Assembly (NCBI RefSeq): GCF_030389965.1
Contig: NZ_CP128400.1
Location: forward strand, 2,232,001-2,296,000
Origin: Candidatus Chlorohelix allophototropha
Lineage (GTDB): Bacteria; Chloroflexota; Chloroflexia; Chloroheliales; Chloroheliaceae
Length of the DNA stretch: 64,000 nt
Direction of reading: 5' to 3'
Part shown: positions 1 to 64,000 of the stretch, piece by piece
How the letters are laid out: every line of letters starts with the position of its first letter
How positions within the stretch are numbered: position 1 is the first letter of the stretch
Translations under genes and position numbers: made by a program
Notes under the pieces: generated by a model
The model's database searches: none
Seen by the model: the letters and a program-made list of their open reading frames with translations, nothing else
Told to the model about the DNA's origin: nothing

Positions 1-792
1 ATCGCGCTCTGCCGGGTAAGCATCGAGACTATTGCCCACATGCGGACCTGCCGGATAGGCAGGGTCATGGCTCATCACCAGAATATAGGGCTGGCGCGTG
101 GCTTTCAAATCCTGTTCCAGCCAAGCTAACTGAACCTTGCCCAATTGGTGCGGCTGACTCGGTAGTTCGGAAGCCACCGATACAAAATGCACCGCACCAA
201 TATCCAGCGAATAAGCATAGCCCTTAAAATCTGCGGGTCCGTTCTTGGGCAAATCGGGGAAAGCTTCCAAATATAGGGGCGTGGCAGCTTTGCGATAGTT
301 CGTCTCATGATTGCCGATAGTGGGCAGAATGGGGATGTTGCCGAGCGCGGCAAAAGGTTTTAGATGCCCTTCCCATTGCGTCTTTACCACCGAATTATTG
401 TCCTCAGCGTTGATGATATCGCCAACCAACAGCGCGGCTTGCGGCTTATACTCTTTGGAAAGCGCGAGCAGTTTATCAAATATAGGCGGCGGCTTCAAGC
501 CTGCGGTTCTAATATCGCCATACACAATAAAACCAAAGCGTTGGAAGGCGGGCGTAGGCGAGGCAATCGGCAGCGCCACGGTGGTGGTAGCGGCAACCGA
601 CTGCGAAGTTGCAACCGTAGTCGTGGGTACAACTGAAGTTGGAATAGCAGTGGGAAGTGGCGTTGGCGGTATCGGAGTGGCAACTTCCCCACAAGCCGAC
701 AACCAACCTAGCGAAAGCCCTCCAAAGGCAAGTCCGGCTGCCTTTTTCAGAAAGCGGCGGCGCGTATTCCGGTTCATGTTATTCTGGCTCAT
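1..792 (-). CDS. Metallophosphoesterase, Tat/lipoprotein-type, 3' end cut by window
   Basis: Reading from 792 down to the window edge gives 264 codons with no stop. The ATG follows a good ribosome site (GAGGAGAA). The N terminus has a twin-arginine-like motif (RRRFLKKAAG), a hydrophobic stretch and a lipobox (LSAC) near residue 34, then a Thr/Pro-rich linker. From about residue 85 the calcineurin-like phosphoesterase motifs appear in order: YGDIR, LVGDII, then TIGNHE and later MSHDP. These supply the Asp, Asn and His metal ligands of the family, so the fold is well supported. It is presumably an exported, lipid-anchored phosphatase or phosphodiesterase; the substrate cannot be told. The C terminus lies outside the window. 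Confidence 0.85.
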   Translation of the reverse strand, partial: MSQNNMNRNTRRRFLKKAAGLAFGGLSLGWLSACGEVATPIPPTPLPTAIPTSVVPTTTVATSQSVAATTTVALPIASPTPAFQRFGFIVYGDIRTAGLKPPPIFDKLLALSKEYKPQAALLVGDIINAEDNNSVVKTQWEGHLKPFAALGNIPILPTIGNHETNYRKAATPLYLEAFPDLPKNGPADFKGYAYSLDIGAVHFVSVASELPSQPHQLGKVQLAWLEQDLKATRQPYILVMSHDPAYPAGPHVGNSLDAYPAERD

Positions 793-1122
793 TTCTCCTC
801 TTTCCTAGTTATAGGCTCAGCCACATTATAATGCGGGTTACGCCCTTCTGGAATAGCAAGCATTACCCGGAATGCTTAGAGTTTGATAAGCCTTTACCCT
901 ACCTCCGGCAGAACAGTTGCAAGGTCGGCATTTCCATTTTCAACGACCACCCCAAACGTTAAGAATATCGTTTTTGTATCCCCGGATGGGGAATACGAAC
1001 CCGAACCTCCGAACCCGTAGGGGCGGTTCGCCTGCGCCCCGTAGAGGGTGTGAACCGCCCTTCTTTTATTGCCCCTACCCAAATGAATTTACCAACCCCT
1101 CGCGGGCGTGTCGAGCCCATTG
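793..1122. repeat. Intergenic palindromic repeat cluster
   Basis: No gene is visible here. Positions 1017-1063 form a hairpin with GGGCGGTTC and GAACCGCCC arms around a GC-rich centre. Positions 1021-1063 are the exact reverse complement of 60074-60116, next to sufU. A second fragment of the same repeat style (CGCGGGCGTGTCGAGCC) lies at 1101-1118, right up against the IS4 element. These belong to the repeat family seen throughout the window. Confidence 0.7.
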
Positions 1123-2577
1123 AGTCCAACAAATACGTTTGTTCTAAGGTTTATGAGCATAACGGGGCTTTCTAATGAAACATAAATCAGGTGGTAAGGG
1201 CTTGTACAAGTCCCAATCAGGCGTAGGTGCAAGGATTTTAGTGCGAGTGGAGGGGCGAATAAACCGCACCTCCCGTCCATACTTTATGAAGCTTTCTAAG
1301 GGGTCATTGCCGTCATAGGCAAATTGAGGTAAATATTCGATCATTAAGGCTAACGAGACCTCAAATGGATCTACCCCAGCCCGTCCCGCTATTTCCATTT
1401 GAAAAGCTTGCAGAATTTGCGCTATGATCAAAGTCGCCCAGACCTGTTGCAAGATTACCTGGTTTTTAGCGCTCCATAACAGGTGCAGTTTCAAATGCAC
1501 TTTGAGAGTTTTGAAGGCGAGTTCGATGTCCCAGCGTCTGGCATAGAGCCGGGCTATTTCGATTATCGGCAACTGCTGCGGTTCGGTTACATTGGTAATA
1601 TAGCGGTGTAAGTGCTTTCCCACTCGGAATTGAACTAAGCGTACCGCGTGCGCCGCTTGATCGGCTCTGTAAGCCCCTAACCAGATTAGCTGATCTTTAG
1701 TATCGCCTTCTTCGAAGAAGGAATGCAGCAGGGTATAACTGGTTTTCTCACGCAAGCGACTTACCCACCAATAGGACTGTTCGGTCAGCCAATCGAACCA
1801 TTCAAAGCCAAAATAGCCCAAGTCAGCCAGCACCAAACTGTATTTGGGCAAGTTTGAAACCATTTGACGGGCTGCCACCTTTTTGTTTTGGTGAGGCTTT
1901 TCTTGGTACTCAATAGTGCGCCATTGCTGCCGACGGAGGTCAAACAGGGCGCTGAGTTTGCCGGGCAGCAAGCGCTCATCTCCTTGGGGCACTTGACGCA
2001 GGGAGGGCAAATAGCGCGCTACTTGGTCGAGGGTGGTTTCATTCAAAGCCAGCACTTCGGCGGCGAAAGGTGCCAGCGCACAAGTTGACCAGACTTCAAG
2101 ACGTTGCTGCAACAACTGGGAAATATGTTGAAACAAGGCTTGCAAGGGTTTAATATCGGCACGTTCTAGCCGTTTGTACACCGCTTCATCGCTGATAGGA
2201 AAGCGTGGATAATGCCAGAGTTTACCCAGATACAACATCCGCCACAGAGATAATTGTTGGGAAAAGCCCCGCAAGACACACACCAACAAACCAGACCATA
2301 AGCACAGATGGGGTATGATGGCGGGACGTCCTCTTCTTTCGCTACGCTGAGGTTCAGGGGCAAATGAGCAGAGTGCGGTTTGGAGGAAAGTCTCGATGTC
2401 AGTAAGGAGTGGTTCGAGCGCGGGGTCGGGCTTTGAACCTTGATATTGCAGGCTAGGCAAGGCACAATCCTTTCTTTCTAAAGCAAAACATAGAAATTGG
2501 AAAGATTATGCCAAAATTCCCCATCCCTTGCAACGACTTTATCCATTCCTTTTTAGAACATTCGTATTTGTTGGTCT
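1123..2577 (-). mobile_element. IS4-family insertion sequence with terminal inverted repeats
   Basis: The transposase gene is bracketed by imperfect inverted repeats. The left copy at 1126-1147 and the right copy at 2553-2574 match at 20 of 22 positions (core CCAACAAATACG and TGTTCTAA), with weaker similarity reaching 1123 and 2577. The transposase stop codon lies inside the left repeat. No clear target duplication is seen. Both flanks are pieces of the palindromic intergenic repeat (CGCGGGCGTGTCGAGCC on the left, GATTCCGATGCGCCCCTACC on the right), suggesting insertion into such a repeat. Confidence 0.8.
1144..2460 (-). CDS. IS4-family transposase
   Basis: This 438-residue DDE transposase appears intact. 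The IS4 family signature Y-x2-R-x3-E-x6-K is matched exactly near residue 325 (YARRWDIELAFKTLK), which contains the catalytic Glu. An Asp-containing strand (LVLADLGYFG) near residue 215 fits the second catalytic Asp. The start is a TTG at 2460, chosen because AAAGGA lies seven bases upstream; an ATG at 2465 is in another frame. It would catalyse cut-and-paste movement of the surrounding inverted-repeat element. Confidence 0.9.
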   Translation of the reverse strand: MPSLQYQGSKPDPALEPLLTDIETFLQTALCSFAPEPQRSERRGRPAIIPHLCLWSGLLVCVLRGFSQQLSLWRMLYLGKLWHYPRFPISDEAVYKRLERADIKPLQALFQHISQLLQQRLEVWSTCALAPFAAEVLALNETTLDQVARYLPSLRQVPQGDERLLPGKLSALFDLRRQQWRTIEYQEKPHQNKKVAARQMVSNLPKYSLVLADLGYFGFEWFDWLTEQSYWWVSRLREKTSYTLLHSFFEEGDTKDQLIWLGAYRADQAAHAVRLVQFRVGKHLHRYITNVTEPQQLPIIEIARLYARRWDIELAFKTLKVHLKLHLLWSAKNQVILQQVWATLIIAQILQAFQMEIAGRAGVDPFEVSLALMIEYLPQFAYDGNDPLESFIKYGREVRFIRPSTRTKILAPTPDWDLYKPLPPDLCFIRKPRYAHKP

Positions 2578-2705
2578 AAATGATTCCGATGCGCCCCTAC
2601 CAAATCCGAACCCCCAAACCCTTTTACCAACCCTCGCGGGCGCATTGGAAAACACCCTTCTTTTATCTGAATCGTTACAAAATAAAAACCAAAAGGAAAA
2701 CACTA

Positions 2706-2752
2706 TTGACAAGCTCGTAAAAGTAGCGTATAAAATAGTTAAGCGCTTTACT
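2706..2752 (+). promoter_or_regulatory. Sigma-70-type promoter with overlapping LacI-type operator
   Basis: TTGACA at 2706-2711 and TATAAA at 2729-2734 are separated by an optimal 17 bases. Immediately downstream, 2737-2752 holds a near-perfect palindrome centred on AAGCGCTT, with the central CG typical of LacI-family operators, covering the predicted start of transcription. The lacI-type gene starts about 135 bases later, so negative autoregulation is the natural reading (inference). Confidence 0.7.
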
Positions 2753-2874
2753 ATTTTTCACACAACATTTTTGGCATCTAAATTTCTCGTACCCATAAGG
2801 CATTTGCACCAACTGCCAAGGTTTTATATTTGTCTATTGGTTAGCTATTTTGTCAAAACAGGGGAAATTGTTCG

Positions 2875-3909
2875 ATGGCGAACATTTACGACGTTGCTCG
2901 TCTGGCTAAAGTATCTACTGCAACCGTCTCAAAAGTTCTATCCAACACCCCATATGTTAGTCAACACACCAAAAAACGTGTTCTAGAAGCAATTGAGAAG
3001 CTTCATTACAGCCCTAGCTTAGCAGCGCGAGGCTTAACCGGAAGTCGCACCTATGTAATCGGTCTGGTAGTACCCTACGACCCCGATTACCTTTTTAGCG
3101 ACCCTTTTCTCTTGGAAGTCATACGGGGGGTGGAGAGTGTCGCCAACGATAATGACTATAACGTATTAATCTCAATGGCAAAAAGCGCAGACCAACGCAG
3201 CGCCTATACCAAGTTGGTGCGTACCGGCTATGTGGATGGCGCAGTTACACTTGAAACCTTTGAGGGCAACATTGCCAGTAAAGTGCTGGAAGAGCAAGGA
3301 ATACCCTTTGTTTCAATCGGGTATAGCGATGCTCCAAATCGCCATAATTCGGTTAGCGCGTCAGATTACACCGGCGCGTATGAAGCAATTTCCTATCTGA
3401 TAAAGCTAGGGCATAGCCGTATCGGAATTATATGCGGGCCTTCCCATTTTATGAGCGCGTTGGAAGAACGGATGCGCGGTATAAATGATGCGCTGCAAGC
3501 TCATGCGATTGAGTTGGATTCCAGTTTGCTCACCTACGGGGATTTTACTTTAGATAGCGGCTACAAAGCTTGTAATGAGCTACTTTCATCTGAGAATCGA
3601 CCCACCGCTATTTTTGCAATGAATGACCGAATGGCTATGGGCGCTATGCGCTGTGCCAGAGAATATGAACTACATATACCGCATGATCTGTCTCTAGTAG
3701 GGTTCGACGATATACCGATGGCGGTGTTGGTTGAACCCCCCTTGACCACTGTCAGGCAACCTGCTGTGGAAATGGGGCGGTGTGCTACTCAGAAACTACT
3801 GGAAATGATCAATGCAGATGTCCGAGAGTTTGAGTCTATAGTGCTACCGGCTGAACTGATTATAAGAAGTTCAGCCGCCGCGCCCCATTGGGGTAGAGCA
3901 AATAGCTGA
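2875..3909 (+). CDS. LacI-family transcriptional regulator
   Basis: The 344-residue protein starts with the LacI helix-turn-helix (IYDVARLAKVSTATVSKVLS), followed by the hinge helix (SLAARGLTGSRT). From about residue 60 there is a periplasmic-binding-protein-like effector domain, with the typical IFAMNDRMAMGAM and LVGFDDIPMA segments. Length is normal for the family. It precedes a sugar-type ABC transporter by about 110 bases on the same strand and probably controls it in response to the imported sugar. A palindromic operator overlaps its own promoter at 2737-2752. The ribosome site is weak (GGGGAAA). The sugar ligand cannot be assigned. Confidence 0.93.
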   Translation: MANIYDVARLAKVSTATVSKVLSNTPYVSQHTKKRVLEAIEKLHYSPSLAARGLTGSRTYVIGLVVPYDPDYLFSDPFLLEVIRGVESVANDNDYNVLISMAKSADQRSAYTKLVRTGYVDGAVTLETFEGNIASKVLEEQGIPFVSIGYSDAPNRHNSVSASDYTGAYEAISYLIKLGHSRIGIICGPSHFMSALEERMRGINDALQAHAIELDSSLLTYGDFTLDSGYKACNELLSSENRPTAIFAMNDRMAMGAMRCAREYELHIPHDLSLVGFDDIPMAVLVEPPLTTVRQPAVEMGRCATQKLLEMINADVREFESIVLPAELIIRSSAAAPHWGRANS

Positions 3910-4017
3910 ACTCTACCGACAGGTTTTGTCTCTCTTGTTACAAGACAGATTCTGGGCTAAATTGTTTGAATTTTAGGCAATCAATCCAGATACTCAACTC
4001 AAAGAGGAGGAAAATTT

Positions 4018-5406
4018 ATGAGAACTATTAGTGCGGCTAAACGTTTGTCGCTACTGGTGGTACTTGCTTTGTTATCAATGGCGATACTGGCGGCTTGCGG
4101 TGATAACACTGCTACTCCGGTACCCGCTACAACCGCCGCTGCTGCTACGACTGCCGCTGGCGCTGCCACAACTGCTGCTGCTGCCGGTGGCGGAACAGTA
4201 AATACCACCGTGAAAGGTGATGTTACTGTTTGGGGTTGGAACGTTGCGGCTAAATCGCTGCAAGCGGACGTAGAAGGCTTCAACAAACTTTATCCTAACG
4301 TCAAAGTTACCGTTCAGGACATTGGTCGTCTGGATGTTTACGATAAACTGACTACCGGATTGGCAGCGGGTGGCGTAGGCTTGCCCGATGTTGTACAGGT
4401 AGAAAGCGATCACATGGATGTTTATACTTCCAAATTCCCCGATGGCTTCGCCGATTTGACCGAAAAAGCCACCAAGTACGAGAAGGATTTTGACCCTTCC
4501 AAGTGGGCACAATCCAAAATTAACGGCAAGATTCGCTCAATCCCGTGGGATTCGGGGCCGGTAGGCGTATTCTATCGCACCGATATGTTCCAGAAAGCGG
4601 GCGTTGACGCTACCAAAATCGAAACTTGGGATGATTATATCGAAGCTGGCAAGAAGGTTGTCGCGGCTAACCCCGGCGTGAAGATGAATACTATCGACTA
4701 CACCAAAGATGACGGCTTGTTCCGCATGATTTTGGGACAGCAGGGCGGCTATTACTTCAATAAAGACGGCAAGATTACCTTGACCTCTCCTGAAGCTGTA
4801 AGCGCGATGACCGTTGTCAAGAAGTTGAACGATGCGGGCTTGTTGCTCAATAGCTCTGGTTGGGACGGTACGGTTGCCGCCAACAAGAACAACAAAGTTG
4901 CTACCCAAATCTTCGGCGTATGGTGGAGTGGTACCATTATGTCGGAAGCGCCTGAGCAAAAAGGTCTTTGGGATGTAATGCCTATTCCTGCGCTGACCAA
5001 AGGCGGCTCTCGCGCCAGCAATTTGGGTGGTTCTACTTTGGCTATTCCTGCCAAGACCAAGAACTTGGATGCGGCATGGGCTTTCGTAGAATATAGCATG
5101 GCTACCAAAGATGGTCAGAATAACATTATCAAGAATTTTGGTATCTGGCCCAGCTACATCCCGGCGTATAGTGACCCGTTCTATTCTGCCAATCAGCCTT
5201 ACTTCAACAATAAGCCGATTTGGAAGATGTTCGCCGATCAAATCCCTCAGTTGAAAGCGGCGTATTACACCGGTGACAACGACAAAGGTTTGTCGGTGGG
5301 AGCGGATGCGCAAGCGGCGGTATTGAGCGGAACCGATCCGGCGGCGGCGTTGCAGAAAGGGGCGGACGCGCTCAAGCAACAAACCGGGCGTGATATTCTG
5401 AAGTAG
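4018..5406 (+). CDS. ABC transporter sugar-binding lipoprotein
   Basis: This is the extracellular solute-binding protein of a carbohydrate ABC importer (family 1, MalE/UgpB-like). It has 462 residues, with a strong ribosome site (AGAGGAGG). A signal peptide ends in a lipobox (LAACG, Cys about 28), followed by an Ala/Thr-rich tether to about residue 65. The binding domain starts with VTVWGWNVAA and contains the usual hinge segments (IPWDSGPVGVFYRTDM; FGVWWSGTIM). It is the first gene of a three-gene transport operon with two permeases. The inverted repeat TCTTGT-T-ACAAGA at 3933-3945, upstream of the start, could be a control site or a weak terminator after the regulator. Confidence 0.93.
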   Translation: MRTISAAKRLSLLVVLALLSMAILAACGDNTATPVPATTAAAATTAAGAATTAAAAGGGTVNTTVKGDVTVWGWNVAAKSLQADVEGFNKLYPNVKVTVQDIGRLDVYDKLTTGLAAGGVGLPDVVQVESDHMDVYTSKFPDGFADLTEKATKYEKDFDPSKWAQSKINGKIRSIPWDSGPVGVFYRTDMFQKAGVDATKIETWDDYIEAGKKVVAANPGVKMNTIDYTKDDGLFRMILGQQGGYYFNKDGKITLTSPEAVSAMTVVKKLNDAGLLLNSSGWDGTVAANKNNKVATQIFGVWWSGTIMSEAPEQKGLWDVMPIPALTKGGSRASNLGGSTLAIPAKTKNLDAAWAFVEYSMATKDGQNNIIKNFGIWPSYIPAYSDPFYSANQPYFNNKPIWKMFADQIPQLKAAYYTGDNDKGLSVGADAQAAVLSGTDPAAALQKGADALKQQTGRDILK

Positions 5407-5538
5407 TTACTCACATAGGGGAGAGCGTGCCATTGCGGTGCGCTCTTTCAAACTCATTAAATACGCCACTTCAAAGCAAAATTCCCAAATAGAGCAGCTT
5501 TCGTAAGAGGAATGTACCCGCTGCGAAGGAGATAACCC

Positions 5539-6459
5539 ATGCAAAACGTTTCAACCCGACCGAAACAAGGTTCGGGAGGTTGGAAAGGCTTCCGGCTTAG
5601 CCCGAAAGTAGCGCCATATGTATTTGTCGCGCCTGCCTTAATTTTGTTCTCTATTTTTATGATTTACCCTATCATCTACTCTTTTTTGCTAAGTTTGCAA
5701 AAGAACGTAGCGGGAGAACAAAAATGGGTAGGGCTGGATAATTATAGCCGCTTGCTAGGGGATGAGCTTTTTCGCAAAGCCCTTTTCAATACCTTCATAA
5801 TACTGATAATCCAAGTTCCGATACAGCTTTCTCTGGCAATGCTATTAGCTGTTGGACTTAATTCCAAGTTTTTGCGAATGAAATCCTTCTTCCGGGCAGT
5901 ATATTTCTTACCCGCGATTACCTCGCTGGCGGCTGCCTCCGTAATTTTTAGGATTTTGTTCGCCGACCCGGACGGTTTCGTAAACTCATTCGTATCGGTG
6001 TTCGGCTTTGGGCCTATCCACTGGACGCTGGATGAAACCTGGAACCGGGTATTGCTAATTTTGGCAATTACTTGGCGTTGGACAGGTTATAACATGGTTA
6101 TATATCTATCGGGTTTGCAGGGTATCCCCGAAGATTTATACGAAGCGGCGGCAGTGGATGGCGCAAGCCGTAGCACCCGCTTCTTCCGCATCACTATTCC
6201 GTTGATGCAGCCGATAATTCTATTCACCACGATTTTATCAACAATCGGCACACTCCAGATTTTCGATGAAAGCTACCTCTTAACCAATGGTGGTCCGCAA
6301 AATGCCACAATGACGGTTGGATTTTACCTTTACCGTACCGCTTTCAGGCAGGCAGATTTCTCCTATGCTTCGACTATCGCCTATGGCTTGCTGGTGATTA
6401 TCGCGGTGCTATCATTCCTGCAATTCCGGTTTACCGGAGGTCGAGAGGAGGCAAGTTAA
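5539..6459 (+). CDS. ABC sugar permease, MalF-type
   Basis: A 306-residue integral membrane protein with six predicted transmembrane helices. The first is at about residues 29-50 (VFVAPALILFSIFMIYPIIY). The EAA loop that docks the ATPase is clear near residue 200 (YEAAAVDGASRSTRFF). The ribosome site AAGGAG precedes the ATG. It pairs with the next permease, which begins two bases after this stop, to form the membrane channel of the importer. Confidence 0.93.
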   Translation: MQNVSTRPKQGSGGWKGFRLSPKVAPYVFVAPALILFSIFMIYPIIYSFLLSLQKNVAGEQKWVGLDNYSRLLGDELFRKALFNTFIILIIQVPIQLSLAMLLAVGLNSKFLRMKSFFRAVYFLPAITSLAAASVIFRILFADPDGFVNSFVSVFGFGPIHWTLDETWNRVLLILAITWRWTGYNMVIYLSGLQGIPEDLYEAAAVDGASRSTRFFRITIPLMQPIILFTTILSTIGTLQIFDESYLLTNGGPQNATMTVGFYLYRTAFRQADFSYASTIAYGLLVIIAVLSFLQFRFTGGREEAS

Positions 6460-6460
6460 G

Positions 6461-7351
6461 ATGGAAGCGGAAGTCAATATGCGAAGTAACGCCATGCCCA
6501 GAGAGGTTGGGCAGCGCGGCACTTTATGGGTAGTGCGCAAGGTTCTGATGTATGCCGTGTTAATAATCGGTGCAATTATATCGCTGTTCCCGTTCTATTA
6601 TATGTTCATGGCTTCGACCCTGACTAAATCGGACGTGTTAGCGCAACCACCTAAGCTTTTACCGCAAGATAAGCTCTTTGAAAATATAGACCGCCTAATG
6701 TCGGATTCTTCCCTTAAATTGGCAGAAGGCATCTGGAATTCGGTGATAATCGCGGTGCTTTACATGGTGCTGAGCGTGTTTATCGCCTCGCTTTCCGGCT
6801 ATGCTTTTGCCAAATATAAATGGCGTGGGCGTGATCTTATTTTCGGCTTGTTCTTGGCTACCTTGATGATTCCAAGCCAAGTTACCTATGTGCCTTTGTT
6901 TAAGATTATTGCGGGGGGAAATCCCTTTGATTTGGTTTGGTTGGGTACTATCCAAGCGGTAATTCTGCCCGGTTTGGCAAGCCCCTTTGGTATCTTCCTA
7001 ATGCGCCAATCAATGGGGCAATTTCCCGATGAGTTGATGGATGCCGGGCGGATTGACGGCGCAGGGGAGTTCGGTATTTTCTGGCGATTGGTGCTTCCGG
7101 TAATGCGTCCTTCGCTGGCAGCGTTGGCAGTTTTCATGTTTATGAGCCAATGGAACAATTTCTTCTGGCCCCTAGTGGCGCAAGTGGATACCATTCCGAC
7201 TCGGATCGGGGCGCTTTCCGGCGCAAGTCTGATTGATTATAGCGGTATCATGACGGTTACAAGCCTGTCGGTGCTGCCCATTATGGTAGTATTTTTGCTG
7301 ATGCAACGCGAATTTATTAGCGGCGCATTGGCGGGTTCGGTCAAAGGCTAA
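6461..7351 (+). CDS. ABC sugar permease, MalG-type
   Basis: A 296-residue inner-membrane permease with about six helices. The EAA motif (DAGRIDGAGEFGIFWRLVLP) is near residue 195 and the typical MalG-like tail (MQREFISGALAGSVKG) is intact. It begins one base after the upstream permease stop, implying translational coupling. An internal ATG at 6479 is an alternative start. No ATPase gene follows: these importers often share an MsmK/UgpC-type ATPase encoded elsewhere, and nothing in this window fits that role. Confidence 0.93.
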   Translation: MEAEVNMRSNAMPREVGQRGTLWVVRKVLMYAVLIIGAIISLFPFYYMFMASTLTKSDVLAQPPKLLPQDKLFENIDRLMSDSSLKLAEGIWNSVIIAVLYMVLSVFIASLSGYAFAKYKWRGRDLIFGLFLATLMIPSQVTYVPLFKIIAGGNPFDLVWLGTIQAVILPGLASPFGIFLMRQSMGQFPDELMDAGRIDGAGEFGIFWRLVLPVMRPSLAALAVFMFMSQWNNFFWPLVAQVDTIPTRIGALSGASLIDYSGIMTVTSLSVLPIMVVFLLMQREFISGALAGSVKG

Positions 7352-7354
7352 GCC

Positions 7355-7560
7355 CCTTCGTTTGTTGCCCCTACCCAAAGGAATTTACCAAACCCTCGCG
7401 GGCGTGTCGAGCCACGCCCCTACCAACCCGAACCCGTTCTCGTAGGGGCGTATTCAATCAAATACGCCCTTCTTTTATTGCCACAACCCAAATGAATTTA
7501 CCACCCCAACGCGGGCGTATCGAGCCACGCCCCTACCAAACCCGAACCCCCCATCCCATA
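7355..7560. repeat. Palindromic repeat cluster after the ABC operon
   Basis: Several copies of the intergenic repeat family occur in series: CGCGGGCGTGTCGAGCC followed by ACGCCCCTACC (about 7396-7424), GTAGGGGCGTATTC with ATACGCCCTTC (about 7441-7472), and CGCGGGCGTATCGAGCC with ACGCCCCTACC (about 7510-7540). Each forms a GGGCG-CGCCC hairpin with different arm sequences. The stretch to 7704 has no other recognisable feature. Confidence 0.7.
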
Positions 7561-7704
7561 AGATTTATTGCTACCCCCACGCCCTTACGAATCCCGACCA
7601 AACGCGAACCTGAAACAATCCATGCCAAATTTGCGTAGATTTAGGGATGAAATATACAAACACTGCTTATGTAAAGGTTGTATCAGGGGATTCAGGGGTT
7701 AGCT

Positions 7705-7890
7705 ATGAATTATCGTAATAGTCGAGCGGTAGAGCTTGTGGTAAAGGGCTTGATTGCGCTAATAACGCTGGTGGTACTTGCTCAGCTATTTAAAGGTGTA
7801 TTTGCGATTATTTCAGCGCTTCTGACGATTACCATTATCACGGTAGGCTTGATTGTTTTATTAAAGGCTCTAAACAATCGAAGATATTAA
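7705..7890 (+). CDS. Small two-helix membrane protein
   Basis: A 61-residue ORF consisting mainly of two hydrophobic helices (residues about 10-30 and 34-54) with a basic N terminus and an NNRRY tail. I prefer the ATG at 7705 (CAGGGG ten bases upstream) over the TTG at 7678. It stands alone on this strand. Function is unknown; the amphipathic ends and lack of a signal cleavage site suggest a small integral membrane protein. Confidence 0.55.
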   Translation: MNYRNSRAVELVVKGLIALITLVVLAQLFKGVFAIISALLTITIITVGLIVLLKALNNRRY

Positions 7891-7892
7891 AC

Positions 7893-7924
7893 AAAAACCC
7901 CTCGCCTATTACTGCGGCAAGGGG
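7893..7924 (-). terminator. Rho-independent terminator between converging genes
   Basis: The inverted repeat CCCCTCGCC (7898-7906) and GGCAAGGGG (7916-7924) pairs at eight of nine positions. On the minus strand it is followed by TTTTTGTTT, so it mainly ends the 7954-8523 transcript; on the plus strand the following tract is poor. Confidence 0.65.
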
Positions 7925-7953
7925 CATTTGAAAGCCAGTCATTTAGGTAGTAA

Positions 7954-8523
7954 CTAACTAGCCTTATATCTGTAATATTGTTCTTTTTGCATCTTTAGAC
8001 CTTGCTCAAGCTGCTCCCGTGTTAGGTAGCCCAACGCCACCAGAATTTGCCCTATCGGTCTGTCATCACCCACTAGAGAACATTCTTCGTGGTATTTCAC
8101 AGCGTGCTGGAGTTGCTTGAAAGTAATAAAGCCCTGACGCATCAGAAATTCGCCCAGAAAAGGCACAACGCTTGAAGCGTTTGTGGTCGCTTTAGCTGCT
8201 TCTCCCTTATACGCCCGCTGCCAAAAAGTGCTTCCGCTTGTAAGCGAACCAGTTCCCAAAGAACGCGCTCTTGCCTGTGTCAGGTAAGCCCGTGCAACAT
8301 CATGATTAGGGTTGTTGGCAAGCAATCTTTCTAGATAAGATACTGCCTCAACATTGCCGATATTGAGCCAACCCATCCACAATAGGGCTGTTTCGTTATT
8401 AGGTTCTATTTTTAAAACTTGTTTAAATATGCTTTGAGCATTTTGGTGATTTCCCGCGGAGGCTTCGGTTACGCCCTGATTTATCAGCGATGATAAATCT
8501 AGCTGTTTATTATTTCGGTTCAT
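7954..8523 (-). CDS. TPR-like protein with a type II secretion E-like C-terminal segment
   Basis: A 189-residue soluble protein. Residues about 15-90 look like two tetratricopeptide repeats (AGNHQNAQSIFKQVLKIEPN; AVSYLERLLANNPNHDVARA). The C-terminal 70 residues (GEFLMRQGFITFKQLQHAV; IGQILVALGYLTREQLEQG) contain two copies of the LxxxGxITxxQLxxAL pattern found in the N-terminal domain of GspE/PilB-type ATPases and in related stand-alone adaptor proteins. No catalytic domain is present. It probably acts as a protein-interaction adaptor; the partner is unknown. Confidence 0.7.
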   Translation of the reverse strand: MNRNNKQLDLSSLINQGVTEASAGNHQNAQSIFKQVLKIEPNNETALLWMGWLNIGNVEAVSYLERLLANNPNHDVARAYLTQARARSLGTGSLTSGSTFWQRAYKGEAAKATTNASSVVPFLGEFLMRQGFITFKQLQHAVKYHEECSLVGDDRPIGQILVALGYLTREQLEQGLKMQKEQYYRYKAS

Positions 8524-8760
8524 ATTTCTCTTGACCCCTAATTTTATTCTTTAACCCAAACCCAACACCAGAAGTGAGAACTTTGCTTAACACGTATATA
8601 TTTCAGTAGGCTTATTATATAGCATATATGTTATTTTTTTAGTTAAACGTTTATCTTTAGGTAATTACAGTTTTATAATCTAAACAGCAAGAAACGGATA
8701 GAATTTTAATAACTGCTAGTTATATGATGGTTCTCGGTACAAATTATAAGGAGAAAAAAA

Positions 8761-9621
8761 GTGGAACAAACTTTTGCTAAACAAACCGAGATGATTCGGG
8801 AAGCATGCCGATATATCGAAGAAAATGCCGATAGCCCCATTACGCTGGCGCAGTTGAGCAACCACTTAAACGTTAGCCCTTTCCATTTTCAGCGCGCTTT
8901 CAAGCGGGAAATGGGAATTACCCCACGCCAATATGTTGAAATCTATAGGCATGAAAAACTAAAGAGTAATCTAAAGCTCGGCGAGGCGGTGGCGGATGCT
9001 ACTTATGAAGCGGGTTTCGGTTCAAGCAGTCGCGTGTACGAAAATGCGGGTATGCGGCTTGGTATGACCCCTGCCAGATACCGTAAAGGCGGCGAAGGGG
9101 TAAAAATCAGTTACACAATTGCAAATTCTCCTTTGGGGTTATTGCTGTTAGCAGCAACTGCGCAGGGCATTTGCGTAGCCAGCTTCGGGGAAGATGAACA
9201 GAGTTTGGAAGCAGCTTTGCGGAAAGAATATCCCAACGCGATTTTACAACGCGATGAGGCTAATTTGCACGAATGGATTAAATTGATCTTAGAGCATCTT
9301 AAAGGAAAAACCCCCAAACTCGACCTACCGCTTGCCGTTTCCTTTACGCCCTTTCAAGGAAAAGTTTGGGAGAAGTTGCGAGAAATTCCCTATGGAAGCT
9401 CTTGCTCATATCGCGAAGTGGCGCGGGCAGTGGGTAATTCTAAAGCAGCGCGGGCAGTGGCGCGGGCTTGCGCTTCAAATCCGGTTGCCTTGCTCATTCC
9501 CTGCCATCGGGTGGTACGCGGCAACGGTGAGTTGGGCGGCTATCGGTGGGGGTTAGAGCGGAAGCGCACCTTGCTTGAACGCGAACAAGAAAATATTAAC
9601 GTGGCGGAAAAAGCCGTTTGA
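8761..9621 (+). CDS. Ada-like fusion: AraC-type HTH plus O6-methylguanine methyltransferase
   Basis: The 286-residue protein begins at a GTG after AAGGAG. Residues about 10-110 form an AraC-type double helix-turn-helix (LAQLSNHLNVSPFHFQRAFK). Residues about 115-275 are an Ogt domain with the active-site PCHRVV, whose Cys accepts the methyl group, plus the GNGELGGYRWG and RKRTLLE elements. It lacks the N-terminal zinc-binding AdaA domain of E. coli Ada, so it cannot sense methylphosphotriesters in the classical way. Role: direct reversal of O6-alkylguanine, perhaps with DNA-binding control. The last 26 bases overlap the convergent gene ending at 9596. Confidence 0.9.
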   Translation: MEQTFAKQTEMIREACRYIEENADSPITLAQLSNHLNVSPFHFQRAFKREMGITPRQYVEIYRHEKLKSNLKLGEAVADATYEAGFGSSSRVYENAGMRLGMTPARYRKGGEGVKISYTIANSPLGLLLLAATAQGICVASFGEDEQSLEAALRKEYPNAILQRDEANLHEWIKLILEHLKGKTPKLDLPLAVSFTPFQGKVWEKLREIPYGSSCSYREVARAVGNSKAARAVARACASNPVALLIPCHRVVRGNGELGGYRWGLERKRTLLEREQENINVAEKAV

Positions 9622-9817
9622 ATTTGACCCTGAACCTTTCCCACCATATTCGCAATTTAAATACGCTAATCCGAACTGCAAACAGGACTATGAAAAATAA
9701 AATAACCAGAAATATAAAAGTAAAGGCGGGATTAAGCCCAATCTTGAAAGTTTCTCGAATTAGCAAAAACAAACCAAGCCAGATGATTAGTACAAGCCAT
9801 AGGATTTTGGCGTTCAT
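9596..9817 (-). CDS. Small membrane protein, two helices, basic tail
   Basis: A 73-residue ORF with two hydrophobic helices (about residues 5-22 and 30-52) and a strongly basic C terminus (RFRVKFKRLFPPR). Its ATG overlaps the stop of the upstream gene in an ATGA arrangement, indicating translational coupling and supporting that it is real. Its end overlaps the ada-like gene on the other strand. Function unknown. Confidence 0.6.
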   Translation of the reverse strand: MNAKILWLVLIIWLGLFLLIRETFKIGLNPAFTFIFLVILFFIVLFAVRISVFKLRIWWERFRVKFKRLFPPR

Positions 9818-10248
9818 CTGTCGCTCTTCTTGCTGACAAAGCGATAGTCACCGGGTAATTGCTGGAAAGTTTGAGGGGGCAAAGATTCCAGCACATGTTC
9901 ACGCTCTTCTGGAGTCATTTGCTCAAGGCGGTGGATAAGATTGGGGATTGCACGATAACTGTCGGCAAAACTGCGCATCATTAGCATTGTAAGTAATAAG
10001 ACCATCGGAATACCTACGAGCGCAGTTAACCCTACTGCCATTGAATGTTGGTTCCAGAAAAAAGCCGAAACCAATATTACAAAACCAAGCTGTACGGCTA
10101 ACACACACCCCATTGTTATACGCAGAAAATAGAGCCAGTCGTAATATTTTTCTTCAAACTTATGATGACCTACTCTTTTACAAATACCGAGCAGAAAAAT
10201 AATAGCAGCCGCTTCATAGCCTATTGCCAGTAAAATCCGCTCTACCAT
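9814..10248 (-). CDS. Membrane protein with three predicted helices, unknown function
   Basis: 144 residues with hydrophobic helices at about 8-24, 42-66 and 74-92, then a soluble tail with an acidic helix (LEQMTPEEREHVLESLPP). I do not recognise the family. It forms a two-gene operon with the small membrane protein that follows through a four-base overlap, so the two probably work together. Confidence 0.7.
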   Translation of the reverse strand: MVERILLAIGYEAAAIIFLLGICKRVGHHKFEEKYYDWLYFLRITMGCVLAVQLGFVILVSAFFWNQHSMAVGLTALVGIPMVLLLTMLMMRSFADSYRAIPNLIHRLEQMTPEEREHVLESLPPQTFQQLPGDYRFVSKKSDR

Positions 10249-10756
10249 ACTAAGAAACTCCCCACTAAAGTGAAAATTAATTCTTTTCTTGGTGCATATT
10301 ATATTATCGTTGCTACCAAAACGCTATAACCTACAGGGCGGTTGCAAGAAACGTTTTTAGGGCAATAATCTGCTGAGAGTAGGAAGGGGACACCTCTTGC
10401 GACCCCGACAGACGTTCCACCTACGACATGCTATAAATACAGGCAAAAACTAGAGGATTTAAATAAGTATTAAAGTGAAAACGCACTATTGCACTAATTC
10501 TGTACACAGAAAATCTTGTATAAAATCTTGTTATGTATTACAATTGTAAGGTTGAAATGAGTTTGTATTTTTAAAGACATTCATACTCATTCGACATGTA
10601 GCCACTTAGACTGGTGTTTGTGAACAGACCTCAATTATTCCTGTCAGTTCCTCTCCTTTTCAAGTGCCACTTGTTAATTGCACAGTTGCTGCAATTAAGA
10701 CCAGATTTCAGGTTTATGTTCCATTCCGGTGCGCCGGATTAAGAAAGGAAAGTATT
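10249..10756 (+). promoter_or_regulatory. Long 5' region of the RNA-binding protein gene, with hairpin
   Basis: About 500 bases without a gene. A perfect inverted repeat, TTAATTGCA at 10674-10682 and TGCAATTAA at 10690-10698, would form a hairpin about 58 bases upstream of the TTG start. The TATAAAAT-like box near 10516 may be a promoter element. A long structured leader is common for cold-induced RRM and CspA-type genes, so control at the mRNA level is plausible (inference). Around 10380-10415 there is a decayed copy of the GGGGACACCCCTTGC repeat seen at 36.4 kb. Confidence 0.4.
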
Positions 10757-11092
10757 TTGGGCAAGAAACTTTATGTAGGAAGCCTTTCCTACAGTACCAG
10801 TGAAGCAACACTTGAGCGAGTATTCGCACAGGCTGGCAGGGTCGAATCCGTACGTCTGATTATGGATCGCGATACCGGTCGCCCCAAGGGTTTTGGTTTC
10901 GTCGAAATGAGCACCAATGAAGAAGCGCAGCAGGCTATAACCATGCTAAACGGTTTTTCACTTGATGGTCGCGCTATCATCGTAAACGAAGCCCGCCCGC
11001 AGGAATCTCGTGGCGGTGGCGGTGGTGGTGGTTTCTCGCAGGATCGTCGCGGCGGTGGTGGCGGCGGTGGTCGCGGTGGATATCGCTACTAA
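10757..11092 (+). CDS. RRM-domain RNA-binding protein, glycine-rich tail
   Basis: Single RNA recognition motif with RNP2 (LYVGSL, residues 4-9) and RNP1 (KGFGFVEM, about 43-50), then a Gly/Arg-rich tail ending GGRGGYRY. This matches the cold-inducible Rbp proteins of cyanobacteria and other bacteria, which bind RNA and act as chaperones at low temperature. The start is a TTG preceded by AAAGGAAAG, because the domain starts directly at GKKLYVG; the upstream ATG at 10664 would add 31 unrelated residues. That gives 111 residues. It is followed on the same strand by infA, a translation factor. Confidence 0.9.
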   Translation: MGKKLYVGSLSYSTSEATLERVFAQAGRVESVRLIMDRDTGRPKGFGFVEMSTNEEAQQAITMLNGFSLDGRAIIVNEARPQESRGGGGGGGFSQDRRGGGGGGGRGGYRY

Positions 11093-11112
11093 TATTTTGT
11101 AGAAATATGCTG

Positions 11113-11146
11113 GCGGGGCGGCGTTTTGCCGTTCCGCTCGTTTATT
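11113..11146 (+). terminator. Possible terminator or attenuator after the RRM gene
   Basis: GCGGGGCGGC (11113-11122) and GCCGTTCCGC (11128-11137) pair over ten positions with two G-U wobbles, followed by TCGTTTATTT. The U-tract is weak, so partial read-through into infA is possible. Confidence 0.5.
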
Positions 11147-11187
11147 TAAAACCGTAAAAAATATTCTTGAAAGGATATATTTCAATT

Positions 11188-11487
11188 TTGAACAAACCGA
11201 GAAATAACTATAATAATAATAACCGTAACAAAAAACCCAATCCCGCGCCAACTACCTCCTCAACCCCTCAATCTAATCCAGATGCAGTAGCGGTGGATGG
11301 TAAGGTGGTAAAAGCGCTTCCCAATGCAATGTTTGAGGTTGAATTGGATAACGGACATAGCGTTTTAGGGCATATCAGCGGTAAAATTCGCAAAAACTTC
11401 ATCCGAATCTTACCGGGAGATCGTGTGACTTTGGAACTCTCCCCGTATGATCTTACCAGAGGTCGTATTACGTACCGTTTCAAATAA
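11188..11487 (+). CDS. infA: Translation initiation factor IF-1 with N-terminal extension
   Basis: The C-terminal ~68 residues are a canonical IF-1 OB fold ([50 protein letters not shown]), which occupies the ribosomal A site during initiation. About 31 extra residues, rich in Asn, Lys, Pro and Ser/Thr, precede it; ordinary IF-1 has almost none. The TTG at 11188 is chosen because AAGGA lies twelve bases upstream; a TTG at 11167 would lengthen it by seven residues. It sits beside an RNA-binding protein and not in a ribosomal protein cluster, so it may be a second, specialised IF-1. Confidence 0.88.
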
Positions 11488-11518
11488 AATCCAAATGGTA
11501 TAACACTTAATTGTGTGC

Positions 11519-11576
11519 GGGTATTTCGTACGAAGGTAATTTGCCGAGCAAACCTGCGAGATACCCTTTTATTTTG
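11519..11576 (+). terminator. Rho-independent terminator of infA
   Basis: GGGTATTTCG (11519-11528) pairs with CGAGATACCC (11557-11566), with one wobble, and the stem is followed by TTTTATTTTG. It lies 32 bases after the infA stop. Confidence 0.75.
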
Positions 11577-11722
11577 CTTACAAAACGAATCTTTTTGGTA
11601 GTTTTTAAACCAGTTTGCAAAATTTGGGAAATTGTTTTATTCTATCTCCTAACTTCCAGCAAAGAAAAGCCTCTCTAAATTATCCCTATTGCTAAATAGC
11701 ATTAATCAAACAAGGTTTCTTT

Positions 11723-13174
11723 ATGTCCCAGACATTTTCTCGTTATGAAATTGATTCATCGCGTTTCTATGATGAAGTGTTCGATGAAAATAACCAGCCT
11801 CGCCTACACTATAAGCAATTGGTGGAACGGTTTAGCCATCTGAACCATGCCGAGCTACGCGCTCGCCGTCAGACTACCAATGTATTCTTTCTAAATCAAG
11901 GTATAACCTTTACAGTATATGGCGCGGAAGAAGGCATTGAACGTATCTTTCCCTTTGACCTGTTGCCCCGAATCGTGCCTGACAGCGAGTGGCAGCAAAT
12001 CGAAAAGGGTCTGGAACAGCGTATAACTGCCCTTAACCTATTCCTTCAAGATATCTATCACGACCAGAAGATTTTGAAAGATAAGGTTGTTCCGACTGAG
12101 CTAATATTGAGTAGCAAAAACTTCCGCCGTGAATTTGTCGGGGTGAACCCGCCGTTAGGGGTTTATATCCACGTAACCGGCACCGATATTATTCGCGACA
12201 GAGACGGCAAGTATATGGTGCTGGAGGATAACCTGCGCAGCCCTAGCGGGGTTTCCTATATGCTCCAAAATCGTCAGGCAATGAAACGCGCCTTCCCTAC
12301 CATGTTCGACCATTACAAGGTACGCCCCATCGAAGAATACCCCCAAGAACTGTTAAAAGTTCTTCAGGAAATAAGCCCGGTGAAGCAGCGTGAGCCAAAC
12401 GTGGCGGTACTTACCCCCGGCATTTATAACTCGGCTTATTTTGAACATAGCTTTCTGGCGCGGCAAATGGGTATCGAACTCACCGAAGGGCGCGATTTGG
12501 TAGTAAATGATAACAAGGTCTATACCCGCACTACCAAAGGCTTACAGCGGGTGGACGTTATTTATCGGCGCGTGGATGACGACTTTCTCGACCCGTTAGT
12601 GTTCCGTCCCGATTCAATGCTAGGCGTGGCGGGGGTGGTCAATGCCTACCGCATGGGTAACGTAGCGTTGGCAAATGCTATCGGTACGGGCGTAGCCGAT
12701 GACAAGGTTATATACAGCTTTGTACCTAAAATTATCAAATACTATCTCGATCAAGAACCCATTATCGAGAATGTGCCAACTTACCTTGCCAGCGACCCGA
12801 CTGATTGTAAATATATTCTAGAAAATCTCGATAAGTTAGTGGTAAAAGCTGCCAATGAATCGGGCGGCTATGGCATGCTAATCGGGCCGCACGCTACCGT
12901 AGAAGAGCGCGAAGAATTTGCCGCTAAGGTGCTGGCAAATCCTCGCAACTATATCGCGCAACCGACCATCTCTCTTTCAAGGCATCCTAGCTATATTAAC
13001 GATACCGACCTGACCGGATGCCACATTGACCTTCGCCCTTATATTCTGTACGGCAAAAAAATTACTATTGTACCGGGTGGCTTAACCCGCGTTGCGCTGA
13101 AGAAGGGTTCGCTGGTGGTAAACTCTTCACAGGGCGGCGGCAGTAAAGATACTTGGGTTTTGTACGATAACTAA
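11723..13174 (+). CDS. Circularly permuted ATP-grasp protein (DUF404/407 type)
   Basis: 483 residues matching the circularly permuted ATP-grasp family. It has the conserved [20 protein letters not shown] segment near residue 152, [16 protein letters not shown] near 375, and an [11 protein letters not shown] segment near the end, which supply ATP and magnesium ligands. Members are always next to an alpha-E protein and often a transglutaminase, as here. They are thought to make an amide or peptide bond on an unknown substrate (established only from comparative genomics). It begins a three-gene set with the next start 17 bases downstream. Confidence 0.9.
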
Positions 13175-13191
13175 AGGAAGGAATAGACACC

Positions 13192-14250
13192 ATGCTGAGC
13201 CGCGTGGCTGAATCAATGTTCTGGATGAGCCGCTATATTGAGCGGGCGGAAAATACCGCACGGTTTCTTGATGTCAATTTTCATCTGTTGCTCGATCTGA
13301 ACCAGATTACGCAGGTAGATAATCGGCGCTACTGGGAAGCGCTTATAATGGCGACCAGCGATGAAGCGCGTTATAACAAGCTGTACGACCGCTATACCGC
13401 CGATACCGTAACCGATTTTCTGGTGTTCAATCGCAATAACCCCAACTCTATCCTGAGTTGCATTAATCTGGCGCGAGAGAATGCGCGCAGTATTATTGAG
13501 AGTATCTCCAGCGAAATGTGGGAACAGATTAACGACCTCCATCATTTTCTGTTACGCGCTACTCCACAGCAGGTTAAGGGCGACCCCTATAATTTCTATA
13601 AGGTAATTAAGACCGGTTCACAGACCTTTCAGGGCATAACCGATTGCACTATGTCGCGCAGCGAGGCTTGGAACTTTGTACAAGCGGGTAAGTATGTGGA
13701 ACGTGCCGACAATACCTCCCGCATATTGGATGTGAAATACCATATGCTGCGTCCCCGTAGCGGCGAGCGTTACGAGTCGGTGGACATAATCCAATGGATG
13801 GCGGTTTTGAAAAGTTGCAGCGCGTTGGAAGCTTTCCGCAAAGTCCATTCCGCCAAAATCGAACCTGACATTATCTTGCACTTCCTGATGCTGGATAGAG
13901 AATTTCCGCGCAGCCTCTATTTCTCAATTGTCGCGCTTGAACAGGCGCTCTGGCGTATTTCGGGTAGTTCTCGCCGCAATTACACCAATAATGCCGACCG
14001 CTTAATCGGTAAAATGGAAGCAGAGATGGCATATACTACGCTAGGAGATATTCATGAGCGTGATTTGCATCGCTTCCTTGAGGATGTGCAATTCAACCTT
14101 GCGAGGGTTGGCGACCAAATTCACCAAATCTATTTCGCCTACCATGTGCCGATTTCCAGTGATGACGAGCTTGAACCCGCTTTACCGTTCACCGGGCTTT
14201 CCGGCGGTAGGGCGCAGTGGAGTCAGGCGCAGCAGCAGCAGCAGCAATAA
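13192..14250 (+). CDS. Alpha-E domain protein (DUF403)
   Basis: 352 residues, mostly helical. It opens with the family signature (MLSRVAESMFWMSRYIERAE) and has a second related segment near residue 160 (SEAWNFVQAGKYVERADNTS). Alpha-E proteins accompany circularly permuted ATP-grasp enzymes, and their biochemical role is unproven. The ribosome site is AAGGAAGG. The poly-Gln tail (QAQQQQQQ) is unusual and probably unstructured. Confidence 0.9.
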   Translation: MLSRVAESMFWMSRYIERAENTARFLDVNFHLLLDLNQITQVDNRRYWEALIMATSDEARYNKLYDRYTADTVTDFLVFNRNNPNSILSCINLARENARSIIESISSEMWEQINDLHHFLLRATPQQVKGDPYNFYKVIKTGSQTFQGITDCTMSRSEAWNFVQAGKYVERADNTSRILDVKYHMLRPRSGERYESVDIIQWMAVLKSCSALEAFRKVHSAKIEPDIILHFLMLDREFPRSLYFSIVALEQALWRISGSSRRNYTNNADRLIGKMEAEMAYTTLGDIHERDLHRFLEDVQFNLARVGDQIHQIYFAYHVPISSDDELEPALPFTGLSGGRAQWSQAQQQQQQ

Positions 14251-14345
14251 GGGCGTGGCTCGACACGCCCGCGTGGGGTTGGTAAATTCTCTTGGAATGG
14301 GTGAGAGGTTCGACACACCCTCGTTGGTTGTCTATCGGAATTTAT
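14251..14345. repeat. Palindromic repeat between alpha-E and transglutaminase genes
   Basis: GGGCGTGGCTCGACACGCCCGC forms a hairpin directly after the alpha-E stop. A degenerate second copy (GAGAGGTTCGACACACCCTCG) follows at about 14304-14325. This is the same repeat family as elsewhere in the window, here inserted within an operon. Confidence 0.65.
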
Positions 14346-14420
14346 AAAACGCTCCGGTTCAATTGTGTTACAATCTAACCATTGGAGAATTGAACCAAGG
14401 AAATTATCTGAAAATAGAAT

Positions 14421-15242
14421 ATGAAACTTAAAGTCGAACATACGACGCTGTTCGAATATGACGCGCCGATTTACGAAACTCTTACCGAAGTGCGCCTACA
14501 GCCCGGCGAAAACCCTACTATCCCACAGCAAGTTCTCAGCTTTGAGCTTAAAGTTGACCCAACTGCTAATTTTTTCCAATATACCGATTTTTATGGCAAT
14601 ACTGTCCATTATTTTAACCTGCTCCAAAGCCATAAAAGAGTGGAAATAAAATCTATAGCGGTAGTGGATACAACCTCTGAGCATTGCTATCCGGGGGAAG
14701 AAAACGAAATAATGCTGTATGAATTTCTGAACGAGAGCAAGTATATCCATTTTGACCCTCAGATTCAGAAGTTTGCGGCGGAATTTCAATCGCTCATCAA
14801 CGACCCCTACAAGCTTAGTGAAAAGGTGTGCCGCACCATCAATAGCACCTTTGTGTATGAACCGGGCGTTACCGATGTGCATAGCACCACAGCGGTGGTA
14901 ATGACTCTGGGGCGAGGGGTTTGCCAAGATTTTGCCCATATTATGATTGCCACCTGTCGCTATCTGGGAATACCCGCGCGTTATGTTAGCGGCTATTATT
15001 ACGGGGGCGCAACCCGCGAACAATTCGACATGGCAAGCCATGCTTGGTGCGAGATTTATTGTGGCGCGGAGATAGGTTGGGCGGCATTTGACCCTACCCA
15101 TGACACGCTGTTCGTGGATGAACGCTATATCCGCATCGGCGCAGGCAGGGATTATTCGGATGTAACGCTGGTGCGCGGTACTTACAAGGGTAATGTTAAG
15201 GAACGTCTCAAGGTTATCGTAAGGGTATCGGCGGTAGCTTAA
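14421..15242 (+). CDS. Transglutaminase-like cysteine peptidase
   Basis: 273 residues: an N-terminal beta domain of the bacterial transglutaminase type, then a papain-like core. The catalytic triad is visible: Cys in GRGVCQDFAHIM (about residue 171), His in SHAWCEIY (about 209) and Asp in FDPTHD (about 225). It completes the ATP-grasp / alpha-E / transglutaminase trio, suggesting it hydrolyses or transfers the amide that the ATP-grasp enzyme forms. The start has only a weak ribosome site. Confidence 0.9.
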   Translation: MKLKVEHTTLFEYDAPIYETLTEVRLQPGENPTIPQQVLSFELKVDPTANFFQYTDFYGNTVHYFNLLQSHKRVEIKSIAVVDTTSEHCYPGEENEIMLYEFLNESKYIHFDPQIQKFAAEFQSLINDPYKLSEKVCRTINSTFVYEPGVTDVHSTTAVVMTLGRGVCQDFAHIMIATCRYLGIPARYVSGYYYGGATREQFDMASHAWCEIYCGAEIGWAAFDPTHDTLFVDERYIRIGAGRDYSDVTLVRGTYKGNVKERLKVIVRVSAVA

Positions 15243-15387
15243 AATAGCGCGATTTTAGTCCTATCATCTTTTCGAATTCCTCTAGCCATTGTTTTTTGCA
15301 AGGTGTATTATTCAGGCAGGTTGAAAGACCTGCTGAAGTTTTTTTATATACAATAAACCCGCGATTCCTATATTTTGCGAGAAAACA

Positions 15388-17289
15388 ATGCCTAACCACA
15401 AATATAAAACCTTGTTTAAAGGATTAATCATAGCGCTTGCCTTGGGTATAGTGCTGGCAATTTTACCCGGCACTGTTTTTGCCCATGCCCAATACTTGCA
15501 TAGCAACCCGCCTACCAATTCTTCCTTCCCCTCCGGCAACCCCCCCACTCAGGTACAAGTTTGGTTCAGCGAAGGGATCGAGCCAAAATTCAGCAGTTTG
15601 GGAGTTTATGATAAAAGCGGCACGCGCGTGGATACCAACCAATTGCGCTTTTTCCAAGCCGATGACACTACAATGGCGGTTTCGCTTCCCCCCAACCTAC
15701 CGGACGGCGCATATACCGTTAGCTATCAGAACGTTTCGCGAGAGGACGGGCATGCGGTTAAGGGGAGTTTTAGCTTTGTGGTAGGCGCGGGGGCTTTGCC
15801 TGCTACCGCCGAGAGTATTTTGGATGGGGTAAGCAGCAATGACATGGATGCTAACCCGTGGGGCGTTCCTTTGCGCTGGCTGAATTATATCGCCATGTCA
15901 GCCGTAGTCGGTAGCCTTGTTTTTCTATTGTTGGTGTGGCAACCCACCGTCCAAAAGTTGAGCAGCAAGGTTGGTGCTGAGCTAAAGGAAAGTTCTACAA
16001 AGCTATACAACCTAGCCTATAAGTTTCTAGGTTGGAGTCTTGGTCTATTGTTTATCGGCTGGATAGCCTTTCTGGTTTTTCAAGCGACTGTAGTAGGGAA
16101 TGTCTATCCTTGGCAGATATTTGAAAATAATACGCTTGGCAATTTGCTGCTTTCAAGCCGCTTCGGCAATATCTGGTTAGTGCGCTTGGATTTGATACTG
16201 GTGGCTTTTTTGCTGTGGGCTTTTGCGAGAGGTTCGGGGCGCGTGAAAATACCGGGCATGAAACGCGCCAATCTAGTACCTGAAACCGAGTCTTCTGTAA
16301 TCGTAGCGGATGAAGGCAACCGCCCGTTGCGAGGCTGGATACTTTGGGTAATACTGCTACTCGGCGCGGGCATTATGCTCACCACTTCGCTCAATTCCCA
16401 TGCGGTTGCCACCCGCTACCCCTTATTGCTGGTGCCAAATGATATGCTGCACCTACTCAGCACCGGGTTCTGGATTGGCGGTTTATTTTTTATGGTTTTG
16501 GGGCTTCCGGTGGCATTACGCGCTTTAGTACCCGGTACGGGTGATCGCACCCGCTTGTTGGCAGCCTTAATCCCTCAATTTTCCTTTGTGGCGATACTGA
16601 GCGTGGCATTTCTACTCATCAGCGGCACGATTCAGGCAGCCGTTCAACTCGGTTCGCTGGATGGGTTCTTTAGTAGCGGCTACGGCATCGCGCTATTCAT
16701 CAAATTATGTTTTTCCGCGCCTCTTTTACTCATAGGGGCGTACAACCTGTTAAATGTAAGCCCCCGAATGAAAAAATTCGCCCGCCGTAAAGGGGATGGC
16801 GAAGGGGCAGCGGGTTCGTTAGAGGCGGGCAGTTTACAGCGGTTCTTCCGCCGTTCGGTGATGATAGAAGCAGGGTTAGCGTTGGTGCTGCTGGTATGGG
16901 TGGCGCTCTTGACCAGTTTCGGACCGCCTTCTCAGGATATGAGTTCCTCTAAAGACCTTTTCACCCTACGCGGTCAGGCGGCTGATATTAAATATGTGCT
17001 GGCGATTAGCCCCAACCAAGTGGGGGATAATATCTTTGAAGTAGAGTTAAAGGATACTAGCGATAAGCCGATTCAAAATACCACCGCCGTATTGTTGCGC
17101 TTTAGCCATGTAGAAATGGATATGGGGATAGAGGAAGTCGAGTTAAAGCCTTTTTTAACCAAGCCGGGGCGTTACAGCCTTACCGGAAACGCCTTGAGCA
17201 TGACGGGTAACTGGAACGTTACTTTGCTGGTGCGCCGTCCCAACGCCGATGATGTGACAGTGCCACTCAAACTCAAGCTGACTTCATAA
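15388..17289 (+). CDS. CopC-CopD fusion, copper resistance/import protein
   Basis: 633 residues. A signal peptide (about 1-30) is followed by a CopC domain (HAQYLHSNPPTNSSFPSGNP at the mature N terminus, a Cu(II)-binding His at position 1, and SREDGHAVKGSFSFVV with a second His). A CopD membrane domain with about eight helices spans roughly 165-520. The last ~110 residues form a beta-rich extracytoplasmic domain with HVEMDMG, resembling YtkA/FixH-like modules. Role: binding copper outside the membrane and moving it across. A good standalone gene; no copper chaperone or regulator is adjacent. Confidence 0.9.
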   Translation: MPNHKYKTLFKGLIIALALGIVLAILPGTVFAHAQYLHSNPPTNSSFPSGNPPTQVQVWFSEGIEPKFSSLGVYDKSGTRVDTNQLRFFQADDTTMAVSLPPNLPDGAYTVSYQNVSREDGHAVKGSFSFVVGAGALPATAESILDGVSSNDMDANPWGVPLRWLNYIAMSAVVGSLVFLLLVWQPTVQKLSSKVGAELKESSTKLYNLAYKFLGWSLGLLFIGWIAFLVFQATVVGNVYPWQIFENNTLGNLLLSSRFGNIWLVRLDLILVAFLLWAFARGSGRVKIPGMKRANLVPETESSVIVADEGNRPLRGWILWVILLLGAGIMLTTSLNSHAVATRYPLLLVPNDMLHLLSTGFWIGGLFFMVLGLPVALRALVPGTGDRTRLLAALIPQFSFVAILSVAFLLISGTIQAAVQLGSLDGFFSSGYGIALFIKLCFSAPLLLIGAYNLLNVSPRMKKFARRKGDGEGAAGSLEAGSLQRFFRRSVMIEAGLALVLLVWVALLTSFGPPSQDMSSSKDLFTLRGQAADIKYVLAISPNQVGDNIFEVELKDTSDKPIQNTTAVLLRFSHVEMDMGIEEVELKPFLTKPGRYSLTGNALSMTGNWNVTLLVRRPNADDVTVPLKLKLTS

Positions 17290-17323
17290 ACGCCCGAACA
17301 TTGGGCGCATCGCCCGAACCAGA

Positions 17324-17367
17324 ATTAATTCGAAGGGGCGTATTTGAATACGAATACGTCCTTCGTT
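17324..17367. repeat. Palindromic repeat, GAAGG...CGTATT / AATACG...CCTTC
   Basis: The stretch GAAGGGGCGTATTTGAATACG followed by AATACGTCCTTCG forms a strong hairpin of the GTAGGGGCGTATTTGAATACGCCC repeat class. It lies between converging genes and may help end transcription on both sides. Confidence 0.6.
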
Positions 17368-17388
17368 CGTTAACACCGGACTGTATTT

Positions 17389-18369
17389 TTATCTGTTCAG
17401 TATATTTAGAGCTAGTTTCCTTACCGCTTCATTCTCGGAATGACTAGCTTCAATTAGCGCTTGCTTGCCCTTTTCACCGAGCTTACTTAAGGATTCTGCC
17501 GCATTTGTGCCTAGTTTCCAGCCGTTGTACATTTGCTGCTCGTGCAACACAGAAACTAATGTCTTTATCACTGCTTGTGAGTCATCTCCAAGGTATCCCA
17601 GAGTTTCAGCCGCTCTAATCCTCACGTTATAAGCCTCTTCTTGATCCGCTACAATTTCGGTTAGAGGAGTTACAGCTGATCTATCTTTTAGGTAACCCAA
17701 CGCATCTGCGGCAGCCTCACGCACTATACTGTCTGAATCTTTCAACCGATAGAGAATTGGTTGTAACGCAGCATAATTACCGATTTTACCCAAGGCAAAT
17801 AGAATTTCTGCTCGGACTTCTCCCATCTCTTCCTCAGCCGTATCCTCATTATATTCAAGTGCTTGTAACAAAGGTTGAACGGCATCGTTGGTCTTCAGGT
17901 TTCCAAGAGCGGAGGCTGCAAACATTCTAACATCACTATCTTTATCTCTTAGTAACAAATTGATCAAAGGATAAATGGCTCTTTTATCGGCTAGATTACC
18001 CAATGCAGCAGTAGCATTCCGACGTATTCTATCATCTGTATGAGAAAGGTAGGGTAATATATAATTTAAGGCTCTATTATCCCGAAGCCTTCCAAGAGCT
18101 GAAATTATAACGGCAATCAGTGAATATTCTTGAGTATGCCCCAAAAGGCTTATTAAAGGTTCTAGCGCTTCCTGGTTATGCTGATTTGCCAGAGCGTGAA
18201 TGATAGAAGCTCGCACCTCTAAATCTTGCTCTTCATTTAAAGCCACTATTAAAGCATGTAAGACTCGGCTATCCCATTTGGAACCTAGTTTTATCGCAGC
18301 GCTTGCCCGTTCTTTACCGTATCCAGTGCTCAGCTTATTTAAAAGTTCATCCAACAAAACATCTTGCAT
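17389..18369 (-). CDS. HEAT-repeat protein
   Basis: 326 residues built almost entirely of about nine HEAT/PBS-lyase-type helical repeats of roughly 31-36 residues, each with the pattern DxxVRxxAAxALGxLxD (examples: DSDVRMFAASALGNLKTND; DSIVREAAADALGYLKDRSA). Such proteins serve as binding scaffolds; some assist phycobilin or other cofactor attachment, but no lyase-specific residues can be seen here. Soluble, no signal peptide. Confidence 0.88.
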   Translation of the reverse strand: MQDVLLDELLNKLSTGYGKERASAAIKLGSKWDSRVLHALIVALNEEQDLEVRASIIHALANQHNQEALEPLISLLGHTQEYSLIAVIISALGRLRDNRALNYILPYLSHTDDRIRRNATAALGNLADKRAIYPLINLLLRDKDSDVRMFAASALGNLKTNDAVQPLLQALEYNEDTAEEEMGEVRAEILFALGKIGNYAALQPILYRLKDSDSIVREAAADALGYLKDRSAVTPLTEIVADQEEAYNVRIRAAETLGYLGDDSQAVIKTLVSVLHEQQMYNGWKLGTNAAESLSKLGEKGKQALIEASHSENEAVRKLALNILNR

Positions 18370-18448
18370 AAAATATTACCATTAAAAATTAGTAGAACTT
18401 CATTTAGCAGCACCAAAAAATTATTATTTCGACCATACGACAAATAAG

Positions 18449-19516
18449 TTAAAGATTTGTTACATGCTGGTTCATAAATAAATACAGCAATGCGCCCATC
18501 ACTATCAAGAGCGCAAACACCGCCCAATATTCTAGGGCTTTGCCGGCGCTGCGTTGCCGATAATCAGAGGGTAGGAAGTAGCCCAAGAAAAGCCCTGACA
18601 ACAAGCCCCCTAGATGCGCCAGATTGTCCACCTGCGGGATGGAAAGCAAAATCACGAAGTTTATCACAGCGGTAAAAACTAGGCTGTTCAGTTGAGAACG
18701 CCCCATTTGCCCGAAAATAAAGCGGTGATTGAGGTAAAAGCCGATTAGTCCGCCCAAAAGCGCGAAGATTGCGCCGCTCGCGCCCACCGAAACTGCGCTT
18801 GGATTGCCCAACCCAAAACTCAAAAGGCTGCCTGATAGCCCACCGAGAAAATAAATCAGCAAAAAACGGGTGCGTCCCATTTGCTGTTCAAGGTGCATGC
18901 CCAAGCTCCACAACGCCAACCCATTGAACACGATATGCAAAAGGCTGGCATGTAAGAACATGGCAGTGAAAAGCCGCCAGATTTCGCCCTGTCGCACCAT
19001 GTCTTTCTGAAGTGCGCCAAGATTTATCAGGGTATCGAGATTAAAGCTACCGAGCGCGCCAATGCTGCCTCTACCCGCTTGAAACGCAAATTCAACCAGA
19101 AATACAAAACCGATTGCGCCCAATATCGTGTAGGTCACAATAGGGCTACTCTGCACATTCCTAACGGGGACAGTGGGCGTGGGGGGTTGTTGCTGCTGCA
19201 CCCCACCGCTGCGATAACCACCGTACATTGATTGGTCAGGTGGGTAACCGCCATTAGTGGGCGGGTTGTTATTCTGCCCGTAAGGGTTTTGGGGATTAGC
19301 CGGATTATAAAAGGTCACAGGCGGTTTATAGGGATTATAGGCTGGCGCGGTTTTCTCCGGTTCAGGCTCTATTCGATAGGGATTAAACTTTTTTGCCGGG
19401 CTTTCCGCGCTTGGGAGAGTATCCCAACTTTTCGGAGGGTAGGGGCTTTCGCGCCGATATTCATCTGGTACGGAAGGTGGCGTATTGTCGTTATCTTCAG
19501 GTTTATATTCGCTCAT
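18449..19516 (-). CDS. Rhomboid-family intramembrane serine protease
   Basis: A Pro/Asn/Tyr-rich cytoplasmic N terminus (about 130 residues) precedes a six-helix rhomboid core. The catalytic Ser is in VGASGAIFALLG and the catalytic His in NLAHLGGLLSG. The FLHASLLHIVFNGLALWSLG segment is the conserved HxxxHxxxN loop. The start at 19516 is preferred because GAGG lies seven bases upstream; an ATG four codons earlier lacks one. It cleaves membrane-anchored proteins within their helix; substrate unknown. Confidence 0.92.
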   Translation of the reverse strand: MSEYKPEDNDNTPPSVPDEYRRESPYPPKSWDTLPSAESPAKKFNPYRIEPEPEKTAPAYNPYKPPVTFYNPANPQNPYGQNNNPPTNGGYPPDQSMYGGYRSGGVQQQQPPTPTVPVRNVQSSPIVTYTILGAIGFVFLVEFAFQAGRGSIGALGSFNLDTLINLGALQKDMVRQGEIWRLFTAMFLHASLLHIVFNGLALWSLGMHLEQQMGRTRFLLIYFLGGLSGSLLSFGLGNPSAVSVGASGAIFALLGGLIGFYLNHRFIFGQMGRSQLNSLVFTAVINFVILLSIPQVDNLAHLGGLLSGLFLGYFLPSDYRQRSAGKALEYWAVFALLIVMGALLYLFMNQHVTNL

Positions 19517-19611
19517 GGTATTCCTCATTTAATAGGCAAAAATTACTACAATCATTATACGCCAGCGCTACTCAATTGTTACACCTGACCGGAGTAGCGA
19601 GATTTCCGATG

Positions 19612-19740
19612 AGCTTTAAGAAATAAATCCGTAAATATGTGAGATTTCCGAAGGGCGGTTCGCGAACCGCCCCTACGAACCAAATCTCATGAGAATCGAT
19701 TGGTAGGGGCGTGGCTCGACACGCCCGCGTTGGGTAGGTG
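19612..19740. repeat. Composite palindromic repeats; fragment of the MITE-like element
   Basis: Positions 19613-19656 match the inner right end of the element at 28036-28243 (AATCCGTAAATATGT, GATTTCCGAAGGGCG). Then come GGGCGGTTCGCGAACCGCCC (19652-19671) and GGGCGTGGCTCGACACGCCC (19706-19725), two hairpins with unrelated arms but the same GGGCG/CGCCC ends. The rest of the gap to 19839 shows nothing else. Confidence 0.65.
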
Positions 19741-19839
19741 CAATTCGAGGGGAGTTGAGAGGGGCGATTAATCAAAATGTGGATGAGAAGGACTCACCCA
19801 CATTTTGTTACTTATTCTAGCGTAGTTGTTGTACTGGCT

Positions 19840-21573
19840 TTATTGCCAAGAATTCCTTGAATTAGGCACACAGGGGCTATAACTATACTGCGAGTTGGTA
19901 GGACCTACCAAGTCGAGGTCTCGTCTAGCCGAATTCATATGCCATAGGTTCGAGGTTGAGCAATTCGGGTTTACATCGTACTCAATGTTAAAAACCGCTT
20001 TACCGTTATCAATAAAACTGCTCTTAAGATAATTGCATTCGCTGTATTGCCAGCATTGCTCGTTCAAACTCCAATCGAAGTATTGCCATAGCTCAGGCGC
20101 TTCAGTGGTATTACCCTTAAGTCCCACTGAAAGTCCAAGCGAGTGCGCTAACGCCGCAATCTTCATATTGTAGTCATTGTTCTGAGCTTTGGTGATAGGG
20201 AAACCAGAGTTATTACTCCAAACTTCGGTTTCATCCGGCTCAACCGCATCAAAGCCTTTGTTTTTGCACCAATTTTGCATGCGGTCTTTCATAATGGGCA
20301 GAATTATATCGGTCTGCCTAATATCTAGCCAATAAGAACCATTCCAGCCCGTATCAGCCTTGCCGATAACCGAGGCGGGGAAACGGCTGGCATCCGAGCG
20401 GTAATTCTCGTAAACTCCGGCATCAATATAGCAAATTACCTTAACGTTTGGTCCAAGCGCGTGCAGTTTGGCAACCGTATCGGCGGTATTGGTTTCACCG
20501 TCAATGTCGTAAACTGTCACATTGGGCAAAACATCTCTGGGATATACGAAATTATCCGATAACTGCCAGTGCCAATGAATGGGCTGGTCGGTGGTGGGCT
20601 TCCAGATTGAACCAACCGGGGCTGGCACAGTAGCAGTAGGCAACGGTGTTGCGGTGGGTGGCACAGGCGTTGACGTAGGCGGAACGGGCGTGTTGGTAGG
20701 CGCTGCCGTTGGCGTGTTAGTAGGGGTTGCCTTTGGTGTGCTGGTAGGCGCTACCGTGGGCGTGTTGGTAGGTACATTGGTAGGTGTCACAGTTGCCGCA
20801 TTGGTAGGCGTTGCGGTCGCGGCGTTGGTAGGCGTTGCCGTTGCCACCTTAGTAGGGGTCGCGGTAGGTGGCACAGGCGTGGCGGTTGGCGGTACACCCG
20901 GTACAATGGTAGAATCGGTTAGGGTAATCTCATCTAGATACACCACCGATTGGGCGGTATTGGTAAGCCCTATCATTTTAAACCCATAGATTGGGGTTGA
21001 AAACAGCGGATTCACCAACGCAGTAACCGGAATGTTATAGATAACCCATTTGTTGGGTACAAGGCTGCCGCCGTATTTTTCCAACGGTACATAAGCGGTG
21101 AGCGGTTTGTCGTTCTTATCCACAAAAGCAACCCCGTATTTTTGCCCTTGCTGACTGGCAAATGCCGCTAAATGCAGAAAAGAATTAGGGGTTATAGTTA
21201 ACGGGCTTACTTTACGCAAATACAATTGCTGGTTGGAAGTGTGGGTAATCAAAGCAATCGAGTACTTGCTGGAATATTTTTGGGCTGTCTCATGAGGATC
21301 GACATCCGCATTTGACCATTCTAACCAACCGGAAGCCAACGCGCCATTATAAATGACCTGCGTTCCGGGCGAGGCGCTTACCGCTGCCGCGTTCGGGGGG
21401 TTAGCGGCGGTGGTGGCGAGGTTTTGCGGCTTAGGTTGGGCGGGTGTGGTGTAAGGCGCATGCGCTTCCACCGCTCCGGTTGAACCCAGACTAAGGACAA
21501 TAACACTGATAAGAACAAAAGCAGTAAGTCCTAATGGCACAAGAATTCTTAACAGCTTACTACGTTTCAACAT
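19840..21573 (-). CDS. Secreted GH114 endo-alpha-1,4-polygalactosaminidase-like protein (copy A)
   Basis: 577 residues. Residues about 8-30 form a signal peptide or anchor helix. A beta-rich module of carbohydrate-binding type follows (about 65-225), then a TP-rich tether of about 90 residues (repeats of TATPTNAA). The C-terminal ~260 residues are a GH114 TIM barrel: CYIDAGVYENYRSDASRFP, GWNGSYWLDIRQTD, FDAVEPDETEVW (acidic catalytic region) and LNEQCWQYSEC. Fungal Ega3 of this family cleaves deacetylated galactosaminogalactan, so this protein probably trims or remodels the polymer made by the locus at 28-42 kb. Ribosome site AGGAGAG. Confidence 0.88.
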   Translation of the reverse strand: MLKRSKLLRILVPLGLTAFVLISVIVLSLGSTGAVEAHAPYTTPAQPKPQNLATTAANPPNAAAVSASPGTQVIYNGALASGWLEWSNADVDPHETAQKYSSKYSIALITHTSNQQLYLRKVSPLTITPNSFLHLAAFASQQGQKYGVAFVDKNDKPLTAYVPLEKYGGSLVPNKWVIYNIPVTALVNPLFSTPIYGFKMIGLTNTAQSVVYLDEITLTDSTIVPGVPPTATPVPPTATPTKVATATPTNAATATPTNAATVTPTNVPTNTPTVAPTSTPKATPTNTPTAAPTNTPVPPTSTPVPPTATPLPTATVPAPVGSIWKPTTDQPIHWHWQLSDNFVYPRDVLPNVTVYDIDGETNTADTVAKLHALGPNVKVICYIDAGVYENYRSDASRFPASVIGKADTGWNGSYWLDIRQTDIILPIMKDRMQNWCKNKGFDAVEPDETEVWSNNSGFPITKAQNNDYNMKIAALAHSLGLSVGLKGNTTEAPELWQYFDWSLNEQCWQYSECNYLKSSFIDNGKAVFNIEYDVNPNCSTSNLWHMNSARRDLDLVGPTNSQYSYSPCVPNSRNSWQ

Positions 21574-22101
21574 ACAAACTCTCCTGATATTCTTCCCGTA
21601 ACTGCTTTCCTAGTAATCAAGCAGTTTGGGCTTAGAAATCTCACTTGCCGATTCCATATTGGAATAGGGCTAATCACTGACCTACACTACAGATGTGTTT
21701 TTAATGAAGGGGGAACCTCGCAAAATACATGAGGTGGCACATGATGGAGATGCAGGTCTTAAAGCAGTTGATGAGACAGAACTGACCCAGCCATTATCAT
21801 TGAATAGCTGGTGCAATTTATTTTATTTTTTGATACTATAATTCTTGATTTTTATTGAGAAATTAACAAGAGTTAAATAGTCCTACATGGGGGCACGATA
21901 TAGTACTATACAAAGTGGGTATTAAAGTCCTATATACGTATATTTTTGAACTCAAATTAGTTAGAATAGTGTGATATTTCGTAACAATATCATTTGCATA
22001 TAATGTAAATATTATAATGTTGCGTCTATTAAAATATTTACATATACTGGTTAAGGAGTTTATAAACCCATTTAATGGCTGTTTTAAAGGAGCGAATAAT
22101 C
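21574..22101. other. Divergent AT-rich intergenic region
   Basis: About 530 bases between the GH114 gene (minus) and the spherulin-4-like gene (plus). It contains a palindrome ATTCCA-TAT-TGGAAT (21651-21665) about 80 bases upstream of the GH114 start, and long AT-rich stretches from 21810 to 22060 likely to hold promoters for both directions. No coding sequence recognised. Confidence 0.4.
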
Positions 22102-22848
22102 ATGCTAAAACTCCCGTGGGATACCGCAAACTATCGTCCCATTACCGCCCGGAATCTCTATACAATTTATTATGGCTGGCTTATCGCCGACCCTGAAGGT
22201 ACGCCTAATCAGGAAGCCCGCGCTATTGCTGCCGCCCGCCCTGAGTTGCTGATTGCCTTTTTCTATACCTTTGAGCCAAAGTACACTAATCTGAGTGAGC
22301 AAGTGCGTAAGCTTATGGCTGATGCCGGAGTGCGCCTTTTCGCGTATGTGGATACCGATTATGGGCGGCGCGACCTTGAAGCGGTACGAGCAGAGGTAAA
22401 TGAATATCTGGCGCAGGACGTAGCCGGAATCTTTTTCGATCAGGTTTATAATTTCTTGGATGATTCTAGGTTAAGCTACTATCAGGAAATAAGCTCGATG
22501 GTGCGAAGCCATACAAAAGCCTTTATTTTCAATACCGGAATTGCCCAACCGGGCGAAGAAATAATGAATGTAACCGATATCATGATGGTAGAACACGATT
22601 GGCGCAAGCTATATCAGGCTAATTCGTGGTTTGCCAAATATCCCCCTGAGCGGTTTATGGGAAATTCCAGCAACGAACACCCCGGCTTGTATTTCGACCA
22701 ACCGATCAATGCCGAGATAGCGGTGCGAGATACTTTGGAGGCATGGGCTAACGGGGTGGGCTGGCACTTCAGCACCGACCGCTATGTATCTTTGCCGACT
22801 TGGTTCTCGGAATATGCCGCCAACTTGAGAGAGGGGCAACCCAAGTAG
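22102..22848 (+). CDS. Spherulin-4 / GH135-like protein, cytoplasmic form
   Basis: 248 residues from the ATG at 22102 (AAAGGAG nine bases before); an ATG at 22075 is less likely. The sequence matches the spherulation-specific family 4 TIM barrel: LFAYVDTDYGRRDLEAV, then DVAGIFFDQVYNFL, then IFNTGI and MMVEHDW. Sph3 (GH135) of Aspergillus, in the same superfamily, cleaves alpha-1,4-GalNAc polymer. From memory its catalytic pair is Asp-Glu in a FFDE-type motif; here it reads FFDQ, so activity is uncertain. There is no signal peptide, unlike Sph3. It lies six bases from the end of the convergent second GH114 gene. Confidence 0.78.
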   Translation: MLKLPWDTANYRPITARNLYTIYYGWLIADPEGTPNQEARAIAAARPELLIAFFYTFEPKYTNLSEQVRKLMADAGVRLFAYVDTDYGRRDLEAVRAEVNEYLAQDVAGIFFDQVYNFLDDSRLSYYQEISSMVRSHTKAFIFNTGIAQPGEEIMNVTDIMMVEHDWRKLYQANSWFAKYPPERFMGNSSNEHPGLYFDQPINAEIAVRDTLEAWANGVGWHFSTDRYVSLPTWFSEYAANLREGQPK

Positions 22849-22854
22849 GCTTGC

Positions 22855-24552
22855 TCACCAGCTATTTTTTGTATCAGGCACACAGGGCGAGTAACGATAT
22901 TTTGAACTGGTAGGATTTACCAAGTTCAAATCTCGGCGGGCTGAGTTCATGTGCCAGCTATTGGCGGTGGAACAAAGCGGGTTCACGTTATACTCGATAT
23001 TAAAGACCGCCTTGCCGTGATCAATGAAGCTGCTTTTTAGGTTATCGCACTCGTCATATTCCCAACACTGCTCGTTCAAAGTCCAGTCGAAATATTGCCA
23101 CAGTTCGCCCGTTTCACTGGTATTGCCCTTCAAGCCCACCGAAAGCCCCGCCGCATGTGCCATTTCGGCAATCTTCATATTATAGAAATTGTTCTGCTCT
23201 TTAGTTATGGCAAAGCCCGAGTCATTACTCCACACTTCGGTTTCATCCGGTTCGATGGCATCAAAGCCTTTATCCTTGCACCAATGCTGGATGCGGTCTT
23301 GCATAATCGGCAACAGAATATCGGTTTGTCTTATATCCAGCCAGTAAGAATTATCCCAGCCTACATCCGCGTTACCGATAACCGAGGCGGGAAAACGCCC
23401 CGCATCCGAGCGGTAAGATTCATAAACCCCCGCATCAAAGTAACAGATTACCTTAATATCAGGACTAAGCGCGTGAAGTTTGGCGACCGTTTCTGCGCTG
23501 GTTTTCTCGCCGTCAATGTCATACACGGTTACATTGGGTAGCACATCGCGCGGATACACAAATTCATCGGAGAGTTGCCAGTGCCAGTGAATTGGTTGGT
23601 CGGGCGTGGGCTTCCACACCGCAAGAGGCACTCCGCCCGAATAGCGCCACTGCAAGTAATGTTGTCCGATATTGCCCATTTCAACCCTAAAGGCTTCCGG
23701 GTTGGTGGGGGTATAGGTCATAACTCTGCGTTCAAAAAGCTGAACCAATACATCCTTCTCTGTCCCCGCCACGTTTGCCTTAATCCAGTAAGCCTCGGTA
23801 ACGGGATAGCCAAACACATTAGCGGTGGGGTTATCGGTATAAACCGCCCCTTTCTGATAGGATGAGCCATTCCAAACCTGCCCCATCAGATTCTGATAAT
23901 CCTGAAAAACTGTCGGTACATTGTGTCCTAGCGTGGGTTCATAATAGCCGATCAACACCTTGGCAGGGGGATTATTCAGGTTAAGGGTTTTGCCCGCTTT
24001 ATCAATCGAAAGCGTAATCGGCTGATTTAGCTGAGCTTGGGCGGTGTTTTCGCCCGGATTAAAGCTTATAACATTTTGAAAACTGGCATAGGTGGGCGCA
24101 AGCGCGTTGCCGCCGTTGGCATTGGAGTCACCCGCTACCGGAATATCGCTAGGCGAAAGTGGCGTGAATATATTATCACCGTCTTGGCGTTGCCCCGTTA
24201 CCAGTTCTTTGGTGAGTAAGCCATTGGTCACATACTTGCCGTCAGGGGATAACTCCATGCGGCTTTTGTCAAAATATTGCACCAGCCGTTTGCCGCCGGG
24301 CGCTTCCTGATAATCTTCCTGCAAAACCGCCAGCGAGTTTGGACCCCAAGTGAAGCCCCGTCCCGCGCCCGGCACGTCATTCACATACTTATCGCTGTAT
24401 TCCCACATAGCATTGAACTTGGGATTGGCAACAGCGGGGGCGGATTCGGCGGGATGGGGCGCATAGGCGATAATGAATATAGAAATGACAAGGGCAATCA
24501 GTAAAAAAAGCACCAATAAAAAGCGCATATTTCGGGTGGTAACAACGTGCAT
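22855..24552 (-). CDS. Secreted GH114 endo-polygalactosaminidase-like protein (copy B)
   Basis: 565 residues. An N-terminal hydrophobic anchor (about 10-32) is followed by a ~270-residue domain with FDKSRMELSPDGKYVTNGLL and PTNPEAFRVEMGN. I associate this type of domain with secreted Chloroflexota proteins; its function is unknown. The last ~250 residues are a GH114 domain very similar to copy A (CYFDAGVYESYRSDAGRFP; FDAIEPDETEVW; LNEQCWEYDEC). Start 24552 is chosen for its GAGG; an ATG seven codons upstream has none. Different N-terminal modules on near-identical catalytic domains suggest duplication with domain exchange. Confidence 0.87.
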   Translation of the reverse strand: MHVVTTRNMRFLLVLFLLIALVISIFIIAYAPHPAESAPAVANPKFNAMWEYSDKYVNDVPGAGRGFTWGPNSLAVLQEDYQEAPGGKRLVQYFDKSRMELSPDGKYVTNGLLTKELVTGQRQDGDNIFTPLSPSDIPVAGDSNANGGNALAPTYASFQNVISFNPGENTAQAQLNQPITLSIDKAGKTLNLNNPPAKVLIGYYEPTLGHNVPTVFQDYQNLMGQVWNGSSYQKGAVYTDNPTANVFGYPVTEAYWIKANVAGTEKDVLVQLFERRVMTYTPTNPEAFRVEMGNIGQHYLQWRYSGGVPLAVWKPTPDQPIHWHWQLSDEFVYPRDVLPNVTVYDIDGEKTSAETVAKLHALSPDIKVICYFDAGVYESYRSDAGRFPASVIGNADVGWDNSYWLDIRQTDILLPIMQDRIQHWCKDKGFDAIEPDETEVWSNDSGFAITKEQNNFYNMKIAEMAHAAGLSVGLKGNTSETGELWQYFDWTLNEQCWEYDECDNLKSSFIDHGKAVFNIEYNVNPLCSTANSWHMNSARRDLNLVNPTSSKYRYSPCVPDTKNSW

Positions 24553-24587
24553 AGTAACCTCACTTTTGCCCAAACTTAGGGCGTTGG

Positions 24588-27500
24588 CTATTTCCAGTGA
24601 GTATCCGGTATTACTTCCAAATAATAGAGATAGGGACGTAAGCGCGTTCCGCCATTATCAGCAAGCGCCAATTGCGTTTGGTTCAGCCATTGTATTGCCT
24701 CAATCGGGTAATTGGCTTGATAGAGCGCCGCCAATTCCCCCTTGTTGGAAGTGCCTAAATACCAGAAACGCAACTCGCCGCTACTATCCGCGCTAACGGC
24801 AAATTGCCGATCCGGTGAAAAGGCTACCAGCGTTATCCCGAATCTGTGACCTGTGAATTCTAGGCTTGGCTTGGCTTTTGCGCCGATGTGTTGGGATAAC
24901 ATGAATTGAGATAATTTGCCCGGCACATCCCACAGGCACACCTCTGCATCGCTTGAACCCGTTAGGATATAAGCCCCATCCGGCGAGAAGGCGACACAAT
25001 TCACCTCCGTGTCATGTGTCTCAAAAGTCACCAGCAGTTTACCGGAAGCGGTATCCCAGAGTCGGGCGGTGTTATCGCTAGAGCCGGTGAGAACTCTGGT
25101 ACTATCGGGTGAAAAAGCGACCGCGTTCACGCTTCCGCTATGTCCTTTGAAAACGGTCAGGAGTCTGCCGCTCTCCAATTCCCACAAACAGGCGGTATTA
25201 TCGCTAGAGCCGGTGAGTCCAAGGCGACTATCCGGCGAAAAAGCTAGGCTGGTTATCTCGCCGCTATGCTCTCTTAAAGTAGCGAGATAACGGTGCGAAC
25301 CTACCTCCCACAAACGCGCGGCGCTATCATTTGAGCCGGATAAGATGTATTTGCTATCGGCAGAAATAGCCACGCAGGTTACATTATCGCTGTGCCCCTC
25401 ATAAGAAGCGAGGAATTTTCCGGAAGAAGCTTCCCACATCCGCGCTACCATATCGCTAGAACCTGTCAAAATATGCCTGCCATCGGTGGAGAAAGCCACG
25501 CCGTTAACCCATTTCCGTTGCCCCTTGAAAGTAAGCAGCAAGCGTCCTGTGCCGCTTTCCCGCTGTCGCGCAGTGTTATCATCGAATCCGGTAAGTATTC
25601 TCAGACCGTCCGCAGAAAAAGCCACGCAAGCTACCACCGAGTTATAGCCTTCAAAGAGGGCTAGAAGTCGCCCCGAACTGGTCTCCCACTGACGAACGCT
25701 TTTATCGGCAGAGCCGGTGAGAAAGCTAGCGCCATCCGGCGAAAATGCCACGCTTCTAATCCAACTGCTATGCTCGCTGAAGGTAAACAGAATATTTCCG
25801 GTGGCGGTTTCCCACAAACGCACCGTGTGGTCATACGACCCCGTTAGTATTTTCTGTCCGTCAGGGGAAAAGGCGACTGCGCTAACGCCGCTATTATGTC
25901 CGCTGTAGAAAGTTAGCAACGCCCCCGAAGCCACTTCCCAAAGACAAGCGGTGTTATCATACGACCCCGTTAGTATTTTCTGCCCATCTGGGGAAAAGGC
26001 GACCGCGCTTACCCAATTGCTGTGACCCTTAAAAGTGGCAAGCAGTTGTGAGGAAGCCACTTCCCAAAGGCAAGCGGTGTTATCATACGACCCCGTTAGT
26101 ATTTTCTGTCCATCTGGGGAAAAGGCGACCGCGCTTACCCCACTGCTATGCCCTTTGAAGGTAGCCAGCAATTGACCGGAAGCGGTTTCCCACAAACGGG
26201 CAGTACCATCAAAAGAGCCAGTAAGTACGCGGCTGCTATCCGGGGAAAAAGCCAGTCCGGTTACTTTGCTGGTGTGCCCTTTATAAATCGCCAAAAGTTT
26301 ACCGCTGCCGAAATCCCACAGACAGGCGGTATTGTCGAAAGAGCCGGAAAGGATTCTTGAGCCATCCGGGGAAAAAGCCAAGTTTCTGACCCAATTCTTA
26401 TGGTCTGGTATTATTTCGGGGGGGGCTGTTTCTTCCGCGCCGATCATTCGCAATTGCTTGAGCCACAAGCGTTGCACCGGATGGGCGCTTGCCACCAACG
26501 CGAAGGGTGCGCCGCTCTCCACCCCACGATTATACAATTGCTGATAAAACAAAGCGGGCAAGCGTTCGGGCCATAAGCCGCTATCGGCTAAAAGCGTTTG
26601 TTCCTCCGCCAGCCAATGCCTTACCTGATTTAGCCTTTGCTTTACTTCCTTAGCCTCCAAGTAGCCCGCAAAATCAATCGCCCTAATTACCTGCGCCAAA
26701 CAGGTCTGGTAGCCATAGCGCAAGGCGCGTTCCTCTAAATGCTTCAGGCTTTCAATTTCTGCCAAAAGCCGCTCGCCTGCCCGCTCTCTTATCAGCCGAT
26801 TGCCCGTTGCCCCTTCAGGGGGGTTATGCGTTTCGACTCTCTCCAGCTTTTGCCCCACTTTCTTGATAAAGGGGTGGATTAGCAATTGGTTATCTGCCAG
26901 CAACTCTATCAAACCGAGTTTACTTAGCTCGTGGCAAGCTTTGGAGAGGGGGCTACCCTCCTCAAGACTCTCGCCTAACCCCCCGGCAAGCCCCAACAAC
27001 CCCGCCGGAATAGGGTAGGATTCGGGGCAATAGGAGGCTAATACCAGCAATTCCTGTGCTTTTACACTGGTAAGCTGTTCCCAGTTCAACCAAATTGCGC
27101 TATTCATAAAGGCAAACAGTCGGGCATTTGCGCTTGGCTGAAAGAGGGGCAGCAATTTTATAAAGAGTTTTTGCACCTGTGCCGCTAAATCTAATAACTT
27201 CAGTTGCGGTTCGCACTCTAGCCGCGCGCGCAACTGCACCAGAATAAGCGGCAAATAGCGGGCAGCTTTGCACAAAATCCGGGCTATCTCGGCTTCCTTC
27301 TCTTTTGAACCCGCCAACGCCTGTTGCAGCAATGCGGCGCGGCTAGAGTTGAGCAATACGCGCAGAGCCAAGTCTTCGGATAGTTTCTCCACTTCGTGCC
27401 GGATGAACTCAGGCTGTTTTCGGCTATCGCGGGTGGTTACCAGAATAGTTGCTTTGAATTCTTCGCCCAAAAGTTGGGGTAGGAATTGCAATAATAAAGC

Positions 27501-27920
27501 CTGATTCTCCACGTTATCCAAAATAAGCAATGCGCCGGGGTGTGCCTGCAAATAGCGGCTGAGTTGGCAAAAGCGTGACGCTTGCGCTGGCTCTTGAGCA
27601 AGCTTTTGGGCTTGAAGATTTGCTTCGGCAAGTGGGAAAGCAGCAACCTCATCAAATTTTGCCAAAGCCGCTTGCCATTCGGCTAGGGAAGTTCCCAAAC
27701 CGGTAACCCAGAAAATACCAGCGGGAAAATAGCTTTTTCCTCTCAGCCAATAAGCCAGTTCAACCGCTAACCCGGTTTTCCCGATACCGCCTGACCCTGA
27801 AATTACCACCAACTTTCCATTGCCTGAATTAATACTTTCGGGTTGGGTACTGAGATAGGCGGCGAGCTTTTCAATTTCGCCGGGGCGGGGTTGGTAGTGC
27901 GGATTGCGCCAATAAGGCAC
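24588..27920 (-). CDS. STAND NTPase with 14 WD40 repeats
   Basis: About 1110 residues. An NB-ARC-type NTPase begins at once, with a P-loop (GSGGIGKTGLAVEL, about residue 45), a Walker B-like strand (ALLILDNVENQ) and a sensor region (ILVTTRDSRKQP). A helical middle section follows to about residue 500. Then come 13 clear WD40 repeats plus a degenerate one, enough for two seven-bladed propellers. Repeats three to five are almost identical in DNA as well, with a 126-base period, so they were copied recently. The GTG at 27920 has no ribosome site; the frame stays open about 85 bases further upstream, so the start is unsure. No effector domain is visible. Likely a signalling or defence-type sensor. 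Confidence 0.88.
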   Translation of the reverse strand: MPYWRNPHYQPRPGEIEKLAAYLSTQPESINSGNGKLVVISGSGGIGKTGLAVELAYWLRGKSYFPAGIFWVTGLGTSLAEWQAALAKFDEVAAFPLAEANLQAQKLAQEPAQASRFCQLSRYLQAHPGALLILDNVENQALLLQFLPQLLGEEFKATILVTTRDSRKQPEFIRHEVEKLSEDLALRVLLNSSRAALLQQALAGSKEKEAEIARILCKAARYLPLILVQLRARLECEPQLKLLDLAAQVQKLFIKLLPLFQPSANARLFAFMNSAIWLNWEQLTSVKAQELLVLASYCPESYPIPAGLLGLAGGLGESLEEGSPLSKACHELSKLGLIELLADNQLLIHPFIKKVGQKLERVETHNPPEGATGNRLIRERAGERLLAEIESLKHLEERALRYGYQTCLAQVIRAIDFAGYLEAKEVKQRLNQVRHWLAEEQTLLADSGLWPERLPALFYQQLYNRGVESGAPFALVASAHPVQRLWLKQLRMIGAEETAPPEIIPDHKNWVRNLAFSPDGSRILSGSFDNTACLWDFGSGKLLAIYKGHTSKVTGLAFSPDSSRVLTGSFDGTARLWETASGQLLATFKGHSSGVSAVAFSPDGQKILTGSYDNTACLWEVASSQLLATFKGHSNWVSAVAFSPDGQKILTGSYDNTACLWEVASGALLTFYSGHNSGVSAVAFSPDGQKILTGSYDHTVRLWETATGNILFTFSEHSSWIRSVAFSPDGASFLTGSADKSVRQWETSSGRLLALFEGYNSVVACVAFSADGLRILTGFDDNTARQRESGTGRLLLTFKGQRKWVNGVAFSTDGRHILTGSSDMVARMWEASSGKFLASYEGHSDNVTCVAISADSKYILSGSNDSAARLWEVGSHRYLATLREHSGEITSLAFSPDSRLGLTGSSDNTACLWELESGRLLTVFKGHSGSVNAVAFSPDSTRVLTGSSDNTARLWDTASGKLLVTFETHDTEVNCVAFSPDGAYILTGSSDAEVCLWDVPGKLSQFMLSQHIGAKAKPSLEFTGHRFGITLVAFSPDRQFAVSADSSGELRFWYLGTSNKGELAALYQANYPIEAIQWLNQTQLALADNGGTRLRPYLYYLEVIPDTHWK

Positions 27921-28035
27921 ATAAAAATATTGGGAAACGCCAGCCTCATCGCCTGCAAAGTTATCTTTATTATTATTTGTTACGAGGTTATAAATTTGAA
28001 CAAAACCCCTTTCTTATTTAGGACTTTGGCTTTTA

Positions 28036-28243
28036 GGCAAGGGGCTTATGAAGATTAACAATTAAATCCGTAAAACGAGGATTGGGGTAAATCCGCCAGA
28101 TTTTACCATCAAACGCGGGCGCATCGGAATGCGCCCCTACTCCGAACCGCCGAACCCGTTCCTGTAGGGGCGTATTTGAATACGCCCTTCGGAAATCTAA
28201 CATATTTACGGATTAATTTCTTAAAGTTCATAAGCCCCTTGTC
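28036..28243. mobile_element. MITE-like element with 38-base terminal inverted repeats
   Basis: The left end (28036-28073: GGCAAGGGGCTTATGAA then AATTAAATCCGTAAA) is inverted at the right end (28206-28243: reading inward GACAAGGGGCTTATGAA, then AATTAATCCGTAAA). The 208-base interior has no ORF and carries two GGGCG/CGCCC hairpins. A copy of the left 55 bases with one mismatch lies at 58081-58135 in the suf operon, and a right-end fragment is at 19613. It is probably non-autonomous and moved by a transposase elsewhere (inference). Confidence 0.65.
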
Positions 28244-28300
28244 TGTAATCTAGGCTCATTTTTACTATTACAACCCTGCCGGACTTCCTAGCGCGGGCTA

Positions 28301-30435
28301 TCACTTATTAAAAGAAGAACACTCCAAGCGATTTCCACCCAACGGGAGGTTATTTCCTGACATCCCGTTTATCACCTGCTTGCCGCCAAACCCCTGAACG
28401 GTTATGTGCTTTAGATGAACATTGCCCATTAAAACCAGCCCGTTTTGGCTCACGCCACTACCATTTATGATGATACTACCACCGCTACAGTTTCCGCCAT
28501 CCAAAAATACGCCCGTTGGAATAAACGGTAATTTGCCCGTTACTGTGACCGTATTATTCGAGCCTAACCCGCTGAAGGTAATCGCATCCCCCGCATGCAC
28601 ATGCTTTAAAGCATAGGAGAGTGTGCCAGAGGTATTACTACTCAACACTTCTCCGGCATCCGTAGGGTTAGTAACTATCGGCACCGTCACCACGAAAGTA
28701 ACCGGGTCAGAAGTATTGCCGTTCGGATTGGTAACGGTCACTTGCCAGTTACCGGCGGTTAAAATATCGGCAGCGCCAATTTGAGCGGTTAGCTGGCTTG
28801 CATTAATATAAGCGGTAGGGCGGGGCGCACCCTGCCAATTCACCGTTGCCCCATTTACAAAATTGCTACCGTTGAGGCTAAGCGTAAAAGGGGCTTCCAT
28901 TTGTACGCTGGTATTGGGCGATAACGCGCTTATGATGGGCAAGGGCGTAGCGGTAACGCTAATACGATCTAGCACATTTTTGGTGACTTGCTGAATACCG
29001 CCGTTAGTAAGGCTGCGATTAGGGCCGTATCCCGATATGTAATCTAGAGCGTAAGACCAGTATATCGAACCTGTGGAAAAAACCCAAGCCCCATTACTGA
29101 GTTGGTAAATAGTAGCATTGGAAGTGGAAGTTACTTTGTTAAAATTTATGGGCGATGAACTGGATAACTCTACCAAGCGGGCGGGTTCTAGCCCATTGCT
29201 ATAACGTTTGTCCCACTCATAGCCTACGATACCGGGCACATGGCTGCCATTTTGCAAACCGGAGTTGGCATAGATCCAATGATTGCTATTCTCCACCACA
29301 AAATCTGCCCCAATATCGTTATTATTATAGCTATCATACATTACCCCGATCAACTGATTTTCCGGGCGACTGATTGCCGGATTGGCATTGCCCGGCGGAA
29401 GCTCACGCCACAGGTAGGTGGTGTCCGGGCTGTTGGGGTTGCTGATATAAACCGGGTCTTCTCTCCAATAATCTTTATAACACACAATCACCCGGTTGTT
29501 GTTCTCCAGCCGAATTTGCCAATATACGGCGTTAGCCCCAAAGAAAGCAAGTGCTTTCCGGCGTTGCGAGAAGCCAGCGCATTGTCGTACATCGCCCCGC
29601 TCCAATATTCGTCATGCCCGGTGGAAAGTAACGCCTTGTGAGAAGCCAGCAGCGTAGCATTGCTATGAAGATCAATATCGGTACAGTACGAAACGTTGTA
29701 GCCGTTTTTCTCAATAAAACGCAAGAGGGGCATTTCCCAACTTGTAAAGAAGGTGCTGGCATAATTATTGAGCGGGCGGTCGAAGGAGACTTTCCGCGCC
29801 CCTACTTTATTGACGCTATCATCAGGATAGAGGCTCTTGCCGCCGAAATAGTTGTAAGCTTGATAGGTATTGACGCTGCATTTGAACAGCAAATCGGCAT
29901 TGCTGGAATCATCGCGCACCACAAAATAGATGTAATTCTGGAAGCCGTTCGCGTTGGTCAATTTAGCCAAATATGCGCCGGTAGTCCAACCGGTAGCGGG
30001 AACGTTCAGAGTGTAGGAAAGCGACCAGTTGCAAGCCACCGTACCAAGCGTGTCGGGCGTTGGAACGGTTTGATTTATGCCACTAAGCGACCCGATACTT
30101 TGCAGCAAGCGCCCCCCCGTACCGCCATACCAACCCATGCGATATATTTCAATAGTATAGGTTTGCGCAACATTGACCGAGACGTAAAAGTTTAGCGAAC
30201 TCCCGATGTTGACACTGGTGGCAGCGGCATAACCCGTAATCTCAAGATTAGCATCGGTAGAATACTTGGTAATTTGCCAGTTAGTAGTCCCCGGTTGTAG
30301 ATTCTCTATAGGAATGGGGTTTTGCGCCAGAACCCTCGTAATATTCGTTAGGCTGTTCAGTCCTGCAAGCCCCGCCATGCCAACTATGCCGTATTTTAAA
30401 AAGCGGCGGCGGCTGATAGCGCGGTGTTTTGCCAC
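28301..30435 (-). pseudogene. N,N-dimethylformamidase beta-subunit-like protein, Tat-exported, frameshifted
   Basis: Two ORFs (30435-29488 and 29605-28301) together make one protein of about 710 residues. The first has a Tat signal (SRRRFLKYGIVGMAG) and the family core up to STGHDEYWSGAMYDNALASR. The expected continuation, AGKHLAFFGANAVYWQIRL, lies in the other frame. One G appears to be missing near 29547, where CACTTGCTTTC would need to read CACTTGGCTTTC. The second part adds an IPT/TIG-like beta domain (PIISALSPNTSVQ) and a beta-helix-like tail. It is the last gene of the polysaccharide operon, 17 bases after the second deacetylase. It may be a real pseudogene or a sequencing error. Confidence 0.8.
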
Positions 30436-30452
30436 CTTTCTTACCCTCCTTA

Positions 30453-32630
30453 TTACTTTATCGGTAGAGTAACCGATTGTCCCGCCTTTAGGGAGACATA
30501 CACAATTTTTTGACCGCCATAACTTTCCACAGCGCTACAAGCCGGACAGGTGGTAGCTAAGGATAAGCCTGTTACCGGAATCCTCACGTCTTTATTAGCG
30601 GTCAAGGTGATAGAGCTATCCGGGAGGAGGGTTGCAGTAACATCGGCGGCGATGTAATCGGTTCTTTTGGACATGTTATAGCCCAACCGATCCATTGCCC
30701 CCTGCGTACAGTTTGGGTCATTGGCACAAAGTGGGTCGTTTTTGGGAATGGGCTGCCCGCCATCGCTTATTATAGGAAGGGTATAATAGCGGTTGTACTT
30801 GGCTAGAGTGGCATCCAACAAATCGCTCAACAGAGAGTGAGTTCCATCATAAGCCCGTAAATTGGGTTGGTGGAACATCAGCGGATCCATATCGCCTTTA
30901 AGCAGATAGGTTAGCAATATACTGCTTTCCCGCTCTATTATCTGCTGGTAATTATCAACATGCCAGAAATCCCCATTGGGGTAAAAACAATTATCTTCCG
31001 CCAGCCACTCATCGGGAGTGGTAACATTGAAATATTGGTCGGTAGGGTGGCGCGGGATTAGAAAAAGATTGAATTCGCTATCTTGATTCAGATATATGCC
31101 CACATTGGGAGAGGGATTGTTGTAATTGGGCAGGGAGGTATTGCTGACTAAATACCGAATGTTCATGTCATAAATCCCCTTTAGCGCGGCTGAATTTTTT
31201 AGACCTGAAACATTCGGGGTAATTAGGCTGTGGCTGCTATAGTTAGTAGGATTAACAAACCCCACTTTATAGGCAGCGCTATTGTTCTGTTCAATTTGAT
31301 ACTTCATGAAATTATAGGTAACGGCATCTAGGTCGGGGTGTTGGTAGGTATGCGTGACCCAGAAAAACTCATCCTTGAGCTGAAGCGCCATCGGGGTAAG
31401 CGTATCGGGATTGTACAACCCGGTAGTACCTATCCCCACAAAAGGAAGTTCTATTTTTAAGTCGGGAGTAGTGGGGCGGGCTTGCTGGGTTTTTTGCCAA
31501 TTAGCAAAAGCCTTCAGGTCGTTGCCGCTCATACGGTAGAAATTAAAAGAGGGGTCGGCATAAGAAGAACTACACGCCGCCCCGACTTTCCAGATGTAAT
31601 TGCCGATCAAAACATCATCCGGCTGTACTGTCAGGTAAGTGTGGAAATCCCCCAAATATAGCCCCTTAGTGACCCAATTAATCAAGCCATACGATAACAC
31701 GATGGTGTGTATCAAATTGGGGTTACTATCAAAGGTCAGGGTTAGGGTTTGCACCCCATCAGAGTCATTATGCACTAATGCCAAAGCATTACCGTTATTA
31801 TCGGTCAGTAGCGGGAAAGTATTCGCATCGTCTAGCGGTTTGGCAAGGTAGGCATACGCCTTTTCAATTATCAGAGGGCTGGCAACATTTAGGTAAGCTG
31901 AAAATAAAGATTTGCCTGATACCGTTTTATCGGTGGTAAATTGCACCGAAAGGGGATTCTTGCCCGTATCAAGGGTGGTGCCGACCTCTTGAAATCCGGT
32001 TGCAGGAGTGGGGCTTGAATACCAGTTGATTTGCCGGATATTAAAGCTGGCTTCAAATTTATGCAAAACTTGCCATTCTGTTTGAGTCAACGCGCTGGCA
32101 TAGTTTGTACCATCGTTATAAATCAGATTACTGGTGGTAAGAATGACTCCTTGAAAATAGGCATGATTGCCCCCATCTGATAGTATCGCGGATAAGCGAT
32201 CGGTTGCCGGGTCTTGGGGCAGAGGGGCAGTTTTAACCGCCAGATAGGGTACGCCGATATAATCCAACGCTTGCTGAATAGCGGGTAAATCCTCTTCTTT
32301 ACCGTCTGCCGCCAGCACTAACACTTTCATATCGAGTTGGGTTTTATTAGAAGGTGAGCCTACCACCGGGGGGGTTACTTCAGAGATTAGCGGTACTGTT
32401 CTTATTTCTTGGCGAGGAATCCCCACCGGACCGGGCAACAAATCATTGTCCCCCAGTAGCTGTTGGGTAGCAGTTAACCCGCTGATGGGAGTCGATTTCG
32501 GGGTATTGGTTTGAACAGGCGTTGAGGTAAACGGATTGAAAATAACTAGCGCAATGACCAGACCAGTAACCAGCAGAGTGACAATTTCAAAAAGCCTGCG
32601 CCAGAGATTCTGGCTTAAAAACTTGGACAT
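30453..32630 (-). CDS. Agd3-type (CE18) polysaccharide deacetylase, copy 2, membrane-anchored
   Basis: 725 residues. An N-terminal helix (about 15-32) anchors the protein. The rest follows the Agd3 layout: a Rossmann-like start (MKVLVLAADGKEEDLPAIQQ), a beta sandwich, then the deacetylase barrel with the metal-binding pair Asp-Asp in VQPDDVLI and the H-x3-H motif in VTHTYQH. Also present are GLKNSAALKGIYDMNIRYLV and PRHPTDQYFNV. In Aspergillus, Agd3 removes acetyl groups from galactosaminogalactan so it sticks to surfaces. The residues after the Asp pair (GNY) differ from copy 1 (DDD). The start has AAAGG ten bases upstream. It follows the glycosyltransferase gene in the same direction. Confidence 0.87.
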   Translation of the reverse strand: MSKFLSQNLWRRLFEIVTLLVTGLVIALVIFNPFTSTPVQTNTPKSTPISGLTATQQLLGDNDLLPGPVGIPRQEIRTVPLISEVTPPVVGSPSNKTQLDMKVLVLAADGKEEDLPAIQQALDYIGVPYLAVKTAPLPQDPATDRLSAILSDGGNHAYFQGVILTTSNLIYNDGTNYASALTQTEWQVLHKFEASFNIRQINWYSSPTPATGFQEVGTTLDTGKNPLSVQFTTDKTVSGKSLFSAYLNVASPLIIEKAYAYLAKPLDDANTFPLLTDNNGNALALVHNDSDGVQTLTLTFDSNPNLIHTIVLSYGLINWVTKGLYLGDFHTYLTVQPDDVLIGNYIWKVGAACSSSYADPSFNFYRMSGNDLKAFANWQKTQQARPTTPDLKIELPFVGIGTTGLYNPDTLTPMALQLKDEFFWVTHTYQHPDLDAVTYNFMKYQIEQNNSAAYKVGFVNPTNYSSHSLITPNVSGLKNSAALKGIYDMNIRYLVSNTSLPNYNNPSPNVGIYLNQDSEFNLFLIPRHPTDQYFNVTTPDEWLAEDNCFYPNGDFWHVDNYQQIIERESSILLTYLLKGDMDPLMFHQPNLRAYDGTHSLLSDLLDATLAKYNRYYTLPIISDGGQPIPKNDPLCANDPNCTQGAMDRLGYNMSKRTDYIAADVTATLLPDSSITLTANKDVRIPVTGLSLATTCPACSAVESYGGQKIVYVSLKAGQSVTLPIK

Positions 32631-32710
32631 TTATTAAAAGACCTTTCCGGCTTTATTCCTGAAAGATTTAGCTAAAAATACCGTAACAATTCAGCCAGAC
32701 GGAATCCGGG

Positions 32711-32782
32711 CGGGGTTCTCAGGGGTGCAACCCCTGTGCGGGGTGGCAATGGGTGTCCCCTTGAACTCCTCTCTCCCCTCCA
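32711..32782 (-). repeat. Inverted single copy of the 104-base repeat
   Basis: GGGGTTCTCAGGGGTGCAACC, CTGTGCGGGGTGGCAA and TGTCCCCTTGAACTCC are the reverse complement of the unit repeated in tandem at 36414-36790. This copy lies at the other end of the glycosyltransferase gene, so the gene is flanked by inverted copies. Confidence 0.7.
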
Positions 32783-32802
32783 CTTACGCTGTTACACACA
32801 AA

Positions 32803-32824
32803 ATCGGGCAAATCCATGCCCGAT
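32803..32824 (-). terminator. Hairpin after the glycosyltransferase gene
   Basis: A perfect eight-base inverted repeat, ATCGGGCA and TGCCCGAT with a six-base loop, is followed on the minus strand by TTTGTGTGT. The tract is imperfect, so termination may be partial, letting some transcription reach the deacetylase gene. Confidence 0.5.
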
Positions 32825-32847
32825 GTTGGTGTTCTCGCACAGTAGCG

Positions 32848-35800
32848 CTAGGCGGCTGCAAAATAATAATAATCCGCCGAAGCAAGTACCTTTTGGGTTA
32901 GCCGAGAAGAAGCAATTACAAAAGCCAACGAACCGGCAATAAAAGCTGCCAAGCAGTATTTGAAATCCACGTTCAAGGCTAGCGGGATTCCTAGCACCAG
33001 CATAACTATCATGCCTACTACCACTGCCCGTACCGCTACGGTAGGACGCGCCAAGGTTAGCCCGAACATGCAGTTAAACAGCCCTTGCCCTAACCAGTAA
33101 TAAGCGACCAACCCGGCGATAAAGAAGATAACCACCGCATCGGTATTTACCCCAATCCACGCTGAAAATATATCGAAGTGGATTAATAGCCAGATGGGGA
33201 TAGCAAAAACTACACTGACCAAGAAAAGGGCGATACTATAACGCCGCCGCTCATGTCGGTAGAAAACCAATAACCGCCGCCCGAACTGATCAACCGCTAA
33301 CCCAGAGGTGTTTGCTTGGGCTACTTTTGCTTCTTCCCAAAACAGGCGTACGGCGCGTTCGGCAAAACCGCCCACCAATACCAGCGGGGGCAACGCCAAG
33401 GTTAAGCCTAGTTCCAGACTGGCAATAGCCCAAGAACGCGATTGATCCCCGCTTACTTTTCCTAACCAACCCAAAAAGTGGGGGGCGGTGATAAACGCCA
33501 CATAGAACATACCATAGGTGAAATAAGGGGCGGCTTCGTATAGCATATAAGAATTGGAGGGTAGCGCGGCTCTTTCGCGTTTAACGTTTTTACGAATTTT
33601 GGCAAACCTTCCTCTAACCGTATAGAAAATTATCCCTAATGTGGCAACAAAACCGACTACCGTACTCACAATAAGGTGTTCTCTTAAAAAGAGTCCCGTT
33701 AAAAGGTTGCTTGCAATTGCCAACCCTAACCCGCTCGCCAACGCAATACCGAGCCACACTTGCGCTTTCAACAGACTCAAAGAGCCACCCGCCAGCCAGA
33801 TAATAGAAAAGGCGGTATAGGCGAGACAGAACAACAAACGGTCTTCAAAGGTATAAATATTGAACCAGCTTGCAAGTAGCATAGCCGTAATTGCCAGCCC
33901 GATTACTGAGAAAGCTGCCAAGCGCAGGCTACGCGCCAGATATTTACCGGCAGAGCGGGAGTTGTTCAGGCTCAAACAGATAGAGGTTCGGCGCATTATT
34001 GCTTGTAGGAAGCCGTTTGTTAATAACAGCCCCGCGCTAATACCCAAACTTAACGCCATTATCTGGTCAGAGGCAAACTGCCCGGAAATTGCATAAAACT
34101 GAATAATGCCAATTATCAGCAAGCCCGGCAAGAGCGCAATCGGTCCGCTGCTGTACTGCATTATTTTTAAGCGCAAACTACTGAGCGGCGCGGGACGGTC
34201 TTTGCGCGTAACCCCGACCATTGGGGGATGCTCTTCTCGGATAATTGCCAGCACTGCTTTAGCTAAAGCAAAAGTATCAGGCGCACCGTATTGATGCCGC
34301 GCAATATCATCGGTTGTGCCGAACGATTCGATAATAGCCGTTACTTCAAGAAAATCCAGCGGCTGAGGGCAATGGCGCATCACTTCATCCGCCATAACTC
34401 GAACCATTTCAACGGTCACTTCCACTCGCTCAGGTTCTGCTACGATTTCTTGGGTAGTGTCGCTGATAATAGCCACATTCTCAAACAGTATTTCTTCGTC
34501 AGCCTGAGCGATAATATCCGCTTCCGAATAGCTATTGTTTGCTTGTGACAGGTAACTGCTTCCGGTAATTATTAATTGAGAGACACCGCTATGCCCGTTA
34601 AAAGCGGAGGGGGCAGCGAATTCTTCCTGCTCGTATTCGTGGAAGGCATAGGAGGGCTGCCTTGAACCATCGTTTAGGTTTACCAGCAAGCCCGACTCTC
34701 CACCGGAAGGCATAAACATGAAGGCATCTGTCAGCGCTACATCGATGGGCAAGGCTGAGTTTAATACTTTGGTTTCCACTCCGGCGGCAAATAAAGCTTC
34801 CGGCATGGTGCGGTTGGTAATTCGGTAGTAGCTGGTCATATAGGCTTCGCGCGATTGGCGAACGCTGAACTCTTGCAAAGCCTTTTCGCGAGCAGCCACG
34901 CCGAGTTGAGCGCAAAGCTCTTTGTCGTTCATCAATTTAAGGATTGCGTCTGCCATTTCCTTTGGATTGCGTGGCTCTACCACGAAACCGCAGCCCGCGA
35001 TTTGCTCTGGAATACCCCCCACAGAGGTTGCTACAATCGGTTTTCCGCAAAGCATCGCTTCCAGAGTAGCAAAGGGAAAGCCCTCGGAAATGCTGGAAAG
35101 CACTACAACATCGCCTTCATTGTAAGCTTCGGCGGTATTGGAAGCGTAGCCCTTAAAAATAACAGCCTCTTCCAGTCCAAGGCTGGACTGTAAAGCTTTG
35201 CATTCTTCGTAATAAGGGATATCTTCCAGCGGTGGCGAACCATAAAGCTGGAATTTAATATCAGGGCGCGATTCATGTACTAGGGCTGCCGCCTTCAACA
35301 AGGTCATTACATCCTTGAGCGGATTAATGCGTCCAACCCACACTACTACGGGAGGTTCGCCAATTGGTTTGCCCGCCGCGTAAAATTTCTGGTCGTCCGC
35401 GCCATAATAAATAGTTCTTAAACGGTCTTTGACCGCGCCGCTCTGCAATTCCCAGCGTTGGTTGTAATCGCAGCAAGGGGATACCTGATCGCTGGCAGCG
35501 TAGCTGAGGTCGGTCATGCGCCGCGCAAAACGCAACTTGAAAAGTTTCAGAAATAAGCTGCCGGAAGATTGGGCTTCTTCCAGATAACGTTCACGCAGAT
35601 AAATGCCATGCTCGGATAGTAGAAAAGCGGTGCCGTATTCCAGTTTGGCTACTATCCCAATCATTGTGCTGATACCCGCCATTGAGGTATGGGTAACATC
35701 TACCTTCGGAAGTGGGTTAGCCAGTGGGAAGAACCAATGGTAAAGCCACTGTAATGCGGTAGTAATATCCTCTAAAGCGAACTCCGCATTGGGATAACCG

Positions 35801-36348
35801 TAATTAGCTGCCGACTGTGGGAAACTCTGTTGGACGGTATCGACAAAACTATCCCAAACCGCTTTGGAGCGCATCACCGTATCAAAGTTATGCTCAAGAT
35901 AAAAGCGATACATTTTATGAAGGTATTCACCGAGTCGCTCAGGCTCTGAATCGCTTAGAAATAAATCCCTGATAAAGCTGCTAAATATCGGCACGAATTT
36001 TTCGGCTATGATTTCCTCAGAGGTGTGCTGCTTTTTCTTGAGCAGTTCGAGCATGCCTAGGTTTTGGTTAAGCTCGGTAGCTTCGCGGATACCCCACAGC
36101 GGAATAGGGCGAAAATCGACAACATTGTCGAGCAGGGTTATTTGGGGTGTAAGATGCGGGTCAGCGGCAATGCTGAATACTGTAAAATTCACTTCAGGCA
36201 AATCCCGTATCAATAGATGACACCAAGTACTGACCCCACCCCAATGAAATGGGTAGGTTCCCTCAGTTACCAGCATTACTTTTAGAGCTTCAGAAGTCTC
36301 ACTAACTGCTGGTACAATTTCTTCTTCTGCTGGAATTAATTGATTCAC
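32848..36348 (-). CDS. PelF-PelG-like fusion: GT4 glycosyltransferase plus polysaccharide transport domain
   Basis: 1166 residues from a GTG with AAGGG eight bases upstream. Residues about 22-510 are a PelF-type GT4 transferase: EGTYPFHWGGVSTW at the acceptor side, VVVWVGRINPLKD, and the E-x7-E nucleotide-sugar site (SEGFPFATLEAM). A ~180-residue linker follows. From about 700 there are about twelve transmembrane helices (MQYSSGPIALLPGLLIIGII onward) resembling PelG, the inner-membrane partner. In Pel systems PelF and PelG are separate proteins; here polymer synthesis and export are in one chain. Expected substrate UDP-GalNAc. It corresponds to Gtb3 in the fungal galactosaminogalactan cluster. 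Confidence 0.87.
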   Translation of the reverse strand: MNQLIPAEEEIVPAVSETSEALKVMLVTEGTYPFHWGGVSTWCHLLIRDLPEVNFTVFSIAADPHLTPQITLLDNVVDFRPIPLWGIREATELNQNLGMLELLKKKQHTSEEIIAEKFVPIFSSFIRDLFLSDSEPERLGEYLHKMYRFYLEHNFDTVMRSKAVWDSFVDTVQQSFPQSAANYGYPNAEFALEDITTALQWLYHWFFPLANPLPKVDVTHTSMAGISTMIGIVAKLEYGTAFLLSEHGIYLRERYLEEAQSSGSLFLKLFKLRFARRMTDLSYAASDQVSPCCDYNQRWELQSGAVKDRLRTIYYGADDQKFYAAGKPIGEPPVVVWVGRINPLKDVMTLLKAAALVHESRPDIKFQLYGSPPLEDIPYYEECKALQSSLGLEEAVIFKGYASNTAEAYNEGDVVVLSSISEGFPFATLEAMLCGKPIVATSVGGIPEQIAGCGFVVEPRNPKEMADAILKLMNDKELCAQLGVAAREKALQEFSVRQSREAYMTSYYRITNRTMPEALFAAGVETKVLNSALPIDVALTDAFMFMPSGGESGLLVNLNDGSRQPSYAFHEYEQEEFAAPSAFNGHSGVSQLIITGSSYLSQANNSYSEADIIAQADEEILFENVAIISDTTQEIVAEPERVEVTVEMVRVMADEVMRHCPQPLDFLEVTAIIESFGTTDDIARHQYGAPDTFALAKAVLAIIREEHPPMVGVTRKDRPAPLSSLRLKIMQYSSGPIALLPGLLIIGIIQFYAISGQFASDQIMALSLGISAGLLLTNGFLQAIMRRTSICLSLNNSRSAGKYLARSLRLAAFSVIGLAITAMLLASWFNIYTFEDRLLFCLAYTAFSIIWLAGGSLSLLKAQVWLGIALASGLGLAIASNLLTGLFLREHLIVSTVVGFVATLGIIFYTVRGRFAKIRKNVKRERAALPSNSYMLYEAAPYFTYGMFYVAFITAPHFLGWLGKVSGDQSRSWAIASLELGLTLALPPLVLVGGFAERAVRLFWEEAKVAQANTSGLAVDQFGRRLLVFYRHERRRYSIALFLVSVVFAIPIWLLIHFDIFSAWIGVNTDAVVIFFIAGLVAYYWLGQGLFNCMFGLTLARPTVAVRAVVVGMIVMLVLGIPLALNVDFKYCLAAFIAGSLAFVIASSRLTQKVLASADYYYFAAA

Positions 36349-36413
36349 TTTGATACCCTTATTAATACGCTGCTTTATTTAAATCTTTGATTATTTGTAA
36401 TTATTCATCCCCT

Positions 36414-36830
36414 TCCCATCAAGGAGGGAAGGAGAGTTCAAGGGGACACCCCTTGCCACCCCGCACAGGGGTTGCCACCCCTGAGAACCCCGCTCGGATT
36501 CCCTTAGCTCCCCTCAAGGAGGAAGGAGAGAGGGAGGAGTTCAAGGGGACACCCCTTGCCACCCCGCACAGGGGTTGCCACCCCTGAGAACCCCGCTCGG
36601 ATTCCGTTAGCTCCCCTCAAGGGGGGAAGGAGAGAGGGAGGAGTTCAAGGGGACACCCCTTGCCACCCCGCACAGGGGTTGCCACCCCTGAGAACCCCGC
36701 TCGGATTCCGTTAGCTCCCCTCAAGGGGGGAAGGAGAGAGGGAAGAATTCAAGGGGACACCCCTTGCCACCCCGCACAGGGGTTGCACCTGCCTGTGACC
36801 CGGGATAGGGGATACCCAAACCAACTCCAC
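36414..36830 (+). repeat. Tandem repeat, 104-base unit, about 3.5 copies
   Basis: The start TTCAAGGGGACACC recurs at 36437, 36540, 36644 and 36748, a period of 103-104 bases. Each unit contains a GC-rich palindromic part (CACCCCGCACAGGGGTTGCC) and a purine-rich part (AAGGAGAGAGGGAGGAG). The fourth copy is partial and runs into GTGACCCGGGATAGGGGATA. Short open frames inside are artefacts of the repeat. It lies between the epimerase gene and the glycosyltransferase gene and could affect expression across the operon. Confidence 0.85.
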
Positions 36831-36894
36831 GAGAAGGGCTATTGCAAGTTCGGCATTGACATCTTCAGTTCGCCCCAAATGTTAAGAAAATCGG

Positions 36895-37035
36895 TTTTGT
36901 AGGGGCGGTTCGTGAACCGCCCTGCCTGAATCCCTCAAATTGAACCTATCCAACGCAGGCGCATCCCGATGCGCCCCTACCCAAACCAATTCCACGAGAG
37001 GGCGTGATTGGACACGCCCCACAAATCACCTTACG
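36895..37035. repeat. Palindromic repeats downstream of the epimerase gene
   Basis: Three hairpins of the window-wide family: GTAGGGGCGGTTCGTGAACC (36899 on), GGCGCATCCCGATGCGCCCC (36958 on) and GGGCGTGATTGGACACGCCC (37000 on). Each has GGCG/CGCC ends with different arms. Nothing else is visible between 36830 and 37041. Confidence 0.65.
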
Positions 37036-37041
37036 CCCTTA

Positions 37042-38079
37042 CTAAGCCGCGTTTACATTGAGCTTATCGGGCAACATGCTGAGTACCACATCTCGCAAAA
37101 TATCGTCCAAAGTGGCGCGAGGTTGCCAGCCGATGTATTGGTTTATTTTGGAGATATTGGGGACGCGCCGCCGCATATCCTCAAAACCTTCCGCATACGC
37201 CTGAGCATAGGGGATAAATTTGATGTCATCGGTGCTGCCTAGCCCATCGCCATCTAACTGGTTCACCGTTTTTAACACACGCTGCGCCAATTGCAGGATG
37301 GATACTTCTTCGGTTGAGCCGATGTTGAACACCTGACCAACCGCTTCCGGGCATTCCGACAACCCGATGATTGCTCTAACGGCATCTTCTACGTGGCAGA
37401 AGCAGCGGGATTGCTGACCATCGCCGTAAACGGTCAATTGCTCTCCGCTTATAGCTTGCTGTACTAAGCGCGGCACAACCATGCCGTAATGTCCGGTTTG
37501 GCGCGGACCGACCGTGTTAAACAGCCGGAAAATTACTACCGGAAGTCCCTTCTGGCGGTAATAAGCCAAGCCGAGGAATTCATCAACCATCTTTGAGGCG
37601 GCATAACCCCAACGACTGTTAGCAGTAGAACCTAGCACCACGTCATCATCTTCGCTGAAGGGGAAGCGGATACCCTTACCGTAAACTTCAGAGGTAGAGG
37701 CAATCATTACCTTAACCCGATAGCGCAGGGCAGCTTGCAAAATCGCGTCCGTACCCATAACGTTGGTTTCAATGGTACGCGCGGGGTCTTCCACTACCAA
37801 TTTCACGCCCACTGCCGCCGCCAAGTGAATAATGGTGTCACATTCGCTGGCTAAACGGTCGAGTACCACCTCACTGGTCAGGTTATCCACTACGAAGCGA
37901 AGGTTGGGATGCCCCATCAAGTGCTGGACATTCTCAAAACTCCCGGTAGAAAGGTTATCGAGAATCGTTACATGGCAATCTTTGTTCAATAACGCTTCCG
38001 TTAGATGGCTGCCGATAAAGCCCATTCCGCCGGTAATTAGAATCCGTGAAGATTTGCGAGGTAAATGAAAATTAAGCAT
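37042..38079 (-). CDS. NAD-dependent UDP-sugar 4-epimerase (Uge/PelX-like)
   Basis: 345 residues of the extended short-chain dehydrogenase family: NAD site ITGGMGFIGSHL at residues 15-26, catalytic STSEVYG, and the Y-x3-K pair in WGYAASKMVDE. NTVGPRQTGHYGMVVPR is typical of sugar-nucleotide epimerases. The probable role is to interconvert UDP-GlcNAc and UDP-GalNAc for the neighbouring PelF-like transferase, as Uge3 and PelX do in known systems; substrate choice is inferred from context. The ribosome site is AGGAG. It lies 40 bases after the dehydrogenase gene in one operon. Confidence 0.88.
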   Translation of the reverse strand: MLNFHLPRKSSRILITGGMGFIGSHLTEALLNKDCHVTILDNLSTGSFENVQHLMGHPNLRFVVDNLTSEVVLDRLASECDTIIHLAAAVGVKLVVEDPARTIETNVMGTDAILQAALRYRVKVMIASTSEVYGKGIRFPFSEDDDVVLGSTANSRWGYAASKMVDEFLGLAYYRQKGLPVVIFRLFNTVGPRQTGHYGMVVPRLVQQAISGEQLTVYGDGQQSRCFCHVEDAVRAIIGLSECPEAVGQVFNIGSTEEVSILQLAQRVLKTVNQLDGDGLGSTDDIKFIPYAQAYAEGFEDMRRRVPNISKINQYIGWQPRATLDDILRDVVLSMLPDKLNVNAA

Positions 38080-38119
38080 TTATAAATTCTCCTGCATCAG
38101 TTTTTGTAATAATCCACAC

Positions 38120-39598
38120 TTAGAGCAACACAATTCGGTCTGAATGCCCCTCAACGTGACGGGTAGCGTTTCTGGTATCAACTACTAAATGACTGTTCTC
38201 CACAATCCAATTCCAGTCAAAACAGCGATGGGCGGTAGTGATAACCACACAATCTGCTTGGTTCAAAGCATTTTCATCTAGCTCTATCGAGTTTAAGGAC
38301 AAGTCGGCAACAGCTAATGCCGGGACATAAGGGTCGTGATAAGCTACATTCGCGCCTTTTTCCTGAAGCAAGTGAATCAGGTCAAGCGCAGGAGACTCTC
38401 GAAGGTCGCCCACATCTTCTTTGTAAGAAACGCCTAGCACCACCACCCGCGAGCCTCGAATGGGCTTAGCGTTTAGGTTCAGGGCATCGGAGATTTTCGT
38501 CAGCACGTAATGGGGCATCCCGAAATTGATTTCTTCGGCAAGCTGGATAAAACGCGCATTGTAGTTCAAAGTTTTGAGCTTCCAAGCGAGATAATGCGGG
38601 TCAACCGGGATGCAATGTCCGCCCAAACCGGGACCGGGATAGAAGGTCATAAAGCCGAAGGGCTTGGTTTTCGCTGCGTCAATAACTTCCCAAACGCTCA
38701 CGCCCAAATGCTCGCACATAATGGCGACTTCGTTAATCAAGCCGATATTCACCGCGCGGAAGGTGTTTTCCAGTAGCTTGACCATTTCCGCCGCACGGGG
38801 GGATGATACCGGTACTACCGTTTCAATCGCGCTGCCGTAAAGCTTCAAGGCGACCTGTAAACAGGTAGGGGTCACGCCGCCGATTACTTTAGGAGTAGTG
38901 CGAACAGTCCAGTCCTTACGACCCGGATCAATTCTTTCAGGGGAGAAAGCGAGGAAGAAATCCCGCCCAACCACCAGCGCCGAGCGACTATCCGAGTTAA
39001 AACCGTGCGTGTTGTTCTTATTCTGAGCCTGCTCCAGCAAAGGCAGGATTAATTCTTCGGTAGTGCCGGGATAAGTGGTACTTTCCAGCACAATCAGCAT
39101 TCCGGTGTGGATGCGCAGCGCAATTTCATCTGCCGCTGAAATGATGTAGGACATGTCCGGGTCTTTGGTTTTGCTCAAGGGAGTCGGCACACAGATAATA
39201 ACGGCATCCACATCCTGCAAAATGTTGTAATCGGTAGTTACGCTCAAGCTGCCGGTTGCTTTCTCGCCGTCCTGTTTCCCAACGCGGGGTTGGCGATTAT
39301 TTAGCCCGGTCAGAGGCGTGATTATAGCTGCCACACGCTCGGAGGAAATATCCTCAATATGACTCTTTCCGGCGTTAAGGGTGGCGACCCTTCTTTTATC
39401 AATGTCCAAACCTACTACTCTGAAACCCGCTTCGGCATAAGCTACTGCCAGCGGCAATCCTACATAACCCAAACCGATAATTGCTACGATGGCTTGACGA
39501 GTCTCAAGCCGATTCAAAAGAGCTGCGCCTGCGCTAGAAACTGTAACGGTGCGTTTGTTATCTATAATTACTTGCTCATTTATTTCGGTAACGGTCAT
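38120..39598 (-). CDS. UDP-N-acetylhexosamine 6-dehydrogenase
   Basis: 492 residues of the nucleotide-sugar dehydrogenase family (WbpA/WecC-like). The N-terminal NAD domain has IGLGYVGLPLAVAYAEAGF. The substrate region contains the catalytic Cys in GPGLGGHCIPVDPHYLAWK, and the C-terminal domain carries VVLGVSYKEDVGDLRESPA. It would oxidise C6 of a UDP-HexNAc to the uronic acid, so the polymer may carry acidic sugars as well as GalNAc. Start 39598 is set six bases after AAGGAG; another ATG lies three bases earlier. Fungal GAG and Pel loci lack such a gene, a notable difference. Confidence 0.9.
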   Translation of the reverse strand: MTVTEINEQVIIDNKRTVTVSSAGAALLNRLETRQAIVAIIGLGYVGLPLAVAYAEAGFRVVGLDIDKRRVATLNAGKSHIEDISSERVAAIITPLTGLNNRQPRVGKQDGEKATGSLSVTTDYNILQDVDAVIICVPTPLSKTKDPDMSYIISAADEIALRIHTGMLIVLESTTYPGTTEELILPLLEQAQNKNNTHGFNSDSRSALVVGRDFFLAFSPERIDPGRKDWTVRTTPKVIGGVTPTCLQVALKLYGSAIETVVPVSSPRAAEMVKLLENTFRAVNIGLINEVAIMCEHLGVSVWEVIDAAKTKPFGFMTFYPGPGLGGHCIPVDPHYLAWKLKTLNYNARFIQLAEEINFGMPHYVLTKISDALNLNAKPIRGSRVVVLGVSYKEDVGDLRESPALDLIHLLQEKGANVAYHDPYVPALAVADLSLNSIELDENALNQADCVVITTAHRCFDWNWIVENSHLVVDTRNATRHVEGHSDRIVLL

Positions 39599-39688
39599 CA
39601 TTAACTCCTTAAAGTCCATATATAAGAACTATATTTCTTCGAAACAGCAAGCTGAACTAAACCCAACAACTAGCCAGTATCAGCTTTT

Positions 39689-39718
39689 GCAAGACCAGCC
39701 CTAATGAACTGGTCTTGC
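39689..39718. other. Strong inverted repeat between deacetylase and dehydrogenase genes
   Basis: GCAAGACCAG (39689-39698) and CTGGTCTTGC (39709-39718) form a perfect ten-base stem with a ten-base loop. Neither strand has a U-tract, so it is more likely an RNA processing or stabilising hairpin within the operon transcript than a terminator. Confidence 0.55.
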
Positions 39719-39734
39719 GAGACAAACCCTAAGG

Positions 39735-41867
39735 TTAAGGGGCTGGGAACGAGATGGTCTGATTGGCAGTCATGTTTATATGTGAGATGGACTGACCGCC
39801 ATAAGTTTCGGGCGTACCGTACTTGACACCTGTAACCGGAACAGTCGCGGCATTTGCAACTTTTACTGTGATGGTTTTTGAACCCGGATTCCAAGTGGCA
39901 GTCACACCGGAGGCGTTGTAAGCCATCCGATTGGTCATGGCAACCCCTATTTCGTGCTGTGTCATGTTCTTGATCGGCAGATTGGAAACCGCGCTGTACT
40001 TGGTCAAAGTAGCGTTAATCAAATCGCCTAACAAAGAGTTAGTAGTGTTGTATGCGCCAACGTTAGGCTGGTGGAACATTACGGGGTCAATGTCCCATTT
40101 GAGTAACCACTGCAACCACAGATTCGATTCGGTATCCAGAATCTGGTTATAGGTAAGATTTGTTGTCCAATAGCGCCAAGCTCCTCCGGCGCAAGTTCCG
40201 GTAGGCCCGTAGTAACAGTTGTACTCCGACACCCATTGAGCTTGAGTTCTGAGGTTATAGAAAAGATTGGTGGTATGTCGCGGAACAACCAGCAAACCTG
40301 AAGGAGTAGTAAAGCCTGTGTTTGGGCTTGGGTTATTCCAACCTGCGCGGGAAGTGTCGGATATTAGATAACGGATACCCCAATTGTAGGCGGCTTGCTG
40401 GAAGGTTGGATTATACAAACCTGATATATCGGGCTGCACCATCGCATCTTTGTAGAAATTGGTAAAGCCGCTCTGAGTAGCGTAATCAAGGTTTTGCTGC
40501 AATTCAGCGACCGTATCCGCCGCCGTAATAGCATCAAGGTTAGCGTGGGTGAAGGTATGGGTAATCCAGTTAAACTGTGCTTTATTGGCTACTACTGCGG
40601 ATGAAAGAGTATCCGGACTATAGATTCCGGTTGAGCCTTCACCGTTGAAAGGAAATTCTATTTTCAAACTGGCAGCGAGTGGGAACTTTGTCCTGATATT
40701 ATTCTGCCAAGTTATAAACCGGGTTAAGTCGGTGCCGGACATACGGAAGGTGATGCCCGTAGTGTCGGTCATGGCTTTGGTATCCCAAATGTCATCATCA
40801 ATCAAGATGTCATCAGGCTGAATACCCATCGAGGCATGCCGCTCACCCAAGAAAACACCCTTGGTAAGCCAATTGATAGTGCCGTAGGAAAGTAGCAAAG
40901 TATGCACCAGATAGGGGTTACCATCGGCGGTTATTGCCAAATTCTGGCGACCATCGGCATAAGTTTTAACGGCAGCAATGGTGTAAACTCCATTGGTAGT
41001 GGTCAGCAAGGGAGTGACGTTCTCACCGGGCGCAACTGTCGCCAAGTAAGTCCACGCGCCACTGATAGTAATGGTGGCATTGGGCTTTAGGTCTGAGAAA
41101 ACCGCATTCCCGGCAGTGGTTAACTTGGTTTGAAGCGGGGTAGTAAGTGTATCTTGATAAGCATAGGTTGGGTCGGCTAAGCCATAAGTATCGGGCCAAC
41201 CGGGAAGCGTGTAAGCGGTCACTTGCCGAATACCAAACATCGCTTCGTAGTTCCAAAGAGTATTCCACTCAGCGGTGGTGAAGGCGCTAGGCCAACTATT
41301 GGTAGTCGCATCATAATACAATAGACTTCCGGTAGTTAAAATGATGCCCTGATAATAGCCGTGTGAAACGCCATCCCACAGGAGGCTATCGGTTAGCGTA
41401 GTTTGCGAAGCAAGCAGCACATTGTAAGGGAGACCGAGTTGATCCAATGTAGATTTAATCGCCGGGAAATTCGGCTCAGTGCCATCTGCGGCAACTACCA
41501 GAATTTTCATATCGCGTGGGTCAAGAGTATGATTAGCTACAGCGGCGGCAGCCAACAAAGTTGGTGCGGCGGGGGCAGTAGTCAGCGCATCCACGCCCAC
41601 AGTTAAGCCATCAATTGCCGAGTTCCCTCTAGGTTTATTTTTTTTCTTGGAAGTGCTAACAGGTTGTTGGGGTTTGGAAGGTATTTTAGTTGGTTCTACT
41701 ACACCGGGAACGACATCCAGATGCCCTGCTTTGAGTTTATTATTTGCAGCGTCAACATCGACTGTCGAGGTTAAAAACGTGGTGGCGATTGCTAATAAGG
41801 CAAACAATAAGCCAAAACGCATAACTACAGACAATCTGGGATTTTGAAAAGGTTTCTTTTTACGCAC
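39735..41867 (-). CDS. Agd3-type (CE18) polysaccharide deacetylase, copy 1, secreted
   Basis: 710 residues from a GTG preceded by GGAGG; the longer ORF to 41945 has no ribosome site. A signal peptide ends near VDVDAA. The domain order follows Aspergillus Agd3: MKILVVAADGTEPNFPAI (Rossmann-like), GIILTTGSLLYYD and YEAMFGIRQVTAY (beta sandwich region), then the barrel with IQPDDILI (metal Asp pair), ITHTFTHANLDA (H-x3-H) and PRHTTNLFYN. It would partly deacetylate an extracellular GalNAc polymer. First gene of the biosynthetic operon, ahead of the dehydrogenase, epimerase and synthase genes. Confidence 0.9.
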   Translation of the reverse strand: MRKKKPFQNPRLSVVMRFGLLFALLAIATTFLTSTVDVDAANNKLKAGHLDVVPGVVEPTKIPSKPQQPVSTSKKKNKPRGNSAIDGLTVGVDALTTAPAAPTLLAAAAVANHTLDPRDMKILVVAADGTEPNFPAIKSTLDQLGLPYNVLLASQTTLTDSLLWDGVSHGYYQGIILTTGSLLYYDATTNSWPSAFTTAEWNTLWNYEAMFGIRQVTAYTLPGWPDTYGLADPTYAYQDTLTTPLQTKLTTAGNAVFSDLKPNATITISGAWTYLATVAPGENVTPLLTTTNGVYTIAAVKTYADGRQNLAITADGNPYLVHTLLLSYGTINWLTKGVFLGERHASMGIQPDDILIDDDIWDTKAMTDTTGITFRMSGTDLTRFITWQNNIRTKFPLAASLKIEFPFNGEGSTGIYSPDTLSSAVVANKAQFNWITHTFTHANLDAITAADTVAELQQNLDYATQSGFTNFYKDAMVQPDISGLYNPTFQQAAYNWGIRYLISDTSRAGWNNPSPNTGFTTPSGLLVVPRHTTNLFYNLRTQAQWVSEYNCYYGPTGTCAGGAWRYWTTNLTYNQILDTESNLWLQWLLKWDIDPVMFHQPNVGAYNTTNSLLGDLINATLTKYSAVSNLPIKNMTQHEIGVAMTNRMAYNASGVTATWNPGSKTITVKVANAATVPVTGVKYGTPETYGGQSISHINMTANQTISFPAP

Positions 41868-42000
41868 TATTACCTCCAAATTGGTATCAATAACGATGGC
41901 AAGGTGCATCAAAGAGCTTGCCTGTGCCAAACGACGTCCTAGCAAAGAGAAGTGATATACCTTGTCGATTTTGATAGCTGGCTTTTAACCAGTTCCAAGT

Positions 42001-42170
42001 GAGGTTTAGCGGGTACTGATGTCAGACACTTTCGGAGGCATTGCAAGAATTGCTTTGCATGGTGTAAAATAGAAGTGTCTTAGGCGCAACTAAACCTCGT
42101 AAGCCAAGAACTACGAGTGAACGAGTTTAAGACAAGGGGATAAGGCTTTGCAGAGCTTTATTCCCGCTTT
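42001..42170. other. Candidate structured RNA upstream of the polysaccharide operon
   Basis: Nested inverted repeats: GAGGTTTAG (42001-42009) with CTAAACCTC (42090-42098), enclosing AGACACTT (42024-42031) with AAGTGTCT (42073-42080). On the plus strand a further hairpin follows (GGGATAAGGCTTT and AGCTTTATTCCC, about 42138-42166), then GCTTTATTTTAT, like a terminator. On the minus strand the nested stems would lie in the leader of the deacetylase operon, about 130 bases before its GTG. It matches no riboswitch I know. Strand and function are undecided. Confidence 0.4.
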
Positions 42171-42240
42171 ATTTTATAAATGGTTACTGGGTGATTACGA
42201 CCCCGATAGCATACCTTTTATTTAGCAACCCCAAATAAGG

Positions 42241-42756
42241 GAGTGCAAAATTGGTTCGAAGTAAAAATTAATAGCGATGTAAAGATGGTGCGTAGCATAT
42301 ATAGGTAGATGTACATCCAAGCTCTTAACTTATACTTTTTAGAGTTAACTTATTACAACGGTTCAAGCTGCTTAAATATAAGCATGTAATTAAGTTAACA
42401 TATTTTTACCTGATGGGCAATTGTACCATATATTTATTTTAATGTTAAGTTAATAAATTGTAACTTTGATATTCATCTGTGATCGCTTTGAGGCAAAGCT
42501 GTTTCGGAATGAAATGACAGTTTTTAGAGCAAGGTAAATATTTCCTAAAGATACAGGCGATTTATAATAGACTCCTCCTTAGCTGCAAGGTAATTAAGCT
42601 GCCCAACTGAGTAATTCAAACCCATTACAAGCGTACAAGGGGAGTTTGGTTTGGAGGTGGACAGCATTTAGCGTCTAATCTTTACAGAGTTTTGCCCGAT
42701 TCATCCCCGAAGAATAGTTTACCCAACTTCCTCTAATATTTAACCTATATAAAAGC
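42241..42756. other. AT-rich non-coding stretch
   Basis: No convincing ORF or ribosome site on either strand. Very AT-rich from 42280 to 42480, with several TTAACTTA-like words. The part from 42560 to 42756 leads into a strong terminator and could be a small untranslated transcript. Confidence 0.35.
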
Positions 42757-42785
42757 AAAAAGCACAGCGCGTACTGTGCTTTTTT
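42757..42785 (+). terminator. Orphan rho-independent terminator
   Basis: AAAAAGCACAG, loop CGCGTA, CTGTGCTTTTTT: a perfect stem with a T-run on the plus strand and an A-run on the other side, so it could work in both directions. No gene lies upstream on the plus strand within this gap, hinting at an unannotated small RNA between about 42560 and 42757. Confidence 0.75.
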
Positions 42786-42996
42786 CATGCTAGTTTCAAA
42801 CCCCTTCCGAGGATTAGGTGTCTTCCGACAGTAGCTCTTTCTTAGAGCTTCCCGATTCTATGAAAATGGCATTTTCCCGATGCATGGGGAATTTATCATT
42901 CCTTAATCAAACGAGAGCGCGTCCAGACAGCCACCTACCGATTAAAACCCCTGTAGGGTTGCGCTTTCTCGACACAAACCTAGGTCTAAAGGCTTA

Positions 42997-43878
42997 GAGC
43001 GTTTCTTAAAACTGAGTAAAGAAGAAAGTTGAAATAAAAAAGAATAATGGGTAAGCTCGTATTATGAGTACAAGAAAAGCTTACCCTACCGACCCGAGCG
43101 ATGCCGAGTGGGAAATCATTATGCCATATTTCCCCCCTAACAGTCGAGAAGGTCGTCCCAGAGTACATCCCTATCGTGAAATAGTCTGCGCCATCTTCTA
43201 CTTACTCAAAACTGGTTGCCAATGGGAAATGCTTCCACAAGAGTTTCCTCATTGGAAAACAGTCTATCACTACTACCGTCTGTGGCGCTGGAACGGTCTT
43301 TGGCAACGTATTTACGAGGCACTACACCAAAAAGTGCGAGTTAAGGCAGGACGAAATCCCCAACCCAGCGCTGGTATCATCGATAGCCAGTCAGTAAAAA
43401 CCACCGAAGTTGGAGGAATACGGGGTTACGATGCAGGAAAAAAGGTGAATGGGCGCAAGCGGCACCTGCTGGTGGACACCTTGGGCTTTCCGATCGTGGT
43501 CAAAGTACAAGCTGCGAATATACAAGATCGAGATGGGGCAATAGAAGTGCTGGCCACTGCTGAGAATAAATGCCGTACCCTGAAGTTGGTATGGGCGGAT
43601 GGAGGTTACAGCGGAAAGTTGGTAGAGTGGGTGGCTGGAATGTTCGATTTTGAACTGGAAATAGTCAAACGCACCGACGATATTAAAGGTTTTAAGGTAC
43701 AACCGCGTCGTTGGGTAGTAGAACGGACGCATGCCTGGATCGGGCGGAACCGACGAATGGCGAAAGAGTATGAGCGTTTACCACAGCATTCGGAAGCCAA
43801 TATTTACATTTCTATGATCCGTTTGGCTCTCAAAAGGCTTTCTAAACTTTCGCCTTGATCTAGTTTTAAGAATGGCTC
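42997..43878 (+). mobile_element. IS5-family insertion sequence with TTA target duplication
   Basis: 882 bases bounded by inverted repeats of about 17 bases (left GAGCGTTTCTTAAAACT, right inverse GAGCCATTCTTAAAACT, two mismatches). TTA is present directly outside both ends (42994-42996 and 43879-43881), the three-base duplication expected for this IS5 subgroup. It encodes one intact transposase, so it may be recent and active. Confidence 0.88.
43064..43858 (+). CDS. IS5-family transposase
   Basis: 264 residues with an N-terminal DUF4096-like DNA-binding part (DAEWEIIMPYFPPNSREGRP) and a DDE catalytic domain. The Asp in GIIDSQSVKTTEVGG, the Asp in VWADGGYSG and the Glu in VVERTHAWIGRNRRM form the triad. 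The gene is in a single frame, unlike subgroups that need a frameshift. No damage is seen, and matching inverted repeats and a target duplication surround it. Confidence 0.93.
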   Translation: MSTRKAYPTDPSDAEWEIIMPYFPPNSREGRPRVHPYREIVCAIFYLLKTGCQWEMLPQEFPHWKTVYHYYRLWRWNGLWQRIYEALHQKVRVKAGRNPQPSAGIIDSQSVKTTEVGGIRGYDAGKKVNGRKRHLLVDTLGFPIVVKVQAANIQDRDGAIEVLATAENKCRTLKLVWADGGYSGKLVEWVAGMFDFELEIVKRTDDIKGFKVQPRRWVVERTHAWIGRNRRMAKEYERLPQHSEANIYISMIRLALKRLSKLSP

Positions 43879-43915
43879 TTAGGAGAGGTTAAGTACAAAA
43901 GCTAAAGTAACGCTA

Positions 43916-43967
43916 TTGACAAATGTAAATAGCAATGTATAATACAGACAGGTAAGCAGAGCTTGCC
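43916..43967 (+). promoter_or_regulatory. Strong promoter and 5' hairpin of a short-peptide gene
   Basis: TTGACA (43916-43921), a 16-base spacer, and an extended TGTATAAT box (-10 at 43938-43943). Transcription should begin near 43950, exactly where GGTAAGC-AGA-GCTTGCC (43951-43967) forms a hairpin that could protect the 5' end. It lies 38 bases beyond the IS5 element's end and is not part of it. Confidence 0.7.
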
Positions 43968-44047
43968 ATGAAATATAAAATAGATAAATAGTGATAATTA
44001 TAGTCGTTAAAAGCGACTCCCAAACTCTGAAGGAAAGGAGAAGGCAT

Positions 44048-44212
44048 ATGAAAAACCCGAATATTGCAGTCATTATGACCAGTGCTTATTGCGGCAGCGC
44101 GTGTCTTCGCCCTGAATTTGGGTTTGGACGGTCAGAGCGGTTCTTGAGGGATAGGGTAAAACCTGATGGCTTAAACGATACCGATTTTAGCAAGGAGAAC
44201 AAAGCTTGCTAG
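44048..44212 (+). CDS. 54-residue peptide, unknown function
   Basis: ATG at 44048 with GGAAAGGAG upstream; the longer ORF from 43991 lacks a ribosome site. The peptide has a short hydrophobic N terminus (NPNIAVIMTSAYC), the pair CGSAC, a charged middle and a Cys at the very end (KENKAC). It has its own strong promoter and terminator, so it is expressed as a single-gene unit. The three Cys residues suggest metal binding, a disulphide or peptide modification, but no modifying enzyme is next to it. I do not recognise a family. Confidence 0.6.
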   Translation: MKNPNIAVIMTSAYCGSACLRPEFGFGRSERFLRDRVKPDGLNDTDFSKENKAC

Positions 44213-44253
44213 AACCGGGCAGTTAAAAAGCCAGAAATATAAACCTCTTGAAG

Positions 44254-44291
44254 CGCGATGACTAAACTAAAAATAGCCCATCGCGTTTTTT
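44254..44291 (+). terminator. Terminator of the short-peptide unit
   Basis: CGCGATG (44254-44260) pairs with CATCGCG (44279-44285), followed by TTTTTTG. Confidence 0.75.
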
Positions 44292-44370
44292 GTTAATTAA
44301 GCACTTTTAGAAGAAATTATAGATTGTTATTTTACTTAAATTTGATGCACATATTAGGAGAAATAAAGCG

Positions 44371-44559
44371 ATGTATCCTTATCAGTACGAGAAGCAAGCA
44401 CTCTATCGGCAACGAGAGCTTTTACGAGAAGTGGAACACAATAGGCTTGTCAGTGAAGCGCGTAAAAGCAAGCCACACTCCCTTCTTGCCAAACTAGCGG
44501 ATAGAATGGTAAAACCCTTCCGCTCTAGCAAATACAGAAAGTTAGCCAAAGAGGCTTAA
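44371..44559 (+). CDS. Small basic helical protein 1
   Basis: 62 residues, strongly charged, predicted fully helical (YEKQALYRQRELLREVEHNR; SLLAKLADRMVKPF). Clear ribosome site (AGGAGA). First of three consecutive small genes whose products share an aromatic N-terminal start, a heptad-like charged helix with Arg/Gln/Glu, then a basic Leu-containing second helix. No signal peptide and no recognised family. They may assemble as a coiled-coil or bind a membrane surface through the amphipathic second helix (inference). Confidence 0.65.
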   Translation: MYPYQYEKQALYRQRELLREVEHNRLVSEARKSKPHSLLAKLADRMVKPFRSSKYRKLAKEA

Positions 44560-44584
44560 CAATTCGGTAGAAAGAGTGAAAAGC

Positions 44585-44782
44585 ATGTTTAATTACGAAC
44601 AGCAAGTGCGGCATCGCACCGCAAACTTCCTGAATGAAGCGCAGCAACAGAAGCAAGCGAAGGAAGCGTTAAAGTCTCGTCAGAGCAAAACGCTGAAACA
44701 GAAATTTGGCGAAAAACTGATCAACATGGGTGAAGCATTGGCACAGGAGTCTTACTCAAACGAAGTTCGCCAAGCTCAGTAA
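44585..44782 (+). CDS. Small basic helical protein 2
   Basis: 65 residues from the ATG at 44585 (a GTG at 44576 would add three). The sequence resembles its two neighbours in layout: FNYEQQVRHRTANFLNEAQQ, then KTLKQKFGEKLINMGEAL. Rich in Gln, Lys and Glu, helical throughout. It lies 25 bases after the previous stop and 17 before the next start, so the three are one operon ending at the terminator at 45057-45090. Confidence 0.65.
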   Translation: MFNYEQQVRHRTANFLNEAQQQKQAKEALKSRQSKTLKQKFGEKLINMGEALAQESYSNEVRQAQ

Positions 44783-44799
44783 ATAGAGGAGCAAACCAA

Positions 44800-44982
44800 A
44801 TGCCGGAACATATGACCCATCTTTATGCGCTAGGTTTCGCCAGAGAGCGAATCCAGAAGTACCGTGAAGAAGCTGAAAAAGCGGCGCGTTTGCCCGCAAA
44901 CCAGAAGAAAAATAACAGACTCAAGTTTGATTTCTTGCGCAAATGGTCGAGAAAAATCATGCCTGAGACTGGCACATTCTAA
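44800..44982 (+). CDS. Small basic helical protein 3
   Basis: 60 residues after a strong ribosome site (GAGGAG). HLYALGFARERIQKYREEAE is followed by a basic segment, KFDFLRKWSRKIMP. The same two-helix plan as the two preceding proteins suggests divergent tandem duplication, although identity is low. Function unknown. Confidence 0.65.
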   Translation: MPEHMTHLYALGFARERIQKYREEAEKAARLPANQKKNNRLKFDFLRKWSRKIMPETGTF

Positions 44983-45024
44983 TGGACGGCTTGATAATTG
45001 AACTTATTACCTCAGAAATCCTCA

Positions 45025-46320
45025 TTAAACCTCTAAAGTATCTACACTACCCACAGCCGGAGTAGGTGACCTCACCACTCCGGTTTTTTTATTCGGGCGA
45101 AAAAGAAGATAAAGCAAAAACGCCAGCGTCAGCAAGCCAAACTGCAAAAGCCCAATAATAACAAAGGGCATCCCCCGCGCCGTATTTTCGTAGAGAAACC
45201 CGCCGATGAGCGACCCGGCGAGAGTCCCGAATTGCTGCACCGCATTATAAAGCCCTTGAGCCTTACCGCGGGCGTGATGTGGGCTGTGGTCTGCCAAGTA
45301 GCCATCATTCGCGGCGCGCGCCACCGCATCAATCGAACCCTCCAACACGCCCACTACCATTATAATAAGGAAAGAGGTAATTATTCCGTAGCTCACCCAT
45401 ACGAATGAGAGTAGAATTGACGCGCTGAACATCAGCAGCAAACGCCCCACTCTATCCGAAAAACGCCCCGCCCAAGGCGCTACCAAAATAATCGGAACCG
45501 AATAGACCGAATAAGTCCAGCCGATAGCGGTAAGCGAGAAGCCCAAATCGGCAGTAAACAAACTCCAGATGGCAATCGCAACCCCGGGACCAAGCCCAAT
45601 CGCGCCCTTTACCAGACAGCCGATAACTATCGGGAAGGTCAAGAGTTTTTCTGTGCCTGTCACCTCTGCCGGAATACTGACTACCGGAGTGTCCAGTTCA
45701 CTTGTGCTTCTCTGGCGATAACCGCGATAGGAAAACAGCACCAGCAAAATTGAGGGAATAAATATAATGAAAGAAAGCAGATAAACCGCCTGAAATCCGG
45801 TTATCTCTGCCAGCAACGTCCCAATGGGAGGACCTGCAAACATACCAAAGGTAATAACCGCGCTGAACAGCCCGAAAGCCTCGCCGTTCCTGCCCGGAGG
45901 CGTAAGGTCTGCCAGCAAAGCGCGAGCAGGTGAGGAAACCGCCGCCGCCGTTATCCCTTCCACAAAACGCAGCAGAATGAACATTTCGGCGGAAGTGGTG
46001 AACATAAAGCCCAGCGTAATCAGCGAATGCCCGATCAATCCGGCGATAATCAGGTTAGGGCGATGTACCCTGTCACTCAACCAACCGAACGGGAAAAGAA
46101 ACACAAAGCCTGAAAACAAGAAAGCAGCTGCCATAAAACCGACTGCCACGCCGCTTGCGCCTTCATCCCGCGCATAGAGAGTGCGTATCGGCGATACAAA
46201 GCCCTGCGCCAAAAACGAAACGGCTATCGCAATCAACAAACTGGCGATTTGCCAATTGCTCCAAAGGCTTGGGGGTCTTTTCCGCTTACTATTAGTGGGT
46301 TTAGATACCGAGAGATTCAA
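45025..46320 (-). CDS. Major facilitator superfamily transporter
   Basis: 431 residues with twelve predicted transmembrane helices. The loop-2 motif of drug/proton antiporters is present (FGWLSDRVHRPNLI), with a related motif in the second half (AGRFSDRVGRLLL). Start chosen at TTG 46320 because GGAGG lies five bases upstream; the TTG at 46350 has no such site. Probably a proton-coupled efflux carrier; the substrate is unknown. Its last codons overlap a plus-strand terminator (45057-45090) serving the opposite operon. Confidence 0.88.
   Translation of the reverse strand: MNLSVSKPTNSKRKRPPSLWSNWQIASLLIAIAVSFLAQGFVSPIRTLYARDEGASGVAVGFMAAAFLFSGFVFLFPFGWLSDRVHRPNLIIAGLIGHSLITLGFMFTTSAEMFILLRFVEGITAAAVSSPARALLADLTPPGRNGEAFGLFSAVITFGMFAGPPIGTLLAEITGFQAVYLLSFIIFIPSILLVLFSYRGYRQRSTSELDTPVVSIPAEVTGTEKLLTFPIVIGCLVKGAIGLGPGVAIAIWSLFTADLGFSLTAIGWTYSVYSVPIILVAPWAGRFSDRVGRLLLMFSASILLSFVWVSYGIITSFLIIMVVGVLEGSIDAVARAANDGYLADHSPHHARGKAQGLYNAVQQFGTLAGSLIGGFLYENTARGMPFVIIGLLQFGLLTLAFLLYLLFRPNKKTGVVRSPTPAVGSVDTLEV
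45057..45090 (+). terminator. Terminator of the small-protein operon, inside the MFS gene end
   Basis: CCGGAGT (45057-45063) and ACTCCGG (45077-45083), then TTTTTTT. It is placed within the last coding bases of the convergent transporter gene, so one sequence is under both coding and termination constraint. Confidence 0.8.
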
Positions 46321-46735
46321 CCTATCCTCCAACGAGCTTTTAAAACGCAACTTCGGCTATTTTATCAGATTCTTGGATGGCACATTGGAACGCCACCACC
46401 CGAACCCAAATTGTAACAATTTACTCTAAGCCCCTTGCCTGAACCCCTAACCAACATCCCCTCGTGGGTGTGGTTCGACCCGCCACTCTGAAATCTATTT
46501 CTCCCGGAAAAGCCTCCCAAAAGCCGCTTGAAAGCATTAAAAAATTATAACGCCAATAAGTTGCTTTGTAATTTTTGAGGCTATTTTGTTCATCTTTATT
46601 GATATATTTTGTGCTATATTTCATGCATATTATTGTTTGGGTTTAGGTTATGACATAGGGTATAGATAGCAAACAAGCCTCTTCACATGAAACATGCTCT
46701 TATTGACTAAGTTTGAATCCATGTGTGGAGATGGT
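46321..46735. other. Intergenic region with repeat fragment
   Basis: At 46431-46442 AAGCCCCTTGCC is an inverted fragment of the MITE-like terminal repeat, followed by a degenerate palindromic repeat (CTCGTGGGTGTGGTTCGACCC, about 46462-46482). The rest to the response regulator is AT-rich and probably holds its promoter; no clear boxes can be assigned. Confidence 0.4.
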
Positions 46736-47452
46736 ATGAATATTCTAGTTGTAGAAGACGAGCCATTAACTTTAAAAGTCGTCGAATATGTATTAAGTGG
46801 AAGTGGTTATCAAGTAACAAAAGCAACTAACATAAAAGAAGCTGATGAAATCTTGAGTCTAAGCCAACCTTGGCTGGCAATTGTTGACAAGTTTCTACCC
46901 GATGGTAATGGTGCAGATTATTGTGAGCTACTTGCTGAAAAACACCCCGGTTTGCCTGTAATATTGCTCACCTGTGAAAGCCAGCAACGGCAACGCGATT
47001 ATATGCGCTACCCCGGAGATACTATCCGTAAACCTTTTGTTTTGAAAGACCTAGTGGATAGCGTTAAACGAATGATAAGGGCTGATGTCGCTTGTCACGC
47101 TGCCCCACCTGCTCAATCGCGTCTGACCGTTGGAGAAATTGAATTAGCGCCTGTTGAGCGGCGTTTGTATATTTCCAATAAGCCTACCATTCAACTTTCT
47201 AAGTCTGAATCAAAGCTGTTGGAATGTGTGATGTCTAACGCGGGGGCGGTTGTAACTACCGAAGAACTGGATTTTGCCTTGCATGCCTACGATTTGACCG
47301 GTGAAGTCGATTCGGTTGACGAATATATATATCGTCTTCGACGTAAACTCGAAGATGATCCCAATAATCCTCGCTATTTATGTCCGGCGGAAAAACTCGG
47401 CATGAAAGGATATTTTTTTTCAAAAGAGTTGCCGGTAATGGTGGTTGAGTAA
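46736..47452 (+). CDS. Two-component response regulator, OmpR/PhoB type
   Basis: 238 residues from the ATG at 46736 (GGAG six bases upstream). The receiver domain has the acidic pair in VVEDEPL, the phosphorylated Asp in AIVDKFLPDGNG, the Thr in ILLTCES and the Lys in IRKPF. The C-terminal winged helix (about 145-230) ends with the typical VDEYIYRLRRKLEDDPNNPR. No histidine kinase is adjacent, so its partner is elsewhere. A strong terminator follows. Confidence 0.92.
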   Translation: MNILVVEDEPLTLKVVEYVLSGSGYQVTKATNIKEADEILSLSQPWLAIVDKFLPDGNGADYCELLAEKHPGLPVILLTCESQQRQRDYMRYPGDTIRKPFVLKDLVDSVKRMIRADVACHAAPPAQSRLTVGEIELAPVERRLYISNKPTIQLSKSESKLLECVMSNAGAVVTTEELDFALHAYDLTGEVDSVDEYIYRLRRKLEDDPNNPRYLCPAEKLGMKGYFFSKELPVMVVE

Positions 47453-47462
47453 GCTCGTTTTT

Positions 47463-47487
47463 AGCCCCCTTAATTGGGGGCTTTTTT
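47463..47487 (+). terminator. Terminator of the response regulator gene
   Basis: AGCCCCC, loop TTAATT, GGGGGCT, then TTTTT. The T-run overlaps the stop codon of the convergent PhzF gene. Confidence 0.85.
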
Positions 47488-48352
47488 AAATTTCGCTTTT
47501 GCCTACTCTTACTGCCTCGCCTGTAATTAATACGCGGCTGATTTTTCCTTGCTCTATGCCTATATCTACTTCTGCCCGACCGGGACAGCCCAAGGCATGC
47601 CCTTGCTCGATTACCAAATGGGTGCGCTGCCGGATTAATCCGCTGCTTACCAGATACCCGCCCAAAGCTGCCATTGCTACGCCTGTAACCGGGTCTTCTA
47701 CGAAGCCAACCCCGTAGGGAAACTGACGCGCTTCAAGGTCAACACCGGGATTGCGCGCTTGACAGGTGTAAGGGTAAAGCCCGGTCAGTCCGTTAGCTTT
47801 ACATAATTCTTCAAGCGCCTTATCGTTGCGCTCGCATGAATCCAACGTTTTATAATCCGGTAGTGGGATTAGCAATTTCGGGCGACCTGCCGAAGCGGAC
47901 ACAATGCGCCCTACAATCTGTCGCGCTTCTAGCCCGATAGCGACTGCTACCGCATCCGGTGAGAAAAATGCATCTTCAAAGGTAGGGTTAGGTTGTTGCA
48001 GCGTAATGCGGGAGGGTTGGTCAGCTCGAATTTCGGCGCGGGCGTATAGCACCCCCGCTTGGGTTTCCACAAAGCATTCGCCTTTGAGCTTGCCTTCCTC
48101 TGCCAGAATCCACAACGCGCCGATGGTAGCATGTCCGCACAGGTTCATTTCCCCGCTCGGAGAGAAATAGCGGAGACGCAAGGTTGCATCGTTGCGGGTG
48201 GGAGGCAAAACAAAAGCGCATTCGGTGGCGGTTTCTACCGCGATTTGCCGCATGCGCTTTTCGCTCAAGGTTGCCGCTTCCAAAATAACACAGGCAGGGT
48301 TGCCGTTACCGGGAATGCGGGTGAATACATCTATCTCGTAGAGGGCAGCCAT
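47486..48352 (-). CDS. PhzF-family isomerase/epimerase-like protein
   Basis: 288 residues, the usual PhzF length. The protein starts at MAALYEIDVFTRIPGNGNPA, which contains the family's N-terminal signature. The active-site region is TATECAFVLPP with the catalytic Glu, and the second half holds FVEDPVTGVAMAALGGYL. The ATG lies one base after the ftsK stop, so the two are co-translated and the upstream 29-codon extension is discarded. PhzF proteins isomerise small metabolites; no phenazine genes are near, so the substrate is unknown. Confidence 0.9.
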   Translation of the reverse strand: MAALYEIDVFTRIPGNGNPACVILEAATLSEKRMRQIAVETATECAFVLPPTRNDATLRLRYFSPSGEMNLCGHATIGALWILAEEGKLKGECFVETQAGVLYARAEIRADQPSRITLQQPNPTFEDAFFSPDAVAVAIGLEARQIVGRIVSASAGRPKLLIPLPDYKTLDSCERNDKALEELCKANGLTGLYPYTCQARNPGVDLEARQFPYGVGFVEDPVTGVAMAALGGYLVSSGLIRQRTHLVIEQGHALGCPGRAEVDIGIEQGKISRVLITGEAVRVGKSEI

Positions 48353-48353
48353 C

Positions 48354-51197
48354 CTATAACGGTAAATCCTCGTCGTCATCCTCGCCGTTGTGAGCTTGCG
48401 GTTCGGGCGGTTTGGCGCGTCTTTCCAGCCGCACTTCATTGACTCTGGCTTGCGCGTTCAATGCCGGAGAAACATCTTTATAGACTGTAGCATTTGAGAC
48501 AAAACGGCTTTTATCGTTTGGCGCGTCAAAAGGTTCTGGCGTAAAGAGGCTGGCGGCAGCGGTTAGCGAGGTCGTGCCAAGCAAATCTTCTTCTTCGAGT
48601 AACACCGGGCGCGGTTTGCTGCCTTCGGCATGCCCGATTACCCCCGCTTGTTCAAGCTGTTCAATCAAACGAGCGGCGCGGTTATAGCCCACTCGTAAGC
48701 GGCGTTGCAAGAGTGAGATTGAAGCGCTTCGAGATTCGCGCACCAATTGCAAAGCTTGCTCAAACAACTCGTCCGTATCGTCGCTGCTGTCCTCGCGGTC
48801 TGCTTCGATGGTGTTTAGCTCACCGGGCCACAATTGTTCTTGTACAAAGTTTTTGGCTTCGCCTTCGAGGAAAGTGGCTTGCTGATCCCAGAATCTTACC
48901 AGCGTATCAATTTCTTCATCGCTGACAAACACCCCTTGCACTCGGATAGGCTTGGGCGCATCGCTTGGCAGATAGAGCATATCGCCGCGACCGAGCAATT
49001 TTTCTGCTCCGGCTACGTCCAGAATTACCCGGCTATCGGTTTGCGAGGTAACGGCAAAGGTGATGCGGGTGGGGAAGTTCGCCTTTATCAAGCCGGTTAC
49101 CACATCCACCGAAGGACGCTGCGTAGCGAGAATGAGGTGAATGCCCACCGCGCGGGCTTTTTGGGCGAGGCGACAGATACTCGATTCGGCTTCTTCGGGC
49201 GCAACCATCATCAAATCTGCCAGTTCATCTATAATCAGCACGAGGTAAGGCAATTTCTCCCAATCGTTGCCCACTCCGGCAGCTTTATTATAGCTGTCGA
49301 TGTTGCGATGTCCTGACAGCGAAAGGCGTTTGTAGCGTTTTTCCATTTCGCGGATAGTCCACTTCAAAACGCTCATTACGGTTGGGGTGCGCGGTTCGCC
49401 GTTGCGGGCGCGATCTCGCTCTTTCTCCGGGTCAGCCTCGATTTGAACCACCACCGGGAAAGCCAAATGCGGGATGCCGTTGTAGGTGCTGAGTTCCACC
49501 ATTTTAGGGTCAACCATTATAAACTTGAGTTCATCCGGGCGATATTGGAACAGCATAGCGGCAATAATCGAGTTGATACACACCGATTTACCGCTTCCGG
49601 TTGCCCCTGCAATCAAAAGATGCGGCATTCTGGCAAGGTCGGCAATCATCGGTTGCCCTGCCACATCCCGCCCTAACGCTATTTTAAGCTTGCCGCTTCT
49701 CTTATTGAAGTCTTCCGACTCCATTATTTCTTTCATGCCTACGGTAGCAATCTTCAGGTTGGGTACTTCCACGCCCACGCGCTGCTGACCGGGTACGGGC
49801 GCTTCGATGCGAATGGCGGGCGCGGCTAAAGACAACGCAAGGTCGTTGGAAAGGGCAGTAATGCGAGCGACTTTAACCCCAAAACCGGGTTCAAGCGCAA
49901 ACTGGGTGACGGTAGGTCCGGTGTTGACCTCGCGCACATACGCCTCAACTCCAAAACTAGCAAGCGTTTCCTCGATTTTCTTGGCTTTCTTAAGCAGGTC
50001 TTTCTCGTTTACTTCTACGCCGGAGAAATTTGCCAGCATCTCAAGCTGAGGCAAACGCCACTCGCGGCGGGGCAATTCGGCAGGCGCGGGCGAATCTTCG
50101 CGCTTCCAATTCTGTCCCTCTATCGGTTTTTTGTCGGCAGGAATGGGAGGTTGAGCATGGCTACTTGGTACAAGGTGCGCTCCGAATATCGAAGGGGTAA
50201 TTTCAGTTGGCACATTATTGCGATTGCCGATTTTGGTGGCGCTAGGCGGTAGCAAAAGACTATCCAGCAAAGCCTCTTCTTCCAGTTTACCCTCTTCGCG
50301 GTTTACTACGTAGCTACGGCTTGCCAGATGGGGGTTAATTATGGTTGGATCCATCTCAATATCAAGGTCATCCGGTTCTTCGATTTGGCGAGGGGCTGGC
50401 GTACCTTTTAGAACCTGCCAAAGTTGGCGGATGGATACGTTAAAAGCAATAATCAAGCCCACTATGAATAGCGCTACCAACAATAAAAATGCGCCGATGT
50501 TCTGCAACATCCCGGCGAGAAAGCCGCTGGTATAGTAACCGATGTAACCGCCGCCGCCGCCCTTTTCTGCCAAATCTTTGGGGTTGGCATCTAATAGGTG
50601 GATTAGTAGTACAAAGGCGATAATCGAGAGGATTCCTCCCAACAAGCGCGTCTGGTTGATAAATTCTCGCCGCCTTAAGCCTTCCCAGAAGAAGGTTAAG
50701 CCTATAAATGCCAGCCATACCGGAATTAGGTAGGAGGCAAGCCCGAAAATGCGCCTGACCGCCATGCCCGCATCTGCAATCAAGCCTTTTTGCGCGAATA
50801 GCCCGAAGAAGAAGATTAGAGCAAAGACTATTAGTAGGATGCCGTAGATTTCCTGACGCGCTCCGGGCGCAATCGCGGGCAATTTGTCATCGCGATGAAA
50901 ATTACTCGGTTGCGTTTTGGGGGTGCGCTTGCGCGGGGCAGGGGCAGAAGAATTGCCCTGTGCCTGCAATTGTTCAGGCGCATTGCGGGTTGGGGCAAGC
51001 GTAAGTTGGGCAGTAGAGGCATTTCCTGCCATGCGCTTGCTACGTTTATTCTCTTTAGGCGCATCAGCCGTGACCACAGGTGCAGAAGGGTCGATGGGCT
51101 GTACATTTATAACCGGATCGACGTTTTCAAGTTTACTCTTGCGTGGTGAACGCGAGGTAGCTGCTCCGGTTGTCCCGGCAGATTCTTTCTTAGCCAT
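48354..51197 (-). CDS. ftsK: FtsK/SpoIIIE DNA translocase
   Basis: 947 residues. A disordered basic N terminus is followed by four membrane helices (about 115-270) and a Pro-rich linker. The motor domain has Walker A (LIAGATGSGKSVCIN, about 535), Walker B (LIIDELADLMM) and LATQRPSVDVVTGLIKANFP. A gamma winged-helix domain at the C terminus (SISLLQRRLRVGYNRAARLI) reads orientation sequences on DNA. It pumps chromosomal DNA through the division septum. The last ~60 residues are low-complexity. The phzF-like gene follows after one base. Confidence 0.96.
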   Translation of the reverse strand: MAKKESAGTTGAATSRSPRKSKLENVDPVINVQPIDPSAPVVTADAPKENKRSKRMAGNASTAQLTLAPTRNAPEQLQAQGNSSAPAPRKRTPKTQPSNFHRDDKLPAIAPGARQEIYGILLIVFALIFFFGLFAQKGLIADAGMAVRRIFGLASYLIPVWLAFIGLTFFWEGLRRREFINQTRLLGGILSIIAFVLLIHLLDANPKDLAEKGGGGGYIGYYTSGFLAGMLQNIGAFLLLVALFIVGLIIAFNVSIRQLWQVLKGTPAPRQIEEPDDLDIEMDPTIINPHLASRSYVVNREEGKLEEEALLDSLLLPPSATKIGNRNNVPTEITPSIFGAHLVPSSHAQPPIPADKKPIEGQNWKREDSPAPAELPRREWRLPQLEMLANFSGVEVNEKDLLKKAKKIEETLASFGVEAYVREVNTGPTVTQFALEPGFGVKVARITALSNDLALSLAAPAIRIEAPVPGQQRVGVEVPNLKIATVGMKEIMESEDFNKRSGKLKIALGRDVAGQPMIADLARMPHLLIAGATGSGKSVCINSIIAAMLFQYRPDELKFIMVDPKMVELSTYNGIPHLAFPVVVQIEADPEKERDRARNGEPRTPTVMSVLKWTIREMEKRYKRLSLSGHRNIDSYNKAAGVGNDWEKLPYLVLIIDELADLMMVAPEEAESSICRLAQKARAVGIHLILATQRPSVDVVTGLIKANFPTRITFAVTSQTDSRVILDVAGAEKLLGRGDMLYLPSDAPKPIRVQGVFVSDEEIDTLVRFWDQQATFLEGEAKNFVQEQLWPGELNTIEADREDSSDDTDELFEQALQLVRESRSASISLLQRRLRVGYNRAARLIEQLEQAGVIGHAEGSKPRPVLLEEEDLLGTTSLTAAASLFTPEPFDAPNDKSRFVSNATVYKDVSPALNAQARVNEVRLERRAKPPEPQAHNGEDDDEDLPL

Positions 51198-51365
51198 ATG
51201 GCGTATCCTGACTTTGTCGGGTAAAGTCCGATAACTAGTTAGTTGTCATAATGATGTTAGCACTTTAGTTCGTTGCCGTCAAGATTAAGAATCGAGTTTA
51301 CGGGCTGTTGGCAGTTCGGAAAGAGGTGTCATAATTGCTGAATCTAAATTTTGGCAACAATATAT

Positions 51366-51392
51366 AAGAACCGGGTGGGTAGCCCGGCTCTT
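51366..51392. terminator. Palindromic terminator, duplication unit 1
   Basis: AAGAACCGGG (51366-51375) and CCCGGCTCTT (51383-51392) form a stem with one mismatch; TTGTTTTGT follows on the plus strand. It ends the receiver gene from the other side and is the homologue of 52374-52401. Confidence 0.65.
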
Positions 51393-51440
51393 TGTTTTGT
51401 ACTGCTTAGTGATAGGGGGAATTGTTAGGAGGTGTGAATT

Positions 51441-51791
51441 CTATTTCAAGGCTGGGAATAATTTCTTCAACTCAGGGATTAGGTTGGGCTTGGTAATAAC
51501 TACTTTTAGATTGATGCCAGCGGCATCTACTGACTCATGTTCATAGTCAGTAAAAATCACAAACTCGGCGGTTTCCATGCCGGGAATTGACTGAAGAGTC
51601 TTACAATAATTGGGATAGTAGTTTGATTCCATAAAGTTATCTACTAACACAGCCTGCGGTTTGTATTCCATTGCTTGTGCGTAGCCCTCCCAAGAGGTTG
51701 CGGCTTCAAGCACTTCGTATCCATGCATTTCAAAGAATGCACCCACGAATTTTCGAAAAACATCAGTTTCATTTACAACAAGAACTACCAT
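51441..51791 (-). CDS. Stand-alone receiver-domain protein, copy 1
   Basis: 116 residues, a single CheY-like receiver fold without output domain. The phosphorylatable Asp is in AVLVDNFMES, the Thr in FVIFTDY and the Lys in VITKPN. The usual N-terminal acidic pair is altered (LVVNETD). It is paralogous to the protein at 52442-52792, and the surrounding DNA is duplicated too. A start at ATG 51791 has only a weak ribosome site. It may be a phospho-relay protein or a divergent, partly inactive receiver. Confidence 0.82.
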   Translation of the reverse strand: MVVLVVNETDVFRKFVGAFFEMHGYEVLEAATSWEGYAQAMEYKPQAVLVDNFMESNYYPNYCKTLQSIPGMETAEFVIFTDYEHESVDAAGINLKVVITKPNLIPELKKLFPALK

Positions 51792-52373
51792 TTATAACAA
51801 TTATTCTTTTCATACTAAAATTTGGCACAAAAAATGGTGGGGTGACGGGTTAGCGCCACCCCTGACTGAATGATGTGGCGGTAAACTCTCCTACCACGCC
51901 GTTGTGATAGGAAGCATAGCGCAACCTGCTGCAACGGTGCAGTAGGCTGAAAAGGCATATCCAATTAGAATTTAGGTATATAAACTAAAGTAGGATGTAC
52001 TATAACTATAATGCATATCCTATGCCAGAAAACCCGGCTAAATGAACCTAGTATTGGGGTTTGCTGCACACAAGCATCGTGTTTCTACTCTAATGATTGC
52101 TAAACAATCTAAAGAACACCTAAAAAATATCTAAAGAGTTTAGCTCCTAAGCACAGATATAATCGCTATCTGTAAAGATATTTTAATACAATTGAAAAAT
52201 AAATGCAAGTAAAGTAAAGTGAGAGTAAAGTTAGAAATATCTGCTTTTATTCAACATATCTAGTAGGATATTGATGATGCGCTGTTCCAGCAAAAAGGAA
52301 AGGCTCATCTACCACTGCTAAACATTTTCCGAAAAGGGTTAAGTTTCTTTCACTGCAACAATTCAAAAGATGC
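51792..52373 (+). ncRNA. Conserved structured non-coding element, copy 1 (core 51838-51962)
   Basis: No gene. Positions 51838-51962 are about 90 percent identical to 52835-52956, more than the adjacent genes are to each other. Stems: GGGGTG/CACCCC (51839/51857), GTGG/CCAC (51875/51894), GTTGTG/CGCAAC (51901/51920) and CTGCTGCA/TGCAGTAG (51926/51938) with an ACGG loop. Two differences between copies fall in stems and keep plus-strand pairing through G-U wobbles, and a shared G-U is present in the last stem; on the minus strand they would be A-C mismatches. That favours a plus-strand RNA, opposite to the receiver gene. Similarity continues weakly to about 52050; from there to 52373 nothing is visible. 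Confidence 0.5.
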
Positions 52374-52401
52374 AAGAGCCGGGTGGGTGTGCCCGGCTCT
52401 T
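52374..52401. terminator. Palindromic terminator, duplication unit 2
   Basis: AAGAGCCGGG (52374-52383) and CCCGGCTCTT (52392-52401) pair perfectly over ten bases; TTGTTTG follows on the plus strand, and the other side is less U-rich. Confidence 0.7.
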
Positions 52402-52441
52402 TGTTTGCGCTGCTTAAAGTAAGGGGAGTTAGGAGGGATAT

Positions 52442-52792
52442 TTATTTCAAGGCTGGAAATGCTTTCTTCAACTTAGGAACTATATTGGGCTTGGTAATAG
52501 TTTCTTTTAGATTGATACCAGAAGCATCTTCTACCTCACCCTCAAAGTCAGTAAAAATTACAAACTTAGCGGTTTCCATACCGGGAATTGACTGTATATT
52601 CTTACAAATAGTAAGACAAGAGAGTGATTCCATAAGGTTATCTACTAATACAACTTGCGGTTTGTATTCCATTGCTTGCAAATAGCTCTCGCTGGAGGTA
52701 GCGGCTTCAAGCACAGCGTATCCACGCATTTCAAAGAACCTACGCACGATTTCTCTAAAGACGGCAGTTTCATTTATAACAAGGACTACCAA
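52442..52792 (-). CDS. Stand-alone receiver-domain protein, copy 2
   Basis: 116 residues, starting at a TTG (52792) that aligns with the ATG of copy 1 and has AAAGGAAT upstream. The longer ORF to 52885 would translate the conserved non-coding element and is rejected. The receiver layout is as in copy 1: Asp in VVLVDNLMES, Thr in FVIFTDF and Lys in TITKPN, with NETA in place of the acidic pair. It differs from copy 1 mainly in the middle helix (LSCLTICKNIQS). The two arose by tandem duplication of about 1 kb. Confidence 0.82.
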   Translation of the reverse strand: MVVLVINETAVFREIVRRFFEMRGYAVLEAATSSESYLQAMEYKPQVVLVDNLMESLSCLTICKNIQSIPGMETAKFVIFTDFEGEVEDASGINLKETITKPNIVPKLKKAFPALK

Positions 52793-53257
52793 ACTATTTA
52801 TTCCTTTATGATAAAATGGGTATAAGAAAATAGCAGGTGACGGGTTAGCGCCACCCCTGACTGAATACTGTGGCGGTAAACTCACCTACCGCGCCGTTGC
52901 GATAGGGAGCATAACGCAACCTGCTGCAACGGTGCAGTAGGCTGAAAAGGTATATCCAATTAGAATTTAGGTGTATAAACTAAAGTAGGGCGTACTGTAA
53001 CTATTATGCTTTTCTATGGCAGAAAATCTTCTTGATTGAACCTAGTCTTGGGTTTTACTGTCTCCTATTCCCTTACCTCTGTCCCCCGCATGGTTAAACT
53101 ACCCAGAAGAAACCAAAAGATAAAACTTATTGGTAATCATTATTCTATAATAACGGTTTATATCTGTAAAGATTAAATTCAGGTCGAATAAGGTAAATAA
53201 ATAGTTAAAAATAGTGTTAAAGCACTGCTATTACTACACTTAGCTATGAATCCCGCA
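52793..53257 (+). ncRNA. Conserved structured non-coding element, copy 2 (core 52835-52956)
   Basis: Homologous to the element at 51838-51962, with the same stem order. Here the paired segments read GTTGCG/CGCAAC and CTGCTGCA/TGCAGTAG. The CCGC in the second stem pairs with GTGG through a G-U. Similarity continues at a lower level to about 53060 (AACCTAG, CTTGGGTTTT, possibly a weak terminator). The remaining bases to 53257 show nothing else. Confidence 0.5.
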
Positions 53258-53259
53258 CT

Positions 53260-53291
53260 AAAAAGCCCGTCCGCGTATTTGCGAACAGGCT
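53260..53291 (-). terminator. Terminator of acsF
   Basis: On the minus strand AGCCTGTTCGC pairs with GCGGACGGGCT over eleven positions, including two G-U pairs, followed by TTTTT. Confidence 0.85.
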
Positions 53292-53313
53292 CATTCTAAA
53301 ATAGGCTGAGTAG

Positions 53314-54420
53314 TTATATAGTTCTAACCTTTTTGGTGCGCATCAGAAAGAGTTGCCCAATTGCGGCAACGTTGCTTGCTTTGAGCAAACCCCGCCGGGC
53401 GGTTGCGCTTACGCCCGCTTTACCTTCCAGTTCGTCCAAACGCTCATTGTTGGCTGCCATTTTTTCCAGCAACCGCCCAAAGGCTGGATTTTCCGTGTCG
53501 ATTCTAAAGCCCCAAACGGTACTGGCTTCTTCATCGCAGCGTTTAATCACATGCATATCATATTCGCGCGGTTCAAGCCCCATCGCTTTGTAGAAAGTCT
53601 GCGCTTGAGGCTTGATGTCGCGCAGATACATTGTGATATAGACCGAGAGGGTGAAGAATTTAATCATTGCGTGGTTAAGGAAACCCTTGAGCATGCTTTT
53701 AGACTGAGATTTCATGACCAAAGCGAAGAAATGCCCGTGTCGATGCTCATCATTGCACCAACGCCCAAAGGATTTGAAGATGGGATGGAAGCGCAACTCT
53801 GGATTAGCTTCCAGATGGTCAAATATAGTGATGTAGCGATAGTAGCCGATTATCTCGGAGAGATACACGGTGTAGCACATAATCTTGGGAGGAATTTTGG
53901 TGCGCTCTTTGGCTTGTGCCAGAAAGCCCAAATCGAACTCAATGTCGAGGTCTTGCATGGTGTGGGTCAGGAAACTGGCATGCCGTCCCTCATCACGGGT
54001 CATGTACTTGAAGGCATCCCGAAGGTTTGGCTCGGTGCAATGCTCGGCTATTTCGCGATAAAGTAGACAGCCGGAGAACTCACCCATGCTGCTGCGGCGG
54101 GCAAATTCTTCAAATTCTTGGCGGGGTAACTTTTCAAAAGGACCTTTGAACTCAGGGGTACGCACGAAATGACCCTTGTTAAGGTCGGCGCGAAACTCAG
54201 ACAAAATCTTCTCAAGTTCAGCCTTATGGCTGCTCAAATCCCATTTGTTTATCTGCTCAAAATTGGTGGTGTAGAAACGGGGCGCTAAAATATCTTTCTT
54301 GAGACCTTCAGCAGTGGTTTTGTTTGGGGCATTTACTACGGCTTTCTCGTAACCATCCACCGACAGGCTACCGCTATCGGCGGCAGGGCTAACGGCTGGT
54401 TTAGTTACTTTAAAACTCAT
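53314..54420 (-). CDS. acsF: Oxygen-dependent Mg-protoporphyrin IX monomethyl ester cyclase
   Basis: 368 residues, the length of AcsF/CHL27. This di-iron enzyme forms the fifth ring of (bacterio)chlorophyll using oxygen. Carboxylate and His iron ligands are visible in FARRSSMGEFSGCLLYREIA, in TRDEGRHASFLTHTM and in GRWCNDEHRHGHFF; WDLSSHKAELEKILSEFRAD is also typical. The first ~45 residues are a Ser/Pro/Ala-rich leader. Good ribosome site (AAGGAG). It stands alone with its own terminator; no other pigment gene is in the window. It marks the host as a phototroph or a close relative. Confidence 0.93.
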   Translation of the reverse strand: MSFKVTKPAVSPAADSGSLSVDGYEKAVVNAPNKTTAEGLKKDILAPRFYTTNFEQINKWDLSSHKAELEKILSEFRADLNKGHFVRTPEFKGPFEKLPRQEFEEFARRSSMGEFSGCLLYREIAEHCTEPNLRDAFKYMTRDEGRHASFLTHTMQDLDIEFDLGFLAQAKERTKIPPKIMCYTVYLSEIIGYYRYITIFDHLEANPELRFHPIFKSFGRWCNDEHRHGHFFALVMKSQSKSMLKGFLNHAMIKFFTLSVYITMYLRDIKPQAQTFYKAMGLEPREYDMHVIKRCDEEASTVWGFRIDTENPAFGRLLEKMAANNERLDELEGKAGVSATARRGLLKASNVAAIGQLFLMRTKKVRTI

Positions 54421-54622
54421 ATATTACTCTCCTTGTAAGGCAAGAGCTTAAGATTATTAGGCAAAATGGATAAAAGGGTATAAAAGTTTGTGGCTACGAC
54501 AGACTCTATACTACCACCTAGCCGGAGAGCGGGTATGTAGTGGAAACTACCCTAAAAAGCTGATTGTGCTAAAATTAGCTGCTTTATTTGAGATAAGAAA
54601 ACTGTAAATAGGGGAGGATATT

Positions 54623-55105
54623 GTGAAACCTGCTGCCCAGAAAGTTCAGCAAATCATAGATGAGCTAGGTCTGAATAGTCAGATAGTAGAGTTCAGCGAG
54701 AGTACGCGCACCTCGGCAGAAGCCGCCGCTGCAATCGGTACAAGTGTGGCGCAAATCTGCAAGAGCATCCTGTTTGCGGCAGGCGACAAGGAGAACGCTA
54801 TTCCGGTGATGGTCATTGCCAGTGGCGCAAACCGAATTGATACCCACAAGGTGCAGACGCATATCGGGCAGAAATTGCATAAGGCTACGCCCGAATTTGT
54901 GCGAGAGAAAACTGGGTATGCCATCGGGGGAGTGCCGCCCTTCGCTCATGCGCAACCGCTGACCATTTTCATAGATCAGGATTTACTCGCTTTCGAGGTG
55001 GTGTACGCGGCGGGTGGCACTCCTAACGCTATCTTTCCGCTCAACCCTGCCGACTTGGTGAAAGTAACGGGCGGTGCGGTAATAGATTGTAGAGTGGATA
55101 ATTAG
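54623..55105 (+). CDS. YbaK/EbsC-type aminoacyl-tRNA deacylase
   Basis: 160 residues from a GTG after GGGGAGG. The fold signature includes TSVAQICKSILFAAGD with the conserved Lys, VIASGANRIDTHKV, and GYAIGGVPPFAHAQPL. Family members hydrolyse wrongly charged tRNA, for example Cys-tRNA(Pro). No proline-tRNA ligase gene is nearby, so the precise tRNA is open. Monocistronic, between acsF and the suf region. Confidence 0.9.
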   Translation: MKPAAQKVQQIIDELGLNSQIVEFSESTRTSAEAAAAIGTSVAQICKSILFAAGDKENAIPVMVIASGANRIDTHKVQTHIGQKLHKATPEFVREKTGYAIGGVPPFAHAQPLTIFIDQDLLAFEVVYAAGGTPNAIFPLNPADLVKVTGGAVIDCRVDN

Positions 55106-55136
55106 TGAAATTCCGACAAAATTTGTAGGAATATAC

Positions 55137-55190
55137 TTGACAGGCTCATTGGTGGGGAGTAAAATAAATCCGACAACGGTACTAGGATTT
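55137..55190 (+). promoter_or_regulatory. Promoter and candidate Rrf2 operator of the suf region
   Basis: TTGACA (55137-55142), a 17-base spacer, TAAAAT (55160-55165). The predicted transcription start falls within an inverted repeat AAATCC (55166-55171) / GGATTT (55185-55190), a spacing and size suitable for an Rrf2-type dimer. Binding there would block transcription of the regulator and the following suf genes. Confidence 0.65.
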
Positions 55191-55276
55191 ACAACTCACT
55201 TAATATATAGATTACTGGCAAATATAGCCTAAAACAGAATAGTTAAAAAGCTATCTGACGAAGTGGTAGGTGGCAT

Positions 55277-55786
55277 ATGATTTTCTCCACACGAATAGAG
55301 TACGGTGTGATGATGCTGACCGATTTGGCGCGGCATTACGGAAAAGGCCCTCTTTCTCTTTCGGAAATCGGGGCGCATCTTGACCTTTCGGTGGCGTATC
55401 TAGAGCAAATTGTACCAAATTTGCGTAAAGTTCAACTGATTGAAAGCATAAGGGGGGCTAAAGGTGGTTACATCCTTAGCATGCCGCCTAACAAAATTCG
55501 GATGGGCGCGGTAGTGCGGGCATTGGAAGAGCGCGAAGGCGGCTTTCGAGTGATGCGGTGCGCTACTTTGAGCGGTGATGCGGAAGTGTGCAACCATGAA
55601 GAAATTTGCACCGCTCCAATTCTGTGGGTGCGGGTGCGTGATGCGATTTCGCAGGCGCTCGATTCTACTACGCTGGCAGACCTTGTGCCTGAAACCCGCC
55701 GTAGCTTGCCGGTAAGTTTGGGGATAAAAGCAATACCCGGCGACCAAGAAAATAAAGTAATACTTGCGGTTACCACTGAAAACTAA
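55277..55786 (+). CDS. Rrf2-family Fe-S-sensing regulator of suf
   Basis: 169 residues. An N-terminal winged helix (YGVMMLTDLARHYGKGPLSL; SVAYLEQIVPNLRKVQLI) and a dimer helix surround a three-Cys cluster-binding loop (CATLSGDAEVCNHEEICTAP, about residues 95-113), like IscR. It probably represses suf when its cluster is intact and releases it under iron or oxidative stress (inferred from family). It lies 25 bases before sufC in the same direction. Confidence 0.9.
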   Translation: MIFSTRIEYGVMMLTDLARHYGKGPLSLSEIGAHLDLSVAYLEQIVPNLRKVQLIESIRGAKGGYILSMPPNKIRMGAVVRALEEREGGFRVMRCATLSGDAEVCNHEEICTAPILWVRVRDAISQALDSTTLADLVPETRRSLPVSLGIKAIPGDQENKVILAVTTEN

Positions 55787-55811
55787 CCGATTCTGAGGAG
55801 TGGGAAATTAA

Positions 55812-56702
55812 ATGGCTGACGAGCTTATCATTAAAGATTTGCATGTAAATGTAGAGGACAAAGAGATTATCAAAGGGCTAAGCCTGACTATCCGGCGAGG
55901 CGAAACCCACGTAATAATGGGTCCCAACGGTAGCGGTAAAAGCACCTTGAGCAATACTATTATGGGGCATCCCCGTTATACCGTAACTGCCGGGGATATT
56001 ATTTGGCAGGGAGAGAGCATTTTGGATTTGCCAGCCGATCGCCGGGCGCGTCGGGGCTTGTTCCTCGCTTTCCAGTATCCGATGGAAGTACCGGGCGTTT
56101 CAGCCAGTAATTTCTTGCGTACTGCTCTGACCAATATTCGCAAAGGCGACCAAGCTCCCACCATTACGCCCGATAATTTGGGCGAAATTGGAGATGGTAG
56201 CGGTGGTAACCAAGCCAAAGTAGGGGGCGATGGCGCAAATATTGACCGCTCTAAGCGTCAAACGCTTATTCCGCCCAAAGAATTCCGCACTATCTTGAAA
56301 AGCAAATTAAGTCTTTTGCAGATGGACGAAAAATTCACCAAACGCTACCTGAACGATGGTTTTAGCGGTGGTGAGAAGAAGCGCATGGAAGTTTTGCAGA
56401 TGGCGGTGTTGTCGCCAAAAATCGCCTTCTTGGATGAGCCTGATAGCGGTCTGGATATTGACGCTATCCGCATCGTAGGCGAAGGCGTGAGCAAGCTAAA
56501 AGGTCCTGATATGGGCATCGTGGTTATCACCCATCAGCAGCGCATCTTGAACTACCTTGATGTAGATTTTGTACATGTGATGATGCAAGGCTATCTGGTC
56601 AAGAGCGGCGGCAAGGAATTGGTCAAGGAAATTGAAGAGCGCGGCTATGGCTGGATTCGCGAAGAAGCCGGGCTTGCTGCCGGGGCGGAGGAGGATGCTT
56701 AA
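55812..56702 (+). CDS. sufC: Fe-S assembly ATPase SufC, with insertion
   Basis: 296 residues against about 250 for usual SufC. Walker A (GPNGSGKST), Q-loop (FQYPMEVPGVS), signature (FSGGEKKRMEVLQ) and Walker B (IAFLDEPDSGLD) are intact. The extra length is a Gly/Asn/Asp-rich insert of about 35-40 residues near 115-155 (NLGEIGDGSGGNQAKVGGDG), between the Q-loop and the signature. SufC drives the SufBCD scaffold on which Fe-S clusters are built. The stop overlaps the sufD start (TAATG). Confidence 0.95.
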   Translation: MADELIIKDLHVNVEDKEIIKGLSLTIRRGETHVIMGPNGSGKSTLSNTIMGHPRYTVTAGDIIWQGESILDLPADRRARRGLFLAFQYPMEVPGVSASNFLRTALTNIRKGDQAPTITPDNLGEIGDGSGGNQAKVGGDGANIDRSKRQTLIPPKEFRTILKSKLSLLQMDEKFTKRYLNDGFSGGEKKRMEVLQMAVLSPKIAFLDEPDSGLDIDAIRIVGEGVSKLKGPDMGIVVITHQQRILNYLDVDFVHVMMQGYLVKSGGKELVKEIEERGYGWIREEAGLAAGAEEDA

Positions 56703-58057
56703 TGACCAGCCCTGTGGTAGAGAGCCTTTTAACGCTGGAAGCGGTAGAAAAACTATCCGCTTTAAAGCAAGAGCCGCATTGGATGCTGGAGAAACGGCGC
56801 GAAGCCTTGAAGCTCTACGAAGCCTTGCCGTTGCCGGATTGGACGCGCGGTATTCGTGGTTGGTGGACTAGCAGCTTGAAAGAGCTAAAGCTGGAGAGTT
56901 TGCAGCCCTTCACGCCTGCCGGGTCAAGCCTACCCCACCTTAATTTGGATGGCAAGGTGATTATCGAGGATGAGGAAGAGGGCGAAACCCGCGAAATTGT
57001 GGAGCAAACCGCCGGAACTCTCGTGCAGTATAACAGCGAAGTGGTGCAGGTAGAGCTTTCCGAAGAAGCCCTCGCGCAAGGGGTAATTTTCTGTAGCCTT
57101 GACGAGGCGGTGCAGAAACATCCCGCGTTGGTGCATGAATATTTTATGACTTCCAATGTAAAGCCAGACGATAATAAATTTGCGGCTTTGCATGCGGCTT
57201 TGTGGAGTGGTGGCGCATTTCTGTACGTTCCTAAAAATGTCGTTATAGAAGCGCCTTTCCGGGTGGTGTTCTACGCCGACACTGCCAATAGCGCAATTTT
57301 CAGCCATGTGCTGGTAGTGGCAGAACCTCACAGCCAAGTTAAAATTATTGAGGAACAATTAAGCGCATCGAACCTCAAAGAGCAAGCTTTAGATGCCAAT
57401 ATTGTAGAAACCTTTGTAGCTACGGGCGCAAAAGTGGAGTTTTATAATCCTCAAGATTGGGGCGAAAGCTTCTTTAACTATTCCACCAAACGCGCCTTGC
57501 TCAAGAAAGACAGCATCAACCGCTGGATATTGGCGGTTATGGGTAGCGAAGAAACGCGCCTTGATGTGGAAAGCGTGACTTTGGGCGAAGGGGCGCATGC
57601 CGAGGCGGTTGGCGCGATTTTCCCCAATCACGAGCAGCACCTTGACCTGAAAGTGGTAATGCGCCATTCCGTACCAAATACCACCGGAGATGCTTTGTTT
57701 AAAGCGGCGTTGCTGGATAAAGGGCAATACGGTTTTCAGGGGAAAATTCGAGTGGATAAGCTCGGAAGAAATACCGATAGCTTTCTAGCAGACCATGTTT
57801 TGTTCTTGAGCGAGGATAGCAAGGCGGATGCCCTGCCAAGCCTTGATGTGGATGCCAACGATGTGCGCTGCGCTCATGGGCAAACCATCGGCATGGTGGA
57901 TGAGCAAGCGATTTTCTACCTGCAATCGCGCGGTTTGTCCCGTGAAGAAGCGGTCGGATTAATCGTACAGGGCTTTTTCGAGCAAGTGACCAATCGCATC
58001 CCGCTTGCCAGTGTGCGACAGCGCATGAAGGAAATAATCTCTAGGAAAATATATTAA
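56702..58057 (+). CDS. sufD: Fe-S scaffold protein SufD
   Basis: 451 residues of the SufB/SufD beta-helix family, with DDNKFAALHAALWSGGAFLY in the middle and the C-terminal signature (DVRCAHGQTIGMVDEQAIFY; LSREEAVGLIVQGFFEQVT). It pairs with SufB and SufC as the cluster assembly complex. Translation is coupled to sufC by a one-base overlap. Downstream the operon is interrupted by repeat DNA before sufS. Confidence 0.94.
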   Translation: MTSPVVESLLTLEAVEKLSALKQEPHWMLEKRREALKLYEALPLPDWTRGIRGWWTSSLKELKLESLQPFTPAGSSLPHLNLDGKVIIEDEEEGETREIVEQTAGTLVQYNSEVVQVELSEEALAQGVIFCSLDEAVQKHPALVHEYFMTSNVKPDDNKFAALHAALWSGGAFLYVPKNVVIEAPFRVVFYADTANSAIFSHVLVVAEPHSQVKIIEEQLSASNLKEQALDANIVETFVATGAKVEFYNPQDWGESFFNYSTKRALLKKDSINRWILAVMGSEETRLDVESVTLGEGAHAEAVGAIFPNHEQHLDLKVVMRHSVPNTTGDALFKAALLDKGQYGFQGKIRVDKLGRNTDSFLADHVLFLSEDSKADALPSLDVDANDVRCAHGQTIGMVDEQAIFYLQSRGLSREEAVGLIVQGFFEQVTNRIPLASVRQRMKEIISRKIY

Positions 58058-58080
58058 TTTGCAAAGGGCTTGCTCTTTTA

Positions 58081-58255
58081 GGCAAGGGGCTTATGAGGAT
58101 TAACAATTAAATCCGTAAAACGAGGATTGGGGTAAGACCTTCGGTAACAAGGGATTTAATCTAATACCGGGCGCATCGGAATGCGCCCCTACCCCGAACC
58201 ACATCCGAACGAGGCGGTTTTAATTCGTAGGGGCGTATTTGAATACGCCCTTCGT
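58081..58255. repeat. Truncated MITE-like copy within the suf operon
   Basis: 58081-58135 matches the left 55 bases of the element at 28036 with one difference. Then come the hairpins GGGCGCATCGGAATGCGCCCC (about 58170) and GTAGGGGCGTATTTGAATACG (58228 on). The right terminal repeat is missing. It separates sufD from sufS by 231 bases without an evident terminator. Confidence 0.7.
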
Positions 58256-58288
58256 TGGTCTAAACTTTTAGAGAAGGTCGAATCTTAT

Positions 58289-59560
58289 ATGACAGAAATT
58301 GAATCTCTGGATCAAGAACGAGAGAAGCGAGCATTTGATATTCCCGAAATCAGGCGCGATTTTCCTATTTTGCAAGAATTAACCAACGGCAAGCCTTCGG
58401 TTTACTTGGATAGCACCGCCAGCAGTTTGCGCCCCGAACAGGTGGTGGGAGCTATGCTGGATTATTACCATAAATGTAATGCCAATATCCATCGTGGCGT
58501 ATATCGTTGGAGTGAGGAAGCGACCTTCAAATATGAACGCGCCCATGGCAAAGTCAAATGGTTTCTCAACGCCCGTTCGCACAAGGAAATTATATTTACC
58601 CGCAACACCACCGAATCTATAAATCTGGTGGCGCACACATGGGGTCGCGCCAATATCAAAGAAGGCGATGAGATTGTCAGTACGGTTATGGAGCATCATT
58701 CCAATATCGTGCCGTGGCAAATGCTGGCGCAGGAAAAGGGCGCGAAAGTGCGCTATATCAAGGTGAACGAGGAAGGCAAGCTCGACCTTTCCAATATTGA
58801 CGAAATTATCACCAAAAAAACCAAACTGGTGGCAGTTACCCATATGTCGAACGTATTGGGTACTATCAACCCGGTGGCGGAACTGGCAAAGAAAGCCCAT
58901 GCGGTTGGCGCACTTATCCTCGTAGATGCCGCCCAAAGCGTGCCGCATCTTCCGGTGGATGTACAGGCGTTGGATATAGATTTTCTGGCGTTTAGCGGGC
59001 ATAAAATGTGCGGACCAACCGGAATCGGCGTGCTTTGGGCGCGCCGTAATCTGTTGGAAGCAATGCCGCCTTTCTTGACCGGGGGTGACATGATTCGGAG
59101 CGTAACGCTGGAAGGCAGCACTTGGAATGACCTCCCGTGGAAATTTGAAGCCGGAACGCCCGCTATCGCCGAAGGAATCGGTTTGGGCGCAGCGGTTGAT
59201 TATCTGGCATCTTTCGGGATGGACAAGATTCGCGCCCACGAAATCGAAATTACCCGCTACGCGCTTGGACAATTGCGCGAAGTACCCGATTTGCATATCT
59301 ACGGACCGCGCAAAGCCGAAGAACGCGGCGGGGTAGTGGCGTTTAATCTGGGTGAGGTGCATCCGCACGACCTCGCCACAATGCTGGATCGGGATGGCAT
59401 CGCGGTACGCGCCGGGCATCACTGCGCCCAACCGCTGCATGATTTCCTTGATCTTCCCGCGACCACTCGCGCCAGTTTCTACATCTATAATACGCTGGAA
59501 GAGGTTGATAAACTGGTGGATTCGCTCTATCGGGTGCGTAAAGTCTTCAAACTTGCATAG
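58289..59560 (+). CDS. sufS: Cysteine desulfurase SufS
   Basis: 423 residues from ATG 58289. The longer ORF from 58181 would translate the repeat and is rejected. A PLP-dependent class V aminotransferase fold: Schiff-base Lys in DFLAFSGHKMCGPTG, cofactor His in STVMEHHSNIVPW, and the sulfur-accepting Cys in VRAGHHCAQPLHDF. It takes sulfur from cysteine and passes it to SufU, encoded next. Ribosome site GAGAAGG, rather far from the start. Confidence 0.94.
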   Translation: MTEIESLDQEREKRAFDIPEIRRDFPILQELTNGKPSVYLDSTASSLRPEQVVGAMLDYYHKCNANIHRGVYRWSEEATFKYERAHGKVKWFLNARSHKEIIFTRNTTESINLVAHTWGRANIKEGDEIVSTVMEHHSNIVPWQMLAQEKGAKVRYIKVNEEGKLDLSNIDEIITKKTKLVAVTHMSNVLGTINPVAELAKKAHAVGALILVDAAQSVPHLPVDVQALDIDFLAFSGHKMCGPTGIGVLWARRNLLEAMPPFLTGGDMIRSVTLEGSTWNDLPWKFEAGTPAIAEGIGLGAAVDYLASFGMDKIRAHEIEITRYALGQLREVPDLHIYGPRKAEERGGVVAFNLGEVHPHDLATMLDRDGIAVRAGHHCAQPLHDFLDLPATTRASFYIYNTLEEVDKLVDSLYRVRKVFKLA

Positions 59561-59637
59561 TATCTTAACTTGCAATTTGATTTAATTCCTAGTAATATGG
59601 TAGGGATTAAACTTGGTAATCAGAGAGGTATTTAAAG

Positions 59638-60069
59638 GTGACTGAAGCAAGAGACGACTTAGATATGGAGTATGTGCTGGAATTGGCGCATAACTTTGAT
59701 GTCGAACTAAAAAACCATCGGGTGGAAGACCCCACTATAGAACTTGAAGATAGCAATCCCTTGTGTGGCGACCGCTTCAAACTCCAATTGAGGGTCAATA
59801 GTGAAGGGGTCGTGGAAGATGTGGGCTTCACCGGGCGAGGTTGCGCTATCAGTCGCGCTTCCGCCTATGTCCTTTCCGATTTAATCAAAGGGCATAAGGT
59901 GGACGAAGTAAAAGATATTACCCGCGACCAGATTATTGAAGAACTAGGTATCGAGATAAACAGTGCGGTGCGACTAAAATGCGCTTCACTGGCGTTGCGC
60001 ACTACCCGCAAAGGGCTGGTACTGGCGGGGCGTATTGCCGAAGAAGATGAAGATGAGGATGAAGAATAA
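59638..60069 (+). CDS. sufU: SufU-type sulfur acceptor protein
   Basis: 143 residues from a GTG. The three conserved Cys are in NPLCGDRF (about 41), TGRGCAISRAS (about 64) and RLKCASLAL (about 119), with the zinc-binding Asp of the first motif. This matches Gram-positive-type SufU, which relays sulfur from SufS. The C terminus is strongly acidic (EEDEDEDEE). Confidence 0.92.
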   Translation: MTEARDDLDMEYVLELAHNFDVELKNHRVEDPTIELEDSNPLCGDRFKLQLRVNSEGVVEDVGFTGRGCAISRASAYVLSDLIKGHKVDEVKDITRDQIIEELGIEINSAVRLKCASLALRTTRKGLVLAGRIAEEDEDEDEE

Positions 60070-60370
60070 GATTACCGAAGGGCGGTTCACACCCTCTACG
60101 GGGCGCAGGCGAACCGCCCACCTGTCCCCCGGATGGGGGATACAAATCGGTTCTCATGAGAGTTGGTTCGTAGGGGCGCATCGCGATGCGCCCGCGTTTG
60201 CTGGTAAAATTTGATGGATTTACTACTCTAAGCGAAAGTCCTGTGATTGATTCTCAAGCGTAATAGCTTCATCCGCTTGGCGGGTGAGGCATAACCATAG
60301 ATATACAAAGTCAACTCGTATTTTACGGCAGAATTGGCAAAAGGCAGTCTGACCGGAGGAGTATAGAAAA
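60070..60370. repeat. Palindromic repeats between sufU and sufB
   Basis: 60074-60116 is the exact inverse of 1021-1063. It is followed by CCCCCGGATGGGGG (60125 on) and GTAGGGGCGCATCGCGATGCG (60171 on), a very regular hairpin. From 60210 to 60370 there is a plain stretch leading to the sufB ribosome site (GGAGGAG), possibly with its own promoter. Confidence 0.65.
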
Positions 60371-61771
60371 ATGACTATAGAAATAAATAAAGCTACCGAA
60401 AAGAAAGTTGAATTCGGTACGCCGCTTTTGAAAGTGTGGAAGGCGAAGAAAGGGCTATCCCGCGAACTAATCGAAGATATTAGTTGGCAGAAGGATGAGC
60501 CACAATGGATGCGCGAATTCCGCCTCAAGAGCTACGATATATTCGAGTCGAAGCCGATGCCGACGTGGGGACCGGATTTGAGCGGTTTGAAGTTTGATGA
60601 CCTTACTTTTTACACTCCCTCCGGTTCGAAAAAAACCCGTACATGGGATGAAGTGCCTGACGAAATCAAGAACACCTACGAAAAGTTGGGTATCCCCGAA
60701 GCTGAACGCAAATATCTGGCGGGTGTGGTCGCGGTATATGATAGCGAACCGATTTATGAGGGCTTGAAGGAAGAATATACAAAACTGGGTATTCTTTTCA
60801 CTTCGATGGATACCGCCGTCAAGGATTATCCCGACATTGTAAAGAAGCACTTCATGACCAAGTGCGTGCCGCCTACCGATAATAAGTTTGCGGCATTGCA
60901 TGGTGCGGTGTGGAGTGGCGGTTCTTTTATGTGGGTTCCACCCAACACCAAAGTTGATTTGCCCTTGCAAGCCTACTTCCGTATGGAAGGCAAGGAAGAA
61001 GGCACTTTCGAGCATACCATGTTGATTGTGGAAGAAGGTTCGGAAGCGCAATATATCGAGGGCTGTACCGCTCAGCAGTACAGCACCAACTCGTTGCATA
61101 GCGCGGTGGTGGAAATCTTTGTGCGACCAGGCGCGCGCGCCCGCTATACCACCGTTCAAAACTGGTCTAGCGATATTTACAATCTCAACACCAAGCGTTC
61201 GTTGGTTGAAGAAGAAGCCCACATGGAATGGGTGGGCGGTTCGATGGGTAGCAAAATCACCATGCTTTATCCTTGCTCGTATCTAATTGGCAAAGGGGCG
61301 CGGGCTGACCATTTGAATATCGCTTTCGCCAACAAGGGGCAACATAAGGACGGCGGCGCGAAAGTTATCCACGCTGCGCCCTACACCACCAGCAATGTTT
61401 TGTCCAAGTCAATCGCTAAAGATGGTGGGCATGCCGGATTCAGAGGGCTTTTGCGAATTGCGAAGGGCGCATACGGTTCACGCGCCAAGATTCGCTGTGA
61501 CGGTCTGCTGATGGATGAGTTCAGCCGCAACGATACTTACCCAGATATGCAGGTACATCAGAATAATGTAACTATCGAGCATGAAGCAACGGTAGGGCGC
61601 ATTTCCGAAGAGCAGGTATTCTACCTAATGACTCGCGGTTTGAGTGAGTCCGAAGCAATGGCAATGATTGTAAACGGTTTCATTGAGCCGGTTACAAAAG
61701 AACTACCGATGGAATACGCCCTTGAGTTGAACCGTTTGGTGCAACTGGAGATGGAAGGCTCTATCGGTTAA
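60371..61771 (+). CDS. sufB: Fe-S scaffold protein SufB
   Basis: 466 residues, normal SufB length. Family landmarks include DDNKFAALHGAVWSGGSFMW-like PPTDNKFAALHGAVWSGG, EEGSEAQYIEGCTAQQYST with the conserved Cys, VQNWSSDIYNLNTKRSLVEE, and IRCDGLLMDEFSRNDTYPD near the C terminus. SufB receives sulfur and holds the nascent cluster. It lies about 300 bases after sufU, separated by repeats, and is the last gene of the sufCDSUB order known from Firmicutes. Confidence 0.95.
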   Translation: MTIEINKATEKKVEFGTPLLKVWKAKKGLSRELIEDISWQKDEPQWMREFRLKSYDIFESKPMPTWGPDLSGLKFDDLTFYTPSGSKKTRTWDEVPDEIKNTYEKLGIPEAERKYLAGVVAVYDSEPIYEGLKEEYTKLGILFTSMDTAVKDYPDIVKKHFMTKCVPPTDNKFAALHGAVWSGGSFMWVPPNTKVDLPLQAYFRMEGKEEGTFEHTMLIVEEGSEAQYIEGCTAQQYSTNSLHSAVVEIFVRPGARARYTTVQNWSSDIYNLNTKRSLVEEEAHMEWVGGSMGSKITMLYPCSYLIGKGARADHLNIAFANKGQHKDGGAKVIHAAPYTTSNVLSKSIAKDGGHAGFRGLLRIAKGAYGSRAKIRCDGLLMDEFSRNDTYPDMQVHQNNVTIEHEATVGRISEEQVFYLMTRGLSESEAMAMIVNGFIEPVTKELPMEYALELNRLVQLEMEGSIG

Positions 61772-61777
61772 GATTCG

Positions 61778-61806
61778 GGAAGGGCGTATTCAAATACGCC
61801 CCTACA
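61778..61806. repeat. Palindromic repeat after sufB
   Basis: GGGAAGGGCGTATTCAAATACGCCCCTAC forms a hairpin with GGGCGTATT and AATACGCCC arms, the same class as at 7441 and 58228. It could act as a transcription stop or a stabiliser between sufB and the next genes. Confidence 0.65.
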
Positions 61807-61910
61807 AACGCATTTGCAAATGGCGCATAAACTCGTGATAATAAGGGTGGGCTGGAGCATCAAACCGCCCATCCTTTTCAATTTAGTAATTAGAAAGGAA
61901 GCGAAGGCTG

Positions 61911-62231
61911 ATGGCGGTCGCATCCGATGAAGAGATTATCAAAGCTCTAAAAACCGTGACCGACCCTGAATTGGGCGTAAACATAATTGATTTGGGTCTG
62001 GTTTATCGCTTGGATATAGATGATACCGGCGAGATTGAGATTTTTATGACGCTTACCACGCCTGCCTGCCCTGCCGGACCGGAAATCCGGAATGATGTAA
62101 AGAATGTATTAAGCGAACTACCGGGCGTGAACGGTGTTAAAATCAACTTTGTGTGGTCACCACCGTGGGGCGCGCATATGATAAGCGAGCAGGGTAAAGA
62201 AGAGTTAGGCTGGATGGATGGCGAGTTTTAG
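61911..62231 (+). CDS. MIP18/DUF59 family Fe-S assembly factor (SufT/PaaD-like), copy 1
   Basis: 106 residues forming one DUF59 domain: IIKALKTVTDPELGVNIIDL, then MTLTTPACPAGPEIRNDV with the conserved Cys, and a tail with VNFVWSP-type sequence (INFVWSPPWGAHMISEQGKE). These proteins help mature Fe-S proteins. The ribosome site is AAAGGAAG. The stop is directly followed by the next ATG. Confidence 0.9.
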   Translation: MAVASDEEIIKALKTVTDPELGVNIIDLGLVYRLDIDDTGEIEIFMTLTTPACPAGPEIRNDVKNVLSELPGVNGVKINFVWSPPWGAHMISEQGKEELGWMDGEF

Positions 62232-62786
62232 ATGGATAACCCGTATCTGATAAAAAAATACGCAATGGTGGCGCTGCTGGCGGGAACTGGCATGAAAGAT
62301 GATACCGAACTGGTTTCCGCTATTGTACAGCACACCGGCTATGACCCACAGAATCCTACCCCTGAAGTTGAGGTGTGGCAAGCGCGCCGGATATTGGAAT
62401 TGATAGCAGCGCGGGTCTTGCCGGGTGAGGACTTGCAAGAATCCATGCGTAAGCTTGGCAGGCTTAGTTTTGAGGGTTATGGCAATAGTGCAGCGGGCAA
62501 AATACTGCTGGCTGTAATAAAAGCGTGGGGTACTGTGCGGTTGGTCAAGAACTCGCCGCTGGTATATCAGGGTATTTTCCGCTATGGCGAGCGCAGCGCG
62601 AAAGAGCTAGAGCCTAATCGCTGGGAGCTTTTGCATTTTGATGAACCCGGCTATATCGAGTTTATGGCTGGTATCACCGAAGCAGTAGTAGCCGCTAGCG
62701 GGGCGCAAAATATACGGTTGGATATAGAAAAAATTGAAGATGAAAGCAAGCGGGATAATTACCGCTTTGAGTTAAATTGGGAGTAA
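62232..62786 (+). CDS. Uncharacterised protein between two MIP18-type genes
   Basis: 184 residues, no signal peptide or membrane helix. The second half (LSFEGYGNSAAGKILLAVIK; PGYIEFMAGITEAVVAASGA) resembles in layout the DUF2378 (TIGR02265) family, but I cannot confirm it. The start touches the preceding stop, and the following gene starts five bases later, so all three are one translational unit. Expected to work with the Fe-S factors. Confidence 0.75.
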   Translation: MDNPYLIKKYAMVALLAGTGMKDDTELVSAIVQHTGYDPQNPTPEVEVWQARRILELIAARVLPGEDLQESMRKLGRLSFEGYGNSAAGKILLAVIKAWGTVRLVKNSPLVYQGIFRYGERSAKELEPNRWELLHFDEPGYIEFMAGITEAVVAASGAQNIRLDIEKIEDESKRDNYRFELNWE

Positions 62787-62791
62787 AACAC

Positions 62792-63109
62792 ATGAGCTTG
62801 CCGACTGAAGAAGAATTAAAAGAAGCCCTTAAAACGGTCTATGACCCTGAAATCGGGATAAACATTGTTGATTTAGGGCTGATTTATGGGGTGGATATAG
62901 ATGATGAAGGTCTAGTTGACATAACTATGACGCTTACCTCGCCCGGTTGTCCGCTTGGTCATGTAATAGGGGCGCAAGTGCGCGAGGCGTTGGACGGTAT
63001 GCCCGGTGTCAACGATGTAAAACTCAATCTGGTGTGGTCGCCCTCTTGGAATCCTACTATGATGACCGAAGATGCCAAAGAAGAATTGGGTATTGACGGG
63101 ACATACTAA
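62792..63109 (+). CDS. MIP18/DUF59 family Fe-S assembly factor, copy 2
   Basis: 105 residues from ATG 62792 (GGAG eight to nine bases upstream; a TTG at 62777 overlaps the previous gene). LKEALKTVYDPEIGINIVDL, MTLTSPGCPLGHVIGAQV with the Cys, and LNLVWSPSWNPTMMTEDAKE align closely with copy 1. Two paralogs in one operon suggest they act as a pair. Confidence 0.9.
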   Translation: MSLPTEEELKEALKTVYDPEIGINIVDLGLIYGVDIDDEGLVDITMTLTSPGCPLGHVIGAQVREALDGMPGVNDVKLNLVWSPSWNPTMMTEDAKEELGIDGTY

Positions 63110-63203
63110 GCCTGTTTCGAGCGGCAAGAAGTGAGCTTGTGCTTTGAGCCGCCTTTCCTCATAAAATTGCGAATACCAATTTTCAAACAACCTCAAATGT
63201 AAG

Positions 63204-63232
63204 TTGACACTTACGTAAGCGTATGCTAAAAT
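63204..63232 (+). promoter_or_regulatory. Promoter with palindromic operator; leaderless mRNA predicted
   Basis: TTGACA (63204-63209), a 17-base spacer, TAAAAT (63227-63232) with an upstream TG. The spacer contains a perfect palindrome CTTACGTAAG, a likely ArsR-type site. Only six bases separate the -10 box from the ATG at 63239, so transcription should start at or near the first codon. Confidence 0.7.
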
Positions 63233-63238
63233 AACATC

Positions 63239-63568
63239 ATGCTAGATTCAGTATTACACGCCATAGCCGAGCCAAATCGCCGCCAGATTTTACAACTGCT
63301 GCACTGGAAGGAGTTGTCGGCTGGAGAAATATCAGCGCAGTTTTCGGTAAGTCGTCCGGCTATCTCGCAGCACTTGAAGGTGCTGGAAGAGGCGGGGCTG
63401 GTTTTGGTTCGCGCGGAAGGCACTCGCCGTTTGTATCGCTTCCGCCCTGACGGTCTTTCCGAGCTAAAGAGCTTCCTAGAGCAATTCTGGGATGAGCAGC
63501 TTTTTATGCTGAAAGAGGTAGCAGAGGCAGAAGAAAAGCAAAAAGGAGTTATTAAGGTTGAATCTTGA
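63239..63568 (+). CDS. ArsR-family transcriptional regulator
   Basis: 109 residues, one winged helix: LHAIAEPNRRQILQLLHWKE, GEISAQFSVSRPAISQHLKV (recognition helix) and EEAGLVLVRAEGTRRLYRF. No Cys metal site is visible, so this is the non-metal type often paired with an SRPBCC protein, as here. It probably represses its own promoter through the palindrome in the spacer. The next gene overlaps its end by eleven bases. Confidence 0.92.
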   Translation: MLDSVLHAIAEPNRRQILQLLHWKELSAGEISAQFSVSRPAISQHLKVLEEAGLVLVRAEGTRRLYRFRPDGLSELKSFLEQFWDEQLFMLKEVAEAEEKQKGVIKVES

Positions 63569-64000
63569 AGCATTTACGGTGGAACGTGAAATCTGGATTG
63601 ACGCTCGCCCTGAAACCATCTTTCCTTTTTTCACAGACCCGGTTAAATTGACCAAGTGGAAAGGTGTAAAAGCTACCCTCGACCCACAACCGGGTGGCAT
63701 TTACCGTACCAATATCACAGGGCGCGACATTGTAAGTGGAAAATATGTGGAAGTATCGCCCTATAATCGGGTGGTGTTCACATGGGGTTGGGAAGGCGAA
63801 GGTAGCCCGCTCCCGCCCGGCACATCCACCGTTGAAATAAATCTTGTACCGGATGGGCAAGGCACTCGCTTGCACCTGAAACATTCCAATCTGCCCACGC
63901 CGGAGATGCTTAAATCACATACCGAGGGTTGGGAACATTTCCTGCCACGCTTGGTAGAAGCCTCTCTGGGCAACGACCCGGGACCGGATCCATGGGCATC
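63558..64000 (+). CDS. SRPBCC/AHSA1-family protein, 3' end cut by window
   Basis: Reading from a TTG at 63558 (AAGGAG about ten bases before) gives 147 codons open to the window edge. The sequence (VEREIWIDARPETIFPFFTD; KGVKATLDPQPGGIYRTNIT; RVVFTWGWEGEG; GTRLHLKHSNLP) is a START-like AHSA1 domain that binds small hydrophobic molecules. Overlap with the arsR-type gene shows co-translation, a frequent pairing. Function unknown. Confidence 0.85.
   Translation, partial: MNLEAFTVEREIWIDARPETIFPFFTDPVKLTKWKGVKATLDPQPGGIYRTNITGRDIVSGKYVEVSPYNRVVFTWGWEGEGSPLPPGTSTVEINLVPDGQGTRLHLKHSNLPTPEMLKSHTEGWEHFLPRLVEASLGNDPGPDPWA

Follow-up and report, generated by a model that had tools for sequence, protein, structure and literature searches.

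A gene joining a PelF-type glycosyltransferase to a PelG-like exporter in a putative GAG-type locus of 'Candidatus Chlorohelix allophototropha'

The fused gene and its neighbourhood

The window, that is, the whole stretch of 64,000 nucleotides from the phototrophic Chloroflexota bacterium 'Ca. Chlorohelix allophototropha' analysed here, carries on its minus strand one long gene for a glycosyltransferase joined to a membrane exporter, as well as several genes for sugar-nucleotide and polysaccharide-modifying enzymes:

19840-21573, minus: second GH114 gene (Glyco_hydro_114 5.2e-64)
22075-22848, plus: Spherulin-4 family protein, Sph3 counterpart (PF12138 4.9e-19)
22855-24573, minus: GH114 (endo-alpha-1,4-galactosaminidase family), Ega3 counterpart (Glyco_hydro_114 7.9e-62)
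30453-32630, minus: Agd3-like deacetylase (CE18 + CBM87), directly downstream of the fused gene (Agd3_CE 2e-30, CBM87 4.6e-15)
32848-36348, minus: fused PelF-type GT4 and PelG-like MOP exporter gene, 1166 aa, GTG start
37042-38079, minus: NDP-sugar epimerase/dehydratase, upstream of the fused gene (Epimerase 1.3e-55)
38120-39619, minus: nucleotide-sugar 6-dehydrogenase (NDP-sugDHase TIGR03026, 428.6 bits against a cut-off of 189.8)
39735-41945, minus: second Agd3-like deacetylase (Agd3_CE 4e-34, CBM87 1.1e-20)

The fused frame opens with GTG at 36348, its stop ends at 32848, and no internal stop occurs over the 1166 residues, while the plus strand of 32848-36348 has stops throughout. The first-pass annotation, which had described PelF-type and PelG-related parts in one 1166-residue protein, was right in this and in its coordinates, with the frame lying on the minus strand.

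The Aspergillus galactosaminogalactan (GAG) cluster consists of Gtb3, Uge3, Agd3, Ega3 and Sph3 (PMC4817252, PMC7229062). Family-level counterparts of all five could be identified in the window (the synthase, the epimerase, two Agd3-like, two GH114 and one Spherulin-4 gene), and because they surround the fused gene, the locus would be classed by its gene families as GAG-type rather than canonical Pel. No gene for PelE, PelB or PelC was recognised in the neighbourhood. The GH114 and Spherulin-4 genes lie about 8-16 kb downstream of the fused gene, with other genes between. The two GH114 genes flank the Spherulin-4 gene and are 79% identical over 255 aa, and the two Agd3-like deacetylases are about 39% identical to each other. 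By position and superfamily, the epimerase appears to be the counterpart of fungal Uge3; it passed no specific NCBIfam equivalog cut-off among the matches listed, and a close homologue directly follows the pelF and pelG-like genes in two Actinomycetota loci (L045 and L052). The dehydrogenase, 40 bp upstream of the epimerase, passed a subfamily cut-off only, its best specific matches being UDP-HexNAc 6-dehydrogenases, and none of the related loci examined yielded a homologue of it.

About 690 bp (36349-37041) separate the fused gene from the epimerase. This gap contains a 104-bp tandem repeat at 36421-36786 (3.5 copies, 96% match), which may set the fused gene apart from the epimerase/dehydrogenase transcript. 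Two further minus-strand features were observed between the fused gene and the GH114 genes. One, at 28301-30435, is a DMFA2_C (N,N-dimethylformamidase-like) gene that has a TAT-like start and is spread over two overlapping frames (profile positions 1-212 in 29488-30435 and 207-369 in 28301-29605), which indicates a frameshifted gene or a sequencing error. At 24588-27920, a 1110-aa protein has many WD40 repeats and an N-terminal part that is NTPase-like by eye.

The two halves of the protein and the tether

Four parts could be distinguished along the fused protein:

34804-36291, minus: GT4 domain, aa 20-515, DUF3492 plus Glycos_transf_1, with R340, K345 and E422-x7-E430 (Pfam, NCBIfam)
34414-34803, minus: tether, aa 516-645, acidic and predicted to be disordered (pLDDT <50 for aa 520-644)
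34219-34413, minus: conserved helical piece, aa 646-710, PQPLDxLExxAxxESxGxTDxxAxxxYGAxDxFxLA (alignments; helices in the model)
32851-34176, minus: 12-helix MOP-superfamily exporter domain, PelG-like, aa 725-1166 (AlphaFold2, Foldseek and VIA, hhalign with controls)

In the N-terminal half, Pfam matched DUF3492 at aa 23-307 (2.8e-49) and Glycos_transf_1 at aa 330-488 (5.3e-34), and the NCBIfam PelF model (NF038011) scored 180 bits over aa 24-490, well past its cut-off of 100. The active-site residues R340, K345, E422 and E430 were invariant across five relatives. The earlier description of a PelF-like GT4 domain with an E-x7-E site thus holds. We call this half a PelF-type domain, not PelF, because its GT4 is joined to a membrane domain and is not the stand-alone cytoplasmic protein to which the name PelF applies.

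In the full-length AlphaFold2 (AF2) model, aa 520-644 had pLDDT values below 50, and the net charge across aa 516-660 was -19. Because of this low-scoring stretch, the linker would be better given as about 130 residues. The 180 residues first proposed did include a linker predicted to be disordered, but aa 646-706 belong to the exporter, since in alignments the separate PelG-like proteins of split relatives start with the same helical piece. Modelling of the full chain, which the first-pass annotation had suggested, did not fix how the two halves are arranged relative to each other (pTM 0.46).

For the C-terminal half, direct Pfam and NCBIfam scans returned nothing above cut-off, and the informative results all came from profile-profile comparison and fold search. 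AF2 modelling of the C-terminal part from a 13-row alignment (pLDDT 81.5, pTM 0.80) gave first a short helical stretch (model residues 2-61) and then 12 long transmembrane helices. Foldseek matched this model to the MOP superfamily (E 2.8e-6), and VIA-align Z scores were about 25 for MATE, 21.8 for WzxE and about 19 for MurJ. The predicted fold is clearly that of a MOP exporter. No entry named PelG was among the fold matches listed, and a PDB sequence-profile search for a solved PelG gave nothing meaningful.

When the PelG HMM (PF16933) was run against the whole genome, its best match was this C-terminus, at 23.7 bits, under the gathering cut-off of 29 bits; in a second PelG scan, the window protein had no PelG match at E up to 1. 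The profile of the 12-member C-terminal family aligned by hhalign to a profile of 10 canonical PelGs with 90.9% probability (score 59.2, 412 columns), whereas controls run in the same way reached 64% over 206 columns for Wzx, 1.3% for MurJ, 0.6% for MFS and less than 1% for shuffled or reversed PelG. Of the profiles compared, that of PelG is by a wide margin the best match to the family, ahead of those of Wzx, MurJ and MFS. One member, from Psychrobacillus (L048), passed the Pfam PelG cut-off over its full length (29.1 bits). The canonical PelG start MAGIGFELRKL is absent from the fused protein, which has about 80 aa with the helical piece instead. Because the curated PelG cut-off and the canonical N-terminus are both missed, the exporter half is PelG-like, not PelG. 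Thus, the resemblance of the C-terminal helices to PelG claimed at first stood as regards the 12 helices and homology over the core, but not as regards the curated cut-off and the canonical start; and with the PelG match beating the controls, an unrelated flippase having no relation to PelG, the outcome that had been named as counting against the claim, was not what was found. As a separate observation, a Cetobacterium PelG (L153, 601-2238) is annotated at 2118 bp, or about 705 aa; it is thus well above the usual length of 456 aa and carries a C-terminal extension.

Split relatives and a second fusion

An unfused set of the same gene families is present in the genome itself (L033): an Agd3-like gene, PelF (538 aa, 8847-10463), a PelG-like protein (531 aa, 10441-12036) and GH114, the pelF and pelG-like genes overlapping by 23 bp in different frames. 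Although its families are the same, this paralogue is split, belongs to a different clade and shares only 39% (glycosyltransferase) and 21% (exporter) identity with the fused protein. The same kind of unfused pair was found in 'Ca. Chloroheliaceae' L227-5C (G002), a member of the same family. The grouping of Agd3, PelF and PelG-like genes recurs in loci of Chloroflexota, Actinomycetota, Myxococcota and Acidobacteriota, and in split relatives it comes with an epimerase, GH114 or Spherulin-4.

A scan of 84,980 species yielded 80 loci; as it was based on short conserved patterns, more fusions may exist. Only one other clear fusion was found among the 80, a protein of 1160 aa from a Dormibacterota MAG (L046) that is 40% identical end to end and whose gene has an epimerase gene and an Agd3-like gene after it; almost every other relative is split. 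The search for other fusions in Chloroflexota that had been proposed at the outset found none: PelF exceeded its cut-off in 6 of 400 genomes of that phylum, a sample in which the Dormibacterota genome is not listed, and it was fused only in the window genome. Samples of the phylum and class of the Dormibacterota genome and of one Actinomycetota class also yielded no further fusion, and among plasmid records none covered 80% of the fused query. Two other relatives may be mentioned. In Streptomyces sp. MNU76 (L064, 6896-10474, plus strand), one frame of 1192 aa holds PelF, a tether and an LExxGxTD motif with about 7-8 helices; it was left uncounted as a third fusion, its congeners being split and an indel possible. 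The closest PelF (50%) was found in a Myxococcales MAG (L044, 5073-8572), where the PelG-like gene is divergent and not in tandem.

In a combined tree, a clade supported at 100/100 united the window protein, the Dormibacterota fusion, L044, L045 and L052, while the own-genome paralogue fell outside it; within the clade, the window protein grouped with the split Actinomycetota pair L045/L052 (97/95). A single clade of the two fused proteins was rejected, since this constraint cost 20 log-likelihood units (p-AU 0.0099). The two tethers share little sequence. Both two separate fusions and one old fusion with later splits fit these results, the latter because the tree cannot tell gain from loss.

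The fusion had also been offered as a possible reason why the system can do without PelD and PelE. PelD is a c-di-GMP receptor. In the window genome, PF16963 (PelD_GGDEF) matched nothing at E up to 1, and PelD did not exceed its cut-off in any of eight genomes, including two with split GAG-type pairs (G002, G012) and two with canonical split pelF-pelG (G111, G262); a sub-threshold match of 17.9 bits was seen in G045. Because split relatives and the split paralogue of the same genome likewise have no PelD over cut-off, its absence appears to go with the wider group and not with the fusion, and that explanation is not sustained.

Proposed mechanism and comparison with known systems

We consider it probable that the product of the gene is a single-chain polymerase-exporter, and that its polymer is an amino-sugar exopolysaccharide of GAG/Pel type. 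In the cytoplasm, the N-terminal GT4 of PelF type would polymerise a hexosamine activated by a nucleotide; the likeliest is UDP-GalNAc, for which the neighbouring epimerase would be the source. The flexible tether of about 130 residues would keep the GT4 beside the 12-helix PelG-like MOP exporter, and the GT4 may dock on the short helical piece at the N-terminus of the exporter. The growing chain would then pass, perhaps by direct transfer, through the exporter half. In B. cereus, PelG has been modelled as an exit pore that passes the polymer to its deacetylase (PMC13254593), which by analogy supports export through the PelG-like half. Outside, the secreted Agd3-like enzymes would de-N-acetylate the chain, and the GH114 and Spherulin-4 proteins would trim it. 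It is also a reasonable inference that a fused chain fixes the ratio of synthase to exporter at 1:1.

Several alternatives should be weighed against this reading, two of which concern the frame itself. Relatives are mostly split, with genes overlapping in different frames that a single indel could join, and the DMFA2_C gene of the same window is broken across frames, so an assembly or sequencing artefact might be suspected. However, the frame is kept through a long tether, each half aligns over its full length, and the genome appears closed: the assembly has five contigs and 6,086,194 bases in total, contig C2 has 2,453,413 bases, and a photosystem-I-type reaction-centre match lies on contig C1, and for 'Ca. 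Chlorohelix allophototropha' L227-S17 a closed genome of five replicons with a 2.45 Mb chromosome 2 and a pscA-like gene on chromosome 1 has been published (PMC10972752). Because the assembly fits this closed genome and a second homologue is fused end to end in another lineage, a frame arising by chance or from assembly is unlikely, and we regard the artefact as very improbable. The single frame might also give two working proteins, if translation started internally near aa 648-657 or if the tether were cut by a protease; in-frame ATG codons do occur where the conserved PelG-like piece starts, and the tether is predicted to be disordered. By eye, however, no clear Shine-Dalgarno sequence precedes those ATGs, and the tether frame is open in both fused homologues, which makes two products improbable.

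The other two alternatives concern function. The C-terminal half could be a flippase for lipid-linked oligosaccharides (a Wzx/MurJ-like MOP protein) fused to a GT4 for initiation or extension, the whole belonging to a Wzx/Wzy-type pathway. The MOP fold is shared, its structural matches include WzxE and MurJ, and the Wzx profile matched it, though partially and more weakly (64%); but PelG gave the better, full-length profile match, the GT4 half exceeds the PelF cut-off, and in split relatives PelF and the PelG-like gene stay beside Agd3-like genes, so that a flippase of this kind seems quite unlikely. As to the product, its sugar could be a uronic acid or another sugar than GalNAc, since the epimerase passes no specific equivalog cut-off and the dehydrogenase only a subfamily one. 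With the same synthase architecture, the dehydrogenase and epimerase might supply a hexosaminuronic acid for an anionic or zwitterionic polymer of neither GAG nor Pel type; the position of the dehydrogenase and its UDP-HexNAc 6-dehydrogenase matches agree with this. On the other hand, no homologue of that enzyme turned up in the related loci inspected, and two N-deacetylase genes and GH114 point to GalNAc/GalN, and we think such a product rather unlikely.

We therefore keep to the single-chain polymerase-exporter as the preferred reading. For the membrane crossing of Pel- and GAG-type polymers, a one-chain protein makes the coupling of synthase and exporter testable, and a natural example of such a protein, accompanied in its genome by an unfused paralogue, is a small, defined target for reconstitution. 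In addition, the presence of the full GAG-type family set close to a fused synthase in a bacterial genome is relevant to the proposal that the fungal cluster came from bacteria (PMC7229062). As a tentative and somewhat doubtful generalisation, single-chain cationic amino-sugar polymerase-exporters may have arisen at least twice from split pelF/pelG-like pairs and match the plan of Gtb3, the tethered form being a minimal complete synthase-exporter without a c-di-GMP receptor.

In Pel systems, PelF and PelG are separate proteins that act within a PelDEFG complex. The present protein resembles the systems of P. aeruginosa and B. cereus in its PelF-family GT4, its 12-helix MOP exporter and the order of the partners, F then G. 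It differs in being one tethered chain with a divergent exporter half and another N-terminus, in a genome that has no PelD above cut-off and has Agd3-type deacetylases. As for the fungal synthase, Gtb3 is credited with synthesis and export by inference only, and the likeness to the Aspergillus GAG cluster consists of the counterparts of its five gene families, Gtb3 being likened by description only. Published descriptions present Gtb3 as a single integral-membrane glycosyltransferase with both a polymerising and an exporting role (PMC7229062, PMC4817252). The present locus differs from the fungal cluster in being bacterial, in having two Agd3 and two GH114 genes and an extra dehydrogenase, and in the distance of its GH114 and Spherulin-4 genes. 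The bacterial agd3 operons reported by Bamford et al. (2020) encode a glycosyltransferase of the cytoplasm and a membrane protein with multiple spans, together with GH114 and, in some cases, Spherulin-4 (PMC7229062). In those operons the glycosyltransferase and the membrane protein have separate genes, whereas the locus in the window has one gene for both; compared with the published operons, it is this fusion that is new.

Follow-up and report, generated by a model that had tools for sequence, protein, structure and literature searches.

What occupies the 1.13 kb or so of DNA, apparently empty of genes, that separates a polysaccharide operon from an insertion sequence in 'Ca. Chlorohelix allophototropha'? 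The stretch carries nested stems and terminator-like hairpins, which an earlier note on this DNA had read either as a leader sensing a signal for the operon or as a small RNA on the opposite strand. Our answer, drawn from sequence and held at about an even chance, is that the gap contains two unrelated RNA-type elements rather than one leader: a candidate antisense RNA, which we call element A, and a cassette probably derived from a CRISPR array, which we call element B. Neither has the look of an operon switch. Transcription of A would mean that an antisense RNA covers the leader of the polysaccharide operon. Should B be transcribed, it is a chromosomal, duplicated and terminator-closed addition to the ectopic CRISPR repeats, the roles of which outside immunity are being worked out, and it comes from a phototroph lineage represented by very few genomes. 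Should neither be transcribed, the gap illustrates how a remnant of CRISPR can be mistaken for an orphan terminator or a small RNA.

The gap and its surroundings

The window (by which we mean the whole stretch analysed, 64,000 nucleotides) lies on contig C2, 2,453,413 bases long, in a genome of 6,086,194 bases and five contigs; the other replicons include C1 (2,961,161 bases), C3 (375,274 bases) and C4 (241,389 bases). Replicon sizes given for 'Ca. Chlorohelix allophototropha' L227-S17 are 2.96 and 2.45 Mb together with 375, 241 and 55 kb (PMC10972752), and the word 'CRISPR' is absent from the part of that paper's text available to us. Two features bound the gap.

39738-41867, minus strand: Agd3-type deacetylase (PF25115, PF25116), first gene of the polysaccharide operon
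42997-43878, plus strand: IS4/5-type insertion sequence at the far edge of the gap, with a TTA target duplication at 42994-42996/43879-43881

The deacetylase most likely starts at the GTG at 41867, which has GGAGG ahead of it. With the insertion sequence beginning at 42997, the gap therefore measures about 1.13 kb, and the ORF list holds no credible reading frame in it, much as the earlier note had described (1.1 kb, no genes). After the deacetylase the operon continues on the minus strand with a UDP-glucose/GDP-mannose dehydrogenase, an NDP-sugar epimerase and a large glycosyltransferase fusion. The insertion sequence is present in five near-identical genome copies; among the three whose flanks were read, TTA stands on both sides of the window copy and of one other, and TAA flanks the third.

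The operon has some curiosities of its own. Positions 32848-36348 encode a 1166-residue protein with DUF3492 and group 1 glycosyltransferase domains in its N-terminal half; its hydrophobic second half looks PelG-like by eye, making a PelF-PelG fusion possible. Paralogous Agd3-type deacetylases (39738-41867 and 30453-32630) flank this one operon, with a third copy at C2:1134682. When the whole window was surveyed in 110-nt tiles, folding on the minus strand was strongest at 36376-36760, where repeated peptide units in the ORF list suggest a tandemly repeated stretch of DNA between two genes of the operon.

Element A and the operon side of the gap

Five features belong to this side of the gap.

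42001-42178, plus strand: element A, candidate small RNA on the strand opposite the polysaccharide operon's upstream leader (z -3.30)
42001-42098, plus strand: nested hairpin with perfect arms, outer stem 42001-42009/42090-42098 (9 bp), inner stem 42024-42031/42073-42080 (8 bp)
42136-42165, plus strand: intrinsic terminator hairpin of 13 pairs with tail GCTTTATTTT, by folding energy
42420-42448, minus strand: promoter-like site TTAACA-17-TACAAT with TG, candidate operon start (10/12, a consensus match only)
42325-42453: four operator-like TTAACTTA 8-mers, two per orientation, at 42325, 42345, 42391 and 42446

The nested stems of nine and eight base pairs that had been reported at 42001-42098 are indeed there, and the terminator-like hairpin, previously put at about 42138-42170, can be placed at 42136-42165 with 13 pairs on the plus strand. 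Over its 178 nt, A folds below all 200 of its shuffles on each strand (z -3.30 plus, -3.41 minus). The nested stems alone give z of -2.5 and -2.7 on the two strands and, because both strands fold about equally unusually, they leave the strand undecided. The terminator hairpin is plus-specific, since three G-U pairs on the plus strand turn into C-A mismatches on the minus (-18.5 kcal/mol plus versus -8.7 minus), and a T-rich run follows it on the plus strand. A terminator scan returned six terminator-like sites, compared with 1.4 +/- 1.4 in shuffles. The ORF lists show no plus-strand gene for many kilobases upstream of A, so the simplest role for its terminator would be to end a short non-coding RNA.

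A stable, GC-containing hairpin and then a T-rich run on the plus strand fit an intrinsically terminated small RNA, and our best reading of the sequence is that A may be such an RNA, antisense to the polysaccharide-operon leader. The predicted transcript would be short, starting near 42000 and ending near 42175; the consensus scan found no promoter of at least 9/12 directly upstream. A is antisense to the operon leader if the promoter-like site at 42448-42420 is used, in which case the predicted RNA would be fully complementary to that leader and, as a cis-antisense RNA, might act by pairing with it or by being transcribed against it. Bacterial intergenic or cis-antisense small RNAs that end in intrinsic terminators form a general class. 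A would resemble them as a structured candidate of 178 nt that lies opposite a leader and has a terminator of its own; it differs in having no known relatives. For 42001-42178 the plus-strand small RNA of the earlier note is thus the better of its two proposals, favoured by the plus-specific terminator and the empty upstream strand, and its standing is that of a candidate. By eye, a 17-codon reading frame can also be found inside A (42019-42072, plus), with a poorly spaced ribosome site.

The stronger of two rivals for A holds that it yields no RNA and is a chance hairpin beside a stray terminator, and we take it seriously while leaning against it. Of 3000 dinucleotide shuffles made from the gap, 21 contained nested stems of at least 9 and at least 8 bp within 110 nt, by a criterion set after the locus had been seen; among the 126 real tiles of 1055 nt taken from the window, 4 contain them as well, two of these being the A locus itself. 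Some of the window's 110-nt tiles are more unusual in their folding than A, which ranks 14 and 59 of 2556 on the plus strand and does not appear among the listed minus-tail tiles. Neither BLAST nor a covariance model found a homologue. All this suits an accident; what suits it poorly is that the terminator has 13 pairs, is plus-specific, runs into a T-rich tail and has no gene ahead of it to end, and that no shuffle equalled the fold over 178 nt.

How much should be made of the missing homologues? BLAST of A against 61 genomes, its own included, recovered only short chance stretches: matches with E of at most 1 occur in 15 of the 61, again counting its own, and those elsewhere span at most 41 nt with E of at least 0.095, which is why we dismissed them. 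The single-sequence covariance model of A (R2) hit its own genome alone, 1 of 61, and across six loci that include the paralogous and orthologous deacetylase genes it gave nothing relevant (one match, E 3.6). A related-loci search with the deacetylase as query brought in no relatives. Yet the missing relatives say little, because just four other family genomes were compared and one of them has a deacetylase homologue, at 46% identity. The check for conservation in relatives that the earlier note had set for its own reading came out against A, among four family genomes too distant to decide the matter.

The remaining rival assigns the stems to the minus strand, where, as a riboswitch or an attenuator, they would control the polysaccharide operon in cis from its leader, and we consider it unlikely. 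The stems do fold on that strand (z -2.68, and -3.41 over 178 nt), and they lie inside the leader if transcription starts at 42448-42420. However, nothing in the window matches an Rfam family at its gathering cut-off, riboswitches included; the hairpin at 42136-42165 is broken on the minus strand; no terminator stands between the stems and the gene on that strand, nor does a clear ribosome-site hairpin follow the stems; and no counterpart is found near the paralogous or orthologous deacetylase genes (loci L022-L024). With no riboswitch family, no minus-strand terminator after the stems and no conserved counterpart, the signal-sensing switch once proposed here is not supported. The gap has five sub-threshold Rfam matches, none on 42001-42178; one of them, an AdoCbl match at 42426-42511, we put down to chance (19.8 bits, cut-off 50). 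Two further identities for A were ruled out, a 6S RNA, as the genome's sole RF00013 match lies elsewhere, and a mobile DNA repeat, as A has one genome copy. A 6S RNA candidate can be seen at C1:1145510-1145702, scoring 36.8 bits against the Rfam cut-off of 46.4, and three family relatives have matches above the cut-off.

Control of the operon by a protein is at least as likely as control by RNA. The window holds five copies of TTAACTTA, four in a 130-bp stretch at the promoter-like site and the fifth at 18445. Four copies of this 8-mer arose in none of 3000 shuffles; four copies of any 8-mer did so in 63 of 3000. Genome-wide, paired TTAACTTA sites with at most two mismatches number 13, versus 14 for the reversed control, so no TTAACTTA regulon is shown, and we dropped the idea of a genome-wide regulon operator, its sites being no commoner than those of the control.

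Element B, a duplicated cassette with a CRISPR-type repeat

The far side of the gap has a different make-up, listed here in minus-strand order.

42742-42912, minus strand: element B, the whole cassette of about 170 nt, with a second copy at C2:2047530-2047709
42830-42912, minus strand: upstream block, common to both copies, directly before the repeat
42793-42829, minus strand: solitary 37-nt CRISPR-type repeat with the end TTTGAAAC, its usual orientation being minus
42757-42784, minus strand: terminator hairpin with an 11-bp perfect stem, terminator-like on both strands

An orphan perfect terminator had been noted at 42757-42785. The perfect hairpin is real (42757-42784), but it is no orphan, for it closes a minus-strand cassette; the duplication of that cassette and the CRISPR-type repeat beside the hairpin had both been missed. 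Because its GAAAC end orients the repeat, the order on the minus strand is upstream block, repeat, terminator. BLAST of 42740-42999 finds the second copy on the same chromosome, matching over C2:2047530-2047707 (83%, E 2.6e-43). Aligned, the copies are identical in 142 of 180 columns, and their longest identical run, 35 columns, takes in all of the repeat except its 3' end; 73 of 20000 column shuffles equalled a run of that length. The GAAAC handle is lost in the second copy. One neighbour of that copy is what we take to be a DUF1385-like gene, the other a gene that finishes in a long, charged repeat, and the ORF lists show no phage or plasmid genes beside either copy.

Is B built to be an RNA? 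RNAalifold, with the strands run separately, gives the two copies -37.3 kcal/mol on the minus strand versus -19.8 on the plus, and the window copy taken singly does better on the plus (z -2.69 versus -1.97). Stripped of its terminator, B is no more structured than its shuffles (z -0.48 and -0.81). In the stem just before the repeat, both partners of one pair have changed (U-A to C-G) with pairing intact, and in the second copy G-U preserves pairs of the terminator, on the minus strand only; two of the three double changes between the copies sit in an implausible end helix, and covariation drawn from two copies has almost no power. The consensus scan found no minus-strand promoter of at least 9/12 in B. 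A supposed third copy at C1:2704464 (E 1.8e-5) proved to combine a coding gene's 3' end with an unrelated terminator, and weak R1 matches in relatives (G001, 0.009; G004, 0.20; G003, 0.90) were judged to be terminator hairpins.

The repeat itself has kin. A pattern search of the whole genome, allowing at most three mismatches, finds four full repeats of the solitary type (control, 0), and the BLAST of 42740-42999 gives matches confined to the repeat on C1, at 2144331 and 993194/993256. The first is a single repeat (C1:2144331-2144367) identical to that of B at 36 of 37 positions. The second, in C1:993190-993290, matches B's at 34 of 37 and has a decayed second repeat 38 nt on, and it is because of this second repeat that we regard the repeat in B as a CRISPR repeat. 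Against Rfam CRISPR repeat models, 42793-42829 scores 18.7 and 15.4 bits, below the cut-offs. At B there is one full repeat, which falls short of a two-repeat CRISPR array; it is intergenic, and neither 100-bp flank holds any further repeat signal. BLAST found no solitary repeat in the four family relatives. The exact repeat was absent from collections of genomes and viral contigs, and similarity searches drew a blank in plasmid and phage collections, in both cases collections from which its own genome may have been left out.

On the plainest reading, B would be an ectopic CRISPR-repeat cassette from a lost array, possibly still transcribed. Most likely it descends from the array of a system since lost from the chromosomes, and what survives would be the leader, one repeat and the terminator of that ancestral array. 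Transcription on the minus strand would yield a predicted short, repeat-bearing RNA, to which a Cas6-type enzyme might bind.

The closest competitor shares this ancestry and takes B for a decaying relic, duplicated along with its flanks, neither copy being transcribed for any purpose. We rate it only a shade below an even chance. Single repeats are scattered about C1, as is one array of two repeats of which the last is broken, and one copy of B has shed its handle, as decay would have it; the repeat is nonetheless the longest unchanged run between the copies, and the terminator pairing has been kept.

The resident type I-D system and other possible fates for the repeat

The cell has a CRISPR system of its own. 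Cas1 occurs once in the genome, on the 241-kb plasmid C4, accompanied by Cas4, Cas6, Csc1, Csc2, Cas10d and Cas3', which NCBIfam and PADLOC label type I-D or general. The system and an array of 76 repeats occupy loci L053 (13572-19098) and L054 (771-9436) of C4. The array repeat is identical to the solitary one at 22 of 37 positions, a level reached by none of 20000 shuffles of the solitary repeat. Both are 37 nt long with a hairpin just before the GAAAC handle; the array differs from B, which has one repeat, no spacer and another upstream block. That block bears no resemblance to the 200 nt that precede the array (of 500 shuffles, 480 did as well), and the array's spacers match the window and four other loci over 12-17 nt only, with no target among them. 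It is a long shot that the plasmid-encoded Cas6 cuts or binds an RNA from B, with its diverged repeat, in which case a regulatory or decoy RNA made by the chromosome would be tied to immunity carried on the plasmid.

Could B be a solitary repeat unit whose RNA acts as an anti-CRISPR, a decoy tying up the type I-D Cas6 and Cas7? In the available part of the work on Racr, such units are intergenic, lack a second repeat within 100 bp and occur in phages and plasmids, and the candidates picked for testing had an upstream promoter (PMC10651486). B is like them in that its repeat is single, intergenic and away from cas genes and other repeats, in a host with CRISPR-Cas (PMC10651486). It is unlike them in being chromosomal, in having two copies with common flanks and a terminator, in showing neither a promoter nor a phage or plasmid setting, and in a repeat just 22/37 like the array's. 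The criterion for a solitary repeat unit asks for 90% identity or more with a CRISPR repeat already known, and the repeat in B stands at 36/37 and 34/37 to the repeats on C1 and at 22/37 to the I-D repeat. The decoy is a distinctly poor prospect: a lone intergenic repeat with a terminator, clean flanks, a type I-D system on C4 and a hairpin placed as in the I-D repeat speak for it, but B is chromosomal, no phage or plasmid genes are seen next to either copy, a consensus promoter is missing, and phage, plasmid and viral collections give no match.

Also very unlikely is a CreA-like guide that steers the type I-D effector to a chromosomal target: GTHTAGCANGAAAA has one genome match, but about 0.5 chance matches are expected, the match is not beside a recognisable toxin RNA, and the second copy of B lacks the handle. 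The match sits between genes that we take to be purU-like and transposase-like, and the PAM used in this target search was the I-D PAM. The one-repeat creA of CreTA is made up, in the portion of its description available to us, of a repeat-like part, a spacer-like part and a T-rich terminator (PMC8501985). The window copy of B has its parts in the same order, namely repeat, short spacer-like stretch and terminator, but differs in having no recognised creT, no cas neighbours and no convincing target. We file B as neither an RNA anti-CRISPR nor a creA because the fit is partial and the target match near chance, which returns us to the ectopic cassette from a lost array. Near the decayed CRISPR repeats on C1, at 7790-7888 of locus L042, there is also a group II intron match, by a reverse transcriptase-like reading frame.

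Follow-up and report, generated by a model that had tools for sequence, protein, structure and literature searches.

The element repeated ahead of two tandemly arranged receiver genes of Candidatus Chlorohelix allophototropha is very probably a cis-acting leader, which would control the transcription of the receiver gene by attenuation. The fuller statement, in which this attenuator leader is placed under ANTAR-type control by a REC-ANTAR regulator, is one that we hold with moderate confidence. Computational analysis of the sequence, from which all the evidence comes, established the position and strand of the element, its covariation, its mutually exclusive pairings, its loop letters and the presence of a single ANTAR protein in the genome.

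The stretch of DNA analysed, hereafter the window, spans 64,000 nucleotides (contig NZ_CP128400.1, positions 2,232,001 to 2,296,000). As the original prediction had it, two tandem units of approximately 1 kb each combine a 116-residue receiver gene, a downstream terminator hairpin and the element; their spacing is 994–1001 nt, and both receivers match PF00072. Along the minus strand, the conserved flank is followed by the element, then by the ribosome-binding region, the receiver gene and the terminator. The features of both units are given below, with scores from a covariance model (CM) built from the seven leader copies of the genome; the TTG start of receiver gene 2 was picked by aligning paralogues.

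51366–51392, minus strand: terminator after receiver gene 1 (terminator scan).
51441–51791, minus strand: receiver gene 1, single-domain, 116 aa (open reading frame; PF00072 at 1.2e-6, just under the cut-off).
51828–51951, minus strand: leader RNA copy 1, comprising P1, P2, antiterminator arm, terminator and U-run (CM 137 bits; 36 nt upstream of the ATG).
51839–51862, minus strand: intrinsic terminator hairpin of leader copy 1, followed by ACCATTTTTT (terminator scan; pair counts).
51875–51884, minus strand: antiterminator 5' arm of copy 1 (partner 51850–51859).
51890–51911, minus strand: P2 of copy 1, CCTATCAC, loop AACGGC, GTGGTAGG (loop 51898–51903, A1 and G4).
51922–51949, minus strand: P1 of copy 1, CAGCCTACTGC, loop ACCGTT, GCAGCAGGTTG (loop 51933–51938, A1 and G4).
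51963–52019, minus strand: conserved flank of copy 1, putatively promoter-side from its position (repeat D2, 87% over 202 nt).
52374–52401, minus strand: terminator after receiver gene 2 (terminator scan).
52442–52792, minus strand: receiver gene 2, single-domain, 116 aa from the TTG start (open reading frame; PF00072 at 1.4e-10).
52823–52946, minus strand: leader RNA copy 2 (CM 133.5 bits; 30 nt upstream of the TTG start).
52834–52857, minus strand: intrinsic terminator hairpin of leader copy 2 (terminator scan).
52870–52879, minus strand: antiterminator 5' arm of copy 2 (partner 52845–52854).
52885–52906, minus strand: P2 of copy 2 (loop 52893–52898, AACGGC).
52917–52944, minus strand: P1 of copy 2 (loop 52928–52933, ACCGTT).

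Between units 1 and 2, the leader core is 91% identical (93% over the blastn stretch), whereas the receivers share 81% identity as genes and 71% as proteins, with a dS of 0.40. Thus, the non-coding part is truly better conserved than the gene, as had been proposed, and lies far above the level of synonymous sites. Two repeat stretches link the units, one of 300 nt at 80% within the gene and one of 202 nt at 87% holding the element. The repeated element is real, and conservation runs on past its stated bounds into the promoter-side flank, itself kept in part among the remaining copies. Recent duplication in tandem, or gene conversion, is very unlikely to account for this conservation in the absence of selection on an RNA. 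Indeed, even though the two window copies are adjacent and a histidine kinase elsewhere in the genome shows signs of recent copying, the gene dS of 0.40 stands against a change of 9% in the leader, none of the 21 copy pairs across two chromosomes has a leader less conserved than the gene (one pair being a tie at 64%), and the triple covariation described below would be left unaccounted for. Next to the tandem units, a minus-strand open reading frame of 368 aa (53314–54420) resembles AcsF, the Mg-protoporphyrin ester cyclase.

Across the whole genome (6.09 Mb in five contigs, two of them chromosomes), a protein search retrieved a receiver family of eight members, seven of which are preceded by the leader, on the same strand as the gene and 30–59 nt before the start codon. 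The CM recovered exactly seven leaders (117–137 bits), every one of them upstream of a receiver paralogue. Below these, at no more than 29.9 bits, came mirror images of the P1/P2 stems from copies already known, and then chance matches (17.5 bits or less); the search detected no stand-alone leader copy in this genome. The expectation that a covariance model would uncover further homologues thus held within this genome, where five more were found, but failed for other Chloroflexota, where none exceeded chance.

As all the CM copies lie upstream of receivers on the strand of the gene, the element is best read as a 5' leader and not as an antisense RNA. The RNA had first been assigned to the strand opposite to the receivers, with four plus-strand stems maintained by G-U wobble. 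A plus-strand antisense non-coding RNA of this kind is now extremely unlikely: the reverse complement does fold as well (z of −3.5 for the plus strand of copy 2), but the seven copies all stand immediately upstream of the gene, the U-run is confined to the receiver strand, and four of the seven copies (3, 4, 7 and 8) disrupt the proposed plus-strand stem GTTGTG/CGCAAC. The wobble evidence itself points the other way, as P2 and the terminator hold 11 G-U-only pairs when read on the receiver strand versus one on the plus strand. Less likely still is a mobile or palindromic DNA element, such as a MITE or a transposon end, spread by duplication; several hairpin-bearing copies per genome would fit this view, but no copy is located away from a receiver gene, the distance to the start codon is near-fixed and compensatory changes are present. 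A coding function for the leader was likewise rejected: the open frame seen by eye in copy 1 is lost elsewhere, through a gap of one base in P1 and altered lengths in copies 7 and 8, and no start codon is common to the copies.

The 5' leader runs from P1 through a linker of about 10 nt to P2, then to UUACCGCCAC, the terminator hairpin and the U-run. On the receiver strand, P1 reads CAGCCUACUGC, loop ACCGUU, GCAGCAGGUUG, and P2 of copy 2 reads CCUAUCGC, loop AACGGC, GCGGUAGG; the terminator hairpin of copy 1 is formed by GGGGUGGCG, CUAACC and CGUCACCCC, followed by the U-run. A naive terminator scan called both leader hairpins of the window intrinsic minus-strand terminators. The hairpin is found in all seven copies, with a weaker U-run in copies 2 and 5. 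Folding of the core on the receiver strand gave a z of −4.5 for copy 1, of −2.7 to −5.1 for copies 3, 4, 5, 7 and 8, and of −2.9 for copy 2, over a slightly longer stretch; for copy 2, the predictions give greater stability to another fold of the P1/P2 region. The proposal of a selected structured RNA is thus upheld, the receiver-strand folds being beyond chance and accompanied by compensatory changes.

The 5' arm of the terminator has two alternative partners, namely its own 3' arm or UUACCGCCAC. Counted over all copies, 91.4% of cells are paired in the terminator form (versus 38–62% when the arms are slid by one to three bases) and 92.6–92.9% in the antiterminator form (versus 30–62%). The covariation score of the terminator was reached by none of 500 shuffles, a control that ignores the relatedness of the copies. 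One terminator position, taken together with both its alternative partners, reads C-G-C in copies 1–4, A-U-A in copies 7 and 8, and A-G-C in copy 5. The change from C-G-C to A-U-A keeps both pairings, which is the signature of a mutually exclusive switch, and the CUAAC at the terminator loop is invariant because the antiterminator pairs through its UAA. When the growing transcript was folded, the antiterminator was favoured before the 3' arm of the terminator in six of seven copies (the exception being copy 5), and the terminator was favoured once this arm was complete. With just seven related copies available, few independent changes underlie the covariation, and the support that it lends to the switch can be described as good but not overwhelming. 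A candidate anti-antiterminator, pairing the 3' arm of P2 with the antiterminator arm, was discarded: complete in copies 1 and 2 only, it is disrupted elsewhere by one or two mismatches.

From these alternative pairings, we propose that the terminator hairpin would form by default, so that RNA polymerase would halt ahead of the receiver gene. In the permissive state, the arm UUANNGCCAC would pair with GUGGCNNUAA, seizing the 5' arm of the terminator and allowing the receiver gene to be transcribed.

The two hairpins upstream of this switch resemble those of ANTAR-target RNAs, which are defined by two hexaloop hairpins with A1 and G4 and a short linker (PMC3369931, PMC8164766). The linker measures 2–25 nt in ANTAR-target RNAs and 5–12 nt in eut (PMC8164766, PMC3369931), and some of the actinobacterial ANTAR RNAs reported act without a terminator (PMC8164766). 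In the leader, each of the seven copies has AAYGGC, with A1 and G4, as its P2 loop, and five copies including both from the window have AYCGUY, again with A1 and G4, as their P1 loop. These five have two adjacent hexaloop stem-loops, and the P1–P2 linker of 10 nt, measured from the extended P1, falls inside the 2–25 nt range. In copies 7 and 8, P1 carries a pentaloop, UUGGG, without A1 and G4. The eut type of overlap between P2 and the terminator is absent; in copy 1, the terminator starts 27 nt past P2, with the antiterminator arm in between. A search of the window for dual A1/G4 hexaloops with a terminator no more than 60 nt away returned the two leaders only, and 60 shuffled windows gave none, a result partly owing to the lack of hairpins in the shuffled windows; by themselves, the loop letters would match at random roughly once in 256.

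The genome encodes one ANTAR protein (83.7 bits versus a cut-off of 27.3), a REC-ANTAR of 210 aa that matches Rv1626 at 2.4e-62 and EutV at 1.1e-40, and its gene is not close to any receiver gene. In the EutV–RNA structure, G4 is held by Arg142, Lys149 and Glu160 (PMC8934654). Alignment indicates that these three residues are kept in the REC-ANTAR of this genome, as are Lys143, Met172 and Arg175, and that R168, N173 and R177 of EutV are replaced by Q, D and S. ANTAR proteins are widespread in the class, being encoded by 23 of 31 genomes, and other class members have them while lacking the leader; this speaks against ANTAR control, as do the three replaced residues and the distance of the ANTAR gene from the receiver genes. 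On balance, ANTAR is a fairly probable controlling factor of the leader.

That P1, the linker and P2 sense a different ligand, be it a metabolite, an ion or some other RNA-binding protein, is possible if on the whole doubtful. The pairing, terminator and folding evidence would also suit such an attenuator, P2 stands clear of the terminator, none of the Rfam riboswitches matches, and the two copies that lose the loop letters of P1 preserve its stem through a G-C to U-A change. Nevertheless, the retention of A1 and G4 in seven P2 and five P1 loops, in a genome whose one ANTAR protein bears the G4-contact residues, argues for ANTAR. Given that P2 lies off the terminator and that two copies lack the loop letters of P1, we filed the element as one that works like an ANTAR-controlled attenuator and is a candidate member of that class.

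Under ANTAR control, the P1 and P2 hexaloop hairpins would be the most likely binding site of the single REC-ANTAR regulator of the genome. Once phosphorylated, the regulator may hold both hairpins and favour the antiterminator, in which case binding at P1 and P2 would be transmitted to the switch; the direction of this control is the one that we consider plausible.

The leader shares with the ANTAR-target RNAs known from Enterococcus eut leaders, nasF, amiE and actinobacteria its two small hairpins (both with A1/G4 hexaloops in five of the seven copies), the linker of some 10 nt, an intrinsic terminator placed after the hairpins in the leader of the regulated gene, and a genome with one REC-ANTAR. 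It departs from them in that a distinct antiterminator arm intervenes between P2 and the terminator and does the switching, in the loss of the P1 loop letters in two copies, and in its targets, which are single-domain receivers rather than nitrogen or ethanolamine genes. Riboswitches, T-box and RAT/BglG leaders likewise combine, in a 5' leader, an antiterminator and a terminator that exclude each other. Unlike riboswitches and T-boxes, however, the leader has no match to the corresponding Rfam models, and unlike RAT/BglG systems, it displays no RAT-type single hairpin overlapping the terminator. The suggested comparison with Rfam 15 (4227 models) returned no known family, as no match in the window passed the gathering threshold and the sub-threshold matches were attributable to chance.

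Outside this genome, the CM detected no leader in the class (158 genomes, 157 besides this one), and a search of 400 genomes of the phylum yielded 11 weak matches (E of 0.002–0.044 each), no more than expected by chance. Similarly, blastn of the element against 60 relatives retrieved short chance matches only. The idea of an unknown Chloroflexota RNA class is not supported at the scale of the phylum, with nothing above chance in the other genomes searched and dual A1/G4 hexaloops pointing to the ANTAR-target kind. No relatives of the receiver family were detected in genome_contigs or viral_contigs, and 15 near relatives provided weak receiver matches only, in two genomes (E of about 1e-13, versus 1e-51 or better within the family). 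Within the genomes searched, the receiver family is lineage-restricted, with the same restriction as the leader. We tentatively suggest that the leader could represent a new class of attenuator, confined to one lineage of phototrophic Chloroflexota, in which ANTAR or another ligand binds hairpins that lie clear of the terminator, a separate antiterminator arm does the switching, and stand-alone receivers, possibly feeding back, are controlled in parallel.

Most ANTAR-target RNAs catalogued so far come from Firmicutes, Proteobacteria and Actinobacteria, and the catalogues PMC3369931 and PMC8164766 do not mention Chloroflexota. The host, a phototroph of the Chloroflexota, has a type I reaction centre, and the architecture of its leader offers a test case for ANTAR action when the hairpins miss the terminator. 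If the proposed control is true, a regulon of seven stand-alone receivers behind one RNA switch would form an unusual two-component network, in which a regulator acting at the RNA level sets the amounts of several small receivers simultaneously.

The receivers studied here are single REC domains, in which the phosphorylatable Asp (D51) and the active-site Lys (K101) are invariant; near the N-terminus, the alignment shows Asn where the first acidic residue usually stands, or His in the case of the eighth member. Judging from these residues, the receivers could accept phosphate despite the Asn substitution. They may act as feedback or phosphate-sink partners within a two-component circuit, and one could reasonably conjecture a circuit formed by a kinase, the REC-ANTAR regulator and small receivers in competition.

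A hybrid histidine kinase, 97% identical between both chromosomes, is flanked by two pairs of receivers. Its gene (560 aa) is located at L007:2531-4213 and L008:5224-6906, the 97% applying at the DNA level. The neighbouring receivers, copies 3 and 4, are only 67% identical as proteins, a difference suggesting that only the kinase was recently copied or underwent gene conversion. The eighth paralogue, without leader (C1:2823645; L082:4610-5020), has phoU-like and comEC-like genes as neighbours, as judged by eye, and may reflect an unregulated ancestral state or the loss of the leader. On chromosome 1, copies 4 and 8 adjoin phage-like genes (L008:1-4200), with amidase-like and tail-like open reading frames recognized by eye from the list of open reading frames.
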